Position numbers and translations under genes: made by a program
In this document: positions 1 through 64,000 of the stretch, piece after piece
Position numbering within the stretch: the stretch's first letter is position 1
Layout of the letters: each line of letters starts with the position of its first letter
Assembly (NCBI RefSeq): GCF_900890425.1
Contig: NZ_CAAHFG010000003.1
Coordinates: 434,001-498,000, forward strand
Reading direction: 5' to 3'
Source: Pontiella desulfatans
Lineage (GTDB): Bacteria > Verrucomicrobiota > Kiritimatiellia > Kiritimatiellales > Pontiellaceae
DNA: 64,000 nucleotides
Notes under the pieces: generated by a model
What the model saw: the letters and a program-made list of their open reading frames with translations, nothing else
Told to the model about the DNA's origin: nothing
Database searches by the model: none

Positions 1-2319
1 CAGCAGTTCGACAAGGATGAGGAGAGCGTGCTGCTCACCGGCGATGCGCTTTCGATCCGCCCGGGCTCCACCCGCATCTCCTTCGCAGCCTCCGACAGCC
101 CACTCGTAACCGATGCCCAGGTCGATGTTTTCCGCGGCATCATCGCCTGGACCACGGTCAGCAATGTGCCGTGTTCGCCCAATGCGCTGGATTCGGCCAC
201 GCTTTACGTGGGCGGCGAATATGTCGATTACTACAAGTATCGGCTCGATGGCGGTGGCTGGTCTTCGCAGCGAATGGTTGCGGAACCGATTAGTCTGTCC
301 GGGCTGGGCGATGGCGTTCATACGGTCGATGTGCTTGGCCGACCAAGATACGGAAGCTATCCTCCGGAATCCGAGGCCGTCGGTGTGTCGTGGGAGGTGG
401 ACTCCTCGGCCAATCCGGTGCAGGTGTTCGGTGCGCCGGCCACCCCGACGCGGCTCGACCATGCAACCCTGATGGCCGGAGGCACCGGCGTGACCGACTA
501 TCGCTGGCGCATCGACGAGGACTATTTCCATGCCATCGAGCCGGTCGCCACTCCGTTCTCGGTGGAAAAACTGGTGCCCGGGTTGCATGCCGTGGATGTG
601 CGCGGCCAGATTGGCGGCGTGCTGGAGGAGACCAATGTGTTCCATTCGGTAAGCTGGCTGGTCGATCCGTTGCTGGGCCATGGCTACGATGCCGCCGACC
701 TGGTGCGGTCGGTTACCTTCAGCAATGTGGGGTCGAGCGTCACGGATTGGATCTGGGACGGCAAGAACGGAAGCGGTTCGGACGTGCTGCCGGGCTGGTA
801 CACGGTTCGGTTGACGCTGGTGAACGAACTCTCGCAGACCAATTTTGCCACCATGCTGGTTCAGGTGGAAGACCTCTATGCCGAGGGCGAGGTGCTCGCC
901 GCCGCCGACCGCGGGCCGGCCACGCCCTATGCCCGCGGACGCTGGATGGTCTGGCAGGATCAGAGCGATGGCTCGCCGGAAATCTTTGCGCGCGACCTGC
1001 TGGCCACCAACGGCGTTCCGCGCCAGCTGACGGTCGGCGACTTCACGCAGAAGAACCCGAAGACGGATGGCCACTACGCCGTCTGGCAGGGCCGCCGCAG
1101 CGACAGCAGCTGGGATCTCTACATGGCCGACCTCGATAACACCGGCGCGGTGGTGCAGGTGACCTCCTCGCTCGGAAGGGATGAAATCAATCCCGACATC
1201 GAATGGCCGTGGATCGTCTTCCAATCGAAATCGACCAGCAGTCCGGACGATCCCTGGCAACTGCATGCGATCAACCTGGCCGAGGGCGGAACGAATGTGG
1301 TGTTGCTGCCGGGCATCGAAGACCAGCTCTATCCGGACATCGACGACGGGCGCGTGGTCTGGGCCGACTGGCGCGACTCCGGGCCGGGCGAGATCTATTA
1401 CATGGATCTGGAGCGGGGCGACTGGTTCCGCGTGACCGACAACATCTATGGCCAATACAATCCCGTGCTGATGAACCAGTGGATCGTCTGGCAGGACAAC
1501 CGCCACTCGCAGGTTGAACTCTATGGCTACGACCTGTTGCGGCAGGCCGAGATCCGCCTTACCGACACGGCGGAAAACGAAGCCTTCCCGTTCCTTGACG
1601 GCGGGTGGGTTTGCTGCCAGGAGGATTCGCTCGGGGTGGGGCAAGTCAACCTCCGCCTGATCCACCTTTCGAATCTGGCGGCGATTCCGCTGACGCGTTC
1701 GGAAGGGGCGAAGCGTTTCCACTCGGTCAACGGACGCAAGTTGACGTGGTTGGAGGGCGGCGCGGTGCAGAGCGCGGAACTCCCGGCCATCCAGGCGGTC
1801 TTCCGCAACATGAACGCCGTGCCGGTCACGCAGTCGGTCGCCGATCAGGCCGCCGATGCGTACACCTTGCTTGAACGGTGGAACAGCGCGGTCGGCGTAA
1901 CGGAAATCAGTCGCTTCACCTCGATCGTGCCGACCCTGGTGCAGGAAACGGCAATGTGGAGCAGCGGTGCCACCGGCGACAACTTTGCTTTGGTGGAAGG
2001 CGATTTCCTCTGGATCCGGTTCGGCGATGCCTACGTGGCGGACATGGGCGCGGCGACGCAGGCATCCGTTGATCTTCAGGTGGGTGTGAACGTGGTTAGC
2101 TTAACCGATTTCCCGCAACCCTGCACGGCGCACCGGTTGATGCGCGGGCTGGGGCTCGGCAACGTGCGGGCACTGCGCATGCTCGATCCCGCATCCGGCC
2201 GCTGGTTTGCCGCGGAGGTGCGGCAGGGCAAGCTGCTGGGTTATGATTTTGCAATTCCCGCTTCGGCCGTATTGCTGGTGGATATGCAGCAGGCCGTCAA
2301 TGATTGGAGGCCGGAATGA
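1..2319 (+). CDS. Secreted TolB-like beta-propeller protein, 5' truncated by the window
   Basis: The reading frame is open from base 1 and the gene continues upstream; 772 residues are visible. Residues about 60-215 hold two copies of a module ending in a G-x-H-x-VDV strand, resembling repeated Ig-like or sugar-binding surface domains. Residues about 300-560 hold repeats of the type VVW-x-D-x-R with YMDL or YGYDL endings, which is the TolB/WD40-like propeller pattern. The C-terminal 200 residues are unassigned. Family knowledge suggests an extracellular or periplasmic protein-protein or glycan interaction role; no catalytic motif was seen. It overlaps the next gene by ATGA, so it is the first visible member of a co-transcribed secreted-protein set. 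The export signal must lie outside the window. An internal GTG at 28 is probably not the true start. Confidence 0.8.
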   Translation, partial: QQFDKDEESVLLTGDALSIRPGSTRISFAASDSPLVTDAQVDVFRGIIAWTTVSNVPCSPNALDSATLYVGGEYVDYYKYRLDGGGWSSQRMVAEPISLSGLGDGVHTVDVLGRPRYGSYPPESEAVGVSWEVDSSANPVQVFGAPATPTRLDHATLMAGGTGVTDYRWRIDEDYFHAIEPVATPFSVEKLVPGLHAVDVRGQIGGVLEETNVFHSVSWLVDPLLGHGYDAADLVRSVTFSNVGSSVTDWIWDGKNGSGSDVLPGWYTVRLTLVNELSQTNFATMLVQVEDLYAEGEVLAAADRGPATPYARGRWMVWQDQSDGSPEIFARDLLATNGVPRQLTVGDFTQKNPKTDGHYAVWQGRRSDSSWDLYMADLDNTGAVVQVTSSLGRDEINPDIEWPWIVFQSKSTSSPDDPWQLHAINLAEGGTNVVLLPGIEDQLYPDIDDGRVVWADWRDSGPGEIYYMDLERGDWFRVTDNIYGQYNPVLMNQWIVWQDNRHSQVELYGYDLLRQAEIRLTDTAENEAFPFLDGGWVCCQEDSLGVGQVNLRLIHLSNLAAIPLTRSEGAKRFHSVNGRKLTWLEGGAVQSAELPAIQAVFRNMNAVPVTQSVADQAADAYTLLERWNSAVGVTEISRFTSIVPTLVQETAMWSSGATGDNFALVEGDFLWIRFGDAYVADMGAATQASVDLQVGVNVVSLTDFPQPCTAHRLMRGLGLGNVRALRMLDPASGRWFAAEVRQGKLLGYDFAIPASAVLLVDMQQAVNDWRPE

Positions 2320-3152
2320 AACCGAAAATGAAAATGGTTCGATGGTTGGGATTGGCCGGTCTGTTGGCCCTGGGCGCCGAAGCCGTGAGTCCGGCGGAGC
2401 TTGATGCGTTGCTGCAAAGCAGCACGAAGGTGACGCTGATCGATGTGCGCGACGAGTCGATGTTTCGGCATGGGCATATTCCGAACGCCATCAATGTTCC
2501 CGAGCGGGTGCTGGCACTCAAGAAGCTACCGCCGCTGGGCTTTGTTGTGGTCTACGGGCAGGGGTTTGGAGAAGACCTTTCCGGGGCGGTGGACATTCTG
2601 AACGAAAAGCCGGGCATCAAGGCCGAGGCGCTCGATGGAGGCTATGCGGCCTGGCAGACGCGCAAGGGCAGAACGACGCAGGCCACGGGGTTTCAGAAGG
2701 AAGCGCTGAACGTCATTACCTACCAAAACCTGCAGGATCTCGATACGACCGACGAAGTGGTGTTGGTGGATCTGCGGAAAGAGCCGGAGCCGGAAGCGAC
2801 CTCGGGGATCCAGGCCCGGCAAGCCGATGCGCTTCCTGCGCCGACCTTAACCCCGCTTGCGGAAAAGTTTCCGGGAAAGACGGTGGTGAAGTCCCCGTTC
2901 GAGGTGGCCGGCGTTGCCGGTTCCGGTCACCAGGGCCGCCAAGCGGATGCCGTGGGGAGGGAAGCCCCCTTGATGGTGCTGATCGACAATGGCGATGGCG
3001 AGGCGCAGAAAATGGCGCGCATCCTGAAAGCCAACGGTGTCCACCGGGTTGTGATCCTGGCCGGTGGTGAAAAAATCCTTGAGCGGGATGGCGCAGCCGG
3101 CCTGCAACGGTTGGGCATGGGTTCGCAAGAGCTGGAGATGAACAATGAATAG
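2316..3152 (+). CDS. Exported tandem rhodanese-like protein lacking catalytic cysteines
   Basis: A 278-residue protein. The start chosen is ATG 2316, which overlaps the upstream stop (ATGA) and has GGAGG at 2306-2310; a TTG at 2304 is less likely. An N-terminal hydrophobic stretch (MKMVRWLGLAGLLALG) looks like a signal peptide. The first rhodanese domain is clear (LIDVRDESMFRHGHIPNAIN), but where the active-site loop normally starts with Cys it reads VVVYGQGFGEDL. A second, more degenerate domain (VVLVDLRKE, later VLIDNGDGEAQKMA) also lacks Cys. I infer a binding or structural role rather than sulfurtransfer. Two similar stretches in the linker (QARQADA and QGRQADA) look like a small internal duplication. 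It sits in the five-gene secreted set and its last 8 bases overlap the next gene. Confidence 0.78.
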   Translation: MKPKMKMVRWLGLAGLLALGAEAVSPAELDALLQSSTKVTLIDVRDESMFRHGHIPNAINVPERVLALKKLPPLGFVVVYGQGFGEDLSGAVDILNEKPGIKAEALDGGYAAWQTRKGRTTQATGFQKEALNVITYQNLQDLDTTDEVVLVDLRKEPEPEATSGIQARQADALPAPTLTPLAEKFPGKTVVKSPFEVAGVAGSGHQGRQADAVGREAPLMVLIDNGDGEAQKMARILKANGVHRVVILAGGEKILERDGAAGLQRLGMGSQELEMNNE

Positions 3153-4875
3153 GATGCTAAAGCGGCTTCGCCGCATTGAATTAAGAATGAAGAATTCAGA
3201 ATTCAGAATGATGGGTCTGCGGCAGCTTTTTCTAGGGAAAGGCCAACGCCGCCTGAGTTCCTCCATTCTACATTCCGAAATCTTAATTCTTCATTTTGTG
3301 GTGTTGCTGCTCGTTGCCAACGCATTTGCCGCGCCGGAGATCGACCGGTGCACGGCGGTGAACGTTACACCTTCGCAGTTCGACCTGTTTGTGCGGACAA
3401 CGGAACCGGCGGGCAGTTGGGTGGAGGTGTTCTCCGATGCCGGCGGAACCATGGATCTGGCCGGTGTGGTTGGCTCCGAGGAGTCGCCGGTGTTCACGGG
3501 TGATCCGGCGCAGTCCACGAACTATTACCGCCGCGCGGACATGCGCGCCATTCAGGGCGGAGCCGCGGACAAGGGGTTGGCGTTGCACCGCATCTCCGGT
3601 TGCGATCCGACGACCACCTACTATTGCCGCGTGCACGCGACCAACGAAAACGGATCTGCGGTGTGGCCAACCAACGGTATGCTGGCGGTGACCACGGAGC
3701 TGGAAAACGGTTTTGTGCTGGAGTCGCGTCAGTTGCTGCTGCAGCTCGATTCCACGGTGTTTGCACCGACGGCCGACGGGGCGGTGGGCGTGCTGACGGC
3801 CACGGGGGCCAGCGCGCCGATTGCTTCGTTCGTGGGCGACGGCGCGTCGGGCAACGAGATCTATTTTGACCTGAGCAGCCTGTTTGCCTCGAACACGCAT
3901 GTGAACATGGAGCAGAGCGGAATCACGGGCTTTGATGTCACCCTCTACGGCCCGGCAGACCAGGCGGAGTTGATGGCTTCGTTCAACATATCCTTTTCCA
4001 ACATGACCGAGGTGGCGATGGCCAATACGGGCTTTCTGGGTAGCCTGATCATCCTGGACATCCGTTCGATTGCCGGGCAGTCGGTTCCTCCTCCGGGACT
4101 CTACACCAATGCCTTCGGAACGGTGGTCAGCTGTTCGGTCACCAACGGCTTCCATACCGAGGGCGGATCGCAATGGACGTTGGCCGGTTGGTCGTTGGCC
4201 GGGCTTGAATCTTCGACCGGAGCAACGCCGATGGTTGAGGTTGAGCTGACCAACAGCATGGTGCTGACCTGGGAGTGGAACACGAAGTATTGGCTGGAGG
4301 TCGGTGCGGGCGACTATGGCCAGGTAGCCGAGCCCGACCAGTGGGTGGATGCCGGAACCGTCATCACGCTCACGGCGTTGCCGGATTTGTTCTACCACAT
4401 CGACGCGTGGACGGGCGATGTGGGGGGCACCACGGCGACCGATGACGAACTCGAAGTTCCGATGACCCAACCCCGTTCGATCTTTGCGCTGTTCGCCGAG
4501 AACACGACGGGCAACGGTGTGCCGCAGCGCTGGCTCTACGACCATGGTTTCACCAATGCATGGGAGACCGCCGGGCTGCTCGATCACGACGGCGACGGCA
4601 TGCTGACGTGGGAGGAGTGGGTGGCCGGAACATCACCGACCAACCTTGCCGATGTACTGACCGTGGATTTCGAAACCGACATTGGCACCTCGACCACCCT
4701 GGTGTGGCCGAGTGTCTCGAACCGGACGTACAAGGTGTGGCGTTCGGTCAACCTGCAGGAAGGGTTCTGGCAGGTTTCCGGCAGCATACCGGCAACACCG
4801 CCGGCCAATACCTATCGGGAACGTACCGCACCGGTGGGACTGCCCACCTTCTATAGGATATCCGTGGAACGATAA
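3145..4875 (+). CDS. Large secreted protein with InlB-like and EF-hand-like modules
   Basis: A 576-residue protein starting at ATG 3145 inside the end of the previous gene. The N-terminus is odd: residues about 12-51 are encoded by an inverted-repeat element (3186-3295), after which LHFVVLLLVANAFA supplies a signal-peptide-like hydrophobic core and AxA cleavage site. A later start (for example ATG 3187 or 3208) is possible. The middle is beta-rich. Around residues 375-450 is a divergent InlB B-repeat (YWLEVGAGDYGQV, then AGTVITLTALPD and F-x-HIDAWTGDV). It is followed by a dockerin or thrombospondin-like DHDGDGMLTWEEWVAGTSP segment and a C-terminal beta module (YKVWRSVNLQEGFW, YRISVE) shared with the FGE-fold protein downstream. 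Likely a surface protein of unknown partner, translationally coupled to the protease that follows. Confidence 0.75.
   Translation: MNRMLKRLRRIELRMKNSEFRMMGLRQLFLGKGQRRLSSSILHSEILILHFVVLLLVANAFAAPEIDRCTAVNVTPSQFDLFVRTTEPAGSWVEVFSDAGGTMDLAGVVGSEESPVFTGDPAQSTNYYRRADMRAIQGGAADKGLALHRISGCDPTTTYYCRVHATNENGSAVWPTNGMLAVTTELENGFVLESRQLLLQLDSTVFAPTADGAVGVLTATGASAPIASFVGDGASGNEIYFDLSSLFASNTHVNMEQSGITGFDVTLYGPADQAELMASFNISFSNMTEVAMANTGFLGSLIILDIRSIAGQSVPPPGLYTNAFGTVVSCSVTNGFHTEGGSQWTLAGWSLAGLESSTGATPMVEVELTNSMVLTWEWNTKYWLEVGAGDYGQVAEPDQWVDAGTVITLTALPDLFYHIDAWTGDVGGTTATDDELEVPMTQPRSIFALFAENTTGNGVPQRWLYDHGFTNAWETAGLLDHDGDGMLTWEEWVAGTSPTNLADVLTVDFETDIGTSTTLVWPSVSNRTYKVWRSVNLQEGFWQVSGSIPATPPANTYRERTAPVGLPTFYRISVER
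3186..3295. repeat. Inverted-repeat mini-element read through as coding sequence
   Basis: The arms 3186-3210 and 3271-3295 are inverted copies with 22 of 25 bases matching (AATGAAGAATT, then AGA, TTC and GAATG conserved). About 60 bases separate them. The element lies wholly inside the N-terminal coding part of the 3145-4875 gene, without a stop codon in that frame. The preceding bases 3161-3176 form a small GCGGC-TTC-GCCGC hairpin. Confidence 0.7.
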
Positions 4876-6281
4876 TGAGACGATGGATCTACAGTGGTGT
4901 GTTTGCACTGGTTGGCCTGTTGGCATGGGCCGATGCCGGGGCATTGCATCTCTCCGATCTCGGTCGCTCCGACCTGGCCGATCTTGGTGTGGGCTTGCCG
5001 GAGCTTCGCCGCGCGAAACGCATGAACGTCCGTTCGCTGGACGGCCCAAGCCGCACGGGCGAGGTGCTGGTGAAATTCCATGGGCGGGAGCAGGTGCTGG
5101 CCTTCATCGTTGATGCGGGGGAGGTGGGGCAGGTGGTTGCCCTTGCTTCATCGCGTGGCGACGTGGCATTTGCCGAGCCCAACCGGAAACTGCACCGGCA
5201 ATTTGTTCCCTCCGATCCGTTGCTGGGCAACCAGTGGCATCACGACACGATCGGCAGCGCCGATGCCTGGAATTGGGGGACGGGTTCGGCCGGCGTGAAG
5301 GTGGCCATTGTGGATGTGCCCTTCAATCTTTCGCATCCGGATTTGGCGGCCAATACCATGAACGGATGGGATGTGGTGAACGATGCTCCGGTCTATTCCG
5401 GCAATGCCGACCATGCATCGATGGCGGCTGGTCTGGCGGCAGGCGTGCTGGACAACGCAACCGGCATTGCCGGTGCGGGCAACTGTACGCTGGTGCCGGT
5501 CAATTGCGCCATTGGTTCGGATTCCGACATCGTATACATGGATGCGGCGATCCGTTGGGCGGCCGACAACGGCATCCGCGTGGTGAACCTAAGCTGGACG
5601 GGCGCCGACAGCCCGGTGTTGAACCTCGCGGCGGAATACCACCGCGCAACCACCGACGGCGTTGTGGTGATGGCGGGGGTGAATGGATCCGGCTATCTCG
5701 ACTATACGAACCAGCCCTGCATCGTTGCCGTGTCGATGACCGACAGCGACGATGAACTCCAATCGCACTATGGCCCGCACATTGATTTTTGCGCACCGGG
5801 CTACCAAGTCTATGCAACGACCGCCCATGGTTATGCCTCCGGCAGTGGTACGAGCTATGCCGCTCCGTTGGTGAGCGGCATCCTGGCGACACTCTTTTCA
5901 ATCAGTCCTTCGCTCTCTGCCGACGATGCGCTCGCCATCCTCAAGGCATCGGCAAAGGATCTTGGGCCGACGGGGTGGGATCAGTCGTTTGGTTGGGGGC
6001 GCGTGGATTTTGGTGCGGCGGCGTGGCTGGCGGCGGCGACTGCGGGAAGCATCCCCGATTTAGGAATGCAGCAGGTTGAAGGCACCCTGTCGGGGCTCAA
6101 GGTTTCCGGAGCATATCAACCGGGGATGGGTTATTCATTGATGGGCGCAACAAATCTGGATCAAGAGGTTTGGTCGGTGGTTCCGGTTGCGCCGCAGACC
6201 AACGGGGCGATGGTGGAATTTTCAGTAGGAACGGATGCGGGCTCGTCGTTTTATCGGATGGTTGGAGTACTGGATTTCTGA
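4875..6281 (+). CDS. Secreted subtilisin-like (S8) serine protease
   Basis: A 468-residue protein with a signal peptide (YSGVFALVGLLAWADAGA) and a propeptide-like segment (GEVLVKFHGREQ to VAFAEPNRKLH), followed by an S8 catalytic domain. The proposed triad is Asp147 (VAIVDVP), His180 (NADHASMAAG, in place of the usual HGTHVAG) and Ser327 (GSGTSYAAPLVSG, close to the canonical GTSMAxP). The oxyanion region reads VVVMAGVNG. After about residue 390 a short beta module like those in neighbouring genes ends the protein (YSLMGATNLDQEVWSVV, SFYRMVG). The start ATG overlaps the previous stop as TAATG, so translation is coupled. Likely an extracellular peptidase for nutrient capture or processing of neighbouring surface proteins. 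The changed His motif is unusual but all three residues are present. Confidence 0.88.
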   Translation: MRRWIYSGVFALVGLLAWADAGALHLSDLGRSDLADLGVGLPELRRAKRMNVRSLDGPSRTGEVLVKFHGREQVLAFIVDAGEVGQVVALASSRGDVAFAEPNRKLHRQFVPSDPLLGNQWHHDTIGSADAWNWGTGSAGVKVAIVDVPFNLSHPDLAANTMNGWDVVNDAPVYSGNADHASMAAGLAAGVLDNATGIAGAGNCTLVPVNCAIGSDSDIVYMDAAIRWAADNGIRVVNLSWTGADSPVLNLAAEYHRATTDGVVVMAGVNGSGYLDYTNQPCIVAVSMTDSDDELQSHYGPHIDFCAPGYQVYATTAHGYASGSGTSYAAPLVSGILATLFSISPSLSADDALAILKASAKDLGPTGWDQSFGWGRVDFGAAAWLAAATAGSIPDLGMQQVEGTLSGLKVSGAYQPGMGYSLMGATNLDQEVWSVVPVAPQTNGAMVEFSVGTDAGSSFYRMVGVLDF

Positions 6282-6292
6282 GAGGAAGAGCG

Positions 6293-8470
6293 ATGAAAAC
6301 AAAATGGATGCTGGCGGGTTTAATGTTGGTTGTCGGAACAACGGCGCATGCGGTCGTTACCGTGGGGAACACGGTTGCCGCGCAGGCGCCCGGGACAAAG
6401 GCGGTAACCATTGGCTATGATGTTTCGAGCGACTTTTCAAGCACGGTGACCATTTCGCTTAAGGCGTTCAACGGCGAGGACGAAGTTGCACTCGCCTCCC
6501 TTTCCGGGGATGTCGGGGCCGGGGTGGCCACGGGGGCCGGCAAAACCATCGTTTGGGATGCCGGGGCCGATTGGTACGACCGGCATTCCGCAGGGCTCAA
6601 GTTTTTGGTACTGGCCGACGATGGGCAAAACACCACTCCCATACCGGTGGCCGGAACGGTGGTTGTTCCTGCCGGCACAACGACCGGTACGGATCCGGAT
6701 TTCGGGCCAATCAACCTAACGATGCCCATCAGTCTTTATGTGGATGAAACCGAAACCACCAAGGCGGTTTGGGATCTCGTCTATGACTGGGCCGTAACCA
6801 ACGACTATGAATTCGACAATCCGGGATCGGGCATCACGAACAGTCATCCGGTCACCACGGTGAACTGGTACGACTGCGTCAAGTGGTGCAACGCCCGCAG
6901 CGAGCTGGAAGGGTTGCAGCCTTGCTATACCAATGGCGGCGGCATCTACAAAAGCGGCAACGAGGTTCCCGGCCTGGATGAAGGGGCAACCGGTTATCGG
7001 TTGCCGACGATTGAGGAATGGGAATATGCCGCGCGTGCCGGTTCCGCAAACCGGTTCCCTTGGGGCAATCAGATTACGCACGATGAAGCCAACTATGTTA
7101 GTGCTGCCGGAAATTCCTACGACACGAGCTCCACTCGCGGATTCCACCCCGACCATGGATCGGCCTGGCCGCTCACTTTTGCCCCGGGCAAGTTTGCCCC
7201 CAACGCCTTTGGGCTATATGCGGTTGCCGGCAACGTGGCCGAGTGGTGCTGGGATGAGGAGATTGCCGACGGCAGCCGCCACCAGCGCGGCGGCAGCTGG
7301 ATCGATGGTGCGGAGTACGCTCGTTGCGGTAGCGGATTTTCACAATTCCCGTCGCAAGGCGACATCTACAGTGGTTTCCGCACGGTGCGCGATGCAGGGG
7401 TTTCCGTTTCCGGCACGGCGGTCACGCAGGTGGATGCGCGCGACTACACCCTGGCGGTGGTCTCGCTTGCCGGGGCACCGACGCCATCGGCCGGCTTCCA
7501 TGTCCACGCGTGGGGCTCTTCGGCCACCTGCTCGGTGGATCCGGTCGTGGTGGTTTCCAACACGGTCTATGTCCTGAAGGGCTGGACGGGCAGCGGATCC
7601 ATCCCGGCAGAGGGTACGGCCGCGACCACCGGTTTGATCCCCTTGACCGATCCCGTCTCCACCATCGTCTGGAACTGGGTCGCCGACAACGACCAGGACG
7701 ACCTGCCGAACGATTGGGAACTGGAATACTATGGTTCCGAAACCGGCGTGGTGGCCTCGGCCGACACGGACGGCGATGGCTATACCGCCGCCCAGGAATT
7801 CATGCTCGGAACCGATCCGTCCGACGGCCTCTCGCATCTCAACCTGACCATCGAGCCGACGGAGGCCGGAACGGTCGTGGTTTCCTGTTCAACGAAGCTG
7901 CGGCGCACATACACCATCGAGTATAGCGATTCCCTGATTACTCCGAGCTGGAAACCCCTCACGGTGTTGGGCGGCACGGGCGATATCGAGGCCTATGAAG
8001 ACACGGCCGGAATCCCGACCCGCTACTATCGGATCCAGGTGCAGTCCGCCGTTGGCACCACCACCTTTGCGTGGCGGTTGAGAACCGATGCGGACGGCGA
8101 CGAGATGCCGAATGATTGGGAGCTGGAATTCTTTGGGTCGGAAATCGGTATGGTGGCATCGGCCGATGCGGACGGTGATGGCTATACGAACCTCGATGAA
8201 TTCCGGCTGGGTTCCGATCCAACCAACGCCGCCTCGCACCTCAACCTTGCGGTGTCCGGTTCCGGCAGTGGCACGGCCCTCATTTCCAGTTCAACGGCAT
8301 ACGGGCGGATCTATGTCATAGAATACACCGATTCGCTCGTCGCGCCCGACTGGCGCCTGCTCGGCGGCTATGCAGGCACCGGTGTTCCGGTGCAATTCGA
8401 GGACACCTCGTCCATGCCCAATCGCTACTACCGCATGCGGGTGGTCATTCCGGAAGGCGTCGAGTTGTAG
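6293..8470 (+). CDS. Secreted FGE/SUMF1-fold protein with duplicated C-terminal modules
   Basis: A 725-residue protein. ATG 6293 follows GAGGAAGAG and gives a clean signal peptide (MLAGLMLVVGTTAHA); the frame is open further upstream but overlaps the protease. Residues about 20-120 form an Ig-like domain. Residues about 140-370 form a formylglycine-generating-enzyme-fold domain (ETTKAVWDLVYDWA, GYRLPTIEEWEYAARAG, GLYAVAGNVAEWCWD, RGGSWIDGAEYARC). The two active-site cysteines of true FGE are not obviously conserved, so I would not claim sulfatase activation. After an InlB-like stretch, two tandem units (about 7690-8060 and 8086-8450) repeat the order PNDWELE, DGDGYT, a GTDPSD or GSDPTN motif, YxIEYxDSL and RYYRxxV. 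Last gene of the run. Confidence 0.85.
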   Translation: MKTKWMLAGLMLVVGTTAHAVVTVGNTVAAQAPGTKAVTIGYDVSSDFSSTVTISLKAFNGEDEVALASLSGDVGAGVATGAGKTIVWDAGADWYDRHSAGLKFLVLADDGQNTTPIPVAGTVVVPAGTTTGTDPDFGPINLTMPISLYVDETETTKAVWDLVYDWAVTNDYEFDNPGSGITNSHPVTTVNWYDCVKWCNARSELEGLQPCYTNGGGIYKSGNEVPGLDEGATGYRLPTIEEWEYAARAGSANRFPWGNQITHDEANYVSAAGNSYDTSSTRGFHPDHGSAWPLTFAPGKFAPNAFGLYAVAGNVAEWCWDEEIADGSRHQRGGSWIDGAEYARCGSGFSQFPSQGDIYSGFRTVRDAGVSVSGTAVTQVDARDYTLAVVSLAGAPTPSAGFHVHAWGSSATCSVDPVVVVSNTVYVLKGWTGSGSIPAEGTAATTGLIPLTDPVSTIVWNWVADNDQDDLPNDWELEYYGSETGVVASADTDGDGYTAAQEFMLGTDPSDGLSHLNLTIEPTEAGTVVVSCSTKLRRTYTIEYSDSLITPSWKPLTVLGGTGDIEAYEDTAGIPTRYYRIQVQSAVGTTTFAWRLRTDADGDEMPNDWELEFFGSEIGMVASADADGDGYTNLDEFRLGSDPTNAASHLNLAVSGSGSGTALISSSTAYGRIYVIEYTDSLVAPDWRLLGGYAGTGVPVQFEDTSSMPNRYYRMRVVIPEGVEL

Positions 8471-8477
8471 CAAACCC

Positions 8478-8558
8478 GTAGACGGAGCATCCTGCTTTGT
8501 GTCCAATGGACAGGCATGTTCCGTATTCACCCGGAACGAAGCTGGAAGCTTCGTCTAC
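8478..8558. repeat. Head-to-head REP-like hairpin pair (BIME-like)
   Basis: The + strand copy is GTAG (8478-8481), arm ACGGAGCA, loop TCC, arm TGCTTTGT (to 8500). The - strand copy is GTAG (8558-8555), arm ACGAAGCT, loop TCC, arm AGCTTCGT (to 8536); its stem is perfect. The two face each other across 35 bases in the gap between the convergent FGE-fold and tex genes. The layout equals that of REP/BIME elements recognised by RAYT transposases. The pair may also help end transcription from both sides, but there is no U-tract. Confidence 0.72.
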
Positions 8559-8562
8559 GAAC

Positions 8563-10845
8563 CTACAAACCCGTGAAGGGGTTGTTGACGAAGCCGCGCG
8601 GTTTGTTGTCGCGCTGTTGCTTCTGCGGCCGGTTGTTGTTCGGGCGGCGCTGGCCATGCGGTTTTTTGTTGGCCGGTTTGTTCGCCTCTTTCTTTTTTGC
8701 GGAAAGCGATATGCGTTTACGGATGAGGTCGACTTCCAGCACGCGGACATCGATGCGGTCGCCGGCCTGGACGACGTCGGCCGGATCCTTCACAAACTGA
8801 TCGGAAAGCTGCGAAATGTGGACGAGGCCATCCTGGTGCACACCGATATCGACGAAGGCGCCGAAGGCGGTGACGTTGGTGACGACGCCTTTGAGCTCCA
8901 TGCCTTCCTTGAGGTCGTTCATGGTCATGACATCCTCGCGGAAGCCGACTTCCTCGAACTGTTCGCGCGGGTCGCGGCCGGGTTTGTTCAGCTCGTCGAC
9001 GATGTCCTTGAGGGTCAGCTCGCCGACGTCGTCGGAGACATAGGTTGACAGTTTGATCTTTTTCACGACCTCGACGTTGCCAACGAGTTTTTCGAGCTGC
9101 TCGCCGAGATCGGCGGCGATTTGCTCGACCAGCTTGTAGCGTTCTGGATGGACGGCGGAGGCATCGAGGGGCTGGACGCCGCCATGGATGCGCAGGAAGC
9201 CGGCGGCCTGCTCGAACGCGCGCGGGCCGAGGCCGGAAACCTCCATCAGTTCTTTGCGCGATTTGAACGCGCCGTGTTCGTTGCGGTATTCGACGATCTT
9301 TTTGGCGAGGCTATCGCCGATGCCGGCCACGCGGGAGAGCAGGGGGGCGCTGGCGGTGTTGAGTTCCACGCCGACATGGTTCACGCAGCTGACGACCACT
9401 TCGTCGAGCTTGTCCTTGAGCAGCTGCTGGTAGACATCGTGCTGGTATTGGCCGACGCCGATGGACTTGGGATCGACCTTCACCAGTTCGGCCAGCGGAT
9501 CCTGCAGGCGGCGGGCAATGGAGATGGCGCCGCGTATGGTTAGGTCGAGGTCGGGGAATTCCTCGCGGGCAATGGGCGACGCGCTATAGACGGAAGCGCC
9601 GGCTTCGCTGACGGATACCACGCTGATCTTGTTTTGCATCTCCTTGAGCAGAGCCTTGGTGAACGCCTCGGTTTCGCGCCCGGCGGTTCCGTTGCCGACG
9701 GCGATGGATTGGGGCTGGTGCTTTTCGATGAATTCGGAAAGCTTGATCTTGGCCTGCTTTTCCTTCTCGGCGCTTTGACCGAGATAGATCGTGATGGTGT
9801 CGAGATATTTTCCGGTGGCATCGAGCGCCACGCATTTGCATCCGGTGCGCAGGCCGGGGTCGATGCCGATGACGGCCTTTTCGCCATAGGGTGCGGCGAG
9901 CAGCAGGCTACGCAGGTTCTTGGCGAAAACCTCGACGGCGGAGCGGTCGGCCTTCATTTTCATTTCCACCGAGACGTCGATTTCGACACTGGTGGTGAGC
10001 AGGCGCTTGTAGGCATCGAGGATCGCTTTTTCGAGTTCGGGGAAGAACGGGGATGCGGGGTTGGCCCCGACGATGGCTTTCATGCGCTCGATCTGTGGAT
10101 CGGCATCGATCGTCAGCTTGCGGCGCAACACGCCCTCGGTTTCGCCGCGGCGGATCGCAAGGTAGCGGTGCGACGGGATGGCGTCGATCGGTTGCGAGAA
10201 ATCGAAGTAGTCTTTGTATTTGGAGTTTTCATCCGTTTCGGACGAAAGCACCGGCGCGGAGGTGATGGCGCCGGTCTTGAAATAGGCATCGCGGATCAGG
10301 GCGCGCACTTCGGCCTTTTCGGCAATCTGCTCGGCAATGATGTCGCGCGCGCCGTTCAGTGCGTCTTCAATGGACGCGACTTCCTTTTCGGCGTTGATGA
10401 ACTTGGCGGCCTCGGCATCGATGTCGCCGGAGTCAGCTTGGGTGAGAATCAGCTCGGCCAGCGGTTCGAGTCCCTTTTCCTTGGCGATCATGGCGCGGGT
10501 GCGGCGCTTTGGCTTGTAGGGCAGATAGAGGTCTTCTAGGGTGGTTTTCGACTGGCACTCCTCGATCTTCAGCCGGAGGTCGTCGGTCAGTTTGCCCTGT
10601 TCCTCGATGGATTTAAGGATGGTTGCCCGGCGCGATTCGAGCGTGTTGTAGTAGGCCAGCTTTTCCTGGATGTCGGTAATCTGGACTTCGTCGAGGTTGC
10701 CGTGCGCCTCCTTGCGGTAGCGGGCAATGAATGGGACGGTGTTGCCTTCGGCGAACAGCTTCGCCACGGCGGCCACCTGCCGCGCGGAAATGTTGAGGTC
10801 TTTCGAGGCAAACGGTACGGGATCGAACGAGGGGGTTTCTGACAT
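8563..10845 (-). CDS. tex: Tex-family transcription accessory / S1 RNA-binding protein
   Basis: A 760-residue protein. The start is set at MSETPS (ATG ending 10845) with AAGGAA upstream; a longer frame to 10908 lacks support. Domain order is as in the family: helical N-terminal region (residues 1-300, ISARQVAAVAKLFAEGNTVP), YqgF/RuvC-like domain (about 325-450, VIGIDPGLRTGCKCVALD), helix-hairpin-helix repeats (about 490-560, LLSRVAGIGDSLAKKIVEY and LMEVSGLGPRAFEQAAGF), and an S1 domain (about 645-715, KGVVTNVTAFGAFVDIGVHQ). A lysine-, asparagine- and arginine-rich tail (KKPHGQRRPNNNRPQKQQR) follows. Tex proteins bind nucleic acid and influence transcription and decay; the acidic residues of a RuvC nuclease are not claimed here. 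It stands alone, convergent with the secreted-protein set. Confidence 0.97.
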   Translation of the reverse strand: MSETPSFDPVPFASKDLNISARQVAAVAKLFAEGNTVPFIARYRKEAHGNLDEVQITDIQEKLAYYNTLESRRATILKSIEEQGKLTDDLRLKIEECQSKTTLEDLYLPYKPKRRTRAMIAKEKGLEPLAELILTQADSGDIDAEAAKFINAEKEVASIEDALNGARDIIAEQIAEKAEVRALIRDAYFKTGAITSAPVLSSETDENSKYKDYFDFSQPIDAIPSHRYLAIRRGETEGVLRRKLTIDADPQIERMKAIVGANPASPFFPELEKAILDAYKRLLTTSVEIDVSVEMKMKADRSAVEVFAKNLRSLLLAAPYGEKAVIGIDPGLRTGCKCVALDATGKYLDTITIYLGQSAEKEKQAKIKLSEFIEKHQPQSIAVGNGTAGRETEAFTKALLKEMQNKISVVSVSEAGASVYSASPIAREEFPDLDLTIRGAISIARRLQDPLAELVKVDPKSIGVGQYQHDVYQQLLKDKLDEVVVSCVNHVGVELNTASAPLLSRVAGIGDSLAKKIVEYRNEHGAFKSRKELMEVSGLGPRAFEQAAGFLRIHGGVQPLDASAVHPERYKLVEQIAADLGEQLEKLVGNVEVVKKIKLSTYVSDDVGELTLKDIVDELNKPGRDPREQFEEVGFREDVMTMNDLKEGMELKGVVTNVTAFGAFVDIGVHQDGLVHISQLSDQFVKDPADVVQAGDRIDVRVLEVDLIRKRISLSAKKKEANKPANKKPHGQRRPNNNRPQKQQRDNKPRGFVNNPFTGL

Positions 10846-10874
10846 GGGAGATTCCTTGCTGATGAAATGGTTTC

Positions 10875-10949
10875 TTATCACCCGCTGCGCTAGAGGGCAC
10901 GGAGGCACAAAGCTTTTCTGTTGTGCATCGGCGTTCTTCGCGGTGATAA
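10875..10949. repeat. ACCACAGAG-family inverted repeat upstream of tex
   Basis: An outer inverted repeat (TTATCACC at 10875-10882 and GGTGATAA at 10942-10949) encloses GCTGCGCTAGAGGGCACGG. The latter also occurs, nearly unchanged, at 35391-35409. The rest of 10846-11041 shows no gene; it must carry the tex promoter. Confidence 0.5.
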
Positions 10950-11041
10950 ATCAACTGGCATGTTGCGGGTGTATCCTCTTGATTAAATTAGTTATATAGG
11001 GTCTTAAAACGAGGTGGGAGAGTCAAGAGTTGGGATCGTTA

Positions 11042-11503
11042 TTATTCCCCTGCGGCTTCGAGGACTCTGGCTTTAACTTGAAGGGAGAGATAGAAGCCCG
11101 CTTTGGATTCCAATTGTTCGATTAGGTCGCTGATAGACGCGATAAAATCCTTCTTCTTTGCAACAAGGAGAACGCCCATCAGGCCGATGACTGGTAGATG
11201 TTCCTGACGGGCTGCCTCGCGGCCAAGGGTCTCGTCGATCAGGAGTAGGTTTGCCTTGAGCTGTTTGGCAAGGACAATGCCCTCCGCTTCACCGGGATCG
11301 AGCTGATGTTTGAGTTGCTCAAGCAATGGCGATGCTTCGATAGATATGGGACAAATGAACTCCGGAATGGTTTCGTGATAATCCATAAGCTCATTCGCAA
11401 CTGCCAGAGGGATAACGACTTTCCCGTAGAGTCGTTGTAAAAGGTCGATTTTGTTTGTGGAAATCAAAGCGGTGATAGGAGAGGTGTCGCTAACGACAAT
11501 CAC
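11042..11503 (-). CDS. PIN-like (DUF3368) toxin of a toxin-antitoxin pair
   Basis: A 153-residue protein starting with GTG at 11503-11501. The N-terminus VVSDTSPITALISTNKIDLL carries the conserved Asp of PIN domains, followed by E-containing VANELMDY, then LLIDETLGREAARQ and IGLMGVLLVAK, the layout of the DUF3368 PIN-like group. By family these are Mg-dependent RNases that act as toxins. The start overlaps the stop of the upstream small gene by one base (TAGTG), typical of coupled antitoxin-toxin translation. The active acidic residues appear intact, so the toxin is probably functional. No second promoter is visible between the two genes. Confidence 0.85.
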   Translation of the reverse strand: MIVVSDTSPITALISTNKIDLLQRLYGKVVIPLAVANELMDYHETIPEFICPISIEASPLLEQLKHQLDPGEAEGIVLAKQLKANLLLIDETLGREAARQEHLPVIGLMGVLLVAKKKDFIASISDLIEQLESKAGFYLSLQVKARVLEAAGE

Positions 11504-11739
11504 TACGCGTCCCTCACCATCAACAAATCTTCTTCTAACTCCGGGAGATCGTAGTGCATGGGAATACGAAGTTCTCCGAGTTTCTTCAGGAATGCGGACT
11601 GGGCCATGCCTGCAAGTTTTGCAGCACGCCCAAGCGTGACCTTTTGTTCGGCATAGAGACCGATGGCAAGATCTAGGCAGGCACGCTCCGGCGTTAGATC
11701 CAAGCCTTCAACCATTTCATCTGGTAGGGCGATTTGCAT
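11503..11739 (-). CDS. UPF0175-family antitoxin
   Basis: A 78-residue protein: MQIALPDEMVEGLDLTPERA, then LDLAIGLYAEQKVTLGRAAKLAGMAQSAFLKKLGELRIPMHY. This is the pattern of UPF0175, a small helix-turn-helix family usually encoded directly before DUF3368 PIN-like toxins. It likely binds both the toxin and its own promoter. It is the first gene of the two-gene operon, divergent from uraA across 182 bases. That spacer contains a degenerate hairpin (11829-11849, CCGCAAGCT-GGA-AACCTGCGG), which on the - strand has the TCC loop of the local REP family. Confidence 0.85.
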   Translation of the reverse strand: MQIALPDEMVEGLDLTPERACLDLAIGLYAEQKVTLGRAAKLAGMAQSAFLKKLGELRIPMHYDLPELEEDLLMVRDA

Positions 11740-11921
11740 ATCCTTTTTCTACCCTCAGCCAGGGGGAAGCGCAAGTCCTGAAAGTTGGTTGGTGGCGAGT
11801 CATCTGCCTTCAGGTGGCAGGGCCGCAAGCTGGAAACCTGCGGAACGGTTTAAGGCTGAGAGAGCTTCTTTTATGCCGGGTAATGTGCAAAAACTATTCG
11901 AAATTAGCCGGAGGTAGTGAG

Positions 11922-13133
11922 ATGGAAGAGATAGGTGTGCCGAAAAAGCTGGTGTTGGGGATCCAGCATGTGTTTGCCATGTTTGGCGCGACGGTGCTGA
12001 TGCCGACGCTGACCGGGATGGACCCAAGCGTGGCGTTGCTGGCCGCCGGGATCGGGACGTTCATCTTCCACGGTGTGACGGGGGGATCGGTGCCCGTGTT
12101 TCTGGGGTCGAGCTTTGCCTTTATCGGCGCGATCAAGGCGGTCGCGGGCGAGGATGGCAGTGGTTTGCCGCAGGCGCTTGGCGGAGTGATCTGCGCCGGG
12201 GTGGTCTATCTCCTGATGTCGCTGATCGTGAAGCTGGGCGGCACGAACATTATGAAACGGTTGTTCCCGGCGGTGGTGACGGGGCCGGTGATTATGGTGA
12301 TCGGCCTATCGCTGGCACCGATCGGCGTGGGCATGGCGTCGGCCGACTGGCTGCTGTCCATGACGGCCATCCTGACGATCATTGCGGTTTCGTGCTTCAT
12401 GAAAGGCTTCTTTAAACTGGTGCCGATCCTGATCGGAATCGTGGTGGGCTATGCCGTGGCGGCGGCGTTGGGGCGCGTGGACTATTCGGCGATGCAGAAC
12501 ACCGGCGGCCTGTTCATTGGCGCGGACAACTTTACGTTCCCGAAATTCGAACTCGCCGCGATCCTGGCCATCATGCCGATCGCGATTGTTTCGGTGATGG
12601 AGCACATTGGCGACATCACCACCAACGGCGCGGTGGTCGGCAAGGATTTCTTCGAGAAGCCCGGCCTGCACCGTACGTTGCTCGGCGATGGCCTGGCCAC
12701 CATGTGCTCCGGCTTGTTTGGCGGGCCGCCGAATACGACCTATTCAGAAAACACGGGCGTGCTGGCGGTGACCAAGAATTATAATCCATCCGTCATCCGC
12801 ATTGCTGCGGGCTTTGCCATTATCCTCGGCATCTTCAGTCCGATCGGCGCCTTCCTGCGCACGATTCCCGTGGCCGTGATGGGTGGGGTCAGTTTTATTT
12901 TGTTCGGCATGATTGCCTCGGTCGGCATTCGCACCATCTCCAACGCACAGCTCAACTTTAACCGTAGCCGCAACCTGATCATCGTGGCGCTGATCCTCGT
13001 TTGCGGCCTGGGAGGCGTAAAAGTGGCGGTCGGCAACATCGCCATCGAAGGCATTGGCCTCTCGGCCCTGGTTGGCATGGTCGCCAACCTCATCCTGCAC
13101 ATCCTGCTGCCGGATGATCCGGATAACGATTAA
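11922..13133 (+). CDS. uraA: Uracil/xanthine permease (NCS2 family)
   Basis: A 403-residue integral membrane protein with the family's full length and roughly 14 hydrophobic segments. ATG 11922 has GGAGG at 11910-11914. Signature segments match UraA-type nucleobase:proton symporters: GATVLMPTLTG near the N-terminus, PAVVTGPVIMVIGLSLAPIG, VMEHIGDITTNGAVVGKDF (the glutamate that contacts the base), and GGPPNTTYSENTGVLAVTK. It probably imports uracil across the inner membrane. It is a single-gene unit: the next gene begins 79 bases later behind a REP-like hairpin. Substrate (uracil versus xanthine) is inferred from the closer resemblance to UraA. Confidence 0.93.
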   Translation: MEEIGVPKKLVLGIQHVFAMFGATVLMPTLTGMDPSVALLAAGIGTFIFHGVTGGSVPVFLGSSFAFIGAIKAVAGEDGSGLPQALGGVICAGVVYLLMSLIVKLGGTNIMKRLFPAVVTGPVIMVIGLSLAPIGVGMASADWLLSMTAILTIIAVSCFMKGFFKLVPILIGIVVGYAVAAALGRVDYSAMQNTGGLFIGADNFTFPKFELAAILAIMPIAIVSVMEHIGDITTNGAVVGKDFFEKPGLHRTLLGDGLATMCSGLFGGPPNTTYSENTGVLAVTKNYNPSVIRIAAGFAIILGIFSPIGAFLRTIPVAVMGGVSFILFGMIASVGIRTISNAQLNFNRSRNLIIVALILVCGLGGVKVAVGNIAIEGIGLSALVGMVANLILHILLPDDPDND

Positions 13134-13146
13134 AGAAGAAAAGTAT

Positions 13147-13168
13147 GTAGTCCCGCCTTTAGGCGGCC
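13147..13168 (+). repeat. REP-like hairpin, GTAG plus CCGCCT stem
   Basis: GTAG (13147-13150), then TCCCGCCT, TT and AGGCGG. The same core occurs as a perfect 28-bp palindrome at 49047-49074. It lies between uraA and the UPF0158 gene. Confidence 0.6.
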
Positions 13169-13212
13169 TGAAAGATTCGGTCGCATATGGGCGCTTGCGT
13201 TGGAGGAAATGT

Positions 13213-13629
13213 ATGAAGTTTAGATTCATGGATGTCGAGGCGGCTCTTGAGTATGCCAGCATGGACGGGGGATGTGGTACCACCGTGTTGCTCGATAAGG
13301 CTTCGGGAGAGATCTATTATCAATCCGACTTTGCCGGAATTGATGAAATTCCGGAAGAAGCCTGGGATTCCGATGATGTGGTTCGAATGCCCCCTAAAAA
13401 GGAGCTGGATCTGGGGTCGCGGCTGGTCTTTCGCTTCGTGAGCGATACGTTTCCCGATGGCTACGACGAGGTGCGCGGAATTTTCAGTCGCCGCGGGGCC
13501 TATGCCCGCTACAAGGATTGGTTGATCAACCACAACCTGCTTGAAAAGTGGTACGACTATTCCAATGCCGCCGAAGCGGAAGCGCTGCGCGAATGGTGCG
13601 CCGACGAGGGCATCGAGCTGAGCGACTGA
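13213..13629 (+). CDS. UPF0158 family protein
   Basis: A 138-residue acidic cytoplasmic protein. ATG 13213 is preceded by TGGAGG at 13201-13206, which fixes the start within a longer open frame. The N-terminus (FMDVEAALEYASMDGGCGTTVLLDKASGEI) and the middle (GSRLVFRFV, FSRRGAYARYKDWLINHNLLEKWYDYSNAAEAEALREWC) match the UPF0158 pattern, whose biochemical role is not established. No signal peptide or membrane segment. It stands alone; nothing in the sequence shows its regulation. Confidence 0.75.
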   Translation: MKFRFMDVEAALEYASMDGGCGTTVLLDKASGEIYYQSDFAGIDEIPEEAWDSDDVVRMPPKKELDLGSRLVFRFVSDTFPDGYDEVRGIFSRRGAYARYKDWLINHNLLEKWYDYSNAAEAEALREWCADEGIELSD

Positions 13630-13998
13630 ATATGGATGTCTTCGCGTTGCATGCGCAAAGGGCGCCGTTCGACGGTGATGCGACGAGGGCGTCGCTTCTA
13701 CGTTGTTTTCTTTTCGTTCGTAATGGGAGAGCGGAGACTCGGTCTCCGCAGTCCAGGGCGGCTGCGCCGCAAGGTATCCGGTTGATTTGTGCGTTGAGCG
13801 GAGCGAAACGCCTTGGAGTGCGGCATCGGCGATGCCGCTTTCCGCGCGCAGAGGGAGAGCGGTGCGCCAACGGTTAGAGGAACTTAGCTTGAATGGTCTC
13901 ACCACAGAGGACACGGAGGCACAGAGAAATATAGCAATCCCGCTCCTCTGTGCCTCACTGCCCTCTGTGGTAAAAAAACGAATCAGTTTAATTTGGTA
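13630..13998. other. Repeat-rich intergenic region
   Basis: I see no gene here. The space is filled with hairpins: GCGACG-AGGG-CGTCGC at 13680-13695, two GGAG-type REP-like hairpins, and a 122-bp long-arm element from 13878 onward (listed separately). Confidence 0.7.
13726..13838 (+). repeat. Two GGAG-type REP-like hairpins
   Basis: The first is GGAG (13726-13729), A, GCGGAGAC, TCG, GTCTCCGC (to 13749). The second is GGAG (13815-13818), T, GCGGCATC, GGC, GATGCCGC (to 13838). Both have a perfect 8-bp stem and a 3-base loop at the same distance from the tetranucleotide. They are direct repeats in layout but differ in stem sequence. Confidence 0.68.
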
Positions 13999-13999
13999 T
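13878..13999. repeat. Long-arm ACCACAGAG element, compact copy (122 bp)
   Basis: It runs from AGGAACTTAGC through CTCACCACAGAGGACACGG to CCTCTGTGGTAAAAAAACG and TTTAATTTGGTAT. The centre is self-complementary (GAGGACACGGAGGCACAGAG against CTCTGTGCC...CCTCTGTGG). The reverse complement of almost the whole unit recurs at 35264-35559, where 183 extra bases are inserted. Confidence 0.78.
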
Positions 14000-14460
14000 T
14001 AGAGGGATGCGATCAGTTCGCGCTGTTGGTCGGTTTCGGCTTTTCCTCCGGCAGCGGTGACGAGCGAGAGCGGTTTGTTCAGCGCGGTGGTAATGCAGCT
14101 GGCGAGCGTGCCGGTTCGGCCAACGCCGCCCGCGCAGTGGACGAGGATATTTTTGCCGGCTTTCAGCTGTTCGGCGAATTCTTTGGCCAAGGTCAGAAAG
14201 GCTTCCCGGTCCTCCGGCACGCCAAAGTTGCCGATGGGAAAATGAATATGTTCGCAGGGCAGGGTGCCATCCGCGATGGCTTTGGCATAGTCCGGCGACT
14301 TTTCATCGAGTTCATCCTGACGGTTGAGGCAGATGATGCGGTCGACCGAGGTTTCTTCCAGGGCCTGGAAACATTCGGCCAATGGTTCTTCTTTTCCCGG
14401 CATGCTGTGCAGGTAGAGCGAGCCGGAGGTTTCGAGTTCGACTTTGCGGAATGGGATCAT
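13999..14460 (-). CDS. Dual-specificity / tyrosine-type protein phosphatase
   Basis: A 153-residue cytoplasmic protein with the cysteine-phosphatase loop HCAGGVGRTG (HC-x5-R-T/S pattern) near residue 110 and a preceding general-acid region (CEHIHFPIGNFGVPEDREAF). The N-terminus (LYLHSMPGKEEP) and DRIICLNRQDELDEKSPDY match the small DSP-like group that includes bacterial PTP-like phosphatases. It should remove phosphate from tyrosine, serine or another phosphoester; the substrate cannot be read from the sequence. Its stop touches the end of the 122-bp repeat element. It lies downstream of glnS on the same strand but is separated by another repeat, so co-transcription is uncertain. Confidence 0.85.
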   Translation of the reverse strand: MIPFRKVELETSGSLYLHSMPGKEEPLAECFQALEETSVDRIICLNRQDELDEKSPDYAKAIADGTLPCEHIHFPIGNFGVPEDREAFLTLAKEFAEQLKAGKNILVHCAGGVGRTGTLASCITTALNKPLSLVTAAGGKAETDQQRELIASL

Positions 14461-14473
14461 AGCTATTCTTTTT

Positions 14474-14526
14474 TACCACAGAGAGGCTGGCCCTGATTGC
14501 TCTGTTGCTCCGTGTGCTCTGTGGTG
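14474..14526. repeat. ACCACAGAG-family hairpin between glnS and the phosphatase gene
   Basis: ACCACAGAG at 14475-14483 pairs with CTCTGTGGT at 14517-14525. The T-run precedes the hairpin on the + strand and so becomes an A-run after it on the - strand. It therefore does not make an ordinary intrinsic terminator for glnS. Confidence 0.6.
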
Positions 14527-14531
14527 AAATT

Positions 14532-16183
<1,652 letters not shown>

Positions 16184-16187
<4 letters not shown>

Positions 16188-16357
16188 GGTTGCGTATTCC
16201 GTACTTCGTATTCTGAAATTTTTTCTGAGATTATGCCTGCGTTTTCGGTGTCCTGTTGCTTTGGATAACGGAAAGAAAACCGTTGAATCTCCCTGTTGAA
16301 TTCATAGAGATCTCCAAGTTCTTTCAGGATGGTATCAAAGTTTTTTGTCGCTTTCAT
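16184..16357 (-). CDS. Small hypothetical protein coupled to nucleotidyltransferase and glnS
   Basis: A 57-residue protein (MKATKNFDTILKELGDLYEF at the start, then charged and aromatic residues such as IQRFSFRYPKQQD). No family recognised. It begins 23 bases inside the nucleotidyltransferase gene and ends overlapping the glnS start by 4 bases. A start at 16372 would make it 62 residues. The position suggests either an accessory of the nucleotidyltransferase or a translational link to glnS. Composition is more AT-rich than glnS. Moderate doubt that it is a real protein. Confidence 0.45.
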
Positions 16358-16799
16358 TTCTAAGTGTCTCAATGTCTGCCTGATCTATAGGGGAATTCCG
16401 CTGGCCCTTCAACCAGATCAAATCCTCCTTTTTTGCAACACGAACTACGCCGGTATGTTTGGAGTAGGCCTCCAGCGCCTCATCAACGATTTGATTGTGT
16501 CTTTCTGTTCGGGCAACCAGTACGTCAATGACCATCTCTTCTGCGTCGATAATTTTCCAAAAGCGATGTAGCTCAATCTGATTTTTAAATGTCCAAGGCT
16601 CTCCGGAGCTTTTGTAGCCTTCAATCTCCAGAATGGTTTTAATTTTATCCAACTCCGCCGGTTTAGTGAGAAGATCAATATCTTTAGTAAAGCGGGCATA
16701 GGCATGGAAGGCCATAGCAACGCCGCCGATCACGGCATATTGCACCTTCTGCTGCTGCAGTTCTTTAACCAGTTTGTGGAATTCAAAAAAAACATTCAT
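16335..16799 (-). CDS. AbiEii-like nucleotidyltransferase family protein
   Basis: A 154-residue protein. The start ATG (16799-16797) with upstream GGAAAG is preferred; the frame is open to 17012 through repeat DNA. VQYAVIGGVAMAFHAYARFTKDIDLL holds the nucleotidyltransferase signature (GG, then a D-x-D pair), followed by an L-E-x-EGYKS segment, the ERHNQIVDEAL region and RVAKKEDLIWLKG, typical of the AbiEii/DUF6036-like set. Such proteins occur as toxins in type IV-like or MNT-type systems and as orphan enzymes. No HEPN partner is seen; only the 57-residue ORF follows. Low GC relative to neighbours suggests recent acquisition. Confidence 0.72.
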   Translation of the reverse strand: MNVFFEFHKLVKELQQQKVQYAVIGGVAMAFHAYARFTKDIDLLTKPAELDKIKTILEIEGYKSSGEPWTFKNQIELHRFWKIIDAEEMVIDVLVARTERHNQIVDEALEAYSKHTGVVRVAKKEDLIWLKGQRNSPIDQADIETLRNESDKKL

Positions 16800-17159
16800 G
16801 TTGAACTTTCCAACCAAAGGAAAAACAGGCGCATTTATCCCGTATTCGCGGGAGCGGTGCAATACTTTGGATGAAGGATTTGGTCGTTGGAGGGCACGGT
16901 TCCACCCGAGCCTGCTCTTCATGCGTTGATCCGCCGCTGTTTTCCAACGGTGTAAACCGATGCTGGAGGGTCGCACGCCGTGCGCCCGGGCAGACGGCGT
17001 CTGCCCTTCCAACAGAGGAGAATCCGGTTCGCTTGCGAGCCGGTTTTTTGTTTAACGTGGAAGCCTTCGTGAGCATGCCTCACGCCTCGTCGCTTTGCAC
17101 ATGCTCCGCAGTCCGCACGGCAGGAACGCGACGAGGGCGTCGCGTCCACGATTTATCAA
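16800..17159. other. Intergenic region with REP-like hairpins, no gene
   Basis: I see no gene. It contains a degenerate GGAG hairpin near 16889, the BIME-like pair at 16965-17010, a terminator-like stem (17024-17032 with 17035-17043, then six T) with no gene leading into it on the + strand, and an ACGCGACG-AGGG-CGTCGCGT hairpin (17126-17145) related to the one at 13680-13695. Confidence 0.65.
16965..17010. repeat. Abutting pair of REP-like hairpins
   Basis: GGAG (16965-16968), GGTCGCAC, GCC, GTGCGCCC is joined directly to GGGCAGAC, GGC, GTCTGCCC (16988-17006) and then TTCC. Read on the opposite strand the second hairpin follows GGAA, so the two units face each other with no spacer. The second stem is perfect; the first has one mismatch. 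Confidence 0.66.
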
Positions 17160-17744
17160 CTAGCGGAATTTGATGCCGCAGCCGACGGCCTTGGTTTGGC
17201 TTTTTTCGATCTTCTTTCCGGCCACGAGCGCCTCGAGGGCATCCTTGAGCCAGATCTCGTCGCCCACGGTGCGACCACCCTCTCCGACAGCGCCTTGGTA
17301 GACGAGTTTGTCGGCGGCATCGAACAGGAAGACATCCGGCGTTTTCGCGGCGCCAAAGTTGCGTGCGACATTGGAGGTGGAATCCTGGACATAGGGGAAT
17401 TGATAGCCTTCCTTCTTGGCCATTTCCTTCATGTTTTCGAGCGTATCGCCTTTAACCGACGGGTCGTTGGAATTGACGAATACAACCCCGACTCCTTTTT
17501 CCGAGTAGGTGTTGCCCAGCTTCACCATGGTTTCCTGCCACGCATCCACAAAAGGACACTTGTTACAGGTGAAGATGACCAGCGTGCCTTTTTCGCCCGC
17601 CACGTCCTTCAAGGTCAGCATGGAATCGTCCGTACTTTTCATTTTCACATCGGCATCAACCATCTTGTCCCCGATGCCGAGTCCGGCAGATGCGGCGACG
17701 GCGCTTGCCGCCAATACGATTGCTATCATTCGGTGTAGCTTCAT
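17160..17744 (-). CDS. Exported thioredoxin-fold protein (AhpC/TSA-like)
   Basis: A 194-residue protein with a signal peptide (MIAIVLAASAVAASAG) and a thioredoxin fold of the redoxin type: LTLKDVAGEKGTLVIFTCNKCPF (CxxC at the expected place), VVFVNSNDP, YVQDSTSNVARNFGAAKTPDVFLFDA (cis-Pro loop) and a C-terminal TKAVGCGIKFR ending typical of this exported subfamily. It likely acts on disulfides or peroxides in the periplasm. Ten bases upstream lies the end of a second thioredoxin-like gene on the same strand, so the two probably form an operon. No partner cytochrome or reductase gene is adjacent. Confidence 0.88.
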   Translation of the reverse strand: MKLHRMIAIVLAASAVAASAGLGIGDKMVDADVKMKSTDDSMLTLKDVAGEKGTLVIFTCNKCPFVDAWQETMVKLGNTYSEKGVGVVFVNSNDPSVKGDTLENMKEMAKKEGYQFPYVQDSTSNVARNFGAAKTPDVFLFDAADKLVYQGAVGEGGRTVGDEIWLKDALEALVAGKKIEKSQTKAVGCGIKFR

Positions 17745-17754
17745 TTCTGTCTCC

Positions 17755-18252
17755 TTATGGTTTCAACAGTGTTTCGATCGTTTGTGCGTATTCCTCGTAG
17801 GTTCGTTTGCCTTCCCATTCGCTTACGATTTTTCCTCCCTTGAAGAAAAAGGATGCCGGAAGCGCCCCTCCCCAGTCGGGCGAGAGGGTTTCAATGAATG
17901 CCTGGTTCAGTTCGGTTGCCACCAAGCTTCCGACCGGGCTTCCGTGTTCGGCAACAAAGGCCTCCACCTCCGCTGTTGCGGCGGGGTCGTCTGCCGAAAC
18001 GAGGATCAGCTCCAGCCCCTTTCCGGCATAGGTGTGGTGGATGTTGACCAATTCCGGGAATTCCTCCCGGCAGGGATCGCACCAGGTGGCCCAGACATGG
18101 ACGAGGGTGAGGGGCGCTTTCGCGTTGGCAATGCGTTGCCCGATTTCGACCGGCGTTGCCGGGGCCGCAGTGGGGGGCGCCGGTTTGCAGGAACCCAGGA
18201 ACAGCGCCGCGGCGATTCCGATCGTGTTAAATATGCAGTGTTTCATCATCAT
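17755..18252 (-). CDS. TlpA-like lipoprotein thiol-disulfide reductase
   Basis: A 165-residue protein with a lipoprotein signal (IGIAAALFLGSCKP, lipobox LGSC) and a short thioredoxin domain containing VHVWATWCDPCREEFPEL (WCxxC). The cis-Pro region reads GALPASFFF. TlpA/ResA-like proteins reduce disulfides in the periplasm, for example during cytochrome c assembly; here the substrate is unknown. It is the first gene of a two-gene unit with the exported thioredoxin-fold protein. Three starts are possible (18252, 18249, 18246), which differ only by N-terminal methionines. It is divergent from the exonuclease gene. Confidence 0.88.
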   Translation of the reverse strand: MMMKHCIFNTIGIAAALFLGSCKPAPPTAAPATPVEIGQRIANAKAPLTLVHVWATWCDPCREEFPELVNIHHTYAGKGLELILVSADDPAATAEVEAFVAEHGSPVGSLVATELNQAFIETLSPDWGGALPASFFFKGGKIVSEWEGKRTYEEYAQTIETLLKP

Positions 18253-18329
18253 TCAGTGGCTCCCGCTTGACATGCCGGACTCTATTCGACTTTACTCTTT
18301 AGACAACATCTAAATAACGAAAGATGATC

Positions 18330-19103
18330 ATGAAAATTGCAACGTTCAATGCCAATTCCATCCGCTCGCGCCTGCCGATCCTTCTCCAGTGGCTTGAAGA
18401 CCACAAACCGGACGTGCTCGGGATCCAGGAAACGAAGGCGCAGGACGTGGATTTTCCCAAAGAGGCGATCGAGGCGGCGGGCTACCACGTGGTCTTCAGG
18501 GGGGAAAAGTCGTACAACGGCGTGGCGCTGATTTGCAAGAGCGAGCCAACGGATGTGAAGTTTGGTTTCGACGATGGCGGGCCGGCCGATGAAACCCGCC
18601 TGGTGCGGGCGATGGTGGACGGGGTGGCCGTGGTCAATACCTATGTCCCGCAGGGCCGGGCGATCGACCATGTGATGTATAAATACAAGCTGGGCTGGTA
18701 TGCCCGGCTCAAGAAACTGTTCGAAGCCGAGTATGCGCCGGATCAGCCGCTGGCGTGGATCGGCGACATCAACATTGCGGTCGAGCCTATCGATGTGAAC
18801 CGACCGGAGACGCGCAAGGACGATCCGTGCTACCACATCGATGCGCACAACGCGTTTCTGGACGTCTGTTCGTTCGGTTTCACCGATGTGTTCCGCAAGC
18901 ACCACCCGGACGAGGAGATCTATTCCTTTTTCGACTACCGCGCCAAGGACGCCATTGCGAAAAACCTGGGCTGGCGCATCGACTATGTGCTAACCACCGA
19001 CCCGCTAACCGCGAAAAGCATCTCGTGCGAAATCGATCTCGAGCCGCGCAAGAAGGAAAAGCCCTCCGACCACACCTTCATGGTGGCGGAATTTGGGGCG
19101 TGA
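18330..19103 (+). CDS. xth: Exodeoxyribonuclease III
   Basis: A 257-residue protein from ATG 18330 (an ATG at 18324 adds two residues). All exonuclease III landmarks are present: MKIATFNANSIRSRL, GIQETKAQD with the metal-binding Glu, the loop TYVPQGRAIDH, GDINIAVEPIDV (catalytic Asp and Asn), GWRIDYVLTT and the terminal PSDHTFM with catalytic His. It repairs abasic sites and degrades DNA 3'-5' in the cytoplasm. It is convergent with the esterase gene across a strong hairpin. The first gene upstream is divergent, so it has its own promoter in 18253-18323. Confidence 0.96.
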   Translation: MKIATFNANSIRSRLPILLQWLEDHKPDVLGIQETKAQDVDFPKEAIEAAGYHVVFRGEKSYNGVALICKSEPTDVKFGFDDGGPADETRLVRAMVDGVAVVNTYVPQGRAIDHVMYKYKLGWYARLKKLFEAEYAPDQPLAWIGDINIAVEPIDVNRPETRKDDPCYHIDAHNAFLDVCSFGFTDVFRKHHPDEEIYSFFDYRAKDAIAKNLGWRIDYVLTTDPLTAKSISCEIDLEPRKKEKPSDHTFMVAEFGA

Positions 19104-19160
19104 CGAGTGACGGTTGAGACGTGATCTTTTCACGCCTCACGTCTCACGTTTCACTCGTCA
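19101..19160. terminator. Inverted repeat between convergent xth and esterase genes
   Basis: The arms start TGACGAGTGACGGTTGAGACG and close with CGTCTCACG-TTTCACTCGTCA, with ATCTTTTC and a second partial arm between. It fills the entire 54-base gap and slightly overlaps both coding ends. A bidirectional terminator is likely from position; a clear U-tract is missing. Confidence 0.5.
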
Positions 19161-20246
19161 CTTTAGGTGGCGATCAAGGAACGCTTTGATGAGTTTGAAA
19201 CGCTCGTCATCGCTGAAAACCACGCCGCCATGGCCGGCGCCTTCGAGAATGTGCAGTTCGGATTCGAGCCCCAGTTCCTTGTAGCGTTTGTCGAGCAGGA
19301 TGCTCTGTTCGACCGGTACGGTCTTGTCTTGGTCGCCATGCAGGATCAGCACCGGCGGATCGTTCTTGGTGAGGTAGGTGGTGGGCGAGGCGTGTTTGAG
19401 TTGCTCCATGCGGAATTCGTGGGCTTTGTTGAAGCGCTCGCTGTTTTTGGAGAACGACGAAAAGTCGCTGGGGCCGTATAGGTCGATGATGGCTTTGACG
19501 GCCGAGCAGTGGTCGAGGTTGCCGCCGACCGTGCCCTCCAACTCGGCAAAACCGTGGCTGAGGCCAAGCAGCAAGGAAAGATGCCCGCCTGCGGAACCGC
19601 CGCCAACGGCAACCTGTTCGGGATCAAAGCCGAATTCCTTGGCATGCGCGCGTAGCCAGCGGACGGCGCCTTTGCAGTCGTGGATGTTCTTGGGGTGGAT
19701 CGATAGGTCTTTCAGGCGATAGTTGATGCTGGCGACGGCATAGCCTTCGCTGCTGAGTTTGAGGATTGCCCCGTTCACGTTGGCCTTGTCGCCGTTTTTC
19801 CAGCCACCGCCATGGATCCAAACCATGAGCGGGGGCGGGGTATCCGTTTTTTCCGGCAGATAGAGATCGAGCTTGAGGGATTGGCCCTCTTCCACGGCAT
19901 ATTCCAGATCGCGGTGGAGGGTGACGCCCTCCGGAGGCTGGCGGCTCCGGACTTGTTTCCGGGGCAGGGGGGCGGTGTTGCCGTCGATTCCAGCGATGGC
20001 CGGCCGCTGCTGGTTGCTCCGTGCCCGGATCGCGGCATCGAATTCCTTCCGGTCGATCTTCCTGTCCTGGTTGGCGTCGATACGGTCGAACATCAGGGGA
20101 TTGCCACCGAACTCATCCTTGGCCACGATCCCGTCGCCGTTTTTGTCGTGGCGTTCCGCAATGCGGTCGTAGGTGAAGTTTCCACGCTGTTGCGGGTAGG
20201 CGCTGAGGCAAAACATCCATGCGGCAATCAGGTATCTTGTTTTCAT
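19158..20246 (-). CDS. Exported alpha/beta-hydrolase esterase with EF-hand-like N-terminus
   Basis: A 362-residue protein. ATG ending at 20246 follows AAGGAG, which fixes the start. A signal peptide (YLIAAWMFCLSAYPQ) is followed by two EF-hand-like loops (KNGDGIVAKDEFGG, DANQDRKIDRKEFDAA). The hydrolase domain starts near residue 100, with the oxyanion motif VWIHGGGWKNGDK, the nucleophile elbow VAVGGGSAGGH, an Asp in LHGDQDKTVP and a His in GAGHGG: the complete triad of hormone-sensitive-lipase/acetyl-xylan-esterase-like enzymes. Likely removes acetyl or other ester groups from polysaccharides outside the cytoplasm. It stands alone. Substrate is an inference from context with other secreted carbohydrate-related genes. 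Confidence 0.88.
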   Translation of the reverse strand: MKTRYLIAAWMFCLSAYPQQRGNFTYDRIAERHDKNGDGIVAKDEFGGNPLMFDRIDANQDRKIDRKEFDAAIRARSNQQRPAIAGIDGNTAPLPRKQVRSRQPPEGVTLHRDLEYAVEEGQSLKLDLYLPEKTDTPPPLMVWIHGGGWKNGDKANVNGAILKLSSEGYAVASINYRLKDLSIHPKNIHDCKGAVRWLRAHAKEFGFDPEQVAVGGGSAGGHLSLLLGLSHGFAELEGTVGGNLDHCSAVKAIIDLYGPSDFSSFSKNSERFNKAHEFRMEQLKHASPTTYLTKNDPPVLILHGDQDKTVPVEQSILLDKRYKELGLESELHILEGAGHGGVVFSDDERFKLIKAFLDRHLK

Positions 20247-20321
20247 CGGAACTCCTTGGGTCAATCCAATCAAGGAAAGATGAATGCATATTATTGCGCC
20301 GTTGGACGCGGTGTTCCTGAC

Positions 20322-20612
20322 CTAGGAGCAGAAGCCTTTTCCCAGGTCGCAGGAGATGAAATGGGAGCAACGGACGGCGCAGAACTGCTTGCGCCATTTG
20401 GGGGCACATCCGTAGTAGCCGTTGACCAGGAAGTCTTTTTCGGCTTCTTCCCAGTCGACATGGCGCTGGAGTCGCTCCCCCATGTACCACTTGTTTTCAT
20501 CGACCGCCATGCGGTATTGGTCAATCTGCCAATCCGTCAGTTTGCGGAAAGCCCGACACCCTCCGGAATCCTCGTCCTTAGGGTTGCCCTCTGGCGACGT
20601 TTTATCTTTCAT
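20322..20612 (-). CDS. Small cysteine-containing hypothetical protein
   Basis: A 96-residue protein from ATG ending at 20612, with GGAG about 11 bases upstream; the frame is open to 20657. It is hydrophilic, without signal or membrane segment. A central block (LTDWQIDQYRMAVDENKWYM, then GERLQRHVDWEEAEKDFL) looks helical. The C-terminal 35 residues contain five cysteines (YYGC, QFC, VRC, ISC, GFC), suggesting a metal site. I do not recognise a named family. It is in the same orientation as the esterase but 75 bases upstream of its start, so the two may be co-transcribed. Confidence 0.6.
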   Translation of the reverse strand: MKDKTSPEGNPKDEDSGGCRAFRKLTDWQIDQYRMAVDENKWYMGERLQRHVDWEEAEKDFLVNGYYGCAPKWRKQFCAVRCSHFISCDLGKGFCS

Positions 20613-20767
20613 GAACCCAATAACTCCCCGTGCTGTCGGAAACCTAGGATGTCCCAACCCATAGGGCCATCCTGAAGACTCGTTCAGTCCAGCGGTTTCC
20701 CTGCCGTTCTTGCTGTGTGCATTATTTTACTTTATTGGTGGAATACTAATAGCAGTCCTTGGTTTGT

Positions 20768-20784
20768 CTAGTATTTAATACTAG
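20768..20784. promoter_or_regulatory. Palindromic operator candidate upstream of the nitronate-monooxygenase-like gene
   Basis: CTAGTATTTAATACTAG is a perfect palindrome around its middle base. A half-site-like AATACTA occurs about 30 bases earlier, in an AT-rich stretch that could hold a promoter. It lies about 84 bases before the gene start. Confidence 0.4.
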
Positions 20785-20867
20785 GGGCATGCTGGGGCGG
20801 AGGCCGGGGCAAAAGCATGTAACGCCGTGTACTTAATCACGATTTCGCGTCGCAATTCCTCCCGAAG

Positions 20868-22319
20868 GTGCCCATAGTTCCCCGCATTGTGAACATTAAA
20901 CCTCCTAAGATCATACAGGGCGGTATGGGTTTCGGCGTCTCAGACTGGCGTTTGGCCCATTCCGTATCGAAAAACGGCCAGCTGGGCGTTGTTTCCGGAA
21001 CCGCACTCGATGCCGTGGTTGCGCGAAAGCTGCAAGACGGCGACCTCGAGGGGCACGTCCGGCGCGCGCTCGACCATTTTCCGTTTCCCAAGATGGCCAA
21101 GCGCGTCCTGGACGCCTTCTATGTGCCCAAGGGATTGCCGGAGAACAAGCCCTATCGGCATATTCCCATGCATAGTCTCGAGGGCCTGCAAGCTCCGCAG
21201 GAACTCTGCATCGTCGGCAACTTCGTGGAGGTTTTCCTGGCCAAGGAAGGGCTCAGCGAACCTATCGGCATCAACTATCTTGAAAAAATCCAGCTGCCCC
21301 ACCTTCCGTCCATCTATGGCGCCATGCTGGCCGGCGTCTCCGTGGTCATCATGGGGGCGGGTATTCCGCTAACGGTTCCGGGCATCCTCGATGCGCTTGC
21401 CAACCACGACGCCGTTGAATATCCGATCTCCGTTACCGGGGAGGATGGAAAGATTGAAATCGTCAACATGCCCTTCGACCCGCGCGCATTCATGGAGGAT
21501 GCCGCCGTGCCGGAAGCCTTGCTTCGCCCGGATTTCCTCCCGATCGTTTCCACCGAGGCGCTCGCATCCATTTTGTTGAAGCGGGCAACGGGCAGCATCG
21601 AAGGCTTCATTGTCGAAGGCAACGTGGCCGGCGGCCATAACGCACCGCCGCGCGGCGCGGCCGTCTTCAACGAAGCGGGCGAACCCGTTTATGGCGCGCG
21701 CGACGACGCCAAGCTGGAAAAGTTTCGCGAATTCGGGCTTCCGTTCTGGCTCGCCGGATCCTTCGGCTCCCCCGAGGGATTGGCTAAGGCGCTTGAAGAG
21801 GGGGCCGCCGGCGTACAGGCCGGAACCGCCTTCGCGCTGTGCGAAGAATCCGGCCTCATTCCCGAAATTCGCCAGGAGCTCGTTCGCGAGGCGCTCGCCG
21901 GCAAGGCGCGTGTCTACACCGATGCGCAGGCCTCGCCAACCGGTTTCCCGTTCAAGGTTGCCGATCTTGAAGGAAGCCTTTCCGAGGAAGCTGTCTACCG
22001 GCACCGCAAGCGCATTTGCGATATTGGTTTCCTGCGCCAGCCCTTTCGCCGGGCCGACGGGAAAATCGGCTACCGCTGCGCCGCCGAACCGATTGCCAGC
22101 TATGTCGCCAAAGGCGGGGTCGAAGCGGATACGGTTGGCCGGAAATGCCTCTGCAACGCACTGGCCGCCAATATTGGCTATCCACAGCGCCTGGCCGATG
22201 GAACCCTTGAAAAATGCCTCATTACCATGGGCGACGATCTCGTGGACATCAGCCGCTTCTGCCCCTCCGGCAGTCCGGACTATTCCGCCGCCGATGTGAT
22301 CAATACCCTGCTCGGATAA
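20868..22319 (+). CDS. Nitronate monooxygenase / FabK-PfaD-like flavoprotein
   Basis: About 483 residues if GTG 20868 is used; GTG 20889 is an alternative and neither has a strong ribosome site. The N-terminal FMN-binding barrel start (PPKIIQGGMGFGVSDWRLAH), the EGNVAGGHNAPPRGAAVF motif and the phosphate-binding LAGSFGSPEGLAKALEEGAA followed by GVQAGTAF fit the 2-nitropropane-dioxygenase superfamily. It is longer than single-domain members. The C-terminal third carries cysteines (RKRICDIGFL, GYRCA, RKCLCNALAANIGYPQR, SRFCPSGSPDY) that might bind a metal or cluster. Physiological substrate unknown. It ends in a strong terminator, so it is not part of the ovothiol operon that follows. Confidence 0.78.
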   Translation: MPIVPRIVNIKPPKIIQGGMGFGVSDWRLAHSVSKNGQLGVVSGTALDAVVARKLQDGDLEGHVRRALDHFPFPKMAKRVLDAFYVPKGLPENKPYRHIPMHSLEGLQAPQELCIVGNFVEVFLAKEGLSEPIGINYLEKIQLPHLPSIYGAMLAGVSVVIMGAGIPLTVPGILDALANHDAVEYPISVTGEDGKIEIVNMPFDPRAFMEDAAVPEALLRPDFLPIVSTEALASILLKRATGSIEGFIVEGNVAGGHNAPPRGAAVFNEAGEPVYGARDDAKLEKFREFGLPFWLAGSFGSPEGLAKALEEGAAGVQAGTAFALCEESGLIPEIRQELVREALAGKARVYTDAQASPTGFPFKVADLEGSLSEEAVYRHRKRICDIGFLRQPFRRADGKIGYRCAAEPIASYVAKGGVEADTVGRKCLCNALAANIGYPQRLADGTLEKCLITMGDDLVDISRFCPSGSPDYSAADVINTLLG

Positions 22320-22345
22320 GGACAAGGCATCCGAGCAGGGCCTTG
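22306..22345 (+). terminator. Intrinsic terminator after the nitronate-monooxygenase-like gene
   Basis: CCCTGCTCGGAT (22306-22317) pairs perfectly with ATCCGAGCAGGG (22329-22340) across an 11-base loop, followed by CCTTGTTTTCCCTTT. The left arm lies inside the last codons of the gene. Confidence 0.85.
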
Positions 22346-22424
22346 TTTTCCCTTTACTCTTCGGCTAAAAATCGATGGACTCAGGATCCATGGTTTTCAC
22401 GAATGCGATTACGGAGAGAGGTTA

Positions 22425-24527
22425 ATGGAGTTCATCACGCAGAACATCGATCTTGCTTCCGGCGATGCCGAGGCCAAGCGCGCCGGGATCAAAGGGTACT
22501 TCAATGCAACCTGGAAGCTCTACGAACGATTGTTCGATACCCTCGCTTCCGATGAAGTCTTCTACAACCGCCCGCAGCCGTTGCGGCACCCGCTGATTTT
22601 CTATTTCGGCCACACGGCCGTCTTTTTCGTCAATAAGCTCATGCTCGCGAAGCTGATCGACCGCCGTGTCGATGCGCGTATGGAATCGGTCTTTGCGATC
22701 GGTGTGGATGAAATGAGCTGGGACGACCTGAACGAAGACCACTATGATTGGCCGTCGGTCGCCGAAACCCGCGCGTATCGCAATCAAGTCCAGGTCGTGG
22801 TGAACGAGTTGATTGACACCGTGGATTTTTCCATGCCGATCGACTGGGAGAGCCCGTTGTGGCCCGTGGTGATGGGGATCGAGCACGAGCGCATCCACCT
22901 GGAAACCAGCTCCGTGTTGATCCGGCAGCTCGACCTCGCCTCCGTTAAGCCGAGTCCGCTTTTTCCAGTCTGCCCCGACGTTGGCGATGCACCTGAAAAC
23001 CGCCTGCTCGATGTGCCGGGCGGAGCGGTGGAGCTTGGCAAGGGCAAGGGGCACCACCTCTATGGCTGGGACAATGAATATGGAAAGGCATCGTTTGGTG
23101 TAACGGATTTCCAGGCATCGAAATATTTAGTCAGCAACCGGGAATTCCTTTCCTTCATGGAGGATGGCGGATATGCGGACGACCGCTGGTGGGATGCGGA
23201 GGGGCGGGCCTGGCGGAACTATCACCAGGCGGCCATGCCCGAGTTTTGGCGTGGCGAGCCGGGCGCCTTCCGCCTGCGCCTGATGACGGAAGAGATCCCG
23301 CTGCCGCCCAACTGGCCGGCGGAGGTTTGCTATCTGGAGGCCAAGGCCTTCTGCAATTGGAAGGGCGAACAAACGGGGCAGGCCATCCGCATGCCGGATG
23401 AGGCGGAATACCGCCGGATGCTCCAGGTGGCCGGGCTGGAGGCCGAGCACCACGAGTCGCCGGTTGCCGCCAACTGGAACCTGGAGCACTATGCCTCCTC
23501 CGTCCCGGTCGATACCTTTGCGCACGGCGACTTCTTCGATCTCGTCGGCAATGTTTGGCAATGGAACGAAACCCCGATCTATGGCTTCGACGGTTTCGAG
23601 GTTCATCCGCTCTACGACGATTTTTCGGTGCCGACGTTCGACAACCGGCACAACCTGATCAAAGGGGGCTCGTGGATCTCCACCGGTAACGAGATTGCCC
23701 TGCATAGCCGCTATGCATTCCGTCGCCATTTCTATCAGCATGCCGGGTTCCGCTATGTCGCTTCCGAGCGGATGGTGAAGAAGGAGTTCGATGTTTATGA
23801 AACCGATGCGCTGATCTCGCAGTATTGCGAGTTCCACTATGGCGAACCCTGTTTCGGCGTGCCCAACTTTCCGCAGACCATGGCGCTGCTGGCCCTCGAT
23901 GCCATGGATGGGCGGAAAAAGGGCCGGGCGCTGGATATCGGCTGTTCCGTGGGGCGGTGCGCCTTCGAGCTGGCCGATGCGTTTGATGCGGTCGATGCAC
24001 TCGATTTCTCGGCGCGCTTTGTGCAGGTCGGCGCCCGGCTGCAACGCAGCGGGAGAATCCGCTATGAGCGGATCGAGGAGGGGGACTTGGTTTCGTTGCA
24101 TGAACACTCCCTGAAGGAACTCGGCCTGCACGGTGAATATTCCAACATTAACTTCATGCAGCAGGATGCCACCAACATGAAATCCGAGTTTTCAGGTTAT
24201 GACCTCGTCGTGGCGGCCAACTTGATCGACCGCCTTAACGATCCCGCCCGCTTCCTTCGCGATATTCGGACGCGCATGAATCCCGGCGGCGTCTTGCTGA
24301 TCGCCTCGCCCTACACCTGGCTGGAGGAGTTCACGAAAAAGGAAAAGTGGCTGGGCGGCTTCAAGCGCGATGGCGAACCCGTGACGACGCTCGACGGCCT
24401 GCACGCCGAGCTCGATGCAGGTTTCGCGCTGCAAGGCTCGCCGCTAAGGGTTCCGTTCGTCATCCGTGAAACCAAAAACAAGCACCAGCACACCCTTTCG
24501 GAAGTAACGGTATGGATAAGGAAGTAG
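22425..24527 (+). CDS. ovoA: 5-histidylcysteine sulfoxide synthase / 4-mercaptohistidine N1-methyltransferase
   Basis: A 700-residue fusion protein preceded by GAGAGG. Residues 1-180 are a DinB-like domain with the iron-ligand pattern of sulfoxide synthases: His63 (YFGHTAVFF) and H154-ERI-H158-L-E160. Residues about 195-440 are an FGE-fold domain (IRMPDEAEYRRMLQ, DLVGNVWQWNE, IKGGSWISTGNE, FRRHFYQHAGFRYV). From about 490 to the end is a SAM methyltransferase (ALDIGCSVGRCAFELAD). This three-part layout is that of OvoA, which couples cysteine to histidine C5 with oxygen and later methylates the product, giving ovothiol A. EgtB of the ergothioneine route lacks this C-terminal methyltransferase. 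The last 16 bases overlap the PLP lyase gene, completing the pathway. Confidence 0.93.
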   Translation: MEFITQNIDLASGDAEAKRAGIKGYFNATWKLYERLFDTLASDEVFYNRPQPLRHPLIFYFGHTAVFFVNKLMLAKLIDRRVDARMESVFAIGVDEMSWDDLNEDHYDWPSVAETRAYRNQVQVVVNELIDTVDFSMPIDWESPLWPVVMGIEHERIHLETSSVLIRQLDLASVKPSPLFPVCPDVGDAPENRLLDVPGGAVELGKGKGHHLYGWDNEYGKASFGVTDFQASKYLVSNREFLSFMEDGGYADDRWWDAEGRAWRNYHQAAMPEFWRGEPGAFRLRLMTEEIPLPPNWPAEVCYLEAKAFCNWKGEQTGQAIRMPDEAEYRRMLQVAGLEAEHHESPVAANWNLEHYASSVPVDTFAHGDFFDLVGNVWQWNETPIYGFDGFEVHPLYDDFSVPTFDNRHNLIKGGSWISTGNEIALHSRYAFRRHFYQHAGFRYVASERMVKKEFDVYETDALISQYCEFHYGEPCFGVPNFPQTMALLALDAMDGRKKGRALDIGCSVGRCAFELADAFDAVDALDFSARFVQVGARLQRSGRIRYERIEEGDLVSLHEHSLKELGLHGEYSNINFMQQDATNMKSEFSGYDLVVAANLIDRLNDPARFLRDIRTRMNPGGVLLIASPYTWLEEFTKKEKWLGGFKRDGEPVTTLDGLHAELDAGFALQGSPLRVPFVIRETKNKHQHTLSEVTVWIRK

Positions 24528-25687
24528 TCTACGATTTCGACACGCCTGTTTCCCGTGCCGGCACCTTTGCCGAAAAATATGAAGCGCGCGAACGCTTTTT
24601 CGGGAAGGCCGACGTCGAACCCTTCTGGGTGGCGGATATGGATTTGCCCTCGCCCGGTTTTTTGGTGGATGCCCTGCGCGAACGGCTCGGGCATCCCATG
24701 TTTGGCTACACCGAGCAATATGGCCAGGTGTTCGACGCCATCGGCTGGTGGATGAACGACCAGCATGGTGTTGAGGTGGATCGCAATTGGATTTCGCTTT
24801 CGCCCTCGGTGGTCGCGAGCATCTCGGTTGCCGTGCAAACCATGGCCGAACCCGGCGAATCGGTGGTGGTGCTTTCGCCCGTCTATGGCCCCTTCTTTTC
24901 CTGCACCACCATCAACGGGCGCTCGGTTGCCGATTGCCGTTTGACCGTGGGGCAGGGGCGCTTTGAAATCGATTTCGATGCGCTGGAGAAACACGTGAGC
25001 CAGCCGGAAACCAAAATGCTCATCCTCTGCAATCCCCACAATCCCGGGGGGCGGATCTGGAGCAGGGACGAGCTTGAAAGGCTGGCCCGCCTCTGCGCGG
25101 ACAACGATACCGTGGTCTTGAGCGACGAAATTCATTGCGATATTGTCTATCCCCCGCAGCATCATGTTTCCATGCTCGGCATCGATGCCGCACGGGAAAA
25201 CCTGATCGTCGCCCATTCGATCGGGAAAACCTTCAATGCCAGCGGACTCCAGGCCTCTTTCACCATCATTCCCGATGCCCGGCTGCGTTCGCGGTTCCGG
25301 GCCGGGCTCGACCGCTCCCATGCCGGCGACGTCAATTTGCTCGGCAAGGTGGCCTTGGCCCGCGCGCTTTCGCCGGAAGGGGCCGAATACAAACGCCAGC
25401 TGGTGGCCTATCTCCACGAAAACACGCGGCAGGTCTGCGACCGGTTGCGGTTGCTGGAGGGTGCCGAGGTGATGGAGCCGGAGGCCACTTTTCTCGTCTG
25501 GTGCGACTTCCGGAAATTCGGGGCATGGCAGGAGGTCTTTGCACGATTAGTCAACGAGGCCAACGTGGCGCTCTCTGGCGGTACCTTTTTCGGTGCGGCG
25601 GGCGAGGGCTGGTTCCGTGTCAATTGCGCGCACCCGCGCTCGCTCCTGTTGCCCGCCGTTGACCGCATCGTCGATGCCTTCGGCTAA
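24512..25687 (+). CDS. ovoB: PLP-dependent sulfoxide lyase of ovothiol biosynthesis
   Basis: A 391-residue fold-type I aminotransferase-like protein of the PatB/MalY C-S lyase group: FWVADMDLPSPGFLVDALRE, FGYTEQYGQVFDAIGWWM, LCNPHNPGGRIW, VVLSDEIHCDIVYP and the PLP-binding lysine (Lys239) in HSIGKTFNASGLQ. The start ATG lies 16 bases inside ovoA, so the two are translated as a unit. By the known pathway such a lyase cleaves the 5-histidylcysteine sulfoxide made by OvoA to 5-thiohistidine, which OvoA then methylates. An alternative role as a general cystathionine beta-lyase cannot be excluded, but the overlap argues for OvoB. Confidence 0.88.
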   Translation: MDKEVVYDFDTPVSRAGTFAEKYEARERFFGKADVEPFWVADMDLPSPGFLVDALRERLGHPMFGYTEQYGQVFDAIGWWMNDQHGVEVDRNWISLSPSVVASISVAVQTMAEPGESVVVLSPVYGPFFSCTTINGRSVADCRLTVGQGRFEIDFDALEKHVSQPETKMLILCNPHNPGGRIWSRDELERLARLCADNDTVVLSDEIHCDIVYPPQHHVSMLGIDAARENLIVAHSIGKTFNASGLQASFTIIPDARLRSRFRAGLDRSHAGDVNLLGKVALARALSPEGAEYKRQLVAYLHENTRQVCDRLRLLEGAEVMEPEATFLVWCDFRKFGAWQEVFARLVNEANVALSGGTFFGAAGEGWFRVNCAHPRSLLLPAVDRIVDAFG

Positions 25688-25703
25688 TCCTATAAAACGC
25701 AGT

Positions 25704-25797
25704 AGAAATGAAGAAAACGGAGATATAGCCAATAAACACACTGCTATCGTTTGATTCCCGCTTCAACCAACGGGTTATTTTTGTTTTCTTCATTTCT
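25704..25797. repeat. Perfect 15-bp inverted repeat after ovoB
   Basis: AGAAATGAAGAAAAC (25704-25718) is the exact reverse complement of 25783-25797. The arms flank 64 bases. The left arm starts 17 bases after the ovoB stop. Function unknown; the AT-rich arms are unlike an ordinary terminator. Confidence 0.55.
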
Positions 25798-26002
25798 CCC
25801 CTTCGGGTTGCCGATTTCACCGCACCTGCTTCGGTTTGAGCCCCTCGGAGTAGGCGTCTACGCCGTCGGGACTCAAATCTTTCATCTACGGTAAACTTGG
25901 CAACTGCTTTTTTAGGCGAATCGGTCTGCACATGCCAAAACGGGAGACCGGTAGCGTGATCGATGTCGCGCATGAGCCCGGTGACGCGTGGTGTTCGGTG
26001 CT

Positions 26003-26036
26003 GGCATCCCCCGCTTGAACGAGGGATGCCTTGTTT
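26003..26036 (+). terminator. Terminator-like hairpin
   Basis: GGCATCCC (26003-26010) pairs with GGGATGCC (26023-26030), followed by TTGTTTT. It resembles the terminator at 22306 in layout and may end the ovoAB transcript, although it lies about 315 bases past the ovoB stop. Confidence 0.5.
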
Positions 26037-26076
26037 TCGGAAACGAACGCGCGGGATTTCCCTGATCGGGACAAAT

Positions 26077-26098
26077 ATCATACTTATGCAAGTATGAT
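26077..26098. promoter_or_regulatory. Short palindrome, operator candidate
   Basis: ATCATACTT, ATGC, AAGTATGAT: a perfect 9-bp stem with a 4-base centre. It resembles a repressor half-site pair. There is no adjacent intact gene other than the IS630 element, so its target is unclear. Confidence 0.35.
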
Positions 26099-26177
26099 GT
26101 TTTGGGAGGGACGGAAGTTTTGTTCGTGCGACTGGGATCAAGCAAAACGGGCCGCAAGGACGCCAGGTATAAACCTA

Positions 26178-27177
26178 GAGCATTTTAAATAATTCTATAG
26201 CCATTAGATGAGTCATTGTGTAGAGTTCTTTGCATGAGCACTCTATCACTGGATCTACGCCAGAGAATTCTGGCCACCTACGATGCCGGAGAAGGAACCC
26301 GGCAGGACATTGCTGACCGATACAAGGTATCGCTTGGTATGGTAAAGAAGCTCCTCTCGCAACGGAAGCGAACCGGCGATATCGCCCCGCTTCACAGCCA
26401 TTCAGGAAGAAAACCCTACTTCACCCAAGAGCACCGGAAGCAGATGAAAACGCTGATTGATCGGCAACCTGATATCACGTTGTGGGAGATCCGAGAGCAA
26501 CTGGAGCTCGATTGCACGCTGCCTGCCATTCACTATGTACTCAAGGACATGGGGATGAGCTTTAAAAAAAACGCTTCACGCCAGCGAGCAAGGGCGCGAA
26601 GACGTGAAACTCGCACGGGCTGAGTGGATGGCCATGCAAGGGCAACTTGACATTGCTCGGTTGGTCTTTATTGATGAGGCTGGAGCCAAGACCAATATGA
26701 CTCGGCTGTACGGACGCTCGCCGAAAAATGAGCGGGCTTACGATCACGCCCCGCATGGCCATTGGTGTACCACCACCATGATCTCCTCCATTCGTTTCAA
26801 CGGAGAAACAGCCTGCATGGCGATTGATGCCGCCACAAGCGGCGATGTATTCCGTGCCTATGTCGAACAGGTTCTAGCTCCGACTCTTCGAGTGGGCGAT
26901 ATCGTTGTGCTTGATAACCTCTCGGCTCATAAGGACAAGGCTTCGTTACAGTTGATCGAAGAAGCTGGGGCAGAGGTTTGGTTCCTTCCGCCCTACAGTC
27001 CTGATCTCAATCCCATCGAAAAGATGTGGAGCAAAGTAAAGCAATTGCTTCGCGGGGAAAAAGCGCGCTCCCTGGAATCTCTGTTTGATGCGATCGGCGC
27101 TGCCTTAGGGTGCGTTAGTGCGGCGGATGCTCAAGGTTGGTTTGCCTCATGCGGCTACAGTTTAAATTAAATTGCTC
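26178..27177 (+). mobile_element. IS630-family insertion sequence, apparently intact
   Basis: The 1000-bp element is bounded by TA on both sides (26176-26177 and 27178-27179), as expected for TA-targeting IS630/Tc1 elements. The ends are inverted repeats: GAGCA followed by an AT-rich tract and CTATAGCC on the left, and the matching TGCTC end on the right. About 22 of 28 terminal positions match when the TA is included. It encodes a two-frame transposase. Confidence 0.9.
26234..27170 (+). CDS. IS630-family transposase made from two overlapping frames
   Basis: The first frame (26234-26623) encodes the helix-turn-helix part (LRQRILATYDAGEGTRQDIA, RYKVSLGMVKKLL, IREQLELDCTLPAIHYVLKDMG). The second frame (to 27170) encodes the DDE domain: VFIDEAGAKTNMTRLYGR, VVLDNLSAHKDKA and FLPPYSPDLNPIEKMWSKVK. 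They are joined at a run of eight A (26564-26571) after GAGCTTT. Reading on in the +1 frame from the run restores the family motif KKTLHASEQGREDV. Programmed frameshifting or transcript slippage at the A run is therefore likely, and the element can be active. The second frame alone would begin at GTG 26604. Confidence 0.88.
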
Positions 27178-27180
27178 TAG

Positions 27181-27330
27181 AAACGTAAATGAACCACAGA
27201 TGAACGGGGATAAACACAGGTATCGAAACAGGATATGCATAACCGATATCCAACCCACAGGGAAGGTGGGGCCAATATCGTATCTTCTTGAATATCAGCG
27301 TCCATCCGTGTTCATCCGTGGTTCCATTCC
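27181..27330. repeat. CACAGATGAAC / GTTCATCCGTGG inverted repeat
   Basis: AACCACAGATGAACGGGGAT (from about 27190) is matched in inverted form by ATCCGTGTTCATCCGTGGTT (to about 27327). The rest of 27331-27555 shows no gene, only AT-rich sequence downstream of the HEAT-like gene. A related arm occurs near 35219. Confidence 0.55.
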
Positions 27331-27555
27331 CGAACTATTGCTGGGGCGATTAAATATTGTGAATTCTCAGCAGGGAAGGTTTGGCCACACAATTGAGAAG
27401 CAATTGCGCGCATGGAACTCAGAACCATATGGAGGATTCCTTGTTATCTTTGCGCTCTCCTGTGGCAAATAATTTCGATATTTAGCCGCCGCATCTATAA
27501 GGATAAAAGTTCCCGTCCTTCGCGTCTTGGCGGTCAATAATACCCTGGCAGAGTA

Positions 27556-27945
27556 CTAGTCCAGCCAACGGTACATCCAGCGGACGATGCTGAAGCGGTT
27601 GATTTGGCTGATGGCTTTCTCTACCGAATATTGGACGATGTAGGCGGTTGAATCGTAGGGCGGATTCTGGATTTCACCGGTATCGAGCTTGTGCAGGGCC
27701 AGCAGCGCCCGTTTGTCGCCGAGCTGCCCCAGCGCCCAGATGGCGCTGTTGCGTTTTTCGAACGAGGCACTTTCATCCTCAACCAATGCAATCAAGGCCA
27801 TGGCCGGTTCCCCTCCATAGGTTGCCTGCGCGTCCCGGGTGTAGGTTTCGACACCGTTGAAGATGAGGCGGCATCCATAGCCATAGAGAGCCAGCACCGT
27901 TAGGACGGTGATGATCATTGCGGTTCTGAAGGTTGGCTTCTTCAT
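27556..27945 (-). CDS. Membrane-anchored HEAT-repeat-like small protein
   Basis: A 129-residue protein with an N-terminal membrane segment (TAMIITVLTVLALYGYGC) and a short HEAT/PBS-lyase-like repeat (FEKRNSAIWALGQLGDKRALLALHKL). The C-terminus (VEKAISQINRFSIVRWMYRW) is amphipathic. HEAT-like repeats usually mediate protein contacts; no enzyme motif is visible. It stands alone with repeat DNA on its 3' side. Function not assignable. Confidence 0.65.
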   Translation of the reverse strand: MKKPTFRTAMIITVLTVLALYGYGCRLIFNGVETYTRDAQATYGGEPAMALIALVEDESASFEKRNSAIWALGQLGDKRALLALHKLDTGEIQNPPYDSTAYIVQYSVEKAISQINRFSIVRWMYRWLD

Positions 27946-28356
27946 CGTTTCGGGAACAACCCTAACACGGACGGTCCTGGATACAAAGGTATCGGGTGGA
28001 CGAAGTTTCGACTGCTTTTGCCGGTGCCTCCGGAGCCGATTCCGGCAACTCGTTTAGCAAAAAACAGTATTAGACTGGATCTCAATAAGCGGCGTGTCGC
28101 TTTGCAGTTTTTCCGGGCGGTTAAAATCCTGAAAAGGAACCTGTTTCGTCGGTGTTTCATCAAGTTGCTGTGTTGCAAGCCCCTGCTCAATGCCTTGTAT
28201 TCCGACTTCTTTTTGGGGGCATGAAAACAGTCGTTTTTTCATTGAAAGAGATTAAGCGGCGGTCAATCGGGGTGCTGCCGGTGGCGGGAAACAATTGGCT
28301 TGTTGGAGGGCGGCGGTAGTGCCTTAACTATCCGTTTTTGAACCAGGAGGTCTGTC
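27946..28356. other. Intergenic region, no gene recognised
   Basis: A G+C hairpin near 28022-28046 (TGCCGG with CCGGCA) is the only structure seen. AGGAGG at 28346-28351 serves the next gene. ORFs here are short and without recognisable features. Confidence 0.5.
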
Positions 28357-28728
28357 GTGAGAAGGGGTATTCGATCGATTGGCAAAATCGTAATAATGAT
28401 GGCGTTCCTGTGGTCGGTGCCGGCCATGGGAGCGGGAAGAATCAGTCAAGTCAGGCTGGTGGATGGAAAAATCGAACTGACGGTTGAAACAACACCGGGA
28501 GGGCGCTACCAGCTGCAATGCCGCGACTGCCTATGCAGCGGGGCGTGGAGCAACGAGGGTCCGGAATTCGTGGCCGTTGCCGGAGCGGAGGTTCGGACGG
28601 TGGCGATCGTGGCCGCAAGCTGCAATTTCCGTGTTGTGAAGGTTGGGCAATCCTCTTCGGAGGAATTGCCGAGCGGGCCGGGGGGATCTCCGCCCCCGCC
28701 GCCTCCGCCGCGCCCGGTAAGGGAGTAG
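28357..28728 (+). CDS. Small secreted protein with a proline-rich tail
   Basis: A 123-residue protein starting with GTG 28357 behind AGGAGG. It has a signal peptide (IVIMMAFLWSVPAMGAG) and one beta-rich module (RISQVRLVDGKIELTVETTP, YQLQCRDCLCSGAWSN, CNFRVVKVG). That module resembles the C-terminal domain of the large secreted proteins at 3145-8470 (Y-x-I-E-Y-x-D-x-L...YYRxxV). The tail SGPGGSPPPPPPPRPVRE is low complexity. Probably exported; function unknown. It converges on the membrane protein gene 8 bases away. Confidence 0.6.
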   Translation: MRRGIRSIGKIVIMMAFLWSVPAMGAGRISQVRLVDGKIELTVETTPGGRYQLQCRDCLCSGAWSNEGPEFVAVAGAEVRTVAIVAASCNFRVVKVGQSSSEELPSGPGGSPPPPPPPRPVRE

Positions 28729-28736
28729 GGCGGAGC

Positions 28737-29408
28737 CTACTGCGCCGGTATGCCGGTGCGGATGTCGAGCTGGTAGCTCGTGTTGCCGGTGCGGATGACA
28801 ACGTGGTTCATTCCGATCCGTTGGAGGATCACGCCGGGTTCGAGCTCCTCTCCTTCGGGAACAATGCTGCCGTTGATGATGGCCCGCCGTTCCCCCCGGC
28901 TTTCCGCAATGCCTGAAACCGTATACTTTTCCCTGAGCCATTCGGGCGCGTTTGCAAGCGGTTTCGGTGGTGCCGGGGCCGGGGGTGGTTTTTTCGCCAG
29001 GGTTGGTTTGGGGGGTTCCTGGGGTTCCGCCTCAAACGGGGCCACGACTTCCATCGCCGGTTCCTCGGCGAGCACTTCATCCAGGTGGTTGGCCCAGAGC
29101 GAGCCGGCAACCATCATCAGCAGGAAGCCCGCCGCGGCGTAGACCAGGAATGCGAGGAAGGTCATCCACATGGCTTCCAGATAGTCGATGCCCGTCTGCA
29201 GGCAGAACAGGATGTAGTAGACCGGGATGCTGATCCAGATGCCGCCAAACGGAATCTGCTTCACGAGTGCGGCGGAGCTGGTGATCAGCAGCAGTTTCCA
29301 GAACTCGAAGTCGTACTGGACTTTCTTGCCAATCAGCCAAAGCACCACGCCGGGCACCAGCGTGCCGATGAGCACATTCACCGCAATCGGTTGCCAATCC
29401 ATTCCCAT
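28737..29408 (-). CDS. Membrane protein with a PilP/GspC-like periplasmic domain
   Basis: About 223 residues from ATG ending at 29408, with AAGGCGG close upstream. The first 120 residues contain several hydrophobic segments (VNVLIGTLVPGVVLWLIG, IPVYYILFCLQ, FLAFLVYAAAGFLLMMVAG). A proline-rich linker (KKPPPAPAPPKPL) leads to a small domain with SGIAESRGERRAIINGSIV, then EELEPGVILQRIGMNHVVI and a RTGNTSYQLDI strand. This is the pattern of PilP/GspC homology-region domains in type IV pili and type II secretion systems. The gene is isolated from other secretion genes here, so the partner is unknown. An internal-membrane scaffold role is an inference. Confidence 0.6.
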   Translation of the reverse strand: MGMDWQPIAVNVLIGTLVPGVVLWLIGKKVQYDFEFWKLLLITSSAALVKQIPFGGIWISIPVYYILFCLQTGIDYLEAMWMTFLAFLVYAAAGFLLMMVAGSLWANHLDEVLAEEPAMEVVAPFEAEPQEPPKPTLAKKPPPAPAPPKPLANAPEWLREKYTVSGIAESRGERRAIINGSIVPEGEELEPGVILQRIGMNHVVIRTGNTSYQLDIRTGIPAQ

Positions 29409-29506
29409 TCCGCCTTCTCGAACCAAAAATCAACCCGCAAACGAAACCATGTAGCACGACCAATGCCAGCCTGCGTCCGGATGTCCGCGAGTGGGTTGAC
29501 TGCGGG

Positions 29507-30073
29507 TTATTCGGGCGTGCGGTCTTGCGGGAGCAACCAAGCAATGATGATGAACCCGATGCCGATGCCTCCGGCGATAACCAGGGGAGGGATGGCGGGG
29601 ATCAAGGCGGTATAGCCCTCGACTCCGGTTTCCGCCAGTGTTGCCTTGCCGCCACCGATGGCATGGAACATTGGCGTGGATTCCAGTGCGCCATAAAGCA
29701 GGGTGAAGAGCAACGCGCCGACGAGGCCGCCGAGAATAAAGAAGAGCGCATCTTTTCGCAGGGCTCCGGCGGCAACGAGTCCGGTGCCGGGGCAGAATCC
29801 GGAAACCGCCCAGCCCACGCCCATGAGGGCGCCCCCGGCGATTACGCCGGTGTAGGCCGTTTTCACACTCAGATGCCCCGGGTCGGCAAGACCCAGGGCC
29901 AACAGGATGAAGAGCAGCAAGCTACCGAGTCCAATGCCCAGGAGAATGGCTTTCATGAGATGGAAATCCTTTAGGCGCAACATCTCGGTGATGCGCTGGG
30001 GGTTTGCCGCCCCCGATTTTTGAAGAACGAACCCGAAGAATGTACCGATCAGAATGGCTGCAATGAGATTCAT
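29507..30073 (-). CDS. YeeE/YedE family transporter, C-terminal-type half
   Basis: A 188-residue membrane protein with about five transmembrane segments. It contains the family motif GWAVSGFCPGTGLVAAGA, where the Cys corresponds to conserved thiol residues of the sulfur-transport (DUF395) family, and FFGFVLQKSGAA near the N-terminus. YeeE/YedE proteins move thiosulfate or related sulfur species across the inner membrane. It begins immediately after its sister gene (one base between them), so the two very probably make one transporter from two half-sized subunits. Not a full-length YeeE, which carries both halves in one chain. Confidence 0.88.
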   Translation of the reverse strand: MNLIAAILIGTFFGFVLQKSGAANPQRITEMLRLKDFHLMKAILLGIGLGSLLLFILLALGLADPGHLSVKTAYTGVIAGGALMGVGWAVSGFCPGTGLVAAGALRKDALFFILGGLVGALLFTLLYGALESTPMFHAIGGGKATLAETGVEGYTALIPAIPPLVIAGGIGIGFIIIAWLLPQDRTPE

Positions 30074-30074
30074 G

Positions 30075-30656
30075 CTATTTCCCCTTCCTGAACATCAGAA
30101 TGGCGGTCGGGATGGCACACGCAAACGCACCCATTGCAAACAGGTAGCCGCTCAGCGAGGTTTGCATCATTCCGCTCATCATGTGTCCGCTGGTGCATCC
30201 CCCGGCGAGGCGCGATCCAAACAGAACCAGCACGCCGCCGGCAAAGACCACCAGATAGCGTTTGCCGGATGAGTGGCCAAACCGGTTGCGCCAGACTTCC
30301 GGTGCCACCCGGTTTCCGGGCTGCCGGTCGGACTGGAGACGGGAGGCCAGGAACCCGCCCGCGATCATGGCGAGCACGAAAACAAAGCTGTAGTTCAATG
30401 GTTTGGCGATGCTCTTTGCATATTTCCCGCCGCTCTTGTTCAAATAGGGATTGGTGCTCGCATAGCCCGATGCCGCCGAGTCGTCCTCAACCACCAGGTC
30501 GCTTGAAAACAGGTTCCAGACCATTCCGTCGAAGATGACGAACTGGGTGGAGACCCCGATCGGCTTGACCACCACCACGGCGAGCAGGAAGGCAAGGCCC
30601 AGCGCGATCCCGCTGGCTTTCCAGCTCCATTGTTTCTGATAGAGGAATTTTTTCAT
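30075..30656 (-). CDS. YeeE/YedE family transporter, GCTSGH-containing half
   Basis: A 193-residue membrane protein with segments IALGLAFLLAVVVVKPIG, FVFVLAMIAGGFLASRL, YLVVFAGGVLVLFGSRLAGG and YLFAMGAFACAIPTAILMF. The motif LAGGCTSGHMMSG is the hallmark of the YeeE/YedE (DUF395) sulfur transporters. A soluble loop (SDLVVEDDSAASGYAS to YAKSIAKPL) follows the second segment. It is the first gene of the pair. I infer uptake of thiosulfate or a persulfide carrier; no TusA or sulfurtransferase gene is adjacent, although a degenerate rhodanese exists at 2316. Its promoter must lie in 30657-30731. Confidence 0.88.
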   Translation of the reverse strand: MKKFLYQKQWSWKASGIALGLAFLLAVVVVKPIGVSTQFVIFDGMVWNLFSSDLVVEDDSAASGYASTNPYLNKSGGKYAKSIAKPLNYSFVFVLAMIAGGFLASRLQSDRQPGNRVAPEVWRNRFGHSSGKRYLVVFAGGVLVLFGSRLAGGCTSGHMMSGMMQTSLSGYLFAMGAFACAIPTAILMFRKGK

Positions 30657-30731
30657 GACACCTGTCCTTGTCCGTGAAGGATTGCAACGATTTGGTGCCC
30701 ACAGTAATCCTTGTCCATTGGCCCGTCAATT

Positions 30732-31562
30732 TTAGAACGGGGGCTGGACAACGATCATGGACCGTTGAACCGGAACGTTGAAGACTACAGACTTGGAGGA
30801 GTCGTCCGTCTCCACGCGTTCCATGATCAGGTTGACCTCGGTTCCCGCTTGGCCGCGGAGCTGCTGCACGATGTTCTGCATCGACTGCCCCTTGAAGTAG
30901 GTGGGTTCCCCCTCGCCGTTTTCGATGCCCACAATGTAGTCGCCGGGCTGGGTCATTCCGGTGGAGTCGATGGCGCTGAGGACGGTGGTGTCCATGATTC
31001 TCGGCACGCCGGTTTCATCCATGTGGATTCTCGCGCCGATACCGACCAGGGCATTTTTGTTGATGGCCTCCAGGGCCACCCTTCTTTCCTCGGGATCCTC
31101 CAGCCCCATGGCCCAGTCGATCGTGCTGGGCGTATCGATCCGGACGTTTGCGGACATCGATTGGATCAGGGCCAGTCGCCGGTCCGGGTTTTGTTCCCGG
31201 TTCAGCATGTCCTGCTTTTGCGAAAACCGCCGGGCGGCGATCTCCCAATAATTCGGGGCCGGGCGCGGCCTGCGCTGGACGGCTTTCGGGGTGGACTGCT
31301 GCGGTGCCGCCTCTTTCGCCGGGGCCTTGCCCCGGATCTCCGCCGGCTCCGGTGGTTCAATGGGTTTGGGTGGTGGCGGAGCCGTTTTGCGCACAACAAC
31401 CAGGGGTTCGTCTTTCTCCGGTTCGGTTGGGGTTTCCCGCACCTGCTCCGTCGCGGATGGTGGGGCCGCAGGTTCCGGCTCCGGCCTTTGCCGCATGCGA
31501 TAGGCGGCGCCCATCCCCAGGGCCGCGCCGATCAATAGGATGTATGGAGTAACGGTTTTCAT
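30732..31562 (-). CDS. Membrane-anchored PDZ-domain protein
   Basis: A 276-residue protein with a single N-terminal membrane segment (TPYILLIGAALGMGAAY), a long Pro/Glu/Lys-rich linker (residues about 25-95) and a folded C-terminal half. Residues about 165-275 look like a PDZ domain: VGIGARIHMDETG, VLSAIDSTGMTQPGDYIVGI, then a ligand-binding-loop region and YFKGQSMQNIVQQLRGQAG. No protease catalytic residues are present, so it is probably a scaffold or substrate-binding factor. Upstream of the transporter pair on the same strand, with a 75-base gap. Its linker style matches that of the PilP-like protein at 28737. Confidence 0.7.
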   Translation of the reverse strand: MKTVTPYILLIGAALGMGAAYRMRQRPEPEPAAPPSATEQVRETPTEPEKDEPLVVVRKTAPPPPKPIEPPEPAEIRGKAPAKEAAPQQSTPKAVQRRPRPAPNYWEIAARRFSQKQDMLNREQNPDRRLALIQSMSANVRIDTPSTIDWAMGLEDPEERRVALEAINKNALVGIGARIHMDETGVPRIMDTTVLSAIDSTGMTQPGDYIVGIENGEGEPTYFKGQSMQNIVQQLRGQAGTEVNLIMERVETDDSSKSVVFNVPVQRSMIVVQPPF

Positions 31563-31761
31563 GGTCTGAACGTCGGCATGGCATCCATGCGATTCTAGTT
31601 GGCCAACCGCTGAAACCTATCAAACCCGGCCCGGATTTGGAAGCTGGAAACGCGGTCGCGCGGCCATCCCGTCGCGAACGCTGGAGGAATTTCCTTCGTT
31701 ACCGGTGCCCGGAATCCTATTCTACGGCCCGTTGGATGGAATGAATGGAAAGGGATGGCCG

Positions 31762-32310
31762 ATGAAGGTTAAGACCATTGAAGACGCGCGCGAGTTCGTT
31801 AAGGAAGTGAAGATCTGCACCATCTTCCCTTCCGGCAAAGTGGAGCACACTTCCCTGTGGGAACAGGTGGATTTGCCGGACAAGCAACCGGGTGAATCCG
31901 GCTGGGGCGTAAAGATGGGGGCGGTCTGGACGTGGAAGAACCAGTTGCCCGCCGACTACCCGAACGAAATCTACTACGGGAAGATCAAGGGCGGATTCGC
32001 AGTCCTGATGGAGATGGACCATCTCTCCGGAACCCATTTCCCGGCGGCCTATCAACCGGTCGAATCGCTCAACCCGCTTGCGCAGCGAATCTTTGAATAC
32101 ATCCGCAACGAACCCTGGACCACCACCGAGCTGCGCAACGAGGTGGTTAGCGCATGCGGCTGTTCAAAAAGCCAGTTCGACACCGCCCTTAAGAACCTGC
32201 AAATCTCGATGAACGTCGTGCGCGACTGCGAGGCCGAACAAGACACCTGGCTCACCTTCCAGGAGGTCTATGCCGACATTTGGAACCAACACGTTCCGGA
32301 TGGGGTTTGA
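31762..32310 (+). CDS. AlkZ-related hypothetical protein
   Basis: A 182-residue cytoplasmic protein. ATG 31762 has AAAGGGA at 31749-31755; ATG 31741 is an alternative. The N-terminus (MKVKTIEDAREFVKEVKICT, then IFPSGKVEHTSLWEQVD) and the second half (RIFEYIRNEPWTTTELRNEV, CGCSKSQFDTALKNLQ) resemble the small AlkZ-related proteins that share winged-helix parts with HTH-42/AlkZ DNA glycosylases. The assignment rests on remembered pattern, not a search. No catalytic motif can be pointed to. It lies 132 bases before the ABC-F gene on the same strand. Confidence 0.5.
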   Translation: MKVKTIEDAREFVKEVKICTIFPSGKVEHTSLWEQVDLPDKQPGESGWGVKMGAVWTWKNQLPADYPNEIYYGKIKGGFAVLMEMDHLSGTHFPAAYQPVESLNPLAQRIFEYIRNEPWTTTELRNEVVSACGCSKSQFDTALKNLQISMNVVRDCEAEQDTWLTFQEVYADIWNQHVPDGV

Positions 32311-32442
32311 TGCACGCGGCAGGGGATGCCGGGTCCCGTTGCCGGGCCAATTCGTTGCAATTAGCAGTGGGGTTCCGGGGCATATGCTGATATAGCACTG
32401 CCTGCTTTTTCGGAAAAACAGACTCAACCCAGGTATTTTCAT

Positions 32443-34038
32443 ATGATTTCAACATCCAAGATCACGATGCGTTTCGGCCAAACCACCCTCTTCGAGGATG
32501 TGTCGGTTAAGTTCACGCCGGGCAACCGCTATGGATTGATCGGGGCCAACGGTTCCGGCAAATCAACCTTCATGAAAATACTGACCGGCCAACAGGACCA
32601 GACCGAAGGCGAGGTGGCGATCGGCCATGGCTGCACGCTGGGTTATCTGCGGCAGGACCACTCGGCCTTCGACAAGCACTCGATCATCGATACGGTCTAC
32701 ATGGGCAATCCGGTGCTCTGGAAGCTGCATTGCGAGCGCGAATACCTCTATTCGAAGGATGAACTCACCGATGAAGAGAACGACCGGTGCGGGCATATCG
32801 AGGAGGAGTTCGGCGATGCCGGCGGCTACACGATGGAGGCCGAAGCGGCCACCTTGCTCATCGGCCTCGGCTTTACGGAGGATTTGTTCGCGCAGGGCAT
32901 GACCGTGCTGCAGGGCGGCTTTAAGCTGCGCGTCCTGCTGGCGCAGGTGCTGTTTGGCCAGCCCGACATCCTGCTGCTCGACGAACCGACCAACCATCTC
33001 GACATGGAATCGATCGAGTGGCTCGTTGAACTGCTCAAGCGCTACAACGGAACGCTCATCACCATTTCGCACGACCGCTTCTTCCTGAATCAGGTCTGCA
33101 CCCATATCGCCGATTTGGACTACCACGAAATCCGCATGTTCCCCGGTAACTACGACGACTTTACCATCGCCAGCCTCGATGCCCGCGACCTGCAGGAGAA
33201 GGCGAACAAGAAGGTTGAAAAGCAGGCCCAGGAATTGAAGGCGTTCATTTCCCGTTTCAGCTCCAACGCCTCCAAGGCAAAGCAGGCCACCTCGCGAAAG
33301 AAAACCCTCGATAAACTCGAAATCACCAAGTTCAAGCCCAGCAGCCGCGTCTCGCCGTTCATCCGCTTTAATCCAAAGAAGCGCCTCGGCGACAAGGTGC
33401 TCAAGGCCAAGGGGGTTTCCAAGTCGTACGATGAAGAAATCTTCAGCAACTTTTCCTGCACCATCGGCCCCGAGGAACGCGTCGCCATCATTGGTAAGAA
33501 CGGGATCGGGAAAACAACGCTGCTGAACATCCTTTGCAACCAGCTAAAAGCCGATACCGGCAAAGTCATCCCCGGGGAAACCGTTGAACTCAGCATCTTC
33601 CCGCAGGATACCTCGGCGCTGCTGGATGCCGACGTCTCCGCGTTGGACTGGCTCAGCCGCTACGCCGAGCCCGGCACCTCCGAGGTCGAGCTGCGCTCCT
33701 TCATGGGCCGCATGCTCTTCCGCGGCGAGGATTGCTGGAAAAAGGTCGGTGTCCTTAGCGGCGGCGAAAAGGCCCGCCTCATCATTTCGAAAATGACGAT
33801 GGAAGGGGGCAACGTGCTGGCGCTCGACGAACCAACCAACCACCTCGACCTCGAATCCATCGAGGCGCTCAACTTTGGCCTTTCGCTGTTCCCGAACACC
33901 CTGCTCTTCGTTTCGCACGACCACCGCTTCATCGCCACCCTCGCCACCCGCATCCTCGAAGTCACCGAAGACGGCATCATCGACTATCCCGGCACCCTCG
34001 ATGACTACGAAGCCATGAAAAAAAGCCGCAAAGCCTAA
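32443..34038 (+). CDS. ybiT: ABC-F family ATPase, YbiT-type
   Basis: A 531-residue protein with two ABC ATPase domains and no membrane segments. The first has LIGANGSGKSTFMKILTG, a modified signature LQGGFKLRVLLAQ, and ILLLDEPTNHLDMESIEWL. The second has IIGKNGIGKTTLLNIL, LSGGEKARLIISKM and VLALDEPTNHLDLESIEAL. The interdomain linker (KKVEKQAQELKAFISRFSSN to SRKKTLDKLEI) is the P-site tRNA-interaction motif of ABC-F factors. These proteins bind the ribosomal E site and rescue or regulate stalled translation. Length and linker fit YbiT. It is monocistronic. Confidence 0.9.
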   Translation: MISTSKITMRFGQTTLFEDVSVKFTPGNRYGLIGANGSGKSTFMKILTGQQDQTEGEVAIGHGCTLGYLRQDHSAFDKHSIIDTVYMGNPVLWKLHCEREYLYSKDELTDEENDRCGHIEEEFGDAGGYTMEAEAATLLIGLGFTEDLFAQGMTVLQGGFKLRVLLAQVLFGQPDILLLDEPTNHLDMESIEWLVELLKRYNGTLITISHDRFFLNQVCTHIADLDYHEIRMFPGNYDDFTIASLDARDLQEKANKKVEKQAQELKAFISRFSSNASKAKQATSRKKTLDKLEITKFKPSSRVSPFIRFNPKKRLGDKVLKAKGVSKSYDEEIFSNFSCTIGPEERVAIIGKNGIGKTTLLNILCNQLKADTGKVIPGETVELSIFPQDTSALLDADVSALDWLSRYAEPGTSEVELRSFMGRMLFRGEDCWKKVGVLSGGEKARLIISKMTMEGGNVLALDEPTNHLDLESIEALNFGLSLFPNTLLFVSHDHRFIATLATRILEVTEDGIIDYPGTLDDYEAMKKSRKA

Positions 34039-34326
34039 CCCAGCAGAGCCGGAACCAAATTTTACCACCCGGTTGCCGCTTCGCTGCCGTCGCTTCGCGC
34101 CAGCCTCACTTCGTGTCGCTAGAGAGCACCGAGACACAGAGAACTCCATCCCTCTGTGCTCCGTGTCCTCAGTGGTAAAAAAACCGTCGCCGCGAAGCAT
34201 GATTTTCTGAAAGAAAATAGAGAGCAACGCGATCGATTCAACATGATAGGATTTGAATAGAAAGGGACTAGGTTTTTTCCAAGACTGCGCCCGGAACAAA
34301 AGGCCTTCGGCAGCCGATGCCAAGCC

Positions 34327-34390
34327 GTAGCTCGCATGTCCGATGCGAGTTCCCGCTACCAAGGAAACGCGGATCGGATATCCGCGCTAC
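34327..34390. repeat. Head-to-head REP-like hairpin pair (BIME-like)
   Basis: On the + strand: GTAG (34327-34330), CTCGCATG, TCC, GATGCGAG. On the - strand: GTAG (34390-34387), CGCGGATA, TCC, GATCCGCG (to 34368). Each stem pairs in 7 of 8 positions. Layout and TCC loop equal those of the pair at 8478-8558. Confidence 0.72.
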
Positions 34391-34537
34391 GCCGGACAAC
34401 ATGTTCGCTAAGGAACAACATGTTGCTCCTGCCCTTCGGCGAAGGGCCTAATAAACGGTCGGGTAGCTCCAAAAGGAACCCTTGTCGCACACTGGTTGTT
34501 TGATCGCTTATACCGAATTAAACGCACTCATACCTAT

Positions 34538-34621
34538 TTCACAGGACTATTGATAACAGGACTATTTGGTCGTCGAAGATCATGATTTTAAAGATAGTCC
34601 TGTTATCAATAATCCTGTGAA
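34538..34621. repeat. 84-bp hairpin element with 28-bp arms
   Basis: The arms 34538-34565 and 34594-34621 are inverted copies with one mismatch in 28 (beginning TTCACAGGA, ending GATAACAGGACTAT). The loop is 28 bases. Each arm carries two copies of ACAGGACTAT or a close variant. No coding capacity. Nearby, TTATACCGAATTAAAC at 34508 resembles the end of the element at 35264. Confidence 0.72.
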
Positions 34622-34686
34622 CCCCTTTGGTTGAGATTAGACCGCGCTGGACTCCCAGAGGTGAGGCGATTCAGGTTGGTTGCATA

Positions 34687-35049
34687 TCAGACGCCCACGA
34701 TTTCCCGCCGCAGGCTGTAGAGGGCAAAGAGCACTTCCTCCTGCTCCCGTTGGGCAATGCTGTTCTTGTCCAGCGAGTCAAGGATGTCGTCCACCACGGC
34801 CATGAACTCCGCTTCGTCGATGTTCATGCCCTTATGCGTTTCAATCATGTTCTTGCCTTCGTAGACATCCGGGCCTCCGGTCGCTGAAATGAAGAAGTTG
34901 GCCGCGCCCTTCCGCACCGCTTCAAGGTTGTCCAGATGTTCATAGCGGGATTTGATCCTCGGGTTGGCCAGATGATTGTCCAACGCATCGCTTGCGATCC
35001 GGTTAATGCCTTCCGATCCGCCGAGTCGTTCATATAATGAGTCTGCCAT
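34687..35049 (-). CDS. glbN: Group I truncated hemoglobin
   Basis: A 120-residue heme protein of the family's usual length: SLYERLGGSEGINRIASDAL at the N-terminus, FFISATGGPDVYEGKNM and THKGMNIDEAEFMAVVDDIL, where the His of THKGM is the proximal heme ligand. The start ATG ends at 35049 with AAGGAG upstream. Truncated hemoglobins bind oxygen or nitric oxide in the cytoplasm; for an organism with nitrogen-fixation genes a protective role is plausible but unproven. Monocistronic, flanked by repeat clusters on both sides. Confidence 0.9.
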   Translation of the reverse strand: MADSLYERLGGSEGINRIASDALDNHLANPRIKSRYEHLDNLEAVRKGAANFFISATGGPDVYEGKNMIETHKGMNIDEAEFMAVVDDILDSLDKNSIAQREQEEVLFALYSLRREIVGV

Positions 35050-35263
35050 GGTATCGCTCCTTGTAGGTTGCTTTGCATGTACAACGTCTCCGTTGCCTCT
35101 CGCTTAACGAGACGTGATCTTAGTGTCGCAGGGCGGCAAGTCTATGAACAATAAGGTTTTATAAGGCCATAGTTCGTTGCATCGCCCCGCGGGGCGGCGG
35201 TGGTATGGTGGATTCCAAAGCCACAGATCGACACGGATTAACTCCGATCACTTATACCAAATT

Positions 35264-35559
35264 AAACTAATTCGTTTTTTTTACCACAGAGGGCAATGAG
35301 GCACAGAGGAGCGGGATTGCACTATTTCTCTGTGCCTCCGTACTACTATCCGTCAATTTCTTGTTTTCCTGACAAGTTTTCACCACCCGCTGCGCTAGAG
35401 GACACTGAGGCTCAGAGGATTAGGGTGCTCTGTGTCTCATTGCCCTCTGTGGTAAAAAAAAAATCTGTGTCTTCGGTGTTCATCAGTGGTTCTAAACAAT
35501 TTGGTTGCGGCTATGCCGCGCTAGGTCCTCTGTGGTGAGACCATTCAGGCTAAGTTCCT
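35264..35559. repeat. Long-arm ACCACAGAG element, enlarged copy (296 bp)
   Basis: The reverse complement of this unit matches 13878-13999 almost base for base over both flanks: ATACCAAATTAAACT through CTCTGTGCCTCCGT (35264-35341) and GTCCTCTGTGGTGAGACC to AAGTTCCT (35525-35559). Bases 35342-35524 are extra. They contain a further ACCACAGAG-type segment with the GCTGCGCTAGAGGACAC core also seen at 10875. The rest of 35050-35263 and 35560-35685 shows no gene. Confidence 0.78.
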
Positions 35560-35685
35560 ATTATCTCTAAAATTTAAACCCGTAAAATGTGACCAAAATA
35601 CTTGCACAATGATCATCGGTGGTTTATTTTCCTTCTGTTTTCTTGGCAGGGCTTAAGCGGAATCATAAAAAATGGGAGGTAAATT

Positions 35686-35753
35686 ATGAAGCGTTTGATT
35701 GTGTGTTGCGATGGAACCAGGAGCACCATGGCGTGCCCAAGGGGGGAGCGATG
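35686..35753 (+). pseudogene. N-terminal remnant of a DUF2235 (T6SS-type phospholipase-like) gene
   Basis: ATG 35686 follows a strong GGGAGGT site. The first frame reads MKRLIVCCDGT, the typical opening of DUF2235 proteins (KRLIVCCDGTWN), then loses similarity and stops at 35754. In the frame used by the downstream hydrolase the motif continues as WNQEHHGVPK (35712-35741). The two frames would join perfectly if seven bases (TGGAACC) were restored between two GGAACC copies. The rest of the gene is gone. The stop overlaps the hydrolase ATG, so the remnant may still serve as a translated leader. Confidence 0.6.
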
Positions 35754-36593
35754 AAGAGGCAAGCGGTCATCTACCTTCACGGCATCGGCGAACAGAAAGC
35801 CGGCTATTCCCACAAGAGTGCGGAGAAGCTTCAGGAAACCTTCGTTAAACTACTCAAAAAGAAGGATGCTTCAGTTTCCTCTCCGGATCTCATTTGCCGC
35901 GAGGTCGTCTGGGCACCCATCACCTCCGATCCGCAGGCCGAATTGTGGCGACGGGTAAACAGCAAGCATGATCTCGATATGGTCAAGCTGCGCAAGTTTC
36001 TGATCTCCTTTGCCGGCGATGCCATTGCCTATCAAAAAACGGGCGAGGGCGACGAGGTCTACAATGAGATTGATGCAAAGGTGCAGTCCGTCATCGATGC
36101 CGTAAAAAATGAATATGACGGCGATGATGTTGAATTCACGTTTGTGGCGCACAGCTTGGGCTCAATCATCGTTTCCAACTACCTCTACGATCATGCGGAC
36201 GACATCACCGCTACGAACCTGTTTACATTGGGTTCTCCCATCGCGGTCTGGGCCTTGCGCTATGGCGATCCTGCCAAAGCCGATAGCCCAACCCAGGTCG
36301 AACGGCCTAACGGAGCCTGGATCAATATTCTCGACGATGAAGACATCATTGGTTATCCGCTGCGCGAGCTGAATCCACATTATAAAAAAGCCGTCGACAT
36401 GGATTATGTCACCGAGATCGGCGGCGTCATCAGCATGGGCAATCCCATCAGCCACATCGGCTACTGGGAAGACAACAACGCCATCAAACCCATCGCCTAC
36501 AAGTTGGTATTGGATTATCTACGAATCCACCAAAACAAACCCTACAGCAAACCCGCCTACCTAAAATACATCCGCTCACTATGGAATGTTTGA
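35751..36593 (+). CDS. Alpha/beta-hydrolase of the accessory island
   Basis: A 280-residue cytoplasmic-looking protein. ATG 35751 follows GGGGGGAG, so it is preferred over the longer open frame that runs into the DUF2235 remnant. The N-terminus AVIYLHGIGEQKAGYS is an alpha/beta-hydrolase oxyanion strand. The nucleophile elbow is FTFVAHSLGSIIVSNYL (G/A-x-S-x-G with Ser in AHSLGS). Candidate acid and base are Asp in NILDDEDIIGYPL and His in GNPISHIGYWEDN. By position and fold it resembles lipase-like effectors or lipases found beside DUF2235 genes, but no effector marker is present. It is followed at 30 bases by a small gene on the same strand. Confidence 0.72.
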   Translation: MKRQAVIYLHGIGEQKAGYSHKSAEKLQETFVKLLKKKDASVSSPDLICREVVWAPITSDPQAELWRRVNSKHDLDMVKLRKFLISFAGDAIAYQKTGEGDEVYNEIDAKVQSVIDAVKNEYDGDDVEFTFVAHSLGSIIVSNYLYDHADDITATNLFTLGSPIAVWALRYGDPAKADSPTQVERPNGAWINILDDEDIIGYPLRELNPHYKKAVDMDYVTEIGGVISMGNPISHIGYWEDNNAIKPIAYKLVLDYLRIHQNKPYSKPAYLKYIRSLWNV

Positions 36594-36622
36594 ATTAATT
36601 AAATAAAATACGGAGATATATC

Positions 36623-37012
36623 ATGCCAACACCTGGATCATCCCACGCATTAGTTCTTGCAATAACAACCCCGCCAGCTGAAGCAGCGGCAAAGTTAAAG
36701 CTATATCTTGATGCTTCAAAATATGCTGCAATCGCTGTCGTTCATGGGAACAGCAAGAGTGCTGCCAAAGCATTCGACCTAGCTAAACAGCGCTATGCCA
36801 CCAAGCGCGGTGTCGTGTGGATTACCGATTCCGAACTCCTGAACAATATCACGGACATGCCCGCAGCTTCCAAAAAACTATTCAGGCCGGTTGATGGTTA
36901 CCTGATGACCTTCATCAGCCCCCAAAACAAACGAATCGAAGAGAAATTGAAACGTTTCAAGCTCAACACATTGAATATCGATGAGTGCTATCTGAAGACT
37001 AAAACAGCATAG
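36623..37012 (+). CDS. Hypothetical protein of the accessory island
   Basis: A 129-residue soluble protein, ATG 36623 behind CGGAGATAT. Alternating helix and strand pattern (AAAKLKLYLDASKYAAIAVV, AAKAFDLAKQRYATKRGVVW, ASKKLFRPVDGYLMTFISP) suggests a small alpha/beta domain. No family recognised. It sits between the hydrolase and a secreted coiled-coil protein, all on the + strand with short gaps (29 and 33 bases), and is likely part of one transcript. Its base composition is lower in G+C than the window average. Confidence 0.6.
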   Translation: MPTPGSSHALVLAITTPPAEAAAKLKLYLDASKYAAIAVVHGNSKSAAKAFDLAKQRYATKRGVVWITDSELLNNITDMPAASKKLFRPVDGYLMTFISPQNKRIEEKLKRFKLNTLNIDECYLKTKTA

Positions 37013-37045
37013 ATCAGGCTACATAATCCAACGGGAGTTCGAGGT

Positions 37046-38971
37046 ATGTCAAAGGCTAATCATATTAAACTAGCGGTTCTAATGTGCTTCACGGGTTTGT
37101 TTTCGGTAACGATGGTAGAAGCGGGTTACACGTCAGTCTCCAGCTCCTTTCAGTCATATGAGACAAGAAGAGGCGAGACCAATGCCATCTCGAATCCACC
37201 GAAGAATCTCGTAGACTATGAAAGTGTGGTTGAGATTAAGCCTGACAGAGCGGCACTGAGTCGGGCAATCGGCCTTGGCCCAACCAAGGAACAATCAAGA
37301 GAGATCAGCTTACTTCAAGAGCAGATAAAAGCCATCCGGAAAGATATTCGCATTGTTCTGGGTCTAGTTGAATCATATGAACGTTTTTATGCATCGTTTG
37401 ATCCTAGCAAGGCAACCCAGCTAAAGTATGTGGAACTCTGGACAAAGCAGTTGGCCATAGTGAGTCAACTCAAAACAAATATTCATGAATACGTAAACCA
37501 GCGATATTATTATGGGAAGTGGAACTACAATGCCGATGATGAAAGCAAGCTTGGCATCTCGCTGGAAGAGTCCGATGTAGCCAATGATCATGTCAGCAGT
37601 ATCTACAATCGTATCGCGCCGTCTGCCAGCAACTATAGTCCAGATGCGATAACCGAGTTCCTTAACGAATATATTTCATTGTTAAATGATAAGATCGAAA
37701 AGTATGAACTGGCTCTAATAAAAGACAACGCTCAACTCGAAATGGAAGCCAAATTGGTCAGGGGAAAAGAACAGATACCTGTAACCATCAGTCCATACAC
37801 AAAAGTTGCCGGATCCGGCAGAGGCCAGAAGAGTAAACGAATCGGCATACCAAGCGAGGAAGATACCAAACGAGTTGCAGATGAATACAAGGCCTATAAC
37901 GAGTTGGCCAAAACTATCAATGTCATCCTAGACAAGAGCACAGAAGAGAATATTAAAAATCTACAACGGGATATCGTAACCGCACTTTCCAACTCATTCT
38001 CATCGGTAACGAATTCTCTCCTGACCGAACTGAACGATATTACAAATACGAACGATACAACGCTGGCCGTATACAAGGCTGATGCACAAGCAATCATCGA
38101 TAAAACTAAAGCAGTAAAAAAGCAGATCGAGACCCTTATTAAATCCGCTTCGGCTGATACGCCGATAAGTCCTGTTGAGGTCGCAGCCGAAGCAACAACA
38201 ATTGTTGCTGGTATTGAAGCAATAAAAGAGAATGTTGTTATTCTGGAGCAGAAGGCATCCTCCTCTCAGAATCTAGCTGCAAACCAGAAAAAGTGGCTGG
38301 ATGATGTATTGAAAAAGGCTGGAGATGCTCTGGATACAGGGCTGAAAAACACCAACGGAGATTTTGCCCAGCTTTACGTTTCTCTGATGGCTCTCAAAGG
38401 TCTTCCTCAAAGACAATCCTTCGGTAAACTGGACGGGAGGACAATTGCACGCACGCCGTTTTCCATAGCGCTTTCTCCTGCTGGAGTTGTTCATCTTGCA
38501 GATACTCCCGCAGAACAGGGCGATGACCTCATGGTCATATATAGTGTTACAGTGAATCCGAGAATTGCGTCTGAAGAGAGTGAAAACACATACACCTTTG
38601 AAGGATCGAAGCTTTTTGGAGTAAGGAAGTTCGGGTGGTACACTACCTACAACGCTCAGCTTTTGTTCTTTAACCGTTTAAGTGACAACTCCTCCTCCTT
38701 CAGGGCGGCACCTGGGGTGGGATATAACTTCCATTACAGGCCCATATCATATGGCCACACATTTTATGATATATTTGCTCCCGGATTGGGAATCAATGTT
38801 TCTGCTCCAAGCTTTGAGACCGGAACAGAACTCGCGGTCGGTGTTCAGCTTACTCTTCTCAAAAATTTCCTGCAGTTGGGTTACGGCTACAACCTGAGCG
38901 TTGAGGATGATCCGCACATGTTTTTCTTTGCGCTGGATCTAATCCAGACCTTCCAGGCAGTTCCTCGTTAA
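37046..38971 (+). CDS. Exported coiled-coil protein with a C-terminal beta-barrel-like domain
   Basis: A 641-residue protein behind GGGAG. A signal peptide (LAVLMCFTGLFSVTMVEAG) is followed by a long helical region (residues about 85-480) rich in heptad-like repeats (EQSREISLLQEQIKAIRKDI, TKAVKKQIETLIKS, EAIKENVVILEQKASS). The last 120 residues alternate aromatic and hydrophobic positions (FGVRKFGWYTTYNAQLLFF, YNFHYRPISYGH, ELAVGVQLTLLKNFLQLGYG, MFFFALDLIQTF), like a small outer-membrane barrel or wedge. I infer an envelope protein whose coiled coil spans or leaves the periplasm. No family recognised. AT-rich; last gene of the three-gene unit. Confidence 0.68.
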   Translation: MSKANHIKLAVLMCFTGLFSVTMVEAGYTSVSSSFQSYETRRGETNAISNPPKNLVDYESVVEIKPDRAALSRAIGLGPTKEQSREISLLQEQIKAIRKDIRIVLGLVESYERFYASFDPSKATQLKYVELWTKQLAIVSQLKTNIHEYVNQRYYYGKWNYNADDESKLGISLEESDVANDHVSSIYNRIAPSASNYSPDAITEFLNEYISLLNDKIEKYELALIKDNAQLEMEAKLVRGKEQIPVTISPYTKVAGSGRGQKSKRIGIPSEEDTKRVADEYKAYNELAKTINVILDKSTEENIKNLQRDIVTALSNSFSSVTNSLLTELNDITNTNDTTLAVYKADAQAIIDKTKAVKKQIETLIKSASADTPISPVEVAAEATTIVAGIEAIKENVVILEQKASSSQNLAANQKKWLDDVLKKAGDALDTGLKNTNGDFAQLYVSLMALKGLPQRQSFGKLDGRTIARTPFSIALSPAGVVHLADTPAEQGDDLMVIYSVTVNPRIASEESENTYTFEGSKLFGVRKFGWYTTYNAQLLFFNRLSDNSSSFRAAPGVGYNFHYRPISYGHTFYDIFAPGLGINVSAPSFETGTELAVGVQLTLLKNFLQLGYGYNLSVEDDPHMFFFALDLIQTFQAVPR

Positions 38972-39165
38972 ATGAGGGGTAGGTCTAAATAATATATATT
39001 TAAGTTGAACCATCGGACGCATATTGAAGCGAAAGGGTCAGGGGCCTTGGTGAAGTCCTCTTTTCTTTCGCTAAATCCCGCGGTCGGGACAAAAGCCTTA
39101 CCCTCGGTAAACGCTGTTGTTAATGGAAAGTTTGTACTCATGGAGATTTAACTGGGAGGTCGCTA

Positions 39166-40338
39166 ATGGAAGATCCGGTCTATGTAAAAATCCTTGAGGA
39201 AAAAAGTAGGTGGAAAAAGGCTTTTCATTTCGTGGGACAGCTCAGTGTGGTGCTGGGAATCGTCGCTATCGTCGTGAATCTCTTTTTAGCTCTTGATGAA
39301 CGAGATTTGGCTAGAGAGGAGCGTGCTGCAAACAAATTTTTTCGAGAGCAAGCTGATTTTCGAGCGATGTATGATGATGTAATCAAGAACAGGTACAGTA
39401 CGGAGAAGCTTGTGGAGGCCATAAGCGAAATACTTGACAAGGGTTACAGTGTTGCGGGATTTGACCTATCCCGAACATCGACTAGTAACCTAATTGGTCT
39501 TTCCGGTCAGAATCTCTATGCCATTAATTTCAATGAATCAACACTCGATGATTCCAATCTATCAAATTCTGATTTAACAAGGTCTTCTTTCCAAGAGGCT
39601 TTTATTCACAAGATAAATTTCTCGAATGCATTGCTCATTATTACTGATTTTCGAGAGGCGAATTTGAGTTATACGGATTTTTCAAAGGCAAATCTCGGTA
39701 AGGCGATTTTGGATGATAGTGATCAATACAATATCCAATATACAGAGTCGGAGATGATCGAGACATCATCGACTAATGCGACTTATGATAATGTTGATTT
39801 CTTTAAGGCATATCTGGCCGAAGCAGACTTCTCTCAAGTCACGGTCAAATCCTCAGCGTTACTAGAAATTGAAATTGAAGAGTCTGTTTTTAGGTTTTCC
39901 AGCTTTGATAGCTCTGATCTTAATGGTGCAAGAATCACAAATAGTGACTTTTACGGCAGTAAGTTATCGAGCTGTTCATTTGTTGGGGCTTCAGTTACTT
40001 CATCTGATTTTTCAGATGCCACGCTGAAAAACATCACTTTTGATCAAGCGGATTTAACCGATACCTCATTTAGTTTTACTTCTTTTGCTAACGTTAATTT
40101 CGGTAGTGCCAATCTTGACAATGCCCGGATCTTCGGGGCTCTGTTCATCGGGTGCGATCTCTCTTCGGTCTCTAACCTTAAACAAGAATCGGTTGATCGG
40201 GCATTTGGCAGTCACAGCACTAAATTGCCAAATTACATCAATCGGCCTAAAAACTGGAACCAGTCTGATGGGGAAAGCTCTGATCAATGGGTGGATTTTG
40301 AGTCGGAAAAGAATCTGAATAAAAAAATCGCTAACTGA
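39166..40338 (+). CDS. Membrane-anchored pentapeptide-repeat protein
   Basis: A 390-residue protein behind GGGAGGT. Residues about 20-45 form one membrane segment (FVGQLSVVLGIVAIVVNLFLA). From about residue 95 to 345 runs a pentapeptide-repeat right-handed beta-helix (A/N/S-D/N-L/F-x-x pattern: ESTLDDSNLSNSDLTRSSFQ, ANLSYTDFSKANLGKAIL, TNSDFYGSKLSSCSFVGASV). A hydrophilic tail ends the protein. The helix probably faces the cytoplasm, but the orientation cannot be fixed. No enzymatic domain. Codon use is AT-rich like its island neighbours; 194 bases without a gene separate it from the previous one. Confidence 0.82.
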   Translation: MEDPVYVKILEEKSRWKKAFHFVGQLSVVLGIVAIVVNLFLALDERDLAREERAANKFFREQADFRAMYDDVIKNRYSTEKLVEAISEILDKGYSVAGFDLSRTSTSNLIGLSGQNLYAINFNESTLDDSNLSNSDLTRSSFQEAFIHKINFSNALLIITDFREANLSYTDFSKANLGKAILDDSDQYNIQYTESEMIETSSTNATYDNVDFFKAYLAEADFSQVTVKSSALLEIEIEESVFRFSSFDSSDLNGARITNSDFYGSKLSSCSFVGASVTSSDFSDATLKNITFDQADLTDTSFSFTSFANVNFGSANLDNARIFGALFIGCDLSSVSNLKQESVDRAFGSHSTKLPNYINRPKNWNQSDGESSDQWVDFESEKNLNKKIAN

Positions 40339-40361
40339 AATGCTCTCAGCAGATACCTTGT

Positions 40362-40490
40362 TTAGAGTGTATTAGTCATGATGATCTCGACGGACTTAAT
40401 GTTTTTCTCGGCAAGGAGGGTGGCGGGGCCGCCGATGGAGCCGAGGTAGAAGCCGCTGTGTTTGGTGCGGGAGTCGGTGATGGTCTGGGT
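40362..40490 (-). pseudogene. C-terminal fragment of a class I fumarate hydratase
   Basis: Read on the - strand the bases encode [20 protein letters not shown], continuing [16 protein letters not shown]. The block matches the conserved [12 protein letters not shown] region of FumA/FumB-type (Fe-S, class I) fumarases. It is cut before the ELGMEA motif and ends in a chance stop. No other part of a fumarase is nearby. Overlapping ORFs in other frames are shadows. Confidence 0.75.
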
Positions 40491-40559
40491 GCGTGGAGCT
40501 GTTGAATTGCCGAGGTTACGAATTGTTGCAGGTCATCTAGCAACGGTTGGAGCTGCTGT

Positions 40560-41309
40560 TTAACGAGATCCCCGGAATGTGCTGAACTCTTTTTCAGTGA
40601 TCCATGTGCCTGTTTTGCGATCATATATTTGGATGCGGGTGCGATAGTATTTATTTTCCTCGATTTTATCGATTACGATATCTTCGTTTGATTCAAATAC
40701 ACCAATCAGTGTCCAGGCATGTGTTTCCATGTCTTGAATGCTGACCCGCACCTTTTGGTCTCCGAATGAGTTGGCGGGGTAGACAATCGATGATTCGGGG
40801 GCGCCGTTATCAATGGATTTCAGCGTTAGCTTGCTCCACCGCCCGCGGGCCCAGATGGCATCACCCTTTTCCTTGATCGAGCCGTTAGTGCTGGAGCGCG
40901 CTTCGACGGATATTTTATCGCCTTTATTGATTTCGATATCCGACCAGCGGTGGGGCGTGGGATCATATTCTTTTTTCCACTCACGGTTTCTTACCGTTAT
41001 TTGGGATTTCCCGTTGACCAAGATGCGATAGAAGCATTCACCGGACGGTTCTCTTAGGGCCGTGAGTGTTGCCGCATAGGTTCCGCTTTCCCCAGAGAAA
41101 ACAAGCGAGGCGCGGGCCCATTTGTTCCGGTGTTCCGTTTTGCTCGTATCGATCGCCAGCGCTTTTTGTTCGACATCCTTATAGAACGGCACCTCCCCTT
41201 GGTCTATCTCCGGGAAATCGGTAACTGCATTGAACACATATTCCTCTGCGAGAGCTTGGCCGCACAGCATAAGTGCGCATAGAGTTGGGATGGTCGAGCA
41301 TCTCTTCAT
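40560..41309 (-). CDS. Secreted hypothetical protein
   Basis: A 249-residue protein with a signal peptide (TIPTLCALMLCGQALAEEY). The mature part is beta-rich (YVFNAVTDFPEIDQGEVPFY, WARASLVFSGESGTYAATLT, CFYRILVNGKSQITVRN, WSDIEINKGDKISVEARSST), consistent with a carbohydrate-binding-module-like sandwich, followed by a short C-terminal domain (YRTRIQIYDRKTGTWIT). No catalytic residues identified. It may bind a sugar polymer outside the cell. Flanked by fumarase and transposase fragments, so it may itself be a rearranged or recently moved gene, but the frame is intact. Confidence 0.62.
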   Translation of the reverse strand: MKRCSTIPTLCALMLCGQALAEEYVFNAVTDFPEIDQGEVPFYKDVEQKALAIDTSKTEHRNKWARASLVFSGESGTYAATLTALREPSGECFYRILVNGKSQITVRNREWKKEYDPTPHRWSDIEINKGDKISVEARSSTNGSIKEKGDAIWARGRWSKLTLKSIDNGAPESSIVYPANSFGDQKVRVSIQDMETHAWTLIGVFESNEDIVIDKIEENKYYRTRIQIYDRKTGTWITEKEFSTFRGSR

Positions 41310-41424
41310 AGTCTGCCTCTTGTTGGCATTTTTTCCTCAGAATGTCGGCAAAGAAGTCGTGGCCTTTTCTTTTTTGCAGAACCTTTAATACGCAATCGGT
41401 GAAAAACGTGCCACCAACTTGGCG

Positions 41425-41604
41425 GCCTCCGTGCGTTTTCCTCCAGCACCGCTTCCCCGACGACTGGTGTTGTCGCTTACACTTGTATGCATGCTACACG
41501 TTCCAGCGCCCCGTTCAAGCTCCCATGCATTCTCGGATATCCTCGTGCTTGATGCGGCGCCAGAAGCGTTCAATCATCACATTGATAAGTCTCCGTCCCT
41601 TGGG
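41425..41604 (-). pseudogene. IS3-family transposase C-terminal fragment
   Basis: On the - strand the bases read KGRRLINVMIERFWRRIKHE, then DIRECMGA and a stop. This matches the end of the rve integrase domain of IS3-type transposases (usual form G-R-x-x-DN-x-x-ERFWR-x-x-K-x-E). After the stop the frame continues weakly with a QHQSSGKR stretch resembling the family's H-x-SLG motif. The catalytic aspartate position before NV reads Ile and the rest is missing. The fragment abuts the GC-rich repeat at 41601. Confidence 0.65.
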
Positions 41605-41867
41605 GCGCGGGGGGTTGCCCGTTCGGCGGTGAAGGCGGGCCGCCTGCGGTACGGCCATTCGGGTCAGGCCGCCTAAATCGTCATTTTGTCTGAGGGGTCG
41701 GTCCTTTGATCTTTGTGTTTGATGAACTAAGGGTCATCCAAGAGGCTCCGAATGGCGTTGGAAAAAGGGTGAGAATATTAGGGTTTGATGCAAAAGATCT
41801 CGAGCGGTTTTGGGGGCGCGCGGTGGTTGCCCGTTCGGCGGGGCAGGCGGGCCGCCTGCGGTACGGC
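41601..41867 (+). repeat. Two direct copies of a GC-rich repeat
   Basis: Copies at 41601-41655 and 41811-41867 share GGGGCGCG, GGTTGCCCGTTCGGCGG and GGCGGGCCGCCTGCGGTACG. Each includes a hairpin with GGC loop (GCAGGCG-GGC-CGCCTGC in the second). AAAGATCTCGA-CGGTTTT just before the second copy is found again near 51585. Confidence 0.65.
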
Positions 41868-42037
41868 AAGTGGTGCGTCGGCGGTGCGGTGGTATTTCCC
41901 CGGCGGGGAATGGTTGGTGCGGGAGCGGGGACATTCCTGTCCCCGACGTCCCGGGTGTCGGCCCAATTGTTTCGTCATTTCCTGCGGAAGACATCGACAA
42001 CGAATTCGTGGCCTGAGGCGGGAGTGGGGGTGGTTTT

Positions 42038-42478
42038 TTACAAATGCTTCATCCAGCCGATGAGGTTGGTGAGGTGCCAGCCTTGGCGGCGGTAGAAGCC
42101 GAGGGCGGGGTGGTTGTCGCGGTCGGTCTGTAGTTGGAGCCGGCCAAGGCCGCGTTCAATCGCCCACTCCTCGAGGGCTCGGAGCAGGGCGGCGCCGATG
42201 CCCCGGCCCCGGTGGTCGATATCGACGATGACGTCTTCCACCAGACCGACCTCGCGGCCCTTGGCCGTCGAGATATGGATTTGCACGGTGCACATGCCAA
42301 CGACTTTCCCGCCGGACTCGGCCACGAAGATTTGCGCCCCCGGTCGGCCCAGCAGGAGTTCGAGCCCCTGCGCCTGGGTTTGGAAGTCGGCGGTGAAATC
42401 CTCCTCGATGGCGAACAGCTCGTGGAGCAGCTCGGCCATCACCGGAACATCCTCTATGGTGGCGGTCCTGATCTTCAT
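42038..42478 (-). CDS. GNAT-family N-acetyltransferase
   Basis: A 146-residue cytoplasmic protein with the GNAT fold: MKIRTATIEDVPVMAELLHE at the N-terminus, VVGMCTVQIHISTAKG, the acetyl-CoA-binding LVEDVIVDIDHRGRGIGAAL (R/Q-x-x-G-x-G/A), and LQTDRDNHPALGFYRRQGW. It acetylates an amine of unknown identity. It starts 16 bases after the end of nifA on the same strand and may be co-transcribed with it; a link to nitrogen fixation is not otherwise supported. Confidence 0.9.
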   Translation of the reverse strand: MKIRTATIEDVPVMAELLHELFAIEEDFTADFQTQAQGLELLLGRPGAQIFVAESGGKVVGMCTVQIHISTAKGREVGLVEDVIVDIDHRGRGIGAALLRALEEWAIERGLGRLQLQTDRDNHPALGFYRRQGWHLTNLIGWMKHL

Positions 42479-42493
42479 CTTGGCCTGTCTGTT

Positions 42494-44092
42494 TTATTTT
42501 CGAGTTGGAGTTTTTTTCTTCCGTCGTTTTTTGAACAGGGTTTCGTAGTCGATATCGAGCTTCTGGATCTTGTAGCGCACCATGCGCTCGGTAATGCCGA
42601 GCTCGCGGGCGGCGGCGCTGATGGTGCCCTTGTGCCGTTTGAGCGAGTCGACGATCAGGTCGCGCTCGAGCATGGCGACGCGCGCCTTGAGCGTATGCTG
42701 GTTGCTGCCGGTTGCGGCAATGGCCACGGGCGTCTGCAGGGTGGGCGGCAAGTCGTGGCCATGGATGACGCCATCCTCCCGGCCCATGAGCACCGCGTAT
42801 TCGATTGTGTTTTCGAGTTCGCGCACATTGCCTGGCCAGTGGTAGGCCATCAGCATGTTGATGGCCGGGGTGCTGACGCGGCGGATTTCGACCGCCATCT
42901 GCTTGGCATACTTCTTCACGAAAAAATTGGTGAGCGTCAGGATGTCGTCGCGCCGCGCGCGCAGGGCGGGCAGGTGGATCGGGAAAACGTTGATGCGGTA
43001 GAACAAGTCCTGCCGGAACTGGTTTTCGAGAATCGCGGTTTCGAGGTCGGCGTTGGTGGCGGCGATGATGCGGACGTTGGCTTTGCGCAGCTCGTTGCTG
43101 CCGACGCGTTCGTAGGTGCGTTCCTGCAATACGCGCAGCAGCTTGACCTGGGTGGTGGGGGAGAAGTCGCCGATTTCGTCGAGGAAGAGGGTGCCGCCTT
43201 CGGCTTCCTGCACCCGGCCGATGCGCGTTTGCAGCGCCCCCGTGAAGGCGCCTTTTTCGTGGCCGAAAAGTTCGCTCTCCAGCAGGTTTTCGTTCAGCGC
43301 CGCGCAGTTGACCTTCACGAAGGGTTTCTTTGCCCGGCCGCTGCTGTAGTGGATCGCGGCGGCCACCAGCTCCTTGCCGGTGCCCGACTCGCCGCGGATC
43401 AGCACCGTGGTGTCGGAGGCGGAAACCTGGTGGATGCGGGTATAGACCTCGTGCATCAGGTGCGAGTTGCCGATCATGTTTTCCGGCTGGAATTTTTCCA
43501 TCATCTCCGTGCGCAGCCGCAGGTTTTCGGATTCGAGCACTTCGCGCTCCATGCGCGAGGTCCGCCGCGCCGAAACGTCGTTGGCGATCATGGTGGCGAC
43601 GATGGAAAGAAACCGCGCGAGCTCGTTGAGCTCGGGCAAGGGCCGCGCATCGCAATCGACCGAAAGGGTGCCCACGGTTTCGTTCTCGACCATGATTGGA
43701 ACGCAGATGAAGCTGAGCTTTTCGTCGGACCGCCCATGCAGGCGCCCCTTGAAGCGGGGCTCGTCCGAAACAAGCGGAACCACGCGCAGTTCGCCGGATT
43801 CGAGCACCTGCCCGGTAATGCCTTCGCCGCGGCGGTAGGCCGCGCCCTCGGCCTGCCGCACTTTAAGGTCTTTCACCGCCTCGACGCGCAACTCGCGTCC
43901 GTCGGCCGTGAGCAGCATCAGTGTTCCACGCTTCACGCTGCGGCTTTTTTCAAGCACATCGATTACTTCGAGGAGAACCTCTTCCTGCTGCGATTTCGAA
44001 GAGAGAGTACGGGCGATGTCGGCCAAGGTTTCGAGCTCCTTGATGTGCCGCTGGTCACAGAGGGTTGGATTATCAAACTTACAATTTGGCAT
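42494..44092 (-). CDS. nifA: NifA-type sigma-54-dependent transcriptional activator
   Basis: A 532-residue bacterial enhancer-binding protein. Residues about 25-175 are a GAF domain ([39 protein letters not shown]). The AAA+ domain follows, with Walker A GESGTGKE (234-241), the sigma-54 contact loop GAFTGA (281-286) and Walker [10 protein letters not shown] (301-309). A Fis-type helix-turn-helix ends the protein ([20 protein letters not shown]). NifV next to it supports the NifA assignment over other activators. The cysteine-rich linker that makes many proteobacterial NifA proteins oxygen-sensitive is absent. A sigma-54 promoter lies about 80 bases upstream, implying activation by another or the same enhancer-binding protein. 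Confidence 0.82.
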
Positions 44093-44172
44093 TTGCTATA
44101 GGTCATTTTAAGAGTCGAAATTACAATTATGTTGCAAAGTGCACGCCTTCCGACATGTTCGGAACCTAGTAT

Positions 44173-44188
44173 TGCATCAGCTGTGCCA
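44173..44188 (-). promoter_or_regulatory. Sigma-54 (-24/-12) promoter of nifA
   Basis: On the - strand TGGCACAGCTGATGCA fits TGGCAC-N5-TTGCA with one mismatch (A for the first T of TTGCA) and exact GG/GC spacing. The nifA ATG lies about 80 bases downstream, room for a leader. It is outside the upstream zinc-ribbon gene, which ends at 44218. Confidence 0.78.
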
Positions 44189-44217
44189 ACGGGGTTTGGG
44201 GCATGGCGGTTGAGCCG

Positions 44218-44433
44218 TCATTTGTGGGGATCGCAGTCGCCTTCCGCCCCCGCCCACGAACAATTGCACGTGTAGGTGGTGGCGTTCTCTTCGATCACCG
44301 GGAGGCCCAGGCTGAAGTTGGCGGTGAGGAGCGGGATGCGTTCCCCGTGGTGGTCGATGTATACCTTGCGGCAGGAGGATGCGGAGACGAGCTGCATAGA
44401 GCCGCAGTGGGGACAGGCGGGAGGATTATTCAT
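44218..44433 (-). CDS. Small zinc-ribbon-like protein between nifV and nifA
   Basis: A 71-residue protein, start ATG at 44433 overlapping the nifV stop by 8 bases. Cysteines occur as CPHCG near the N-terminus, then SSCRK, and as CNCSWAGAEGDC near the end, suggesting a zinc ribbon or small metal site. Between them lies HHGERIPLLTANFSLGLPVI. I do not recognise a nif-specific family. The overlap indicates translation with nifV; function might be metal handling or regulation, but this is inference only. It lies too far inside the operon to have its own promoter. Confidence 0.68.
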   Translation of the reverse strand: MNNPPACPHCGSMQLVSASSCRKVYIDHHGERIPLLTANFSLGLPVIEENATTYTCNCSWAGAEGDCDPHK

Positions 44434-45526
44434 AAAACATATTCCGGAGCTGGCGCGGGGTGACGGGCTGCTTGGTTTCGAGGGCGTGGTTGCGGATTCG
44501 GTTGAGCAGCCAGCCGAGCGGCTCCTTGCCGGGATTGATATGGATTTTTTCAAGGGCGTGGCGGAGCGCCGCCTCGCCGGAATGGACGCCGAGCACGATC
44601 TGCGTGTCGTCGGTGCGGCCGATATCGGCGGCGGAAAAGGGTTCGTAGGCCGCCCGGTGGTTGAGCACGGCGTGCACATGGATGCCCGACTCGTGGCTGA
44701 AGACGTTTTTCCCGATGATCGGGAAGCACCGGGGCGCTTCCATTCCGGCGGCCGGCAGAACGAGGTTGCACAACGGGGTCAACAGGTGGGTCTTGATGCC
44801 CAGCTCCGGCACCGCCATCGCCACCTGTTCGAAGGCGGCGTTGCCGGCGCGTTCGCCGATGCCGGCGACGGTGACGTCGGCTGCCGCTGCTCCGCCTTCG
44901 TAGGCGGCGAGCGTGTTGGCCGTGGCCATGCCGAGGTCGTTGTGGGCATGGAACGCCAGTTCGAGTCCGGGAACGGCTTCGTGCAGTTCCTCAAAAAGTG
45001 CCCGCGTTGAGAATGGGTTCAGCACGCCCACGGTATCGGCGATCCGCAAGCGGTTCGCTCCGAGTCCATGCACGCCGCGGGCAAAGGCAAGTAAGAGGGT
45101 GCGGTCGGCGCGTGCCGAATCCTGTGCGCCGACGGAAACATATCCAAACCGCCGCAAGGCTTCGGGCAGCACCTTTTCGAGGGTTTCGAAAACCCATGCC
45201 TCGGATTTGCCCAGGGCCTGGAAGTGGTGGCCGGAAAGGGGGAACGAGAGGTGGACGGATTCAAGGCCGGCGGCTTCGGCGGCGTCGAGGTCGGCCAGCG
45301 CGGCGCGGCACCAGCCGGTGATTCGGCAGGGTAGGTTGAGCGCAAGGATGGCGGCGATGTCCTCCTGCTCGGTGCGGCCCATCATCGGGATGCCGGCCTC
45401 GATCTCGCCCACGCCGGTTTCGGCGAGGGCGATGGCGATCCCGATTTTTTCTTCTCGCGTGAAGACCGCGCCGGGCATCTGTTCGCCGTCGCGCAGGGTG
45501 GTGTCGATTAAATAAGGGGATTTCAT
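44426..45526 (-). CDS. nifV: Homocitrate synthase
   Basis: A 366-residue DRE-TIM metallolyase. The start (ATG 45526-45524) leads straight into YLIDTTLRDGEQMPGAVF. Other hallmarks: TGVGEIEAGIPMMG, HLSFPLSGHHFQALGKSE, AFHAHNDLGMATANTLAAYE (metal-binding HxHND), VAGIGERAGNAAFEQVAMA and SHESGIHVHAVLNH. Homocitrate synthase condenses acetyl-CoA and 2-oxoglutarate to the homocitrate ligand of nitrogenase cofactor. The length (about 370) and the SGIHV block fit NifV better than the longer isopropylmalate synthase. It is the first gene of a unit with the zinc-ribbon ORF; nifHDK are not in this window. Confidence 0.88.
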   Translation of the reverse strand: MKSPYLIDTTLRDGEQMPGAVFTREEKIGIAIALAETGVGEIEAGIPMMGRTEQEDIAAILALNLPCRITGWCRAALADLDAAEAAGLESVHLSFPLSGHHFQALGKSEAWVFETLEKVLPEALRRFGYVSVGAQDSARADRTLLLAFARGVHGLGANRLRIADTVGVLNPFSTRALFEELHEAVPGLELAFHAHNDLGMATANTLAAYEGGAAAADVTVAGIGERAGNAAFEQVAMAVPELGIKTHLLTPLCNLVLPAAGMEAPRCFPIIGKNVFSHESGIHVHAVLNHRAAYEPFSAADIGRTDDTQIVLGVHSGEAALRHALEKIHINPGKEPLGWLLNRIRNHALETKQPVTPRQLRNMFYE

Positions 45527-45537
45527 TGCATCCCCAT

Positions 45538-45553
45538 AGCGCGAGGTGTGCCA
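45538..45553 (-). promoter_or_regulatory. Sigma-54-like promoter candidate before nifV
   Basis: On the - strand TGGCACACCTCGCGCT has the -24 GG and -12 GC at correct spacing but the -12 T's are replaced by GC. The predicted start of transcription would fall at the nifV ATG, giving an almost leaderless message. Weaker than the nifA promoter. The rest of 45554-45895 shows no gene; an AGGGGTGGA-GACG-TCCTCCCCT hairpin lies at 45784-45805. Confidence 0.4.
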
Positions 45554-45895
45554 GCCCCGTACCGACCAAGGAGTCCAAGGCGTTAAGTTGTTGGTTTTAA
45601 ATGGTTAAGTTTTTGGCATTCCTCTTGATGGCTTCGACGGCGGTTCGGAAAGAAATGTCGGAACGGTACCAATGCGGTGCGGGCGGGTGCCGCAAGCCAT
45701 GCAAATGCAGGGGGATAGGCAAACTTCGACATTTATTTCCTAGCCCTTGGTGAAAAACACGAAAAATGTTGGACTTGTTCCTGAGGGGTGGAGACGTCCT
45801 CCCCTGCCGGGTTGGCTCGTACTAATTAGTGTTTGCAGCCAAAGACATCGCTGCGCGTGTTCAGGTTGTGGCACCAGTCGCCTTCGTTCCTTTTC

Positions 45896-46561
45896 CTAGA
45901 AGTAAACGGCGGCCGAGCAGCCGAAGTTGTAGCGCTCTTTCCAATCGTTCTGGCTACCGAGCCGGGTCAGCTCCTGCATAAGGAACAGGTCGAACGACAG
46001 GGGCTTGAGCGGGACGAGCTTGACGCCTCCGCTGAACCGGTTGCGGTAGAAACTGTTGTCCTGGAAGTTATAAATCAGTTCATCGGCGATGTAGGGTTTG
46101 ATGCTCCATCCGGTGAACCCCTGGGTCGGTTGCAGCGTGAGCTTGGGACGGAAATCGGTGATAGCGTCCACCGAATCCAGGTCGGTGTGGAACAAGCGCA
46201 GCCGCGTTCTAAGATTCAATCCGCGCCAGCTGGCCGAGTTGTTCAGGTTGAGCAGCCAGGTGGGCTTGCTGATCCAGTCGGACTCCTTGGAACGGGCCGT
46301 GATGTAGCGGAAGGCGGGGGAAAGCCGCCAGTTTTCGGCAAACGCCCAGCCCAGCTCCAGCTCGGTGTGGTGATAGTAGTGGAAGCTCCCCTTTTCGGTG
46401 TAGCGGTGGTTTTCCACCAGTTTCAGCGTGAACGAATCCGAAAGCGGGCCCTTGACGGCACCTTCTAGCCGGATAATGTTTTCGGAGGCATCCCAGGCCC
46501 GGCAACGTGTTGCCACACCCAGCGCCGCCCAGGCGAGGACTACAACGGTTGCAAACTTCAC
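45896..46561 (-). CDS. DUF2490-family outer-membrane protein
   Basis: A 221-residue protein starting with GTG immediately after the stop of the upstream nuclease gene; AGGAG lies inside that gene. Signal peptide FATVVVLAWAALGVATRCRA. The rest alternates like a beta barrel with aromatic belts (HYYHHTELELGWAFAENWRL, SPAFRYITARSKE, LNLRTRLRLFHTDLDSVD, IKPYIADELIYNFQDNSFY, RNRFSGGVKLVPLKPLSFDL) and ends in Phe, as outer-membrane proteins do. The layout matches DUF2490. Function in the family is unknown. Co-transcribed with the SNase gene. Confidence 0.78.
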   Translation of the reverse strand: MKFATVVVLAWAALGVATRCRAWDASENIIRLEGAVKGPLSDSFTLKLVENHRYTEKGSFHYYHHTELELGWAFAENWRLSPAFRYITARSKESDWISKPTWLLNLNNSASWRGLNLRTRLRLFHTDLDSVDAITDFRPKLTLQPTQGFTGWSIKPYIADELIYNFQDNSFYRNRFSGGVKLVPLKPLSFDLFLMQELTRLGSQNDWKERYNFGCSAAVYF

Positions 46562-46921
46562 CTAATACTCCTTGTAAACCGCAAGTCCTCTGGTAACCAG
46601 TTCATCGTTGATGTTGATGAAACCGCCGTCCTGCTCCAGCCAGATTTCGGCGAGGTAGCGGCCATACTTGCCTCGTTTGTCCTTGATGGTTTCGAGGAGC
46701 ACCTCCTTGCCGAGGATACGTCCGCGCAGGTAGTCGCGCGCAACCTTGCCCGCTTCCTTTTCGTCGCCGCGCATCTCCGGAGCATTGATCCGGTGGAGCC
46801 GTAGCTTTTCGCCCTTGATGGCCGTTTTCAGCCCCAGGTCGATTTCCACGGTGACCGTGTCGCCGTCGTACGCATCCGTTACCAGTGCCTTGTAATGGTA
46901 TAGCCAGTCTGCATTTTTCAT
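46562..46921 (-). CDS. Staphylococcal-nuclease-like (SNase) protein
   Basis: A 119-residue protein; start MKNADW at ATG 46921 (the frame extends to 46963 without a ribosome site). ALVTDAYDGDTVTVEIDLGL holds the Ca-binding Asp of SNase, LRLHRINAPEMRGDEKEAGK holds the catalytic Arg and Glu region, and KYGRYLAEIWLEQDG holds the second Arg. No signal peptide, so it is probably cytoplasmic unless exported by another route. It may cleave DNA or RNA. Stop and next start touch (TAG-GTG), so it is coupled to the DUF2490 gene. Confidence 0.85.
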   Translation of the reverse strand: MKNADWLYHYKALVTDAYDGDTVTVEIDLGLKTAIKGEKLRLHRINAPEMRGDEKEAGKVARDYLRGRILGKEVLLETIKDKRGKYGRYLAEIWLEQDGGFININDELVTRGLAVYKEY

Positions 46922-47017
46922 GAACCGAGTGTAGGCCAAATGGCGAATGACTTCAAACCCCATCTTGGTGACCTGCCGGTTAAGACCGTTTGAAATGGGC
47001 GTCGCTCCCCCCGGAAA

Positions 47018-47845
47018 CTAAAGGCCGGTGTCTTGGATGATGTTGGCCTTGGTTTTTTGGGGAAGGCGGGGGATGCGGTCGAGGTCGTCGGCGGAGTTGA
47101 TGGGGCGGAGTTCGATGATGCGCGCGGCGGTGGCGGGACCGACGCCCTTGATGGCTTGCAGTTCTTCGGCGGTGGCGGTGTTGATGTTGATGGGGCCTTT
47201 GATGGCGGCGGAGTTGGTGATGGCGTTGAGCTCGGCCACCTCCAGGCGGGAGGCGGCGCGTAGTTCGACCAGGCGGTCGGGGTTGGTGGCTTTCCAGATT
47301 CCCTGTTTCTTCAGGGCCGCGACGGTTTCCTTGTCGTCGAGGCGGGCGGCGGCTTCCTTGTAGTGGGTGCCGTCGGGGAGCTCGCGGCGGTAGCCGTAGG
47401 AACGGGCGTATCCGTGTTCAACCAGCAGTTCGGCGAGGTCGTGCCCGTCGGCGGTGGTAACGAAGGCGAAGACGCGCCCGCCCGGTGACCGCCCCATGGC
47501 ATCGGCATACGCGGTGTGGACGGTGAAGGGTTTGGCCAGCTGCTTTTCGGTAAAGTTCGCGGCTTCCTTGCCATACTCGAAAACCTTCCGCTTGTCCGCC
47601 ATGCCGAAATGCTGCGCCTGCTCGCGCACGCGCCGGGCATCGGATTCGGTGGTGGCATGGGTTTCCGGGCAGTCGACATAGTAGAGGCGGACGACCTGCT
47701 TCTTGTCGTTGTGTTCAATCATGAAGCTGTCGCCGTCGTTGCCGCCATAGTCGGCCAGCACCGCGCCATCTAGCCGCACCAGTTCGCCGCCGAGGCAAAC
47801 GCCAGTGAACATCGCTATTGCCAAAACTATTCCCGATCGTTTCAT
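47018..47845 (-). CDS. Exported SNase-domain nuclease with a ComEA-like HhH tail
   Basis: A 275-residue protein with a signal peptide (GIVLAIAMFTGVCLGGELV). Residues about 25-175 are an SNase-like domain (YGGNDGDSFMIEHNDKKQVV, RLYYVDCPETHATTESDARR, YADAMGRSPGGRVFAFV). The last 65 residues are a helix-hairpin-helix repeat pair of the ComEA type (GPININTATAEELQAIKGVG, PATAARIIELRPINSADDL). The combination suggests a periplasmic nuclease that binds DNA, for example for nutrient use or DNA uptake. It lies 96 bases upstream of the cytoplasmic SNase gene on the same strand, so the two may share a transcript. Confidence 0.83.
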   Translation of the reverse strand: MKRSGIVLAIAMFTGVCLGGELVRLDGAVLADYGGNDGDSFMIEHNDKKQVVRLYYVDCPETHATTESDARRVREQAQHFGMADKRKVFEYGKEAANFTEKQLAKPFTVHTAYADAMGRSPGGRVFAFVTTADGHDLAELLVEHGYARSYGYRRELPDGTHYKEAAARLDDKETVAALKKQGIWKATNPDRLVELRAASRLEVAELNAITNSAAIKGPININTATAEELQAIKGVGPATAARIIELRPINSADDLDRIPRLPQKTKANIIQDTGL

Positions 47846-48098
47846 GCAAGGAACATATCCACGAAATAGACTGAATACACGAAACTAATTGCAACAGACC
47901 CACAAAAAAAGGCTGTTCACGGAAGTGCTTTTTTCCCGGGAACCGATCGCAGAACCTCTTCAGGTATTGTTCTCGGCAAAGCGCAGCTTTCAACCACGGA
48001 ACGCACGTCGCCGGGCACGTGGCATATGCGTCTACCGGCGTTGGCCGAGGAACGGTGCTCCGCGCCGTTTTGTTTCACCGACGCTGGAAAAGAACCCG

Positions 48099-48148
48099 CA
48101 GGATGTTGCAGTTATGCTGACGGCCGTCAGCATAACTGCAACATCCTG
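48099..48148. repeat. Perfect 50-bp palindrome
   Basis: Bases 48099-48123 (beginning CAGGATGTTGCAG, ending GCTGACGG) are the exact reverse complement of 48124-48148, with no loop. The identity ends sharply, although AACCC and GGGTT flank it a few bases out. It could extrude as a 25-bp cruciform. Confidence 0.9.
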
Positions 48149-48256
48149 TGGTGGGTTTCGATCTGTGCAAAGGTCGAATTCAACGGGGTTCGGAAGTGCA
48201 TGCAGGGACAACGGCTCCCTGTTTTTCCAGCTCAAGACGCTCTTCCGTGAAGAGGC

Positions 48257-48283
48257 AAAAAAAAGACGGCTGGAGGCCGCCTT
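48257..48283 (-). terminator. Intrinsic terminator of the DUF1080 operon
   Basis: On the - strand GGCGGC-CTCCA-GCCGTC (one G-U pair) is followed by eight T and lies about 30 bases after the DUF1080 stop. Confidence 0.75.
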
Positions 48284-48314
48284 TTCGGGGGTGTGTTTCC
48301 AGCTGGCCGAAGCT

Positions 48315-49028
48315 CTAATCCAACACCAGGATCTCGATGTTGCGGAACTGGCACGGGTGGCTTTCGGCTTGGAGCGAGATATGGCCGCCGTTCATGGGCG
48401 TGCCGTCATCGAAGCGGGCATTGGTATATTCCATGACCAAGTCCCCGTTGATCCAATGCTGGATGGTGCCATCTTTGACGACCGCCTCAGCCTTGACCCA
48501 TTCGCCGAACGGTTTGGATGGGATCGTGCTTTTCACCGATCCCTTCACCTCTTTGCCGTCCTTTTCGACCATGCACCCCGGCGTGAACAGCGAACCGGTG
48601 GTGCGGGTGTCGCCCAAAAGCTGGAATTCGGCGGAGTTGGGGAAGTTTTGGTTGACCTCCATGTTGGAGGGGTGGGGGCAGTGGAGCATGATGCCGCTGT
48701 TGGCGTAGGCCCATTTCGGCGCACCCGGAACCTGCTCGCCAATGAAGCGGTATTCGCAACGGAAGCGATAGTTCGTGTAGGGCTTGTCGGTATGGATGTG
48801 GCCAAATTCGCCGGTGAATTTTTCGCCGGCATAGTCGGCGTAGGAAACCGTCAGGAGTCCATCTTCCACGCGGAACATGTTGCCGGGGTTTTCGCCCATT
48901 TCGGATTTGGCGATCTTGACGATCCATCCATCCAGATCCTTGCCGTTGAACAGGCTGGTATATTCGCCTTCGGCGAGGGCGGCGGTGGATAGGGCGAGTG
49001 TTGCAATGAGGGTGGGCAGTCGTTTCAT
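48315..49028 (-). CDS. Exported DUF1080 (3-keto-disaccharide hydrolase) protein
   Basis: A 237-residue protein with a signal peptide (PTLIATLALSTAALAEG) and a concanavalin-like DUF1080 fold: YTSLFNGKDLDGWIVK at the start, MFRVEDGLLTVSY, FRCEYRFIGEQVPGAPKWAY, ANSGIMLHCPHPSNM, NSAEFQLLGDTRTTG and GHISLQAESHPCQFRNIEIL. Family members act on 3-keto-glycosides produced by Gfo/Idh-type oxidoreductases. It is the last gene of a three-gene unit with a Tat-exported oxidoreductase and a TIM-barrel protein, which fits that pathway. Exported to the periplasm. Substrate not known. Confidence 0.85.
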   Translation of the reverse strand: MKRLPTLIATLALSTAALAEGEYTSLFNGKDLDGWIVKIAKSEMGENPGNMFRVEDGLLTVSYADYAGEKFTGEFGHIHTDKPYTNYRFRCEYRFIGEQVPGAPKWAYANSGIMLHCPHPSNMEVNQNFPNSAEFQLLGDTRTTGSLFTPGCMVEKDGKEVKGSVKSTIPSKPFGEWVKAEAVVKDGTIQHWINGDLVMEYTNARFDDGTPMNGGHISLQAESHPCQFRNIEILVLD

Positions 49029-49046
49029 GGTTGTTCCTTGAAGGTT

Positions 49047-49074
49047 CGTAGTTCCGCCTGCAGGCGGAACTACG
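49047..49074. repeat. Perfect 28-bp palindrome, GTAG/CTAC ended
   Basis: CGTAGTTCCGCCTG is followed by its exact reverse complement. Both strands therefore read GTAG, TTCCGCCT, GC, AGGCGGAA. The stem is that of the hairpin at 13147. It lies between the DUF1080 and Gfo/Idh genes. Confidence 0.75.
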
Positions 49075-49083
49075 TGCTTTTTC

Positions 49084-50409
49084 CTATCCGTTCAATTCCC
49101 AGCCTTTGCGATACGTTTTCGAGAGGAACGCATTGGCGGCGGGTTCGTTGGTAACCACGCCGGCCTTGGCGTCGTAGGTCAGTTCCTTGCCGGCGCGGTG
49201 GGCGGCGAGGCCGAGCATCAGGGTTTCGATCATGCGGCCGGCATAGTCGAAGTCGCAGTCGGTCTTAAGGTCGCCCTTGCAGGCGTTGAACCACTGGTGC
49301 ATGAAGCCGCCGATCGGTGCGCGCGGTTCCTTGGGCGGCGTGTAGTAATCCATTCCGGTCTCTTTTCCGAGTGGAACCAGGATGCGGTTGTTGAAGTCGG
49401 CGATGAGTACGCCCTTGGAGCCTTTGAACATGGCGCCGTGGCCAATCTTCTCGAGGTCGATCGCGCTGTTCGGCGATTTGGGGCGCGGGCCGCCCTGGTA
49501 CCAGGCCAGGCGGATTTCGTCGCGCCAGTCGTTGGCCGGCATGGTGAAGATGGCGGTGAGCTCGGAGGGGCAGACATCGGGGTTGACCGCATCGCCGAAG
49601 GCCTTGATCTTGGTGGGGCGGTCGGCATCGATGGCGTTCCAGGCGAGGTCCATGGTATGGCTGCCCATATCGCCGATCTGCCAACTGCCGAAGTCGTCGT
49701 ACATGTTCCATTTGAGGCAGCCTCTTCCGGGCTTCAGGTCGAAATAGTCGGGGTTGTAGGCGTGGAATTGGGTCGGGCCGATCCACTGTTCCCAATCGAT
49801 GTTGGCCGGCGGGGCGCCGGTGGCAGGGAGGTAGGCGGTTTTGTCGTGCGTGCGGTTGCCCCAGGTATGGACGTCCTTGAGCTCGCCGATGGCGCCGCCC
49901 TTGATCATTTCGGCCACGCGGTCGAAGTTGGGCAGGGCGTGGCGCTGGGTGCCGTGCTGGGTGGCGAGCTTGTGCTTGTTCTTCAGGTAGACTTCGCGGA
50001 CGGCGCGCGCCTCGGCCACGCAGTCGCCCAGGGGCTTTTCGCAGTAGACGTGCAGACCGCGGTTCATGGCCCAGATGGAGATGAAGGCGTGGTGGTGGTC
50101 CGGGGTGCAGATGACCACGGCGTCGAGATCCTTTCGCTCCAGGCATTTGCGCCAGTCGGTGTATTGCGCCGCGCTCGGGAATTCCTTGGCGGCCATGGCC
50201 ATGCATTCGCCATGCACGTCGCAAAGGGCGACGACGTTCTGGGTTTTCAGGTCGTGGTGGTGCTGCCGTCCGCGGCCATAGGCGCCGATCAGGGCAATGT
50301 TGAGTTTGTCGTTTCCGGCCGCCAACGTTCCGCTGGGAAGGAGGGTCAGGCCGGCGCCGGTGGCGATGCTGGATGCGAGGAAGGTTCGTCTTCTGGTATC
50401 GATGTTCAT
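49084..50409 (-). CDS. Tat-exported Gfo/Idh/MocA-family oxidoreductase
   Basis: A 441-residue protein with a twin-arginine signal (DTRRRTFLASSIATGAGLTL) and an NAD(P)-binding Rossmann domain (LNIALIGAYGRGRQHHHDL, VVALCDVHGECMAMAAKEF, LDAVVICTPDHHHAF, CEKPLGDCVAEARAV). The C-terminal substrate domain includes HGTQRHALPNFDRVAEMIKG and SWQIGDMGSHTMDLAW. Such enzymes oxidise sugar hydroxyls, often giving 3-keto sugars, with bound cofactor when exported. Middle gene of the TIM barrel / oxidoreductase / DUF1080 set, 15 bases after the TIM-barrel gene. Confidence 0.92.
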   Translation of the reverse strand: MNIDTRRRTFLASSIATGAGLTLLPSGTLAAGNDKLNIALIGAYGRGRQHHHDLKTQNVVALCDVHGECMAMAAKEFPSAAQYTDWRKCLERKDLDAVVICTPDHHHAFISIWAMNRGLHVYCEKPLGDCVAEARAVREVYLKNKHKLATQHGTQRHALPNFDRVAEMIKGGAIGELKDVHTWGNRTHDKTAYLPATGAPPANIDWEQWIGPTQFHAYNPDYFDLKPGRGCLKWNMYDDFGSWQIGDMGSHTMDLAWNAIDADRPTKIKAFGDAVNPDVCPSELTAIFTMPANDWRDEIRLAWYQGGPRPKSPNSAIDLEKIGHGAMFKGSKGVLIADFNNRILVPLGKETGMDYYTPPKEPRAPIGGFMHQWFNACKGDLKTDCDFDYAGRMIETLMLGLAAHRAGKELTYDAKAGVVTNEPAANAFLSKTYRKGWELNG

Positions 50410-50424
50410 GTTGTTTTCTCCTGA

Positions 50425-51381
50425 TTAAATTTCAAAGTCGTCGACTTCGCGGTAGGCCTGGATCAGGCGCTGCTCGCCTTCGGCGCCCGGGCGGCTGATG
50501 CCGTGCTCCATGCCGACAATGCCCTTGTAGCCTTTGTCGTAAAGGTGCTTGAAGACATTCTTGTAGTTGATCTCGCCGGTGGTGGGTTCCTTGCGGCCCG
50601 GAACATCGCCCACCTGGATGTAGGCGGTCTCGTCCCACGCGCGGTCGATGTTGTTGATCAGGTTGCCGATCTCGATCTGCTGGTGGTAGAGGTCGTTGAG
50701 GATCTTGCACGATGGGCTGCCGACGGCCTTGGCGATGGCGTAGGCCTGGGGGACGGTCTTCAGGAAGACGCCGGGATGGTTCATGTAGTTGAGCGGTTCC
50801 ATCACCATCACGAGTCCGTGGGGTTCCATCAGCTCGGAGCAGTATCTGAGGTTGTCGACCACATTGGCGAACTGGTAGTCGTAGTCGAGGTTCGGATTGT
50901 CGGCGCCCAGCACGATGGTGGTCCACTTGGCGTTGACGCGCTTGGCGGTTTCGATGGCTTGGTCGCACATTTTTTTCAACTCGGCGCGGACGGCCTTGGG
51001 ATCGGCATCCACTCCCTTGCCACGGTTCTTATCGCCCATAATGTTGGAGGTGAGCATGTAGGTGTTCATGCCGAAGCCCGTCACGAAAACGCCCATGGTC
51101 ATGCCGAGCGCGGCCAGCTTGTCGCCGATCCTCTGCTGGAGCTCGACCGGCTTGTTCATCATGCCGTTGTCTTCGATGCCCCGGAAGCCGTTGTCGTACA
51201 TGAACTGGATCTGGTCGAGCGGATCCTTCCCCGCACTATTCACAAAATGGCGGAAACCGGGGGCATACATTAGCTTGAACGGGGTGGCTGGGTTTTGTGC
51301 CGAAGCGGTAGTCGCCAGCCCGGCCGCTCCAACGGTGGCCAATGTGGTGGTTGTTGCTGCGAATGTCCTGCGGTTCATCAT
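50425..51381 (-). CDS. Tat-exported sugar phosphate isomerase/epimerase-like TIM barrel
   Basis: A 318-residue protein. MMNRRTFAATTTTLATVGAAG is a twin-arginine signal. The body is an AP-endonuclease-2 / hydroxypyruvate-isomerase-like TIM barrel: FKLMYAPGFRHFVNSAGKDP, FMYDNGFRGIEDNGMMN, VNAKWTTIVLGADNPNL, GLVMVMEPLNYMNHPGVFL (metal Glu), KILNDLYHQQIEIGNLI and YIQVGDVPGRKEPTTGEINY. It probably isomerises or epimerises keto sugars in the periplasm. First gene of the sugar-oxidation unit; its promoter must lie in 51382-51500. Confidence 0.88.
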   Translation of the reverse strand: MMNRRTFAATTTTLATVGAAGLATTASAQNPATPFKLMYAPGFRHFVNSAGKDPLDQIQFMYDNGFRGIEDNGMMNKPVELQQRIGDKLAALGMTMGVFVTGFGMNTYMLTSNIMGDKNRGKGVDADPKAVRAELKKMCDQAIETAKRVNAKWTTIVLGADNPNLDYDYQFANVVDNLRYCSELMEPHGLVMVMEPLNYMNHPGVFLKTVPQAYAIAKAVGSPSCKILNDLYHQQIEIGNLINNIDRAWDETAYIQVGDVPGRKEPTTGEINYKNVFKHLYDKGYKGIVGMEHGISRPGAEGEQRLIQAYREVDDFEI

Positions 51382-51534
51382 CTTCTCCCCTGGGTTGTTA
51401 GTCTATTCCCACTAAACGAAGCACAATTGCCCATAGTGGACATGCCCGAAAGGCCTGTTCTTGTAGAAACGGGGCAAATCCTTGTATGAAATCCGCATGC
51501 ATGCATCTTCAGCGGGCGGTTTCCGACGCTGCGC

Positions 51535-51565
51535 TTCGGTGTCATTTAATTTGAGGCAACTCGCT
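51535..51565 (+). repeat. 31-bp direct repeat, copy A
   Basis: The stretch TTCGGTGT-ATTTAATTTGAGG-CAACTCGCT occurs here and again at 61594-61624 with one difference in 31. Each copy lies about 80-125 bases before a + strand gene start, near the end of a gene-free stretch. GAAAGATCTCGACCGGTTTT follows this copy. Confidence 0.7.
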
Positions 51566-51647
51566 TGGGCGCGAGGGCGCGAGAAAGATCTCGACCGGTT
51601 TTCTGCCGGGGGCTACACTCCGCTTAGTTGATGAAAGGAGTATAGTG

Positions 51648-51989
51648 ATGAGTTTACTTCTGATTGTTCTGAAGGTTGTGGCGAGTCTGGCTTTTCTTGC
51701 GGCCGGCTCCGCCAAGTTGGCCAAGGCGAAAACCTTGGTTGAGCAGTTCCACGATTTCCGCTTGCCGATGGAGATTATGTATTTCATCGGGATTCTCGAA
51801 ATATTGGGTGCTGTTACGCTATGGTTCGATTTCCTAACGATCTGGGTCTTGTCGGCGCTCGCCTGCCTGATGCTGGGGGCGTTGAAGAGCCATTTTTTCG
51901 CCAAGCATCCTATTTCGAGGCTAATTCCCGCCGCCGCCCTGTTCGGCCTCTGTGTTTGGGCCGCGCTGTTGGAAAACTGGCTGTCTTAG
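51648..51989 (+). CDS. DoxX-like small membrane protein
   Basis: A 113-residue membrane protein from ATG 51648 behind AAAGGAG (51635-51641). Four hydrophobic segments (LLLIVLKVVASLAFLAAGSA, IMYFIGILEILGAVTLWFDF, TIWVLSALACLMLGAL, LIPAAALFGLCVWAALLENW) and the AGSAKLA and HDFRLP motifs match DoxX-like/DUF4260-type proteins. The family is linked to redox or quinone functions, with no clear reaction. Monocistronic, with the 31-bp repeat upstream. Confidence 0.8.
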   Translation: MSLLLIVLKVVASLAFLAAGSAKLAKAKTLVEQFHDFRLPMEIMYFIGILEILGAVTLWFDFLTIWVLSALACLMLGALKSHFFAKHPISRLIPAAALFGLCVWAALLENWLS

Positions 51990-52183
51990 GCATCCAGGAG
52001 CCCATCCTGCGCGGTTTGCCCGGCTGGATTGCGCGGGGTGGTTGAAATGGATGGAACCTCTTTACTTTGCCTTCCGATTCCTTATGATGCCACCATCCAA
52101 CGAAAGGTCGGGCAATGAATAGACAGTACGCACGGTTCATCGATATGGCGCCCGCGGATGCCCCCGGCACCCGCTAACGGTTC

Positions 52184-52711
52184 ATGGGACGCAGGCGCAG
52201 ACGGCGGAAGCCGGGAAAATGGACGGTCATCCTCCTCGTGGGGGTTGCCGTGTGGTTTGTGCTCGAGGGGCGCTTCTATTTCCCAAAATACATACGCCCG
52301 CCCGGGGATGCCGAACCCGTGGTGGTTGAACTGGACACCACGTCGTATTGCCATTGCCGAAAATGCTGCAGCTATAAATGGCTCGCATTCATTCCCTATC
52401 AAAAAACGGGGACTTTCAGTGGCCGCATAAAAAAGATCGGCGTTACCTCGTCCGGGGCAACGGTGCGCCCCGGTTCCATTGCCGCCGATATCTCGATCTA
52501 TCCCTATGGCACCATCATGCACGTTCCCGGCTACGGTTATGGGCGCGTCGAAGACACCGGTGGCGCGATCAAGGGGCGGCATATCGACCTCTACCGCCCG
52601 AACCACTGGTTCGCCCGGTCGTGGGGGGTGAAAAAACTCAAGGTCAAGGTTTGGTTGCCGCCCAAGGAAGATCCGCCGCAGCAAGAGGCGCCTGCCAATG
52701 TGGGTTCGTGA
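52184..52711 (+). CDS. Membrane-anchored 3D-domain protein
   Basis: A 175-residue protein with a basic N-terminus (MGRRRRRRKPGKW), one membrane segment (TVILLVGVAVWFVLEG) and a double-psi beta-barrel domain of the 3D type: ELDTTSYCHCRKCCSYKWL, GSIAADISIYPYGTIMHVPG and GYGRVEDTGGAIKGRHIDLY, with the conserved aspartates in ADISIYP, VEDTGG and HIDLY. The domain is found in MltA-type lytic transglycosylases and sporulation or stress cell-wall proteins. Likely periplasmic and acting on, or binding, peptidoglycan. The CxC-x-x-CC cluster is a family feature of this subgroup. Confidence 0.82.
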   Translation: MGRRRRRRKPGKWTVILLVGVAVWFVLEGRFYFPKYIRPPGDAEPVVVELDTTSYCHCRKCCSYKWLAFIPYQKTGTFSGRIKKIGVTSSGATVRPGSIAADISIYPYGTIMHVPGYGYGRVEDTGGAIKGRHIDLYRPNHWFARSWGVKKLKVKVWLPPKEDPPQQEAPANVGS

Positions 52712-52777
52712 TCCATTTCTGTTGCCTGGGAAGCGCTAATGTCTTATAAGCTTTTAAACTTTAAATGGAGGTATGCA

Positions 52778-53389
52778 ATGAAAGGTATGGTTAAAGGTCT
52801 CGTTTGTATTGCGGTTCTGGCGTCGGTGGCGGTCGTGGAAGCCCAGACGAAGTTTCCGCTCAGGGTGGATATCGATGTCTCCGCAAAGTCATCCCGGAAA
52901 AGTATCGGGGCCGGCATGGACGGCGAAGCCAAGACCGAGCAGGTCCAGGTACGCGTCAAGGTCCGCAAGTCCAGCTCCCAACCGTGGGACAATCCGGTTA
53001 GCGCGGAACTCTATGTGATCGGCAAGCAGATCCATACCGGCTACTACGGCATCATCGACGTCCAGAAGGGCGAGTTCAAGTTTTCCAAGGAAAACGACAA
53101 CACCTTCGAATACACCAGTCCGATGTACACCCTCGGCCGCACCAGCGGAAACATTAACGTGGGCGGTTCCTACGAGACCTATCTCGTGGTCATCTCCGAC
53201 CACAACGGGGAAGTCATCGATACCCGCTCCGGTCGCCACATCAAGGACAAGGGCATTGAATTCATCCGCAAGCTCGGCAAAAAGACCCTGTTTGACCGCG
53301 ATGGCAATGTGATTGGCGAACTCGAAAATCCCGGCAAAGCCTTCAAGAAGGCCATCCCGAGTGCCACCGATCCGGGCAACGAATACTAG
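52778..53389 (+). CDS. Secreted hypothetical protein
   Basis: A 203-residue protein from ATG 52778 with TGGAGG upstream; the open frame begins earlier at 52739. Signal peptide MVKGLVCIAVLASVAVVEAQ. The mature part is beta-rich: FPLRVDIDVSAKSSRKSIG, QVQVRVKVRKSSSQPWDNPV, AELYVIGKQIHTGYYGIIDV, NTFEYTSPMYTLGRTSG, GGSYETYLVVISDHNGEVID. No family recognised; it looks like a periplasmic or surface immunoglobulin-like protein. Ends before a terminator. Same strand as, and about 66 bases after, the 3D-domain gene. Confidence 0.65.
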   Translation: MKGMVKGLVCIAVLASVAVVEAQTKFPLRVDIDVSAKSSRKSIGAGMDGEAKTEQVQVRVKVRKSSSQPWDNPVSAELYVIGKQIHTGYYGIIDVQKGEFKFSKENDNTFEYTSPMYTLGRTSGNINVGGSYETYLVVISDHNGEVIDTRSGRHIKDKGIEFIRKLGKKTLFDRDGNVIGELENPGKAFKKAIPSATDPGNEY

Positions 53390-53409
53390 GCTGGAATCTT
53401 TTCTGGTGC

Positions 53410-53443
53410 AAAGCGGCTCCGATTGCGGGTCGCTTTTTTTTTT
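53410..53443 (+). terminator. Intrinsic terminator
   Basis: AAAGCG (53410-53415) pairs with CGCTTT (53431-53436) across a 15-base partly paired loop, then runs into T's (ten in all). It ends the secreted-protein transcript and separates it from the ABC-F operon. Confidence 0.8.
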
Positions 53444-53559
53444 ACCCTCCCCGAAAAGCACCGTGGCCCCCCTATTGGCCGGCGCGCCAAAAATACCTGA
53501 AAAGCAGGCTCCAATCCGCCATCGCTTTGCGGTAGGTTTTCCGGTCTTTGGGGAAACGC

Positions 53560-55476
53560 ATGATCGATTTCATACAGGTAAGCAAGCAGTTCGGCACGCA
53601 GGACGTGCTGAAGTCGGTGACGTTCCGGATCAACGCCGGCGAGCGTATTGGCATCGTCGGCCCCAACGGCGCGGGCAAGTCGACCATCTTCGGGTTGATC
53701 GGCCACGACATCGAGGCCGACAAGGGCGAGATTGTCATTCCGAAGCACACCCGGATCGGCTACCTCCACCAGCAACTCAATCCGCACGCGGTCGATCTCA
53801 ACCTGCTCGACTATACCGAGGATTCCATTCCCGAGCTCAAGACCATCCCCGTCCGGATCCACGAGCTGGAAGCGAAGATGGAAACCTTCGGGCCCGAAGA
53901 AAAAGAGCGGGCGCTCAAGCAGATCGGCAACCTGCAGCACGACTACGAACATCTGGGCGGCTACGAAATGCGCGCCCGGGCCGAAGCCGCCCTCTGCGGC
54001 CTCGGCTTCCACGTCGAGGAATTCGCCAAGCCCTTCGCTTCGTTTTCCGGCGGATGGCAGATGCGTGCCGAGCTCGCGCGCACCCTGATTGCCAGTCCCG
54101 ACCTGCTGATGCTCGACGAACCCTCCAACTTCCTCGACCTCCCGGCGGTGGAATGGTTGCAGAAGTTCCTGCGCGCCTACGAAGGCACCATGCTGCTCAT
54201 CTCCCACGACCGCTACCTGCTCCGCTCCCTCGCCACCGTAACGATCGAAATCGCAGGCGGAAACGCCACCCGCTACCAAGGCGGCTACGACTACTATCTC
54301 AAAGAACGCGAAGACCGGATCCACCACCAGCTCGCCGCCAAGAAAAACCAGGATCGCGAGATCGAGCAGATTGAAAGCTTCATCCGCCGCTTCCGCGCCA
54401 AAAGCACCAAGGCCACCCAGGTGCAGAGCCGCATCAAGCAGCTCGAAAAAATGGAACGCATCGATGCGCCCGCCACCCTGGCCAACCACTCCAAAATCCG
54501 GATCGGCGAGCCGCCGCATAGCGGGCACGAAATCATCCGCCTCGAAAAGGCCGGACTCACCTACGACCGGCAACGCTGGATCTTCCGGGATCTGGACCTC
54601 AATATCAACCGCGGCGAAAAGGTGGGGTTTGTGGGCTACAACGGCATGGGGAAAACCACACTGCTCCGCTCGTTGGCCGGCGCGCTGCAACTGAGCGCGG
54701 GCAAGCGCGTGCTGGGGCATAAGGTGGTGGTCGGCTACCAAAGCCAGGACTTCGCCGAAACCATGCCGCCGGAAAAAAGCGTCTTCCACATCGTCAAGGA
54801 GGGAAACCCCGCCGCGTCCGAGTCCGATGTCCGGAAACTGCTGGGCGGTTTTGGCTTCAGCGGAGATTCGGTCGAGAAAAAGTGCGAGGTGCTCAGTGGC
54901 GGCGAAAAGATCCGCCTTGCCTTTGCGCGTCTCTTCATCGATCCGCCCAACTTTCTGCTGCTCGACGAGCCGACCACCCATCTCGATGTCAACGGGCGCG
55001 AGGCGCTCGAATCGGCGCTCAAGGCCTACAAGGGGGCGCTCTGCGTCGTTAGCCACGATGTCACCTTCGTCCGCAACATTGCCGGCCATATTGTTGCGAT
55101 CGATGATACGGGCGTCTCCCGCTTCCCGGGAGGGTACGACTACTATCTCGAGAAAGTCGAACAGCGTACCGCCGGTGGCCAGCAGTCACCTGGAGGGGCG
55201 GCGGCCTCGCCGACCCCTGCAACCGCAAAGCCCGCCGCCAAGGGCAAAGACGCGCGCAAAATCCGCGCCCAACAACGCGAGGCCGAAAAGGCGCTGAAGA
55301 AAATCGAGAACAAGATTGAAAAGCTTACCGATGAGCAGACCGCCCTCTCCGAGGAAATGATGTCCCGTCGCGATGCTGACTTCGCAGCCATCAACACCCG
55401 CCTCGCCGCAATCCAGAAGGAAATCCAAACCCTGGAATCCCAATGGGAGCAAACCGCCGAGGAGTTGGAAGGATGA
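53560..55476 (+). CDS. ABC-F family ATPase (Uup/YheS-like)
   Basis: A 638-residue protein from ATG 53560 (TGGGGA upstream). Two ABC domains: [56 protein letters not shown] in the first; [56 protein letters not shown] in the second. The linker ([20 protein letters not shown]) is the P-site motif. A C-terminal coiled coil (about 565-638, [20 protein letters not shown]) is of the Uup/YheS type. A translation factor of the ribosomal E site. It starts a tightly packed operon with ychJ and hrpB (ATGA overlap). Confidence 0.9.
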
Positions 55477-55844
55477 TTTGCCCCTGTGGAAGCGGTATCT
55501 TGTTCGATGGGTGTTGCGGAGCAATCCTTGCCGGAAAACGCAAAGCCGGAACCGCCGAGCAACTGATGCGCTCGCGTTATACAGCCTATGTGGTCAAGGA
55601 TGTCGATTACCTGGTGCGAACCACGCACCCATCCACCCGCACACCGTCCTTGGCCAACTCCATCCGCCTTTGGATGGAGCAGGTCGAATGGCTTCGCCTC
55701 CACGTGTTGTTCTCCGGCGACGACACCGTGGAATTCATCGCCGAATACATTTCCGATGGCAAACCCGGGCAGCACCACGAACGCTCTGCCTTCAAAAAGG
55801 AAAAGGGTGAGTGGTTCTACGTAGGCGATGAGCATGAATCCTAA
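55473..55844 (+). CDS. ychJ: YchJ family protein (SEC-C motif)
   Basis: A 123-residue protein starting at ATG 55473 that overlaps the ABC-F stop as ATGA. The N-terminal [19 protein letters not shown] is the SEC-C-type zinc-binding sequence. MRSRYTAYVVKDVDYLVRTT, then WMEQVEWLRLHVLF and HERSAFKKEKGEWFYVGDE, complete the UPF0225/YchJ pattern. Function is not firmly known; the zinc site suggests a link to secretion or RNA-associated complexes. Its end overlaps the hrpB start by 17 bases, so the three genes form one transcript. Confidence 0.9.
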   Translation: MICPCGSGILFDGCCGAILAGKRKAGTAEQLMRSRYTAYVVKDVDYLVRTTHPSTRTPSLANSIRLWMEQVEWLRLHVLFSGDDTVEFIAEYISDGKPGQHHERSAFKKEKGEWFYVGDEHES

Positions 55845-58365
55845 AAAGCTACCCATCTATGAACTCCGTGTTGAATTATCGGATGCGCTGAAGGCCGGAA
55901 ACCGCATCATCATCGAGGCGCCGACGGGGTCGGGGAAATCGACCCAGGTGCCGCAGATCGTGCTCGACTGCGGCAACGCCGGCCCGGGTGAGGTGGTGGT
56001 GCTGCAGCCCCGGCGGTTGGCGGCGCGGCTGTTGGCCAAGCGCGTGGCGTTCGAGCGCAACGAACCGCTGGGCGGGGAGGTGGGCTACCAGGTGCGCATG
56101 GAGAAACATGTTTCCGCCAAGACCCAGATCCGCTATGTGACCGAAGGCATCTTGCTGCGCCAGTTCCTTTCCGATCCGCAACTGCGCGGGGTTTCGACGA
56201 TTGTTTTCGATGAGTTCCACGAGCGGCATATCTATGGCGACATCACACTCGCTCGCGCCCTGCGTTTGCAGAAGACCCGACCCGACCTGAAAATCATCGT
56301 CATGTCGGCAACGCTCGATGCCGGGCCGTTGCGCGAATACCTTGCCCCCTGCAGGGAGCTCAAAAGCGAAGGCCGCATGTTTCCGGTCGAGATCTGTTAT
56401 GCCAAGAAGCGCATCGACTTCCGCCATCACCCGATGTGGGAGGCCGCCGCCGATGCCTTTGAGCAGGCGATTGAGTCCGGTGCGGAGGGCGATGTGCTGG
56501 TCTTCATGCCGGGCGGCTACGAAATCTCCCGCACGGTCGAGGCGATCCGCGGCCGAAGGTGCGCACGCGGCTTTGCCGTGTTGCCGCTGCACGGCGAGCT
56601 CTCTGCCCACGACCAGGACGCGGCCGTGGGGGAGTGCGACCGGCGCAAGGTGGTTGTGGCCACCAATGTGGCGGAGACCTCGATCACCATCGACGGCATC
56701 CGCATCGTGATCGATGCCGGCTTCGCGCGCATCGCGCGCTACGATCCCAACCGTGGCATCGATACGCTGCTGGTCGAGCGCATCAGCCGGGCCTCGGCCG
56801 ACCAGCGGACGGGGCGCGCCGGGCGTACCGCGCCGGGAACCTGCCACCGCCTCTGGACGGAGCAGGAGCACGTTGCCCGGCCGATGCAGGAGCTGCCGGA
56901 AATCCTGCGCCACGATCTGGCGGAGGTGGTGCTGACGCTCAAGGCGGGGGGCATCGACGATGTGGAAAATTTTGAGTGGCTGGAACCGCCCGATCCAAAA
57001 TCGCTGGCGCGTACGCTGGCGTTGCTGGCCGATTTGGGGGCGATCGACCACGCCGGCAGGCTGACGGCCGTCGGCCAAAAAATGGTTTCGTTCCCGATGC
57101 ACCCCCGCTACGCCCGCATGCTGCTCGCGGGGCAGGAATATGGGTGCGTCCGCCAGGCGTGCCTGATTGCCGCGCTGACGCAGGGACGTTCGATTCTGGA
57201 GCGCAACAAGGGGGCGGAAACGCGCGGGACCCGCGACGAAGTGCTGGGCGAAGACGACGTGTCGGATTTCCAACGGCTGATGCGCGCGTGGAGTTTTGCC
57301 GATCAAAACCAGTACAGGGTCGATGCCTGCCGTCGGTTGGGTGTGCATGCCGGGGCGGCGCGCCTGGTGAAGCCGCTCTATCAGCGTTTCATGAAAATTG
57401 CCGAACAAGAGGGGTTGGATATCAATGCCCGGGCACCTCTCGATGAAGATCTGCAGAAGTGCATCCTGCTGTCGTTCTCCGACCAGGTGGCCAAACGGCG
57501 CGACCGGGGTACGCTGCATTGCGCGGTGGTGCATGGGCGTGCCGGCGACCTCGACCGCGATACGGTGGTGCGCGACGCGGAGCTCGTGGTGGCGGCGGAA
57601 ATCCGCGAAATTGAAGGCCGCGGTTTGAACGTGCGGCTCAACCTGTGCACGGCCATTTCCGAAGCGTGGCTCGATGAGCTTTTCCCGGAGGATATCGAGG
57701 AAAAGACCGAAGCGGTTTTCGATCCGGTGTTGAAGCGCGTGGTTTCCAAAGAGTGCAAATTGTTCCGCGGCCTGGAGCTGCAGGCCAGCATGAAGCAGGC
57801 GGTCGATCCGCAACAGGCGGCGGAAATCATCGCCGAGGAGGTGTTGGCCGGTCGGCTCGAACTCTATAAGTGGGATGAGGCGGTCGAAACGTGGATTGCG
57901 CGTGTCAACTGTTTGGCGGAGGGCTGTCCCGACTATGGCATTCCGGCCATCGATGAAGAGGCGCGGCGCGCGATGGTGCAGGAAATCTGCCTCGGGGCCG
58001 TCTGCAAACGCGACCTGAAAGACCGGCCGGTATGGAAGGTGGTCAAGTCGTGGCTATCGGCGGCGCAGCTCGACCTGATCGATAAGCAGGTGCCGGAACG
58101 GATCAAGTTGCCGAGCGGCCTCAACGCGAGAGTGCGCTACGAGGCCGGGCAACCGCCGGTGCTCTCGGCCTCGATCCAGAAACTCTACGATCTCAATGAA
58201 ACGCCAAGGATCGGTTTCGGCCAGATTCCTGTGGTGGTTGAAGCACTCGCCCCGAACCAGCGTCCGCAGCAAAAAACCCAGGATATGAAGTCGTTCTGGG
58301 AAAACGCCTATCCGATGCTGAAAAAGGAATTGAAGGGCCGATATCCCAAGCACGAATGGAGATAG
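55828..58365 (+). CDS. hrpB: ATP-dependent DEAH-box helicase HrpB
   Basis: An 845-residue protein of the HrpB length. Walker A APTGSGKSTQ, Walker B/DEAH-like DEFHERHIYGD, motif III SATLDAG, motif V VVVATNVAETSITIDGI and motif VI QRTGRAGRTAPG are all present. Beyond the helicase core lie the HA2/winged-helix region (FEWLEPPDPKSLARTLALLA) and the HrpB C-terminal domain (residues about 590-845). HrpB is a DEAH-type RNA or DNA helicase of uncertain physiology. Start options are ATG 55828 or 55834. It is the last gene of the operon and converges on the RAYT gene one base away. Confidence 0.93.
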   Translation: MSMNPKKLPIYELRVELSDALKAGNRIIIEAPTGSGKSTQVPQIVLDCGNAGPGEVVVLQPRRLAARLLAKRVAFERNEPLGGEVGYQVRMEKHVSAKTQIRYVTEGILLRQFLSDPQLRGVSTIVFDEFHERHIYGDITLARALRLQKTRPDLKIIVMSATLDAGPLREYLAPCRELKSEGRMFPVEICYAKKRIDFRHHPMWEAAADAFEQAIESGAEGDVLVFMPGGYEISRTVEAIRGRRCARGFAVLPLHGELSAHDQDAAVGECDRRKVVVATNVAETSITIDGIRIVIDAGFARIARYDPNRGIDTLLVERISRASADQRTGRAGRTAPGTCHRLWTEQEHVARPMQELPEILRHDLAEVVLTLKAGGIDDVENFEWLEPPDPKSLARTLALLADLGAIDHAGRLTAVGQKMVSFPMHPRYARMLLAGQEYGCVRQACLIAALTQGRSILERNKGAETRGTRDEVLGEDDVSDFQRLMRAWSFADQNQYRVDACRRLGVHAGAARLVKPLYQRFMKIAEQEGLDINARAPLDEDLQKCILLSFSDQVAKRRDRGTLHCAVVHGRAGDLDRDTVVRDAELVVAAEIREIEGRGLNVRLNLCTAISEAWLDELFPEDIEEKTEAVFDPVLKRVVSKECKLFRGLELQASMKQAVDPQQAAEIIAEEVLAGRLELYKWDEAVETWIARVNCLAEGCPDYGIPAIDEEARRAMVQEICLGAVCKRDLKDRPVWKVVKSWLSAAQLDLIDKQVPERIKLPSGLNARVRYEAGQPPVLSASIQKLYDLNETPRIGFGQIPVVVEALAPNQRPQQKTQDMKSFWENAYPMLKKELKGRYPKHEWR

Positions 58366-58366
58366 T

Positions 58367-59377
58367 TTATCCGGGAGCCGGCGGGGCGATACCTTCCAGG
58401 CGCAAGTCCCGCAGGTTGAAGAGGTCGAGTAGGCCTCCTCCGCGGATTTTCCGGGCCCCGTTCTTTCTGCGTTCGCTGAAAAGGCTTCGGTTCTGCTCGA
58501 ATACTTCCTCGATGAACATCCGGCTGCCCAGGGCCACGCCGTCATTGAAATAGCGCACCCGGCAATGCATGAGTTCGAAGAGACCCAGCTCTCCCTTGTT
58601 TTCGAGAACCTGCCGAACTTTATCCGGTTCAAATCCCTGGCGGCTCCCCGCTTCTTCGCCCGTGCAGAACAGCTGTATCCGGTATTGGGCCGCGATTTTA
58701 CGCCAGCTGGCTTCTTGCCCGTGCAGGAAAAGGATGCGTTCAATGCCCGTGCGTGCCGCAGTGCCTCCGGCCACGGCCTCCGCATAGCCGCAAAAACGGT
58801 ATTCGCGAGGATCGTCAACGAGCCCGGCCCGTACGGGATTGAGTTCAATGTAGGTGGCCATGGTGGCGATGGCATGGTCCGAGTCTTCCACGAGAACGCT
58901 TTTGAAGCGTTCCTCCCAAAGGGTTCCTTTGCGGTTGTATTTACGGTTGTACCATTTCGAAAACCGCTCTTTGAGCTCCTTCACAAAGATCGAAAGATCG
59001 CCCATGCGCGAGGTGTATTTCATTCGCCATTCATCCAGCCATGAGGTGTCGCCTGTCTCCTTCGCATGGAGTGAAGCCCGTTCATATGCTTGAATAACAA
59101 CACTTGCCCGCTGTTTGGAATAGAAGGCCTGGATGCGATCGATAAGTTCATCATCTTCAAGCTCAACAACCGTAGGCACCTCGGCCAGAATATGCCAGTG
59201 ATTCGACATGATGCAATAGGTGAGCACGCGCACCCCGGTAAATTCCCCAAGCTTCCACATGGTTCTCCTGAAGAATTCCTTTTCCTCATCGCCCATGATG
59301 TAGTCTCGGTTCACGACACGGGACATGACGTGGTAATAGTTGGTTTCACGTTTTCCAAGTATGCGCGGTTTCCTCAT
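58367..59377 (-). CDS. rayT: REP-associated tyrosine transposase (RAYT), Y1 family
   Basis: A 336-residue protein from ATG ending at 59377. Y1-transposase signs: NYYHVMSRVVNRDYIMGDEE, VLTYCIMSNHWHILAEVP with the HxH metal-binding NHWHI, and FVKELKERFSKWYNRKYNRK then GTLWEERFKSVLVED, holding the candidate catalytic Tyr (WYN). NPVRAGLVDDPREYRFCGYA follows the family. The C-terminal 120 residues are an extra domain of unknown role. Such proteins are single-copy, chromosomal and act on REP hairpins with GTAG/GGAG tetranucleotides; hairpins of that design are scattered through this window. There are no terminal repeats of an insertion sequence around it. Confidence 0.85.
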   Translation of the reverse strand: MRKPRILGKRETNYYHVMSRVVNRDYIMGDEEKEFFRRTMWKLGEFTGVRVLTYCIMSNHWHILAEVPTVVELEDDELIDRIQAFYSKQRASVVIQAYERASLHAKETGDTSWLDEWRMKYTSRMGDLSIFVKELKERFSKWYNRKYNRKGTLWEERFKSVLVEDSDHAIATMATYIELNPVRAGLVDDPREYRFCGYAEAVAGGTAARTGIERILFLHGQEASWRKIAAQYRIQLFCTGEEAGSRQGFEPDKVRQVLENKGELGLFELMHCRVRYFNDGVALGSRMFIEEVFEQNRSLFSERRKNGARKIRGGGLLDLFNLRDLRLEGIAPPAPG

Positions 59378-59575
59378 GGGCAAAATCCATACCACGATGT
59401 GCGAAGTGCAGTCAAACTATTAAACTATTATGTGCCTGTCACTATATATGCTATATATGGATGATGCGTCGAATGTACAAGTCCGGGCGCGGTACCTACA
59501 ACAATTGGGGTGGATAATGGGTGGAAATGGCGAGGGGGGTGATGTTTATTACCTATCGTTTTAACAACGAGGTTT

Positions 59576-60964
59576 ATGGATATGAGCAAGCAACCATCCC
59601 GTCGTGGCGTATTGGCCGCCGGAGCCGCGGTTTCTGCATTCTCGATTGTCCCTTCCAGCGTTTTGGGGCAGGCCGCGAAAAAGAAAAGCGGCGGTTTTCC
59701 TGACAAGAAACCGCTTCCACCCAGCGAGCGGCTGAACATTGGTTTTGTCGGCGCGGGCGGCAAGGCGAAGTCGAGCATCATTCCGTTGATGCACCACAAT
59801 ATTTATGCGCTGTGCGATGTGGATGCCGACCGGGCGGCAGAGGCTTTCAACCATTTTGCCAAGGCATCCAGGTATGAAGACTGGCGCGTGATGCTCGATA
59901 AGGAGGCGAAAAACCTCGATGCCGTCCTGGTCAGTACCCCCGACCACACCCATGCCGTCAGCACCATGGCCGCAATGCAGTGCGGCCTGCCGGTCTACAC
60001 GGAAAAGCCGCTCACCCGCACCATTTCCGAAGCGCGGGTTCTTTCCGAGTACGCCCGAAAGAACAACATCGTGACGCAAATGGGCAACCAGGGGCACTCA
60101 ACGGAAGGCGCGCGGTTGACCAACGAATGGATACAGGGCGGTCTGCTCGGGGCCGTGACCGAAGTGCATTGCTGGAGCAACCGGCCGATCTGGCCGCAGG
60201 GGATCGTTCGCCCGCCGGCAGAACAGGTTCCCTCGACGATGAACTGGGATCTGTGGCTTGGCCCCGCGCCCCAGAAACCATACAGCTCCAAGGTTGCGCC
60301 GTTCAAGTGGCGCGCCTATTGGGACTATGGCGCCGGGGCGCTGGGCGACATGGCCGCGCACATCATGGATCATCCGGTCTGGGCGCTGGGGCTCGGCGCC
60401 CCCTTGAGCGTGGAGGTTGGGTTCCAGCGCAAGGACCCCGCCAGCGCGAAGGACACTTTCCCGGTGACGACCAACGTGACCTATAAATTTGCGGCCCGCG
60501 GCGGGCAACCCGCCCTCACGCTAAAATGGTTTGACGGTAAAGGCAACCTGCCACCGCGTCCTGAAGCACTGGAGGAAGAACGGGAACTCCCGGGAAACGG
60601 AGTGATATACTACGGCAGCGAAAACAGCATGATGCATGGCAGCCATGGCGGTGTGCCGCGTATTTTTCCGGAAACCGCGATGCAGGCCGCCGCGCGCGCC
60701 AATAAGATTCCGGGCAAGACCATGACGCGTTCGCCGGGGCACCACGAGGAGTGGGTGCAGGCGATCAAGGCCAACGATCCCTCCATGGCCAAATCGAACT
60801 TTGGCTATGCCGGGCCGCTGACCGAAATGATGTTGCTCGGTTGCGTCGCGACGCGTGTCGGGCCGGGAACCAAGCTGACCTGGGATTCGGAGGGCATGAA
60901 AACCAACAACGATGTGGCCAATCGCTACATCCACCATGAATACCGAAAGGGGTGGTCTCTTTAG
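59576..60964 (+). CDS. Tat-exported Gfo/Idh/MocA-family oxidoreductase (second copy type)
   Basis: A 462-residue protein. ATG 59576 (or 59582) follows GAGG. The N-terminus KQPSRRGVLAAGAAVSAFSI is a twin-arginine signal. The Rossmann domain starts LNIGFVGAGGKAKSSIIPL, with YALCDVDADRAAEAFNHFA, LDAVLVSTPDHTHAVSTM and YTEKPLTRTISEARVLSEY. The second domain has QMGNQGHSTEGARLTNEWIQ and DYGAGALGDMAAHIMDHPVW. It differs from the protein at 49084 and ends in a long terminator, so it is monocistronic. Probably oxidises a sugar in the periplasm; substrate unknown. Confidence 0.92.
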   Translation: MDMSKQPSRRGVLAAGAAVSAFSIVPSSVLGQAAKKKSGGFPDKKPLPPSERLNIGFVGAGGKAKSSIIPLMHHNIYALCDVDADRAAEAFNHFAKASRYEDWRVMLDKEAKNLDAVLVSTPDHTHAVSTMAAMQCGLPVYTEKPLTRTISEARVLSEYARKNNIVTQMGNQGHSTEGARLTNEWIQGGLLGAVTEVHCWSNRPIWPQGIVRPPAEQVPSTMNWDLWLGPAPQKPYSSKVAPFKWRAYWDYGAGALGDMAAHIMDHPVWALGLGAPLSVEVGFQRKDPASAKDTFPVTTNVTYKFAARGGQPALTLKWFDGKGNLPPRPEALEEERELPGNGVIYYGSENSMMHGSHGGVPRIFPETAMQAAARANKIPGKTMTRSPGHHEEWVQAIKANDPSMAKSNFGYAGPLTEMMLLGCVATRVGPGTKLTWDSEGMKTNNDVANRYIHHEYRKGWSL

Positions 60965-60985
60965 CCCGCTGAATCCCTTGGCGAA

Positions 60986-61024
60986 AAGCCCGGCTTCCAA
61001 GCCTTGGAAGCCGGGCTTGTTTTT
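60986..61024 (+). terminator. Strong intrinsic terminator
   Basis: AAGCCCGGCTTCCAAG (60986-61001), one base, then its exact complement CTTGGAAGCCGGGCTT (61003-61018), followed by GTTTTTG. A 16-bp stem with almost no loop. Confidence 0.9.
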
Positions 61025-61062
61025 GCCATGCTGTAGTTTCAATTTTTAACAGGAGAGATCAG

Positions 61063-61497
61063 ATGGCTAAAAAGACCGTTGTTGTTGAATCGAAGCTGAA
61101 CGATAAATTTGTGATTGCGAGTGATATACGCGGGCACAAGGTTGTAATCGACCAACCCGCCAACGCAGCGGGAACCGATACGGGCCCCACGCCGCTGGAG
61201 CTGATGTTCGCCTCGCTGGCCGGGTGCATTGGAACCATCGGCCGCATTGTGGCGATGCAGAAACGCATTGCGTTGCGGGGCATGGACATCAAGGTTGAGG
61301 GCGATCTCGATGTGGATGGCCTGCTGGGCAAGCCGATCGATGGCCGCGTCGGTTTCGAAGGCATTACGATTTCGATACACGTTGATGCCGACCTGACCGA
61401 CGAGGAAAAGGAAGCCTTCATCCACGAAGTCGATAGCCGTTGCCCGGTCTCCGAAAACCTAATGAATGCCACTCCGGTGAGCGTTAAGCTGGCTTAG
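61063..61497 (+). CDS. OsmC-family peroxiredoxin-like protein
   Basis: A 144-residue cytoplasmic protein behind AGGAGAG. The two OsmC cysteines are in place: FASLAGCIGTIGRIV and VDSRCPVSENLMNATPV. The N-terminal part (VVVESKLNDKFVIASDIRGH, DTGPTPLELMFASLAGC) and the ISIHVDADLTDEEKEAFIHE segment fit the family. OsmC/Ohr proteins reduce organic or inorganic peroxides with the paired thiols; the subfamily here is closer to YhfA-like OsmC than to Ohr. Monocistronic between a terminator and the 31-bp repeat. Confidence 0.9.
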   Translation: MAKKTVVVESKLNDKFVIASDIRGHKVVIDQPANAAGTDTGPTPLELMFASLAGCIGTIGRIVAMQKRIALRGMDIKVEGDLDVDGLLGKPIDGRVGFEGITISIHVDADLTDEEKEAFIHEVDSRCPVSENLMNATPVSVKLA

Positions 61498-61593
61498 GAA
61501 GCCCGTTGCGGTGCGTGTTCGAAAGCCGCCCCGTATACAGGGTCTTTTTTGTGTGAGTCAACGAATCCTTTCCGCCCGCATCCTGTCGGATGT

Positions 61594-61624
61594 TTCGGTG
61601 TTATTTAATTTGAGGCAACTCGCT
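61594..61624 (+). repeat. 31-bp direct repeat, copy B
   Basis: Second copy of the repeat at 51535-51565, with one difference. It ends 94 bases before the PEP-CTERM gene start. Confidence 0.7.
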
Positions 61625-61718
61625 ATTGTTTCTGTGGATAAGAAACGCCTTTAAACTGATCGAAAAAATGTATAAATTCACCTCTCGTATTCGTGAACCA
61701 GCTTGCCTTAAGGGGAAA

Positions 61719-63248
61719 ATGAAGAGAATTGTCGTGGCGTATGTCGTATTTACTTTCGGTTTTTATCCGATGGTTGACGCCCGGACGGTCTCCAGCGGCG
61801 AGGTGTTTTACAGCGAGTCCTACATTGAGGTCGATCCATCGAACAACGGGAACGAGTTGATCGTTGAGGCCCATGGGGCGGTCGAGACGCCGTCGGCATT
61901 CATTGTTGGAAGTTACGGGGGCTATTTCACGGAGGTCACCGTGGCCGGGACGAATGCGCTTTTGCAAACAGGAGCCCAGTATGTTGGCAATGGTGGCCGG
62001 GGTATCGACTATTCCATCGAAAACGGAGGGATTGTCAGGTGCTCTTCGTTCAGCCTTTCAGGCGATCAAACGCAAGGCGTTGTGTATTCCTACCTGATCA
62101 ACCATTTATCCGTTTCGGGGCAAGGTTCGTTGTTGGATGTGGCCGGCAACCTGGACCTCTGGTCTCCGGAGTCGCCTGGTGCTCCGGGGTTGCCGTTTGA
62201 ACTGCCCCGCGAAATCCCTTGTTATGCGGAGGTGTCCGGAGGTGGGACGGTTTCGGTGGATTCGCTTTCGGTCGCGAATGGGAGCTGGTTCAGGCTAGGG
62301 GAGGGCGGCCACTTGCATGTCGAGAATGATTTCAACGTCTCCACTGATCATTTCCTGTTCGATGGCGGAACGCTTTCCGTCGGCGGTAAGGTGAGCGGGC
62401 GGCTCAAGGCAACCCGGGTGTCTGGAGGCCTGACGCTCGCCGGAACCTATGCCCTGGACGAGGAGATGTCGGCGTGCGTGGTGGATGGATCGTTAACGAT
62501 CTCTTCCGAGGGAGTGCTGGAGGTGGCGGCCGGCTATGCCGCAAACGGGCATTTGACCGTTGAAGGACTCGCCGTTCTCGAAGGCTCGCTGGAGGTGCTG
62601 TTCACGGGCGATGCCCCGGTCTATGGGGCACGTTATGATTTATTCGACTGGAATGGGGGGGTAAGCGGTCAGTTTGTTGCCATTACGGCTCCCCAACTCG
62701 TTGGCGGGCTGTTTCTTGACTCCTCTGAACTTTATACCACTGGAAGCGTTAGCGTGATTCCCGAGCCGGCAACATTGAGTTTGATGGGGATGGCATCGTC
62801 GGGACTTTTTTGGGCTCGGCGCATTCGTCGGCGCAGGCGGTTCGGGAGGTCTGTGATGCCCGTCGAGGGCTTGGCCATGGATCGGTTCTTCGAGGAGCCG
62901 GTTTCGTCCGGGCCTGTCTTCGATGATGCAGCCCCGAGGGCGAACTTGGATGGGAGCCTGAAGCGATTGCTCGACGGAGCGACTGGACGGTTCGGGGCGG
63001 TTGGTTCCCGTTTCGTTGATGCGTTGATGGCCTGGGACCGGTGGGTGGATTTGCCGGGCAGAAAACGATCGCTCAGGCATGCCCGCAAGGCGCTCGCTTC
63101 CCGTGGGCTTGCGCTTCTAGATGCCGTTGTGGCTTCCGTTGCCTGGGATCGGATCGAAAGCCGGGGGAGGGCCCGGCGCAGGAAGCTGGCGGCCATCAGG
63201 AAGCGCGCGGTTTCCCTGCTCGATGCGTTCCTTGAGCGCGTGATGTGA
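61719..63248 (+). CDS. PEP-CTERM protein with an unusual C-terminal extension
   Basis: A 509-residue protein; ATG 61719 has AAGGGGAA upstream and gives a signal peptide (IVVAYVVFTFGFYPMVDA). Residues about 30-340 are beta-strand-rich repeats of the autotransporter/PEP-associated type (VTVAGTNALLQTGAQYVGNG, LSVSGQGSLLDVAGNLDLW, GGTVSVDSLSVANGSWFRL, GGTLSVGGKVSG). PEP-CTERM sorting elements follow: VIPEPATLSLMGMASSGLFW and the basic RRIRRRRRF cluster (about 347-375). Normally the chain ends here, but about 135 more residues follow without a stop, with Arg-rich helices (KRSLRHARKALASRGLALLD, GRARRRKLAAIRKRAVSLLD). How exosortase could process it is unclear. Confidence 0.82.
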   Translation: MKRIVVAYVVFTFGFYPMVDARTVSSGEVFYSESYIEVDPSNNGNELIVEAHGAVETPSAFIVGSYGGYFTEVTVAGTNALLQTGAQYVGNGGRGIDYSIENGGIVRCSSFSLSGDQTQGVVYSYLINHLSVSGQGSLLDVAGNLDLWSPESPGAPGLPFELPREIPCYAEVSGGGTVSVDSLSVANGSWFRLGEGGHLHVENDFNVSTDHFLFDGGTLSVGGKVSGRLKATRVSGGLTLAGTYALDEEMSACVVDGSLTISSEGVLEVAAGYAANGHLTVEGLAVLEGSLEVLFTGDAPVYGARYDLFDWNGGVSGQFVAITAPQLVGGLFLDSSELYTTGSVSVIPEPATLSLMGMASSGLFWARRIRRRRRFGRSVMPVEGLAMDRFFEEPVSSGPVFDDAAPRANLDGSLKRLLDGATGRFGAVGSRFVDALMAWDRWVDLPGRKRSLRHARKALASRGLALLDAVVASVAWDRIESRGRARRRKLAAIRKRAVSLLDAFLERVM

Positions 63249-63270
63249 TGGCTCCGGCGGTTGCCCTGTT

Positions 63271-64000
63271 CTACGTTTTTTCGAAGTAGAAATAGTTGTG
63301 TTCGGCCAGTTTTTTTCCGTAGCGCTCGATGTGCGTGGCGGCATATTCCATGCGGTCTGAAAAGCGGATGAATTCGTCGCGCAGGAATCCGGACAGCTCG
63401 CGCTGTTCGGAGAGCAGGCGCATTTGGCGCGCGCGGTCGCGGCAAACCTTGGTGAGGGCTTCGGCGCTATCGGACATATCCTTGCGGATGCGTCGGTTGG
63501 TGTTGTCGAGCTCATGCTGGGTGATCTTTGTGCCGAGTGTTCGCTCGATGCGTTTGACCATGAGGTTGTGTTCGCTCGACCATTTTTGCAGGCCGGAATC
63601 CTTGTGGTCGTCGGCGAACATACGGCTGAAGGGGTCGCCGTACCACGAATCGGCGGCTTCGAAGATGGAGTCGATGAGTTGTTCGTAGTCGCGGTAAAGC
63701 TTGCCGTATTTCTCATTGTATTTTTTCCATCTAACCGCGCCCCAGTTGCAGTCGGTGAGGCGATAGCAGAAGCGCCGGGGTTTGTTGTCCTTCGTTTCGC
63801 CGGTCGAATAGGTCACGTAGCTCGCGATCCCGATCACATTGCGATTAAGATCCAGCACGGGGCTTCCGCTGTTGCCTGAGACGAAACCGGCACTCACCTC
63901 GACCTTGTCGGCGCCGATCCCGGTGACCTTGCCATAAAGCTCCGTTGCAACGCCCCCGCCCTCGCTGTTGCCAAAAACGCCGACTGGGCCGCCCATGGAG
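63271..64000 (-). CDS. Trypsin-like peptidase with a C-terminal coiled coil, 5' truncated
   Basis: The gene runs off the right edge. The visible part encodes the end of a chymotrypsin/trypsin-like domain: EVSAGFVSGNSGSPVLDLNR, where GNSGSP holds the catalytic Ser, then NVIGIASYVTYSTG. A long helical region follows (GKLYRDYEQLIDSIFEA, ELDNTNRRIRKDMSDSAEAL, RARQMRLLSEQRELSGFLRD) and the chain ends NYFYFEKT. His and Asp of the triad and any signal peptide lie outside the window. Possibly an exported protease with a sensor or oligomerisation tail. The reading frame is open to the window edge. Confidence 0.75.
   Translation of the reverse strand, partial: SMGGPVGVFGNSEGGGVATELYGKVTGIGADKVEVSAGFVSGNSGSPVLDLNRNVIGIASYVTYSTGETKDNKPRRFCYRLTDCNWGAVRWKKYNEKYGKLYRDYEQLIDSIFEAADSWYGDPFSRMFADDHKDSGLQKWSSEHNLMVKRIERTLGTKITQHELDNTNRRIRKDMSDSAEALTKVCRDRARQMRLLSEQRELSGFLRDEFIRFSDRMEYAATHIERYGKKLAEHNYFYFEKT

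Follow-up and report, generated by a model that had tools for sequence, protein, structure and literature searches.

The locus and the identity of OvoA

Two overlapping genes on the forward strand of the window (the whole stretch of 64,000 nucleotides of Pontiella desulfatans DNA that was analysed) very probably make the antioxidant ovothiol, as judged from sequence. The first gene, ovoA, extends from 22425 to 24527 (ATG start, 700 amino acids) and the second, ovoB, from 24512 to 25687 (ATG start, 391 amino acids), the 3' end of the former and the 5' end of the latter sharing 16 nt (24512-24527). An earlier note on this DNA had described both genes and their overlap, and its coordinates agree with ours to the base. 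A putative Shine-Dalgarno-like stretch, GGAGAGAGG (22413-22421, + strand), was recognised by eye 5' of ovoA. No sigma-70-like promoters were found in 22200-26250 as compared to 1.7 expected from shuffles, which is neutral as evidence, and a terminator scan yielded two sites as compared to 5.0 expected from shuffles, i.e. fewer than by chance.

Upstream of the pair lies, on the same strand, a gene for a nitronate monooxygenase-like protein (20868-22319, PF03060 54.9 bits), which we take to be PfaD-like. Downstream, also on the forward strand, an IS630-type transposase is encoded in two overlapping frames (26216-27170), of which the first (26216-26623), the one covered by the profile scan, matches PF01710 with 26.7 bits (cut-off 21.3) and the second spans 26604-27170. 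A larger conserved cluster was rejected: the PfaD-like gene is found near ovoA in one of 11 other genus loci (L136 of genome G393), a count limited by contigs that stop shortly upstream of ovoA in some of them. Likewise, a photolyase gene adjoining ovoB in locus L010 was rejected as a cluster member (5/12 ovoA-positive and 5/16 ovoA-negative genus genomes, p 0.70).

By its sequence, ORF 22425-24527 is a full OvoA, a fusion of an N-terminal 5-histidylcysteine sulfoxide synthase and a C-terminal 4-mercaptohistidine N-methyltransferase. NCBIfam profile searches placed TIGR04344 on residues 7-445 (678 bits, cut-off 400, E 5.6e-204) and TIGR04345 on residues 458-697 (321.3 bits, cut-off 170, E 3.7e-96). 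The best solved relative, 8khq, is named as a two-domain sulfoxide synthase/N-methyltransferase enzyme and was matched across residues 15-698 (E 1.6e-267). HERIHLE at residues 154-160 (22884-22904) represents the H-x3-H-x-E iron motif; the full-length enzyme with both domains and iron motif, as proposed in the earlier note, is thus confirmed. H63 (codon 22611-22613), which from work on EgtB and OvoA we take to be a further iron ligand, is histidine in 113/113 aligned rows, duplicate loci included, and the positions of the iron motif and H63 are invariant or more than 98% conserved in the OvoA alignment. In a characterised OvoA, mutation of His170, His174 or Glu176 of the iron motif reduced activity about 100-fold (PMC9103826); these residues would correspond to H154, H158 and E160. 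An almost private substitution is C302, present in the OvoAs of the genus where 87 of 88 other rows carry asparagine (12 genus rows). Assignment of the first gene to EgtB (158.8 bits, cut-off 360) or SenA (155.1 bits, cut-off 420) was rejected.

Distribution and suggested joint history of the pair

Survey of related genomes, as suggested in the earlier note, revealed ovoA together with ovoB in 12 of 28 genus genomes, including 9 of the 14 most complete, and ovoA was not found in the other 16, five of the most complete among them. Every genus ovoA (12/12) is followed by ovoB with an overlap of always 16 nt, much more often than chance would allow, an arrangement which bears out the two-gene operon and which is also present in a member of another family (G285). 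None of the 12 carriers has a broken frame in either gene, and their OvoAs are 67-78% identical to that of the window. ovoB was detected in 12/12 genomes with and 3/16 genomes without ovoA (p 1.5e-5). In a phylum sample, ovoA above cut-off occurs in 19 of 387 genomes, in a patchy distribution.

In trees of OvoA (100 rows kept after dropping sequences of less than 600 amino acids, those with X or stop, and identical or duplicate loci) and of the lyase (70 rows kept after dropping sequences of less than 330 amino acids, those with X, and duplicates) the genus stands beside Thiomicrospira-type ovoA-linked genes, and this agreement suggests a joint history of ovoA and ovoB. The solo lyases of the latter tree were confined to the three orphans of the genus and to the top 30 loci of the phylum, a set which does not test against PatBs at large. 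The phylum copies of ovoA occupy several separate positions. Thermodesulfobacteriota, a group with many anaerobes, make up 18 of the 100 OvoA rows. Among 80 named loci (the best 80 of 587), a PatB lyase gene lies near ovoA in at least 37 and directly downstream in 34 of these; 37/80 is a lower bound, since seven loci hold less than 1200 bases behind ovoA.

The lyase: OvoB or general C-S lyase

The product of 24512-25687 is a PatB family PLP-dependent C-S lyase (TIGR04350, 395.7 bits, cut-off 340), and its PLP lysine, K239, is lysine in 88/88 aligned rows, duplicates included. The closest solved folds to its AlphaFold model (pLDDT 93.5) are C-S lyases, among which 'Crystal Structure of OvoB' (5z0q) ranks 14th. 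The lyase is nearer to Bacillus subtilis PatB 6qp3 (277.8 bits, 37% identity, Z 56.0) than to 5z0q (195.6 bits, 31% identity, Z 50.7, rmsd 1.8, 376 aligned), nearness to 5z0q being a would-be marker that is not known to define OvoB. Residue alignment and fold comparison revealed no feature by which OvoB can be told apart from other C-S lyases.

Might the enzyme be a general cysteine-conjugate or cystathionine beta-lyase, located behind ovoA by chance or serving both jobs, with no dedicated OvoB at all? We regard this as a possible but rather doubtful reading, for which the closeness to 6qp3 speaks, as does the term broad specificity beta-lyase applied to OvoB itself (PMC12631010). Moreover, three genus drafts (85-94% complete) retain an intact lyase without detected ovoA, with identities of 75% (G390), 67% (G050) and 51% (G300). 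At operon-invariant sites, two of these orphans match the conservation of the operon copies, with 3/149 sites broken in each, where operon copies left out in turn broke 1-6 of 150-155; in G300, 15/149 are broken. Against a general lyase, ovoB tightly tracks ovoA (12/12 versus 3/16) and the overlap is constant at 16 nt. Furthermore, the host genome (G000) contains no second PatB above cut-off (next match 153.8 of 340 bits) and holds three PF01053 enzymes, candidates that could cover methionine metabolism. Linkage to ovoA, with no diagnostic sequence feature, makes it likely that the lyase works as OvoB. The statement of the earlier note that a PLP lyase completes the route is therefore likely on the grounds of linkage, and not of a hallmark of OvoB in the protein itself.

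Oxygen, function and comparison with known ovothiol systems

The genus Pontiella (Kiritimatiellota), to which the marine host belongs, has been published as obligately anaerobic (PMC7356697, PMC10880615), and the sulfoxide synthase OvoA has been described as dependent on oxygen (PMC10903977), so that both premises of the earlier note, an anaerobic host and an enzyme in need of oxygen, stand. Pontiella strains grow restricted to the reduced zone, are without catalase activity and are termed not aerotolerant; on the other side, cydAB, ccoNOP and katG were reported, and in oxygen-gradient cultures they hold their own zone reduced, while the P. desulfatans-type strain F1 was negative in the oxidase test (PMC7356697). 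Our phylum sample covers 11 of the 28 genomes of the genus, and in these a COX1-type oxidase was found in 11/11 and cytochrome bd in 9/11. CcoN of the host genome is, by sequence, a divergent cbb3-like enzyme, because its 267.6 bits are far below the ccoN equivalog cut-off of 583. Across the phylum sample, a haem-copper oxidase accompanies ovoA in 17/19 genomes as compared to 124/368 without ovoA (p 1.5e-6), and outside the genus in 10/12 as compared to 120/364 (p 6e-4), both values not being corrected for kinship; neither oxidase was detected in two of the 19 OvoA-positive genomes (G285 and G156). A link of cytochrome bd with ovoA was rejected, as it was not significant within the genus (9/12 versus 7/16, p 0.14) or outside it (5/12 versus 74/364, p 0.14). 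Occasional oxygen exposure of the host, as inferred in the earlier note, is thus consistent with the oxidases, the gradient cultures and the phylum-wide ovoA-oxidase link, although the genus bd data add no significant association.

Very probably, the two genes constitute an ovothiol operon with translational coupling, in which oxygen feeds the first step and the product is made upon oxygen exposure. OvoA would join histidine and cysteine, using iron and O2, to 5-histidylcysteine sulfoxide, which the PLP lyase would cleave to 5-thiohistidine, pyruvate and ammonia. In a fermenting anaerobe the OvoA step would run only given oxygen traces, so that ovothiol would be produced upon oxygen exposure, alongside the terminal oxidases, and might then serve a protective role.

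OvoA could instead be chiefly a thiol or cysteine oxygenase that consumes O2 as a scavenger and makes no ovothiol, as an anaerobic host might use it. OvoA enzymes reportedly, by the title of a work of Cheng in 2022 cited in PMC10903977, have a thiol oxygenase side activity. Such an activity is also mentioned in a review (PMC9103826), but the operon retains a complete methyltransferase domain and a linked lyase, parts that an enzyme acting solely as an oxygenase could do without, and we hold this reading to be improbable. Even less probable is oxygen-independent chemistry of OvoA in anaerobes. The review brings up the possibility of another pathway in carriers that are anaerobic (PMC9103826), two oxygen-free ergothioneine routes, EanB and MES, are known (PMC10903977), and C302 sets the genus apart; however, EanB and MES are different enzymes (PMC10903977), the iron motif, H63 and the near-invariant residue set are unaltered, and ovoA tracks haem-copper oxidases across the phylum. 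That the operon is an acquired passenger without function might be suggested by its patchy occurrence, the separate tree places of the phylum copies and the adjoining IS630 element, but is scarcely credible in view of the intact frames, preserved overlap and OvoA identities in all 12 genus carriers.

Discussions of ovothiol mostly concern aerobic marine organisms and its antioxidant role in them. Of the present genus, P. desulfatans, P. sulfatireligans and P. agarivorans have been isolated. An intact, conserved operon in a cultured genus described as oxygen-intolerant offers a tractable system in which to ask whether anaerobes use an oxygen-requiring pathway during exposure, and what the lyase does where ovoA is absent. 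Rather speculatively, the Pontiella operon may act as an oxygen-triggered switch, with OvoA idle in anoxia and incoming O2 as its substrate, and OvoB may have a second, oxygen-independent job; if true, the latter would explain lineages that lost ovoA yet retained ovoB.

The earlier note had called the operon striking. An oxygen-dependent first enzyme in such a host is odd, but the term is weakened, as OvoA and OvoB of anaerobes are in print and compact pairs are common; it is an ordinary, well-known kind of ovothiol operon in an interesting host. 'Pontiella' and 'ovothiol' together gave no match in the literature searched, which leaves most subscription journals outside and is no proof of absence; 'ovothiol' with 'Verrucomicrobi' matched a marine pharmacology review. 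A 2025 paper records OvoA homologs from species living with or without oxygen (PMC12631010). According to a 2022 review (PMC9103826), two species known as anaerobic turned out to have OvoA/OvoB in a survey of 2021, and these pose the same puzzle of an oxygen-dependent pathway in anaerobes; section 3.6 of that review does not name Pontiella or Kiritimatiellota. With the OvoA of Erwinia tasmaniensis and with 8khq, presumably from Methyloversatilis thermotolerans, the window OvoA shares the two-domain layout, iron motif and methyltransferase domain, aligning end to end with 8khq; it differs in its host, a fermenting Kiritimatiellota anaerobe, and in C302, which replaces asparagine genus-wide. The lyase shares fold and PLP lysine with PatB/MalY C-S lyases and with the solved OvoB (5z0q), which we assume to originate from E. 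tasmaniensis. The ovoA-ovoB pairs of Thiomicrospira/Hydrogenovibrio, Geomonas, Nitrosomonas and others, whose hosts are mostly aerobic or microaerobic, likewise have a PatB lyase near ovoA; their overlap, in five loci measured with start codons guessed by script, ranges from 4 to 19 nt and is never the 16 nt of Pontiella.

The probable ovothiol gene pair and its distribution

Both open reading frames lie on the + strand, exactly where an earlier note on this DNA had placed them. The upstream frame (22425-24527, ATG start) encodes a protein of 700 aa which in profile searches matches both OvoA equivalog domains, TIGR04344 with 678 bits (cut-off 400) and TIGR04345 with 321.3 bits (cut-off 170). 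Its alignment with 8khq, a solved enzyme of two domains, runs from end to end (E 1.6e-267), and it carries the H-x3-H-x-E iron motif as HERIHLE at residues 154-160, in agreement with the full-length OvoA with iron motif that the note had described. EgtB and SenA were considered as other identities and rejected, the scores being below the respective cut-offs. H63 is histidine in all 113 aligned rows (duplicates counted); residue 302 is cysteine in the 12 OvoAs of the genus Pontiella and asparagine in 87 of 88 other rows. Among the best 80 of 587 named matches, the closest OvoAs are those of Pontiella sulfatireligans F21 (77%) and Pontiellaceae bacterium B12227 (76%), followed by Marinobacter (60%). 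The downstream frame, the probable ovoB (24512-25687, ATG start, 391 aa), encodes a C-S lyase of the PatB family (395.7 bits, cut-off 340) with a confident structure model (pLDDT 93.5).

The two genes overlap by 16 nt, and this overlap is constant in all 12 ovoA carriers of the genus and in G285, a genome of another family of the class. The pair is a real ovothiol operon in an interesting host. The survey of related genomes proposed in the note found ovoA above cut-off, together with the lyase, in 12 of 28 genus genomes (9/14 among those at least 90% complete). The lyase is present in 15/28, namely all ovoA carriers plus G390, G050 and G300 (Fisher p 1.5e-5 for lyase versus ovoA presence). Across the phylum sample, ovoA exceeds the cut-off in 19 of 387 genomes. 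Counting PatB lyases near ovoA at E 1e-10 or better, at least 37 of the best 80 of 587 named loci possess one, and at least 34 of these lyases begin directly behind ovoA. Compact ovoA-ovoB pairs are thus ordinary.

Several neighbouring features were observed. Two adjacent genes of a sulfur-transport family (PF04143) lie at 29507-30656. G+C content falls to 43-50% at 34000-40400, as against 58-62% on both sides; this stretch, possibly a foreign island, contains a 641-aa ORF for which Pfam gave no match (37046-38971) and, at 39166-40338, the gene of a pentapeptide-repeat protein. Behind ovoB, Pontiellaceae B12227 has a photolyase/cryptochrome-like gene and an FAD-dependent one (L010:8320-10807), and G159 and G035 have photolyases about 3-6 kb downstream of it; within the genus photolyase and ovoA are not associated.

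Anaerobic host and oxidases

OvoA is counted among the sulfoxide synthases that depend on oxygen, whereas EanB and MES, enzymes of ergothioneine synthesis that work without oxygen, catalyse different reactions (PMC10903977). Pontiella is described as obligately anaerobic and not aerotolerant, with growth in oxygen gradients confined to a reduced zone that was bigger and steadier than in controls; cydAB, ccoNOP and katG are present in its genomes, yet catalase activity is absent, as is oxidase activity in P. desulfatans F1 (PMC7356697). P. agarivorans is likewise described as obligately anaerobic (PMC10880615). The word "ovothiol" is absent from the main texts of both papers, and the literature searched yielded no earlier description of a genus-wide ovothiol operon or of lyases without ovoA. 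The published lifestyle agrees with the probable anaerobe of the note. According to a review, a 2021 survey had already found OvoA/OvoB in two anaerobic species, which may imply an alternative route (PMC9103826), so that this angle is not new.

The window's own genome (8,658,305 bp, six contigs) encodes a cbb3-like but divergent oxidase, subunit I reaching 267.6 bits against a ccoN cut-off of 583; subunits I and II adjoin an ORF of 492 aa that carries several CxxCH haem motifs (C1:860414-864661). Without correction for kinship, COX1-type (haem-copper) oxidases occur in 17/19 ovoA genomes versus 124/368 others of the 387-genome sample (p 1.5e-6), and outside the genus in 10/12 versus 120/364 (p 6e-4). 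Cytochrome bd, equally uncorrected, is found in 12/19 versus 76/368 (p 1.2e-4), but its link with ovoA is not significant outside the genus (5/12 versus 74/364, p 0.14) or in the full genus set of 28 (9/12 versus 7/16, p 0.14). COX1 is present in 11/11 and bd in 9/11 sampled genus genomes; both oxidases, and ovoA above cut-off, are absent from the six genomes sampled in the sister family. The occasional oxygen exposure suggested by the note is compatible with the oxidase distribution; the data fit micro-oxic use of ovoA, short of proof.

History of the pair and lyases without ovoA

In a quick, midpoint-rooted OvoA tree of 100 rows, the genus and G285 form one clade (support 100), to which six Thiomicrospira/Hydrogenovibrio-type rows are joined (99). 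The remaining copies of the phylum are scattered: f46 pairs with f62, G004 with Planctomycetota, G156 lies among Nitrosomonas, and G216 adjoins an acidobacterial row. The lyase tree (70 rows) likewise has a genus clade (100/100) grouping with Thiomicrospira-type lyases (99/89). This genus clade includes the three lyases without detected ovoA, that of G390 being the sister of the window's ovoB (99/92); G300 and G285 are on long branches. The simplest reading would be that the pair was inherited or transferred jointly and that ovoA was then lost in some lineages of the genus.

Missing contigs, with ovoA in the unassembled part of these drafts, remain an alternative, G050 being 94% and G300 87% complete. 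In G050 a different gene occupies the approximately 830 bases between the lyase and the upstream end of the contig, and other sequence lies upstream in G300. In G390 the lyase has a homolog of the window's HEAT-repeat gene (27556-27945) on one side and a homolog of the gene at 30732-31562 on the other, and no ovoA similarity was found in this locus. As to the lyases themselves, G390 and G050 each break 3 of 149 operon-invariant sites and G300 breaks 15 of 149; operon lyases left out in turn break 1-6 of 150-155. Since G390 and G050 resemble operon copies, selection seems to maintain the lyase even where ovoA is missing, and this speaks for a second substrate. That second role does not have to be plain methionine synthesis, because PF01053 enzymes are present (three matches each in the window's genome, G390 and G050, two in G300). 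Among known enzymes, Bacillus subtilis PatB 6qp3 (277.8 bits, 37%, Z 56.0) resembles the window's lyase more closely, in both sequence and fold, than does 5z0q (195.6 bits, 31%, Z 50.7), the structure titled OvoB.

Follow-up and report, generated by a model that had tools for sequence, protein, structure and literature searches.

The window, by which we mean the whole analysed stretch of 64,000 nucleotides from the genome of Pontiella desulfatans (Kiritimatiellota; 8.66 Mb in 6 contigs), contains on its minus strand a gene for a Y1 (HUH, single-Tyr) transposase-like protein. Its frame spans 58367-59395 and encodes 342 amino acids (aa) from a GTG codon, or 336 aa from the ATG at 59377, where the protein starts with MRKPRIL; the RAYT-like Y1 gene that a preliminary description had placed at 58367-59377 is therefore present. 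Both the HUH motif and the catalytic tyrosine are found, with the motifs NHWH and YIELNP, and the protein matches PF01797 (E 1.2e-12); against NF047646 (REP_Tyr_transpos) it scores 64.2 bits, under the cut-off of 80. The predicted structure, whose confidence is limited to the catalytic domain, most resembles the RAYT of E. coli (4er8) and the TnpAs of IS608 and ISDra2; the C-terminal half was modelled with low confidence, and no HTH Pfam match was obtained there up to an E of 1. The nearest named relative for this protein is Pontiella sulfatireligans F21, with 77% identity.

The window also carries short hairpins preceded by a tetranucleotide tag, which were found where the preliminary description had listed them, together with three it had overlooked (13678-13701, 17126-17149 and 41922-41945). 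The pair at 8478-8558 is a head-to-head doublet of a family referred to here as F1 (GTAG-ACGRAGCW-TCC), with its left half on the plus strand (8478-8500) and its right half on the minus strand (8536-8558); the left half carries GTAG and not GGAG as first described, and reads GTAG-ACGGAGCA-TCC-TGCTTTGT. A second doublet, of family F2, consists of GTAG-CTCGCAT-NTCCG-ATGCGAG (34327-34349, plus) and GTAG-CGCGGAT-ATCCG-ATCCGCG (34368-34390, minus). The third doublet belongs to a GGAG-GGKCGCAC-GCC family: with up to 6 mismatches allowed, its left half (16965-16991, plus) is matched 17 more times in 2.06 Mb, against 0 for the control, and in its right half (16984-17010, minus) the tag has drifted to GGAA. 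Two of the overlooked elements belong to family F3 (GTAG-NNGCGACG-CCCT), both on the minus strand, at 13678-13701 and, with a GTGG tag, at 17126-17149; the third, GGAG-CGGGGACA-TTCC-TGTCCCCG (41922-41945, plus), is an exact copy of the REPs flanking another RAYT of the genome (L126, C1:14859). Among the single hairpins, GTAG-TCCCGCC-TTTA-GGCGG (13147-13172, plus) has a small family of 4 relatives in 2 Mb, and GGAGT-GCGGCAT-CGG with a TTTCC tail (13815-13843, plus) resembles hairpins within the RAYT gene L125 (C1:950125). On the other hand, the hairpin GGAGA-GCGGAGAC-TCG (13725-13754, plus; first placed at 13726) and a perfect palindrome of 28 bp that carries GTAG close to each end (49047-49074) are single copies: a search of 2 Mb allowing up to 6 mismatches gave no relatives. 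Their status as REPs is doubtful, and the palindrome may be either a double-foot REP or a terminator. A spacer-free 25-bp perfect inverted repeat (CAGGATGTTGCAGTTATGCTGACGG and its complement) also lies at 48099-48148.

Hairpin statistics were gathered from 2.06 Mb of the genome, sampled in stretches, by ranking all 256 tetranucleotides directly 5' of stems of at least 8 bp with no tags preselected. The tetranucleotide enrichment on which the preliminary description had made its REP reading depend was found, with TTAG (22x), GTAG (14x) and GGAG (11x) leading the list; AAAA and AAAG were likewise enriched. Among 201 neighbouring hairpin pairs, 11 were homotypic head-to-head GGAG/GGAG and 9 GTAG/GTAG pairs, and both the tag enrichment and the homotypic doublets exceed chance. 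When listed, the tagged hairpins sort into families of constant stem, loop and tail, and the earlier notion of variable stems on a constant architecture needs correcting: throughout the genome the F1 pattern GTAGACGRAGCWTCCWGCTYCGT of 8478-8558 occurs in 27 places and the F2 pattern GTRGCKCGSATATCCGATSCGMG of 34327-34390 in 92, the reversed control patterns in 0. Two other scans were less informative, the mismatch-tolerant one having its signal diluted by A-rich terminator-like hairpins and a 13-mer copy-number scan around RAYTs being too strict.

If most hairpins were intrinsic terminators or palindromes arisen by chance, this would agree with the intergenic position of the majority and with the enrichment of AAAA/AAAG, as expected for bidirectional terminators. 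This explanation is highly improbable given the specific tags, the family-fixed stems and loops and the doublets of set spacing, and the copy numbers of F1 and F2 against empty controls make it wrong for both of these; it may still apply to the hairpins at 13726 and 49047. Window hairpins have a fixed tag, 0-2 nt upstream of a short stem-loop, more often than expected by chance, and they are multi-copy and arranged in head-to-head doublets. On these patterns we read them as mobile REPs and REPINs of several co-resident families. A RAYT/REP system with REPIN-like doublets exists, then, in a PVC-type genome, as first proposed; that such systems are little described in PVC bacteria was only partly right, as GTAG REPs were already known from Opitutus terrae and Rhodopirellula baltica (PMC3733652). 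No earlier report of GGAG or TTAG tags was found in a search of open-licence literature. In the RAYTs studied so far, the tag serves as a guide, its two final bases choosing the CT cleavage site (PMC8266576); GTAG, GGAG and TTAG share the final AG, and CT is therefore the predicted cleavage site in Pontiella as well.

About 25 Y1/RAYT-like genes were counted in the genome, and the preliminary description had taken the one in the window to be the RAYT that generated the hairpins. Its Y1/HUH fold and its co-location with them in one window are in favour of that view. Nevertheless, no tagged hairpins were detected by a flank scan around this gene (L140) or its two paralogues (L139 and L141); a single GGAG hairpin within its coding sequence, at 58912, belongs to no family. 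Tagged hairpins of their own do accompany seven further Y1 genes, beside or within the gene, and one of these sets is of the window's F2 type. The flank scan found such hairpins at L121, L123, L126, L131 and L135; those in L125 are offset by one base, those around the IS200-like L002 carry TTAG, and the largest F2 cluster lies at the RAYT L135 (C1:389735). YIELNP, the long C-terminal extension and the surroundings free of REPs are also shared with the subclass 2.1 or TIRYT proteins (Quentin 2018; Di Nocera 2013), and REPs were not found for subclass 2.1 by Quentin et al. (PMC6006769); in the C-terminal part of the window protein, modelled with low confidence, no HTH Pfam match was found. It is thus probably a subclass 2.1 Y1 and probably not the partner of the window REPs, given its bare flanks, the motifs of a REP-less subclass and the tagged hairpins, F2 included, at other Y1 genes; its having made the hairpins is very unlikely.

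Other RAYTs, nested and free, do lie between REPs of their own family. The one at C1:14859 is of the non-nested kind, with an open frame of 207 aa. Such an arrangement, as well as REPs in frame within RAYT genes, has been reported before (PMC3733652; PMC6006769), and the Pontiella system resembles the RAYT/TnpAREP REPtrons and REPINs of the GTAG superfamily in its HUH-Tyr protein, tag and short hairpin, doublets, RAYTs flanked by their own REPs and several families per genome. It differs in the GGAG tags alongside GTAG and GTGG and, in its relatives, in RAYTs placed in frame inside essential host genes.

Several further repeats were observed in the genome. At C4:1090790-1091948 (L095, L002), an IS200-like TnpA of 150 aa lies among about seven TTAG-CCYNGGGC-AAC hairpins that also occur scattered through the genome, a REP-like satellite of a classical TnpA; they were treated as a separate system. 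A 612-aa protein at C1:3934640 (L122) has a RAYT first, followed by a zinc-ribbon/HTH-like and nuclease-like region that includes REP-encoded peptides. Palindromes of the TTCCAATCCTTGGAA type recur (e.g., L137 2279-2293; 16 counts of the 13-mer in 2 Mb, both strands) and are perhaps operators. The hairpin GGAG-GCAGTCGGGGAACC-CG-GGTTCCCCGACTGC, with seven occurrences in identical flanks (L024, L045, L071, L077, L107 and L111), is probably a piece of a longer repeated element and not a REP.

Relatives were searched with the L126 RAYT as the query, and the matches, mostly of 40-51% identity, lay in open frames of about 450-1500 aa. In the order that includes Pontiella, and in the genus itself, almost every homologue of this RAYT lies in frame within a host gene, the hosts including those for PriA, XseA, the CCA-adding enzyme, B12-radical SAM proteins, HypF, diphosphomevalonate decarboxylase and methyltransferases. 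In the Pfam scans, Y1_Tnp is flanked by two portions of a single host protein in XseA, PriA, the CCA-adding enzyme, HypF and diphosphomevalonate decarboxylase; it is nested at two different sites in B12-binding radical SAM proteins (at the second, the segment after the RAYT was read by eye), and in the TatD and Fic hosts the RAYT occupies a C-terminal position. Grouping by host parts gave 52 distinct RAYTs in ten host families, open frames of 225-300 aa in GC-rich genomes, possibly due to chance, being excluded from nesting. Many of the nested RAYTs are bracketed on both sides by tagged REP hairpins; in the B12-radical SAM and HypF genes (L173, L176, L180) the REPs carry GTAC or GTAT and a C before the stem, which makes one more variant of the tag, and TACC is also enriched in the P. 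desulfatans genome. Across a phylum sample of 289 genomes the RAYT family is widespread, partly free-standing and partly in long frames. Eight long frames were Pfam-scanned, with Y1_Tnp between host domains of LeuRS (three genomes), ValRS, HsdR and MmeI and also present in a PLP decarboxylase frame; in the large chain of carbamoyl-phosphate synthase (CarB, L342) the RAYT was detected by profile search and motifs, not by Pfam.

Nested cases come mostly from MAGs, and one nested PriA is carried by the isolate P. sulfatireligans F21 (G021, 5 contigs). Several loci are interrupted by contig ends and one HypF frame (L189) has an in-frame TAG, so that some nested copies may be decaying. P. desulfatans itself shows nesting only as a REPIN in priA and as a C-terminal fusion at C2:338240 (L123), where the CobQ (cobyric acid synthase) frame runs on into a RAYT, with GGAG REPs within the RAYT part and the frame unbroken. 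In the open-licence literature, no account was found of RAYT genes nested in frame in essential genes, and this lifestyle seems undescribed so far. Unexpectedly long proteins were dropped by Quentin et al. as gene fusions or annotation errors (PMC6006769), which may be why nested RAYTs were overlooked.

The PriA linker that joins the 3' DNA-binding domain to the winged helix is found in three states among the relatives: empty, with one REPIN, or with REPIN-RAYT-REPIN. In P. desulfatans, priA holds, at C4:916390-916506, one in-frame doublet of the family seen at 8478-8558 (GTAGACGGAGCTTCCAGCTCCGT ... ACGGAGCGGGATGCTCCGTCTAC). F1 REPs number 11-65 per genome in the seven genomes of the genus with the RAYT of type A in PriA, versus 0-27 in twelve others, with P. 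desulfatans itself at that maximum of 27; their number is higher with the allele (Mann-Whitney p ~0.0003, uncorrected for relatedness). This comparison required a readable PriA, G013 being omitted for a cut PriA and genomes with no PriA match left unscored. Given the three states and the F1 numbers, the solo REPIN may be what is left after loss of a RAYT, or may have been inserted on its own.

PriA is single-copy in 47 of 47 genomes with PriA, XseA in 55 genomes and LeuRS, essential in bacteria, in 10 of the 10 checked, 3 of them nested. Open frames of PriA fall into two groups, of about 740-800 and 870-1200 aa; a few of the long ones reflect upstream read-through, as in P. desulfatans, where 1019 aa from stop to stop include an insert of only about 34 aa. 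The HUH motif is retained in all 56 RAYTs aligned and the catalytic tyrosine in all of them except L243 and L135, part of the XseA clade having Y-x-x-K-N in place of Y-x-x-N-P. In pairs with unsaturated dS, RAYT dN/dS is about 0.04-0.2, similar to the host parts; at silent sites the RAYT is somewhat more diverged than its host in 14 of 18 disjoint pairs (p 0.03), which is suggestive only and may reflect allele exchange or a different silent rate. The nested RAYTs could be dead insertions, with hosts that are pseudogenes or redundant and frames open by chance, as the fragmented state of some MAGs, the stop in L189 and the same excess of silent divergence might indicate. We hold this to be quite unlikely, since the frame is kept on both sides in dozens of cases, the hosts are single-copy and some essential, dN/dS is low in RAYT and host, and the insertions persist across an order. 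Domestication of the RAYTs as useful domains of PriA, XseA and others, with loss of mobility, would fit the retention of catalytic residues, the low dN/dS and RAYT clades that follow the host gene. It is somewhat more plausible than dead insertions and still unlikely: one and the same module sits in unrelated enzymes (HypF, CCA, LeuRS), its presence is patchy, with empty and solo alleles, and the partner REPs are dispersed through the genome in larger numbers.

When the 13 host-gene labels are mapped on a tree of the 56 RAYTs, 13 changes are required, near the minimum of 12 and far from the shuffled mean of 36, with one change for XseA, one for CCA and two for PriA. The XseA, CCA and PriA clades each include genomes from both families of the order, and so does each of the types A and B in PriA; along the PriA host tree, where within-family branches are weakly supported, RAYT presence switches at least 6 times. 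We read this as long residence of RAYT lineages in one gene with rare jumps, and homing is possible.

Several known systems share features with the nested RAYTs. REPs read in frame in host genes were reported before, and both these and the Rickettsia palindromic elements (RPE) are palindromes in frame in hosts that are often DNA-repair or tRNA enzymes, as here (PMC3733652); in those systems palindromes alone are inserted, whereas the modules described here hold a whole transposase gene between them. Inteins share the in-frame insert, the same site and the patchy alleles in conserved, essential genes, all of which the nested RAYTs display, but no intein/HINT family was among the Pfam matches of the nested proteins and splicing is not expected. 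The IS200/IS605 transposases share the fold, the single-strand mechanism and a guide tetranucleotide beside a hairpin; no left/right-end IS structure is evident in the nested elements.

We favour, with a probability of about 0.72, a reading in which several REP families each have their own RAYT, the Y1 gene of the window is REP-less, and one RAYT lineage lives in frame in genes. Each REP family would be spread by its own RAYT, an HUH single-strand transposase reading a tag (GTAG, GGAG or GTGG) and a short hairpin; one lineage in the phylum would have become a stop-free REPIN-RAYT-REPIN module, in frame in host genes, many of them essential. In the frames analysed, REPs and RAYT are read through in the host frame, and both host halves are kept, single-copy where checked. 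The host protein would tolerate an insert of about 200-300 aa owing to its position in linkers or loops, and the RAYT would be made as an internal domain. As the alleles suggest, recombination between the flanking REPINs would delete the RAYT in frame and leave a solo REPIN, as in the priA of P. desulfatans. Finally, a RAYT would persist in one gene over order-level times, with rare jumps to new genes, as imprecise deletion would kill the host gene. More tentatively, these modules might be intein-like selfish elements without splicing, in which REPIN-RAYT-REPIN homes to one codon site of an essential gene, passes from species to species as alleles of this gene and is retained because its imprecise loss is lethal; this we regard as possible, and less probable than the opposite.

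It is an open question how RAYTs and REPINs can last for so long when neither a benefit nor horizontal transfer is obvious; a recent model assumes that a gene is destroyed when a REPIN is copied into it (PMC8049555). A transposase read in frame within LeuRS, ValRS, PriA or the CCA enzyme would have a direct means of persisting. Besides, nested RAYTs would provide naturally occurring examples of large insertions tolerated by essential enzymes, and the co-resident families with different tags are material for reading out tag recognition by RAYTs.
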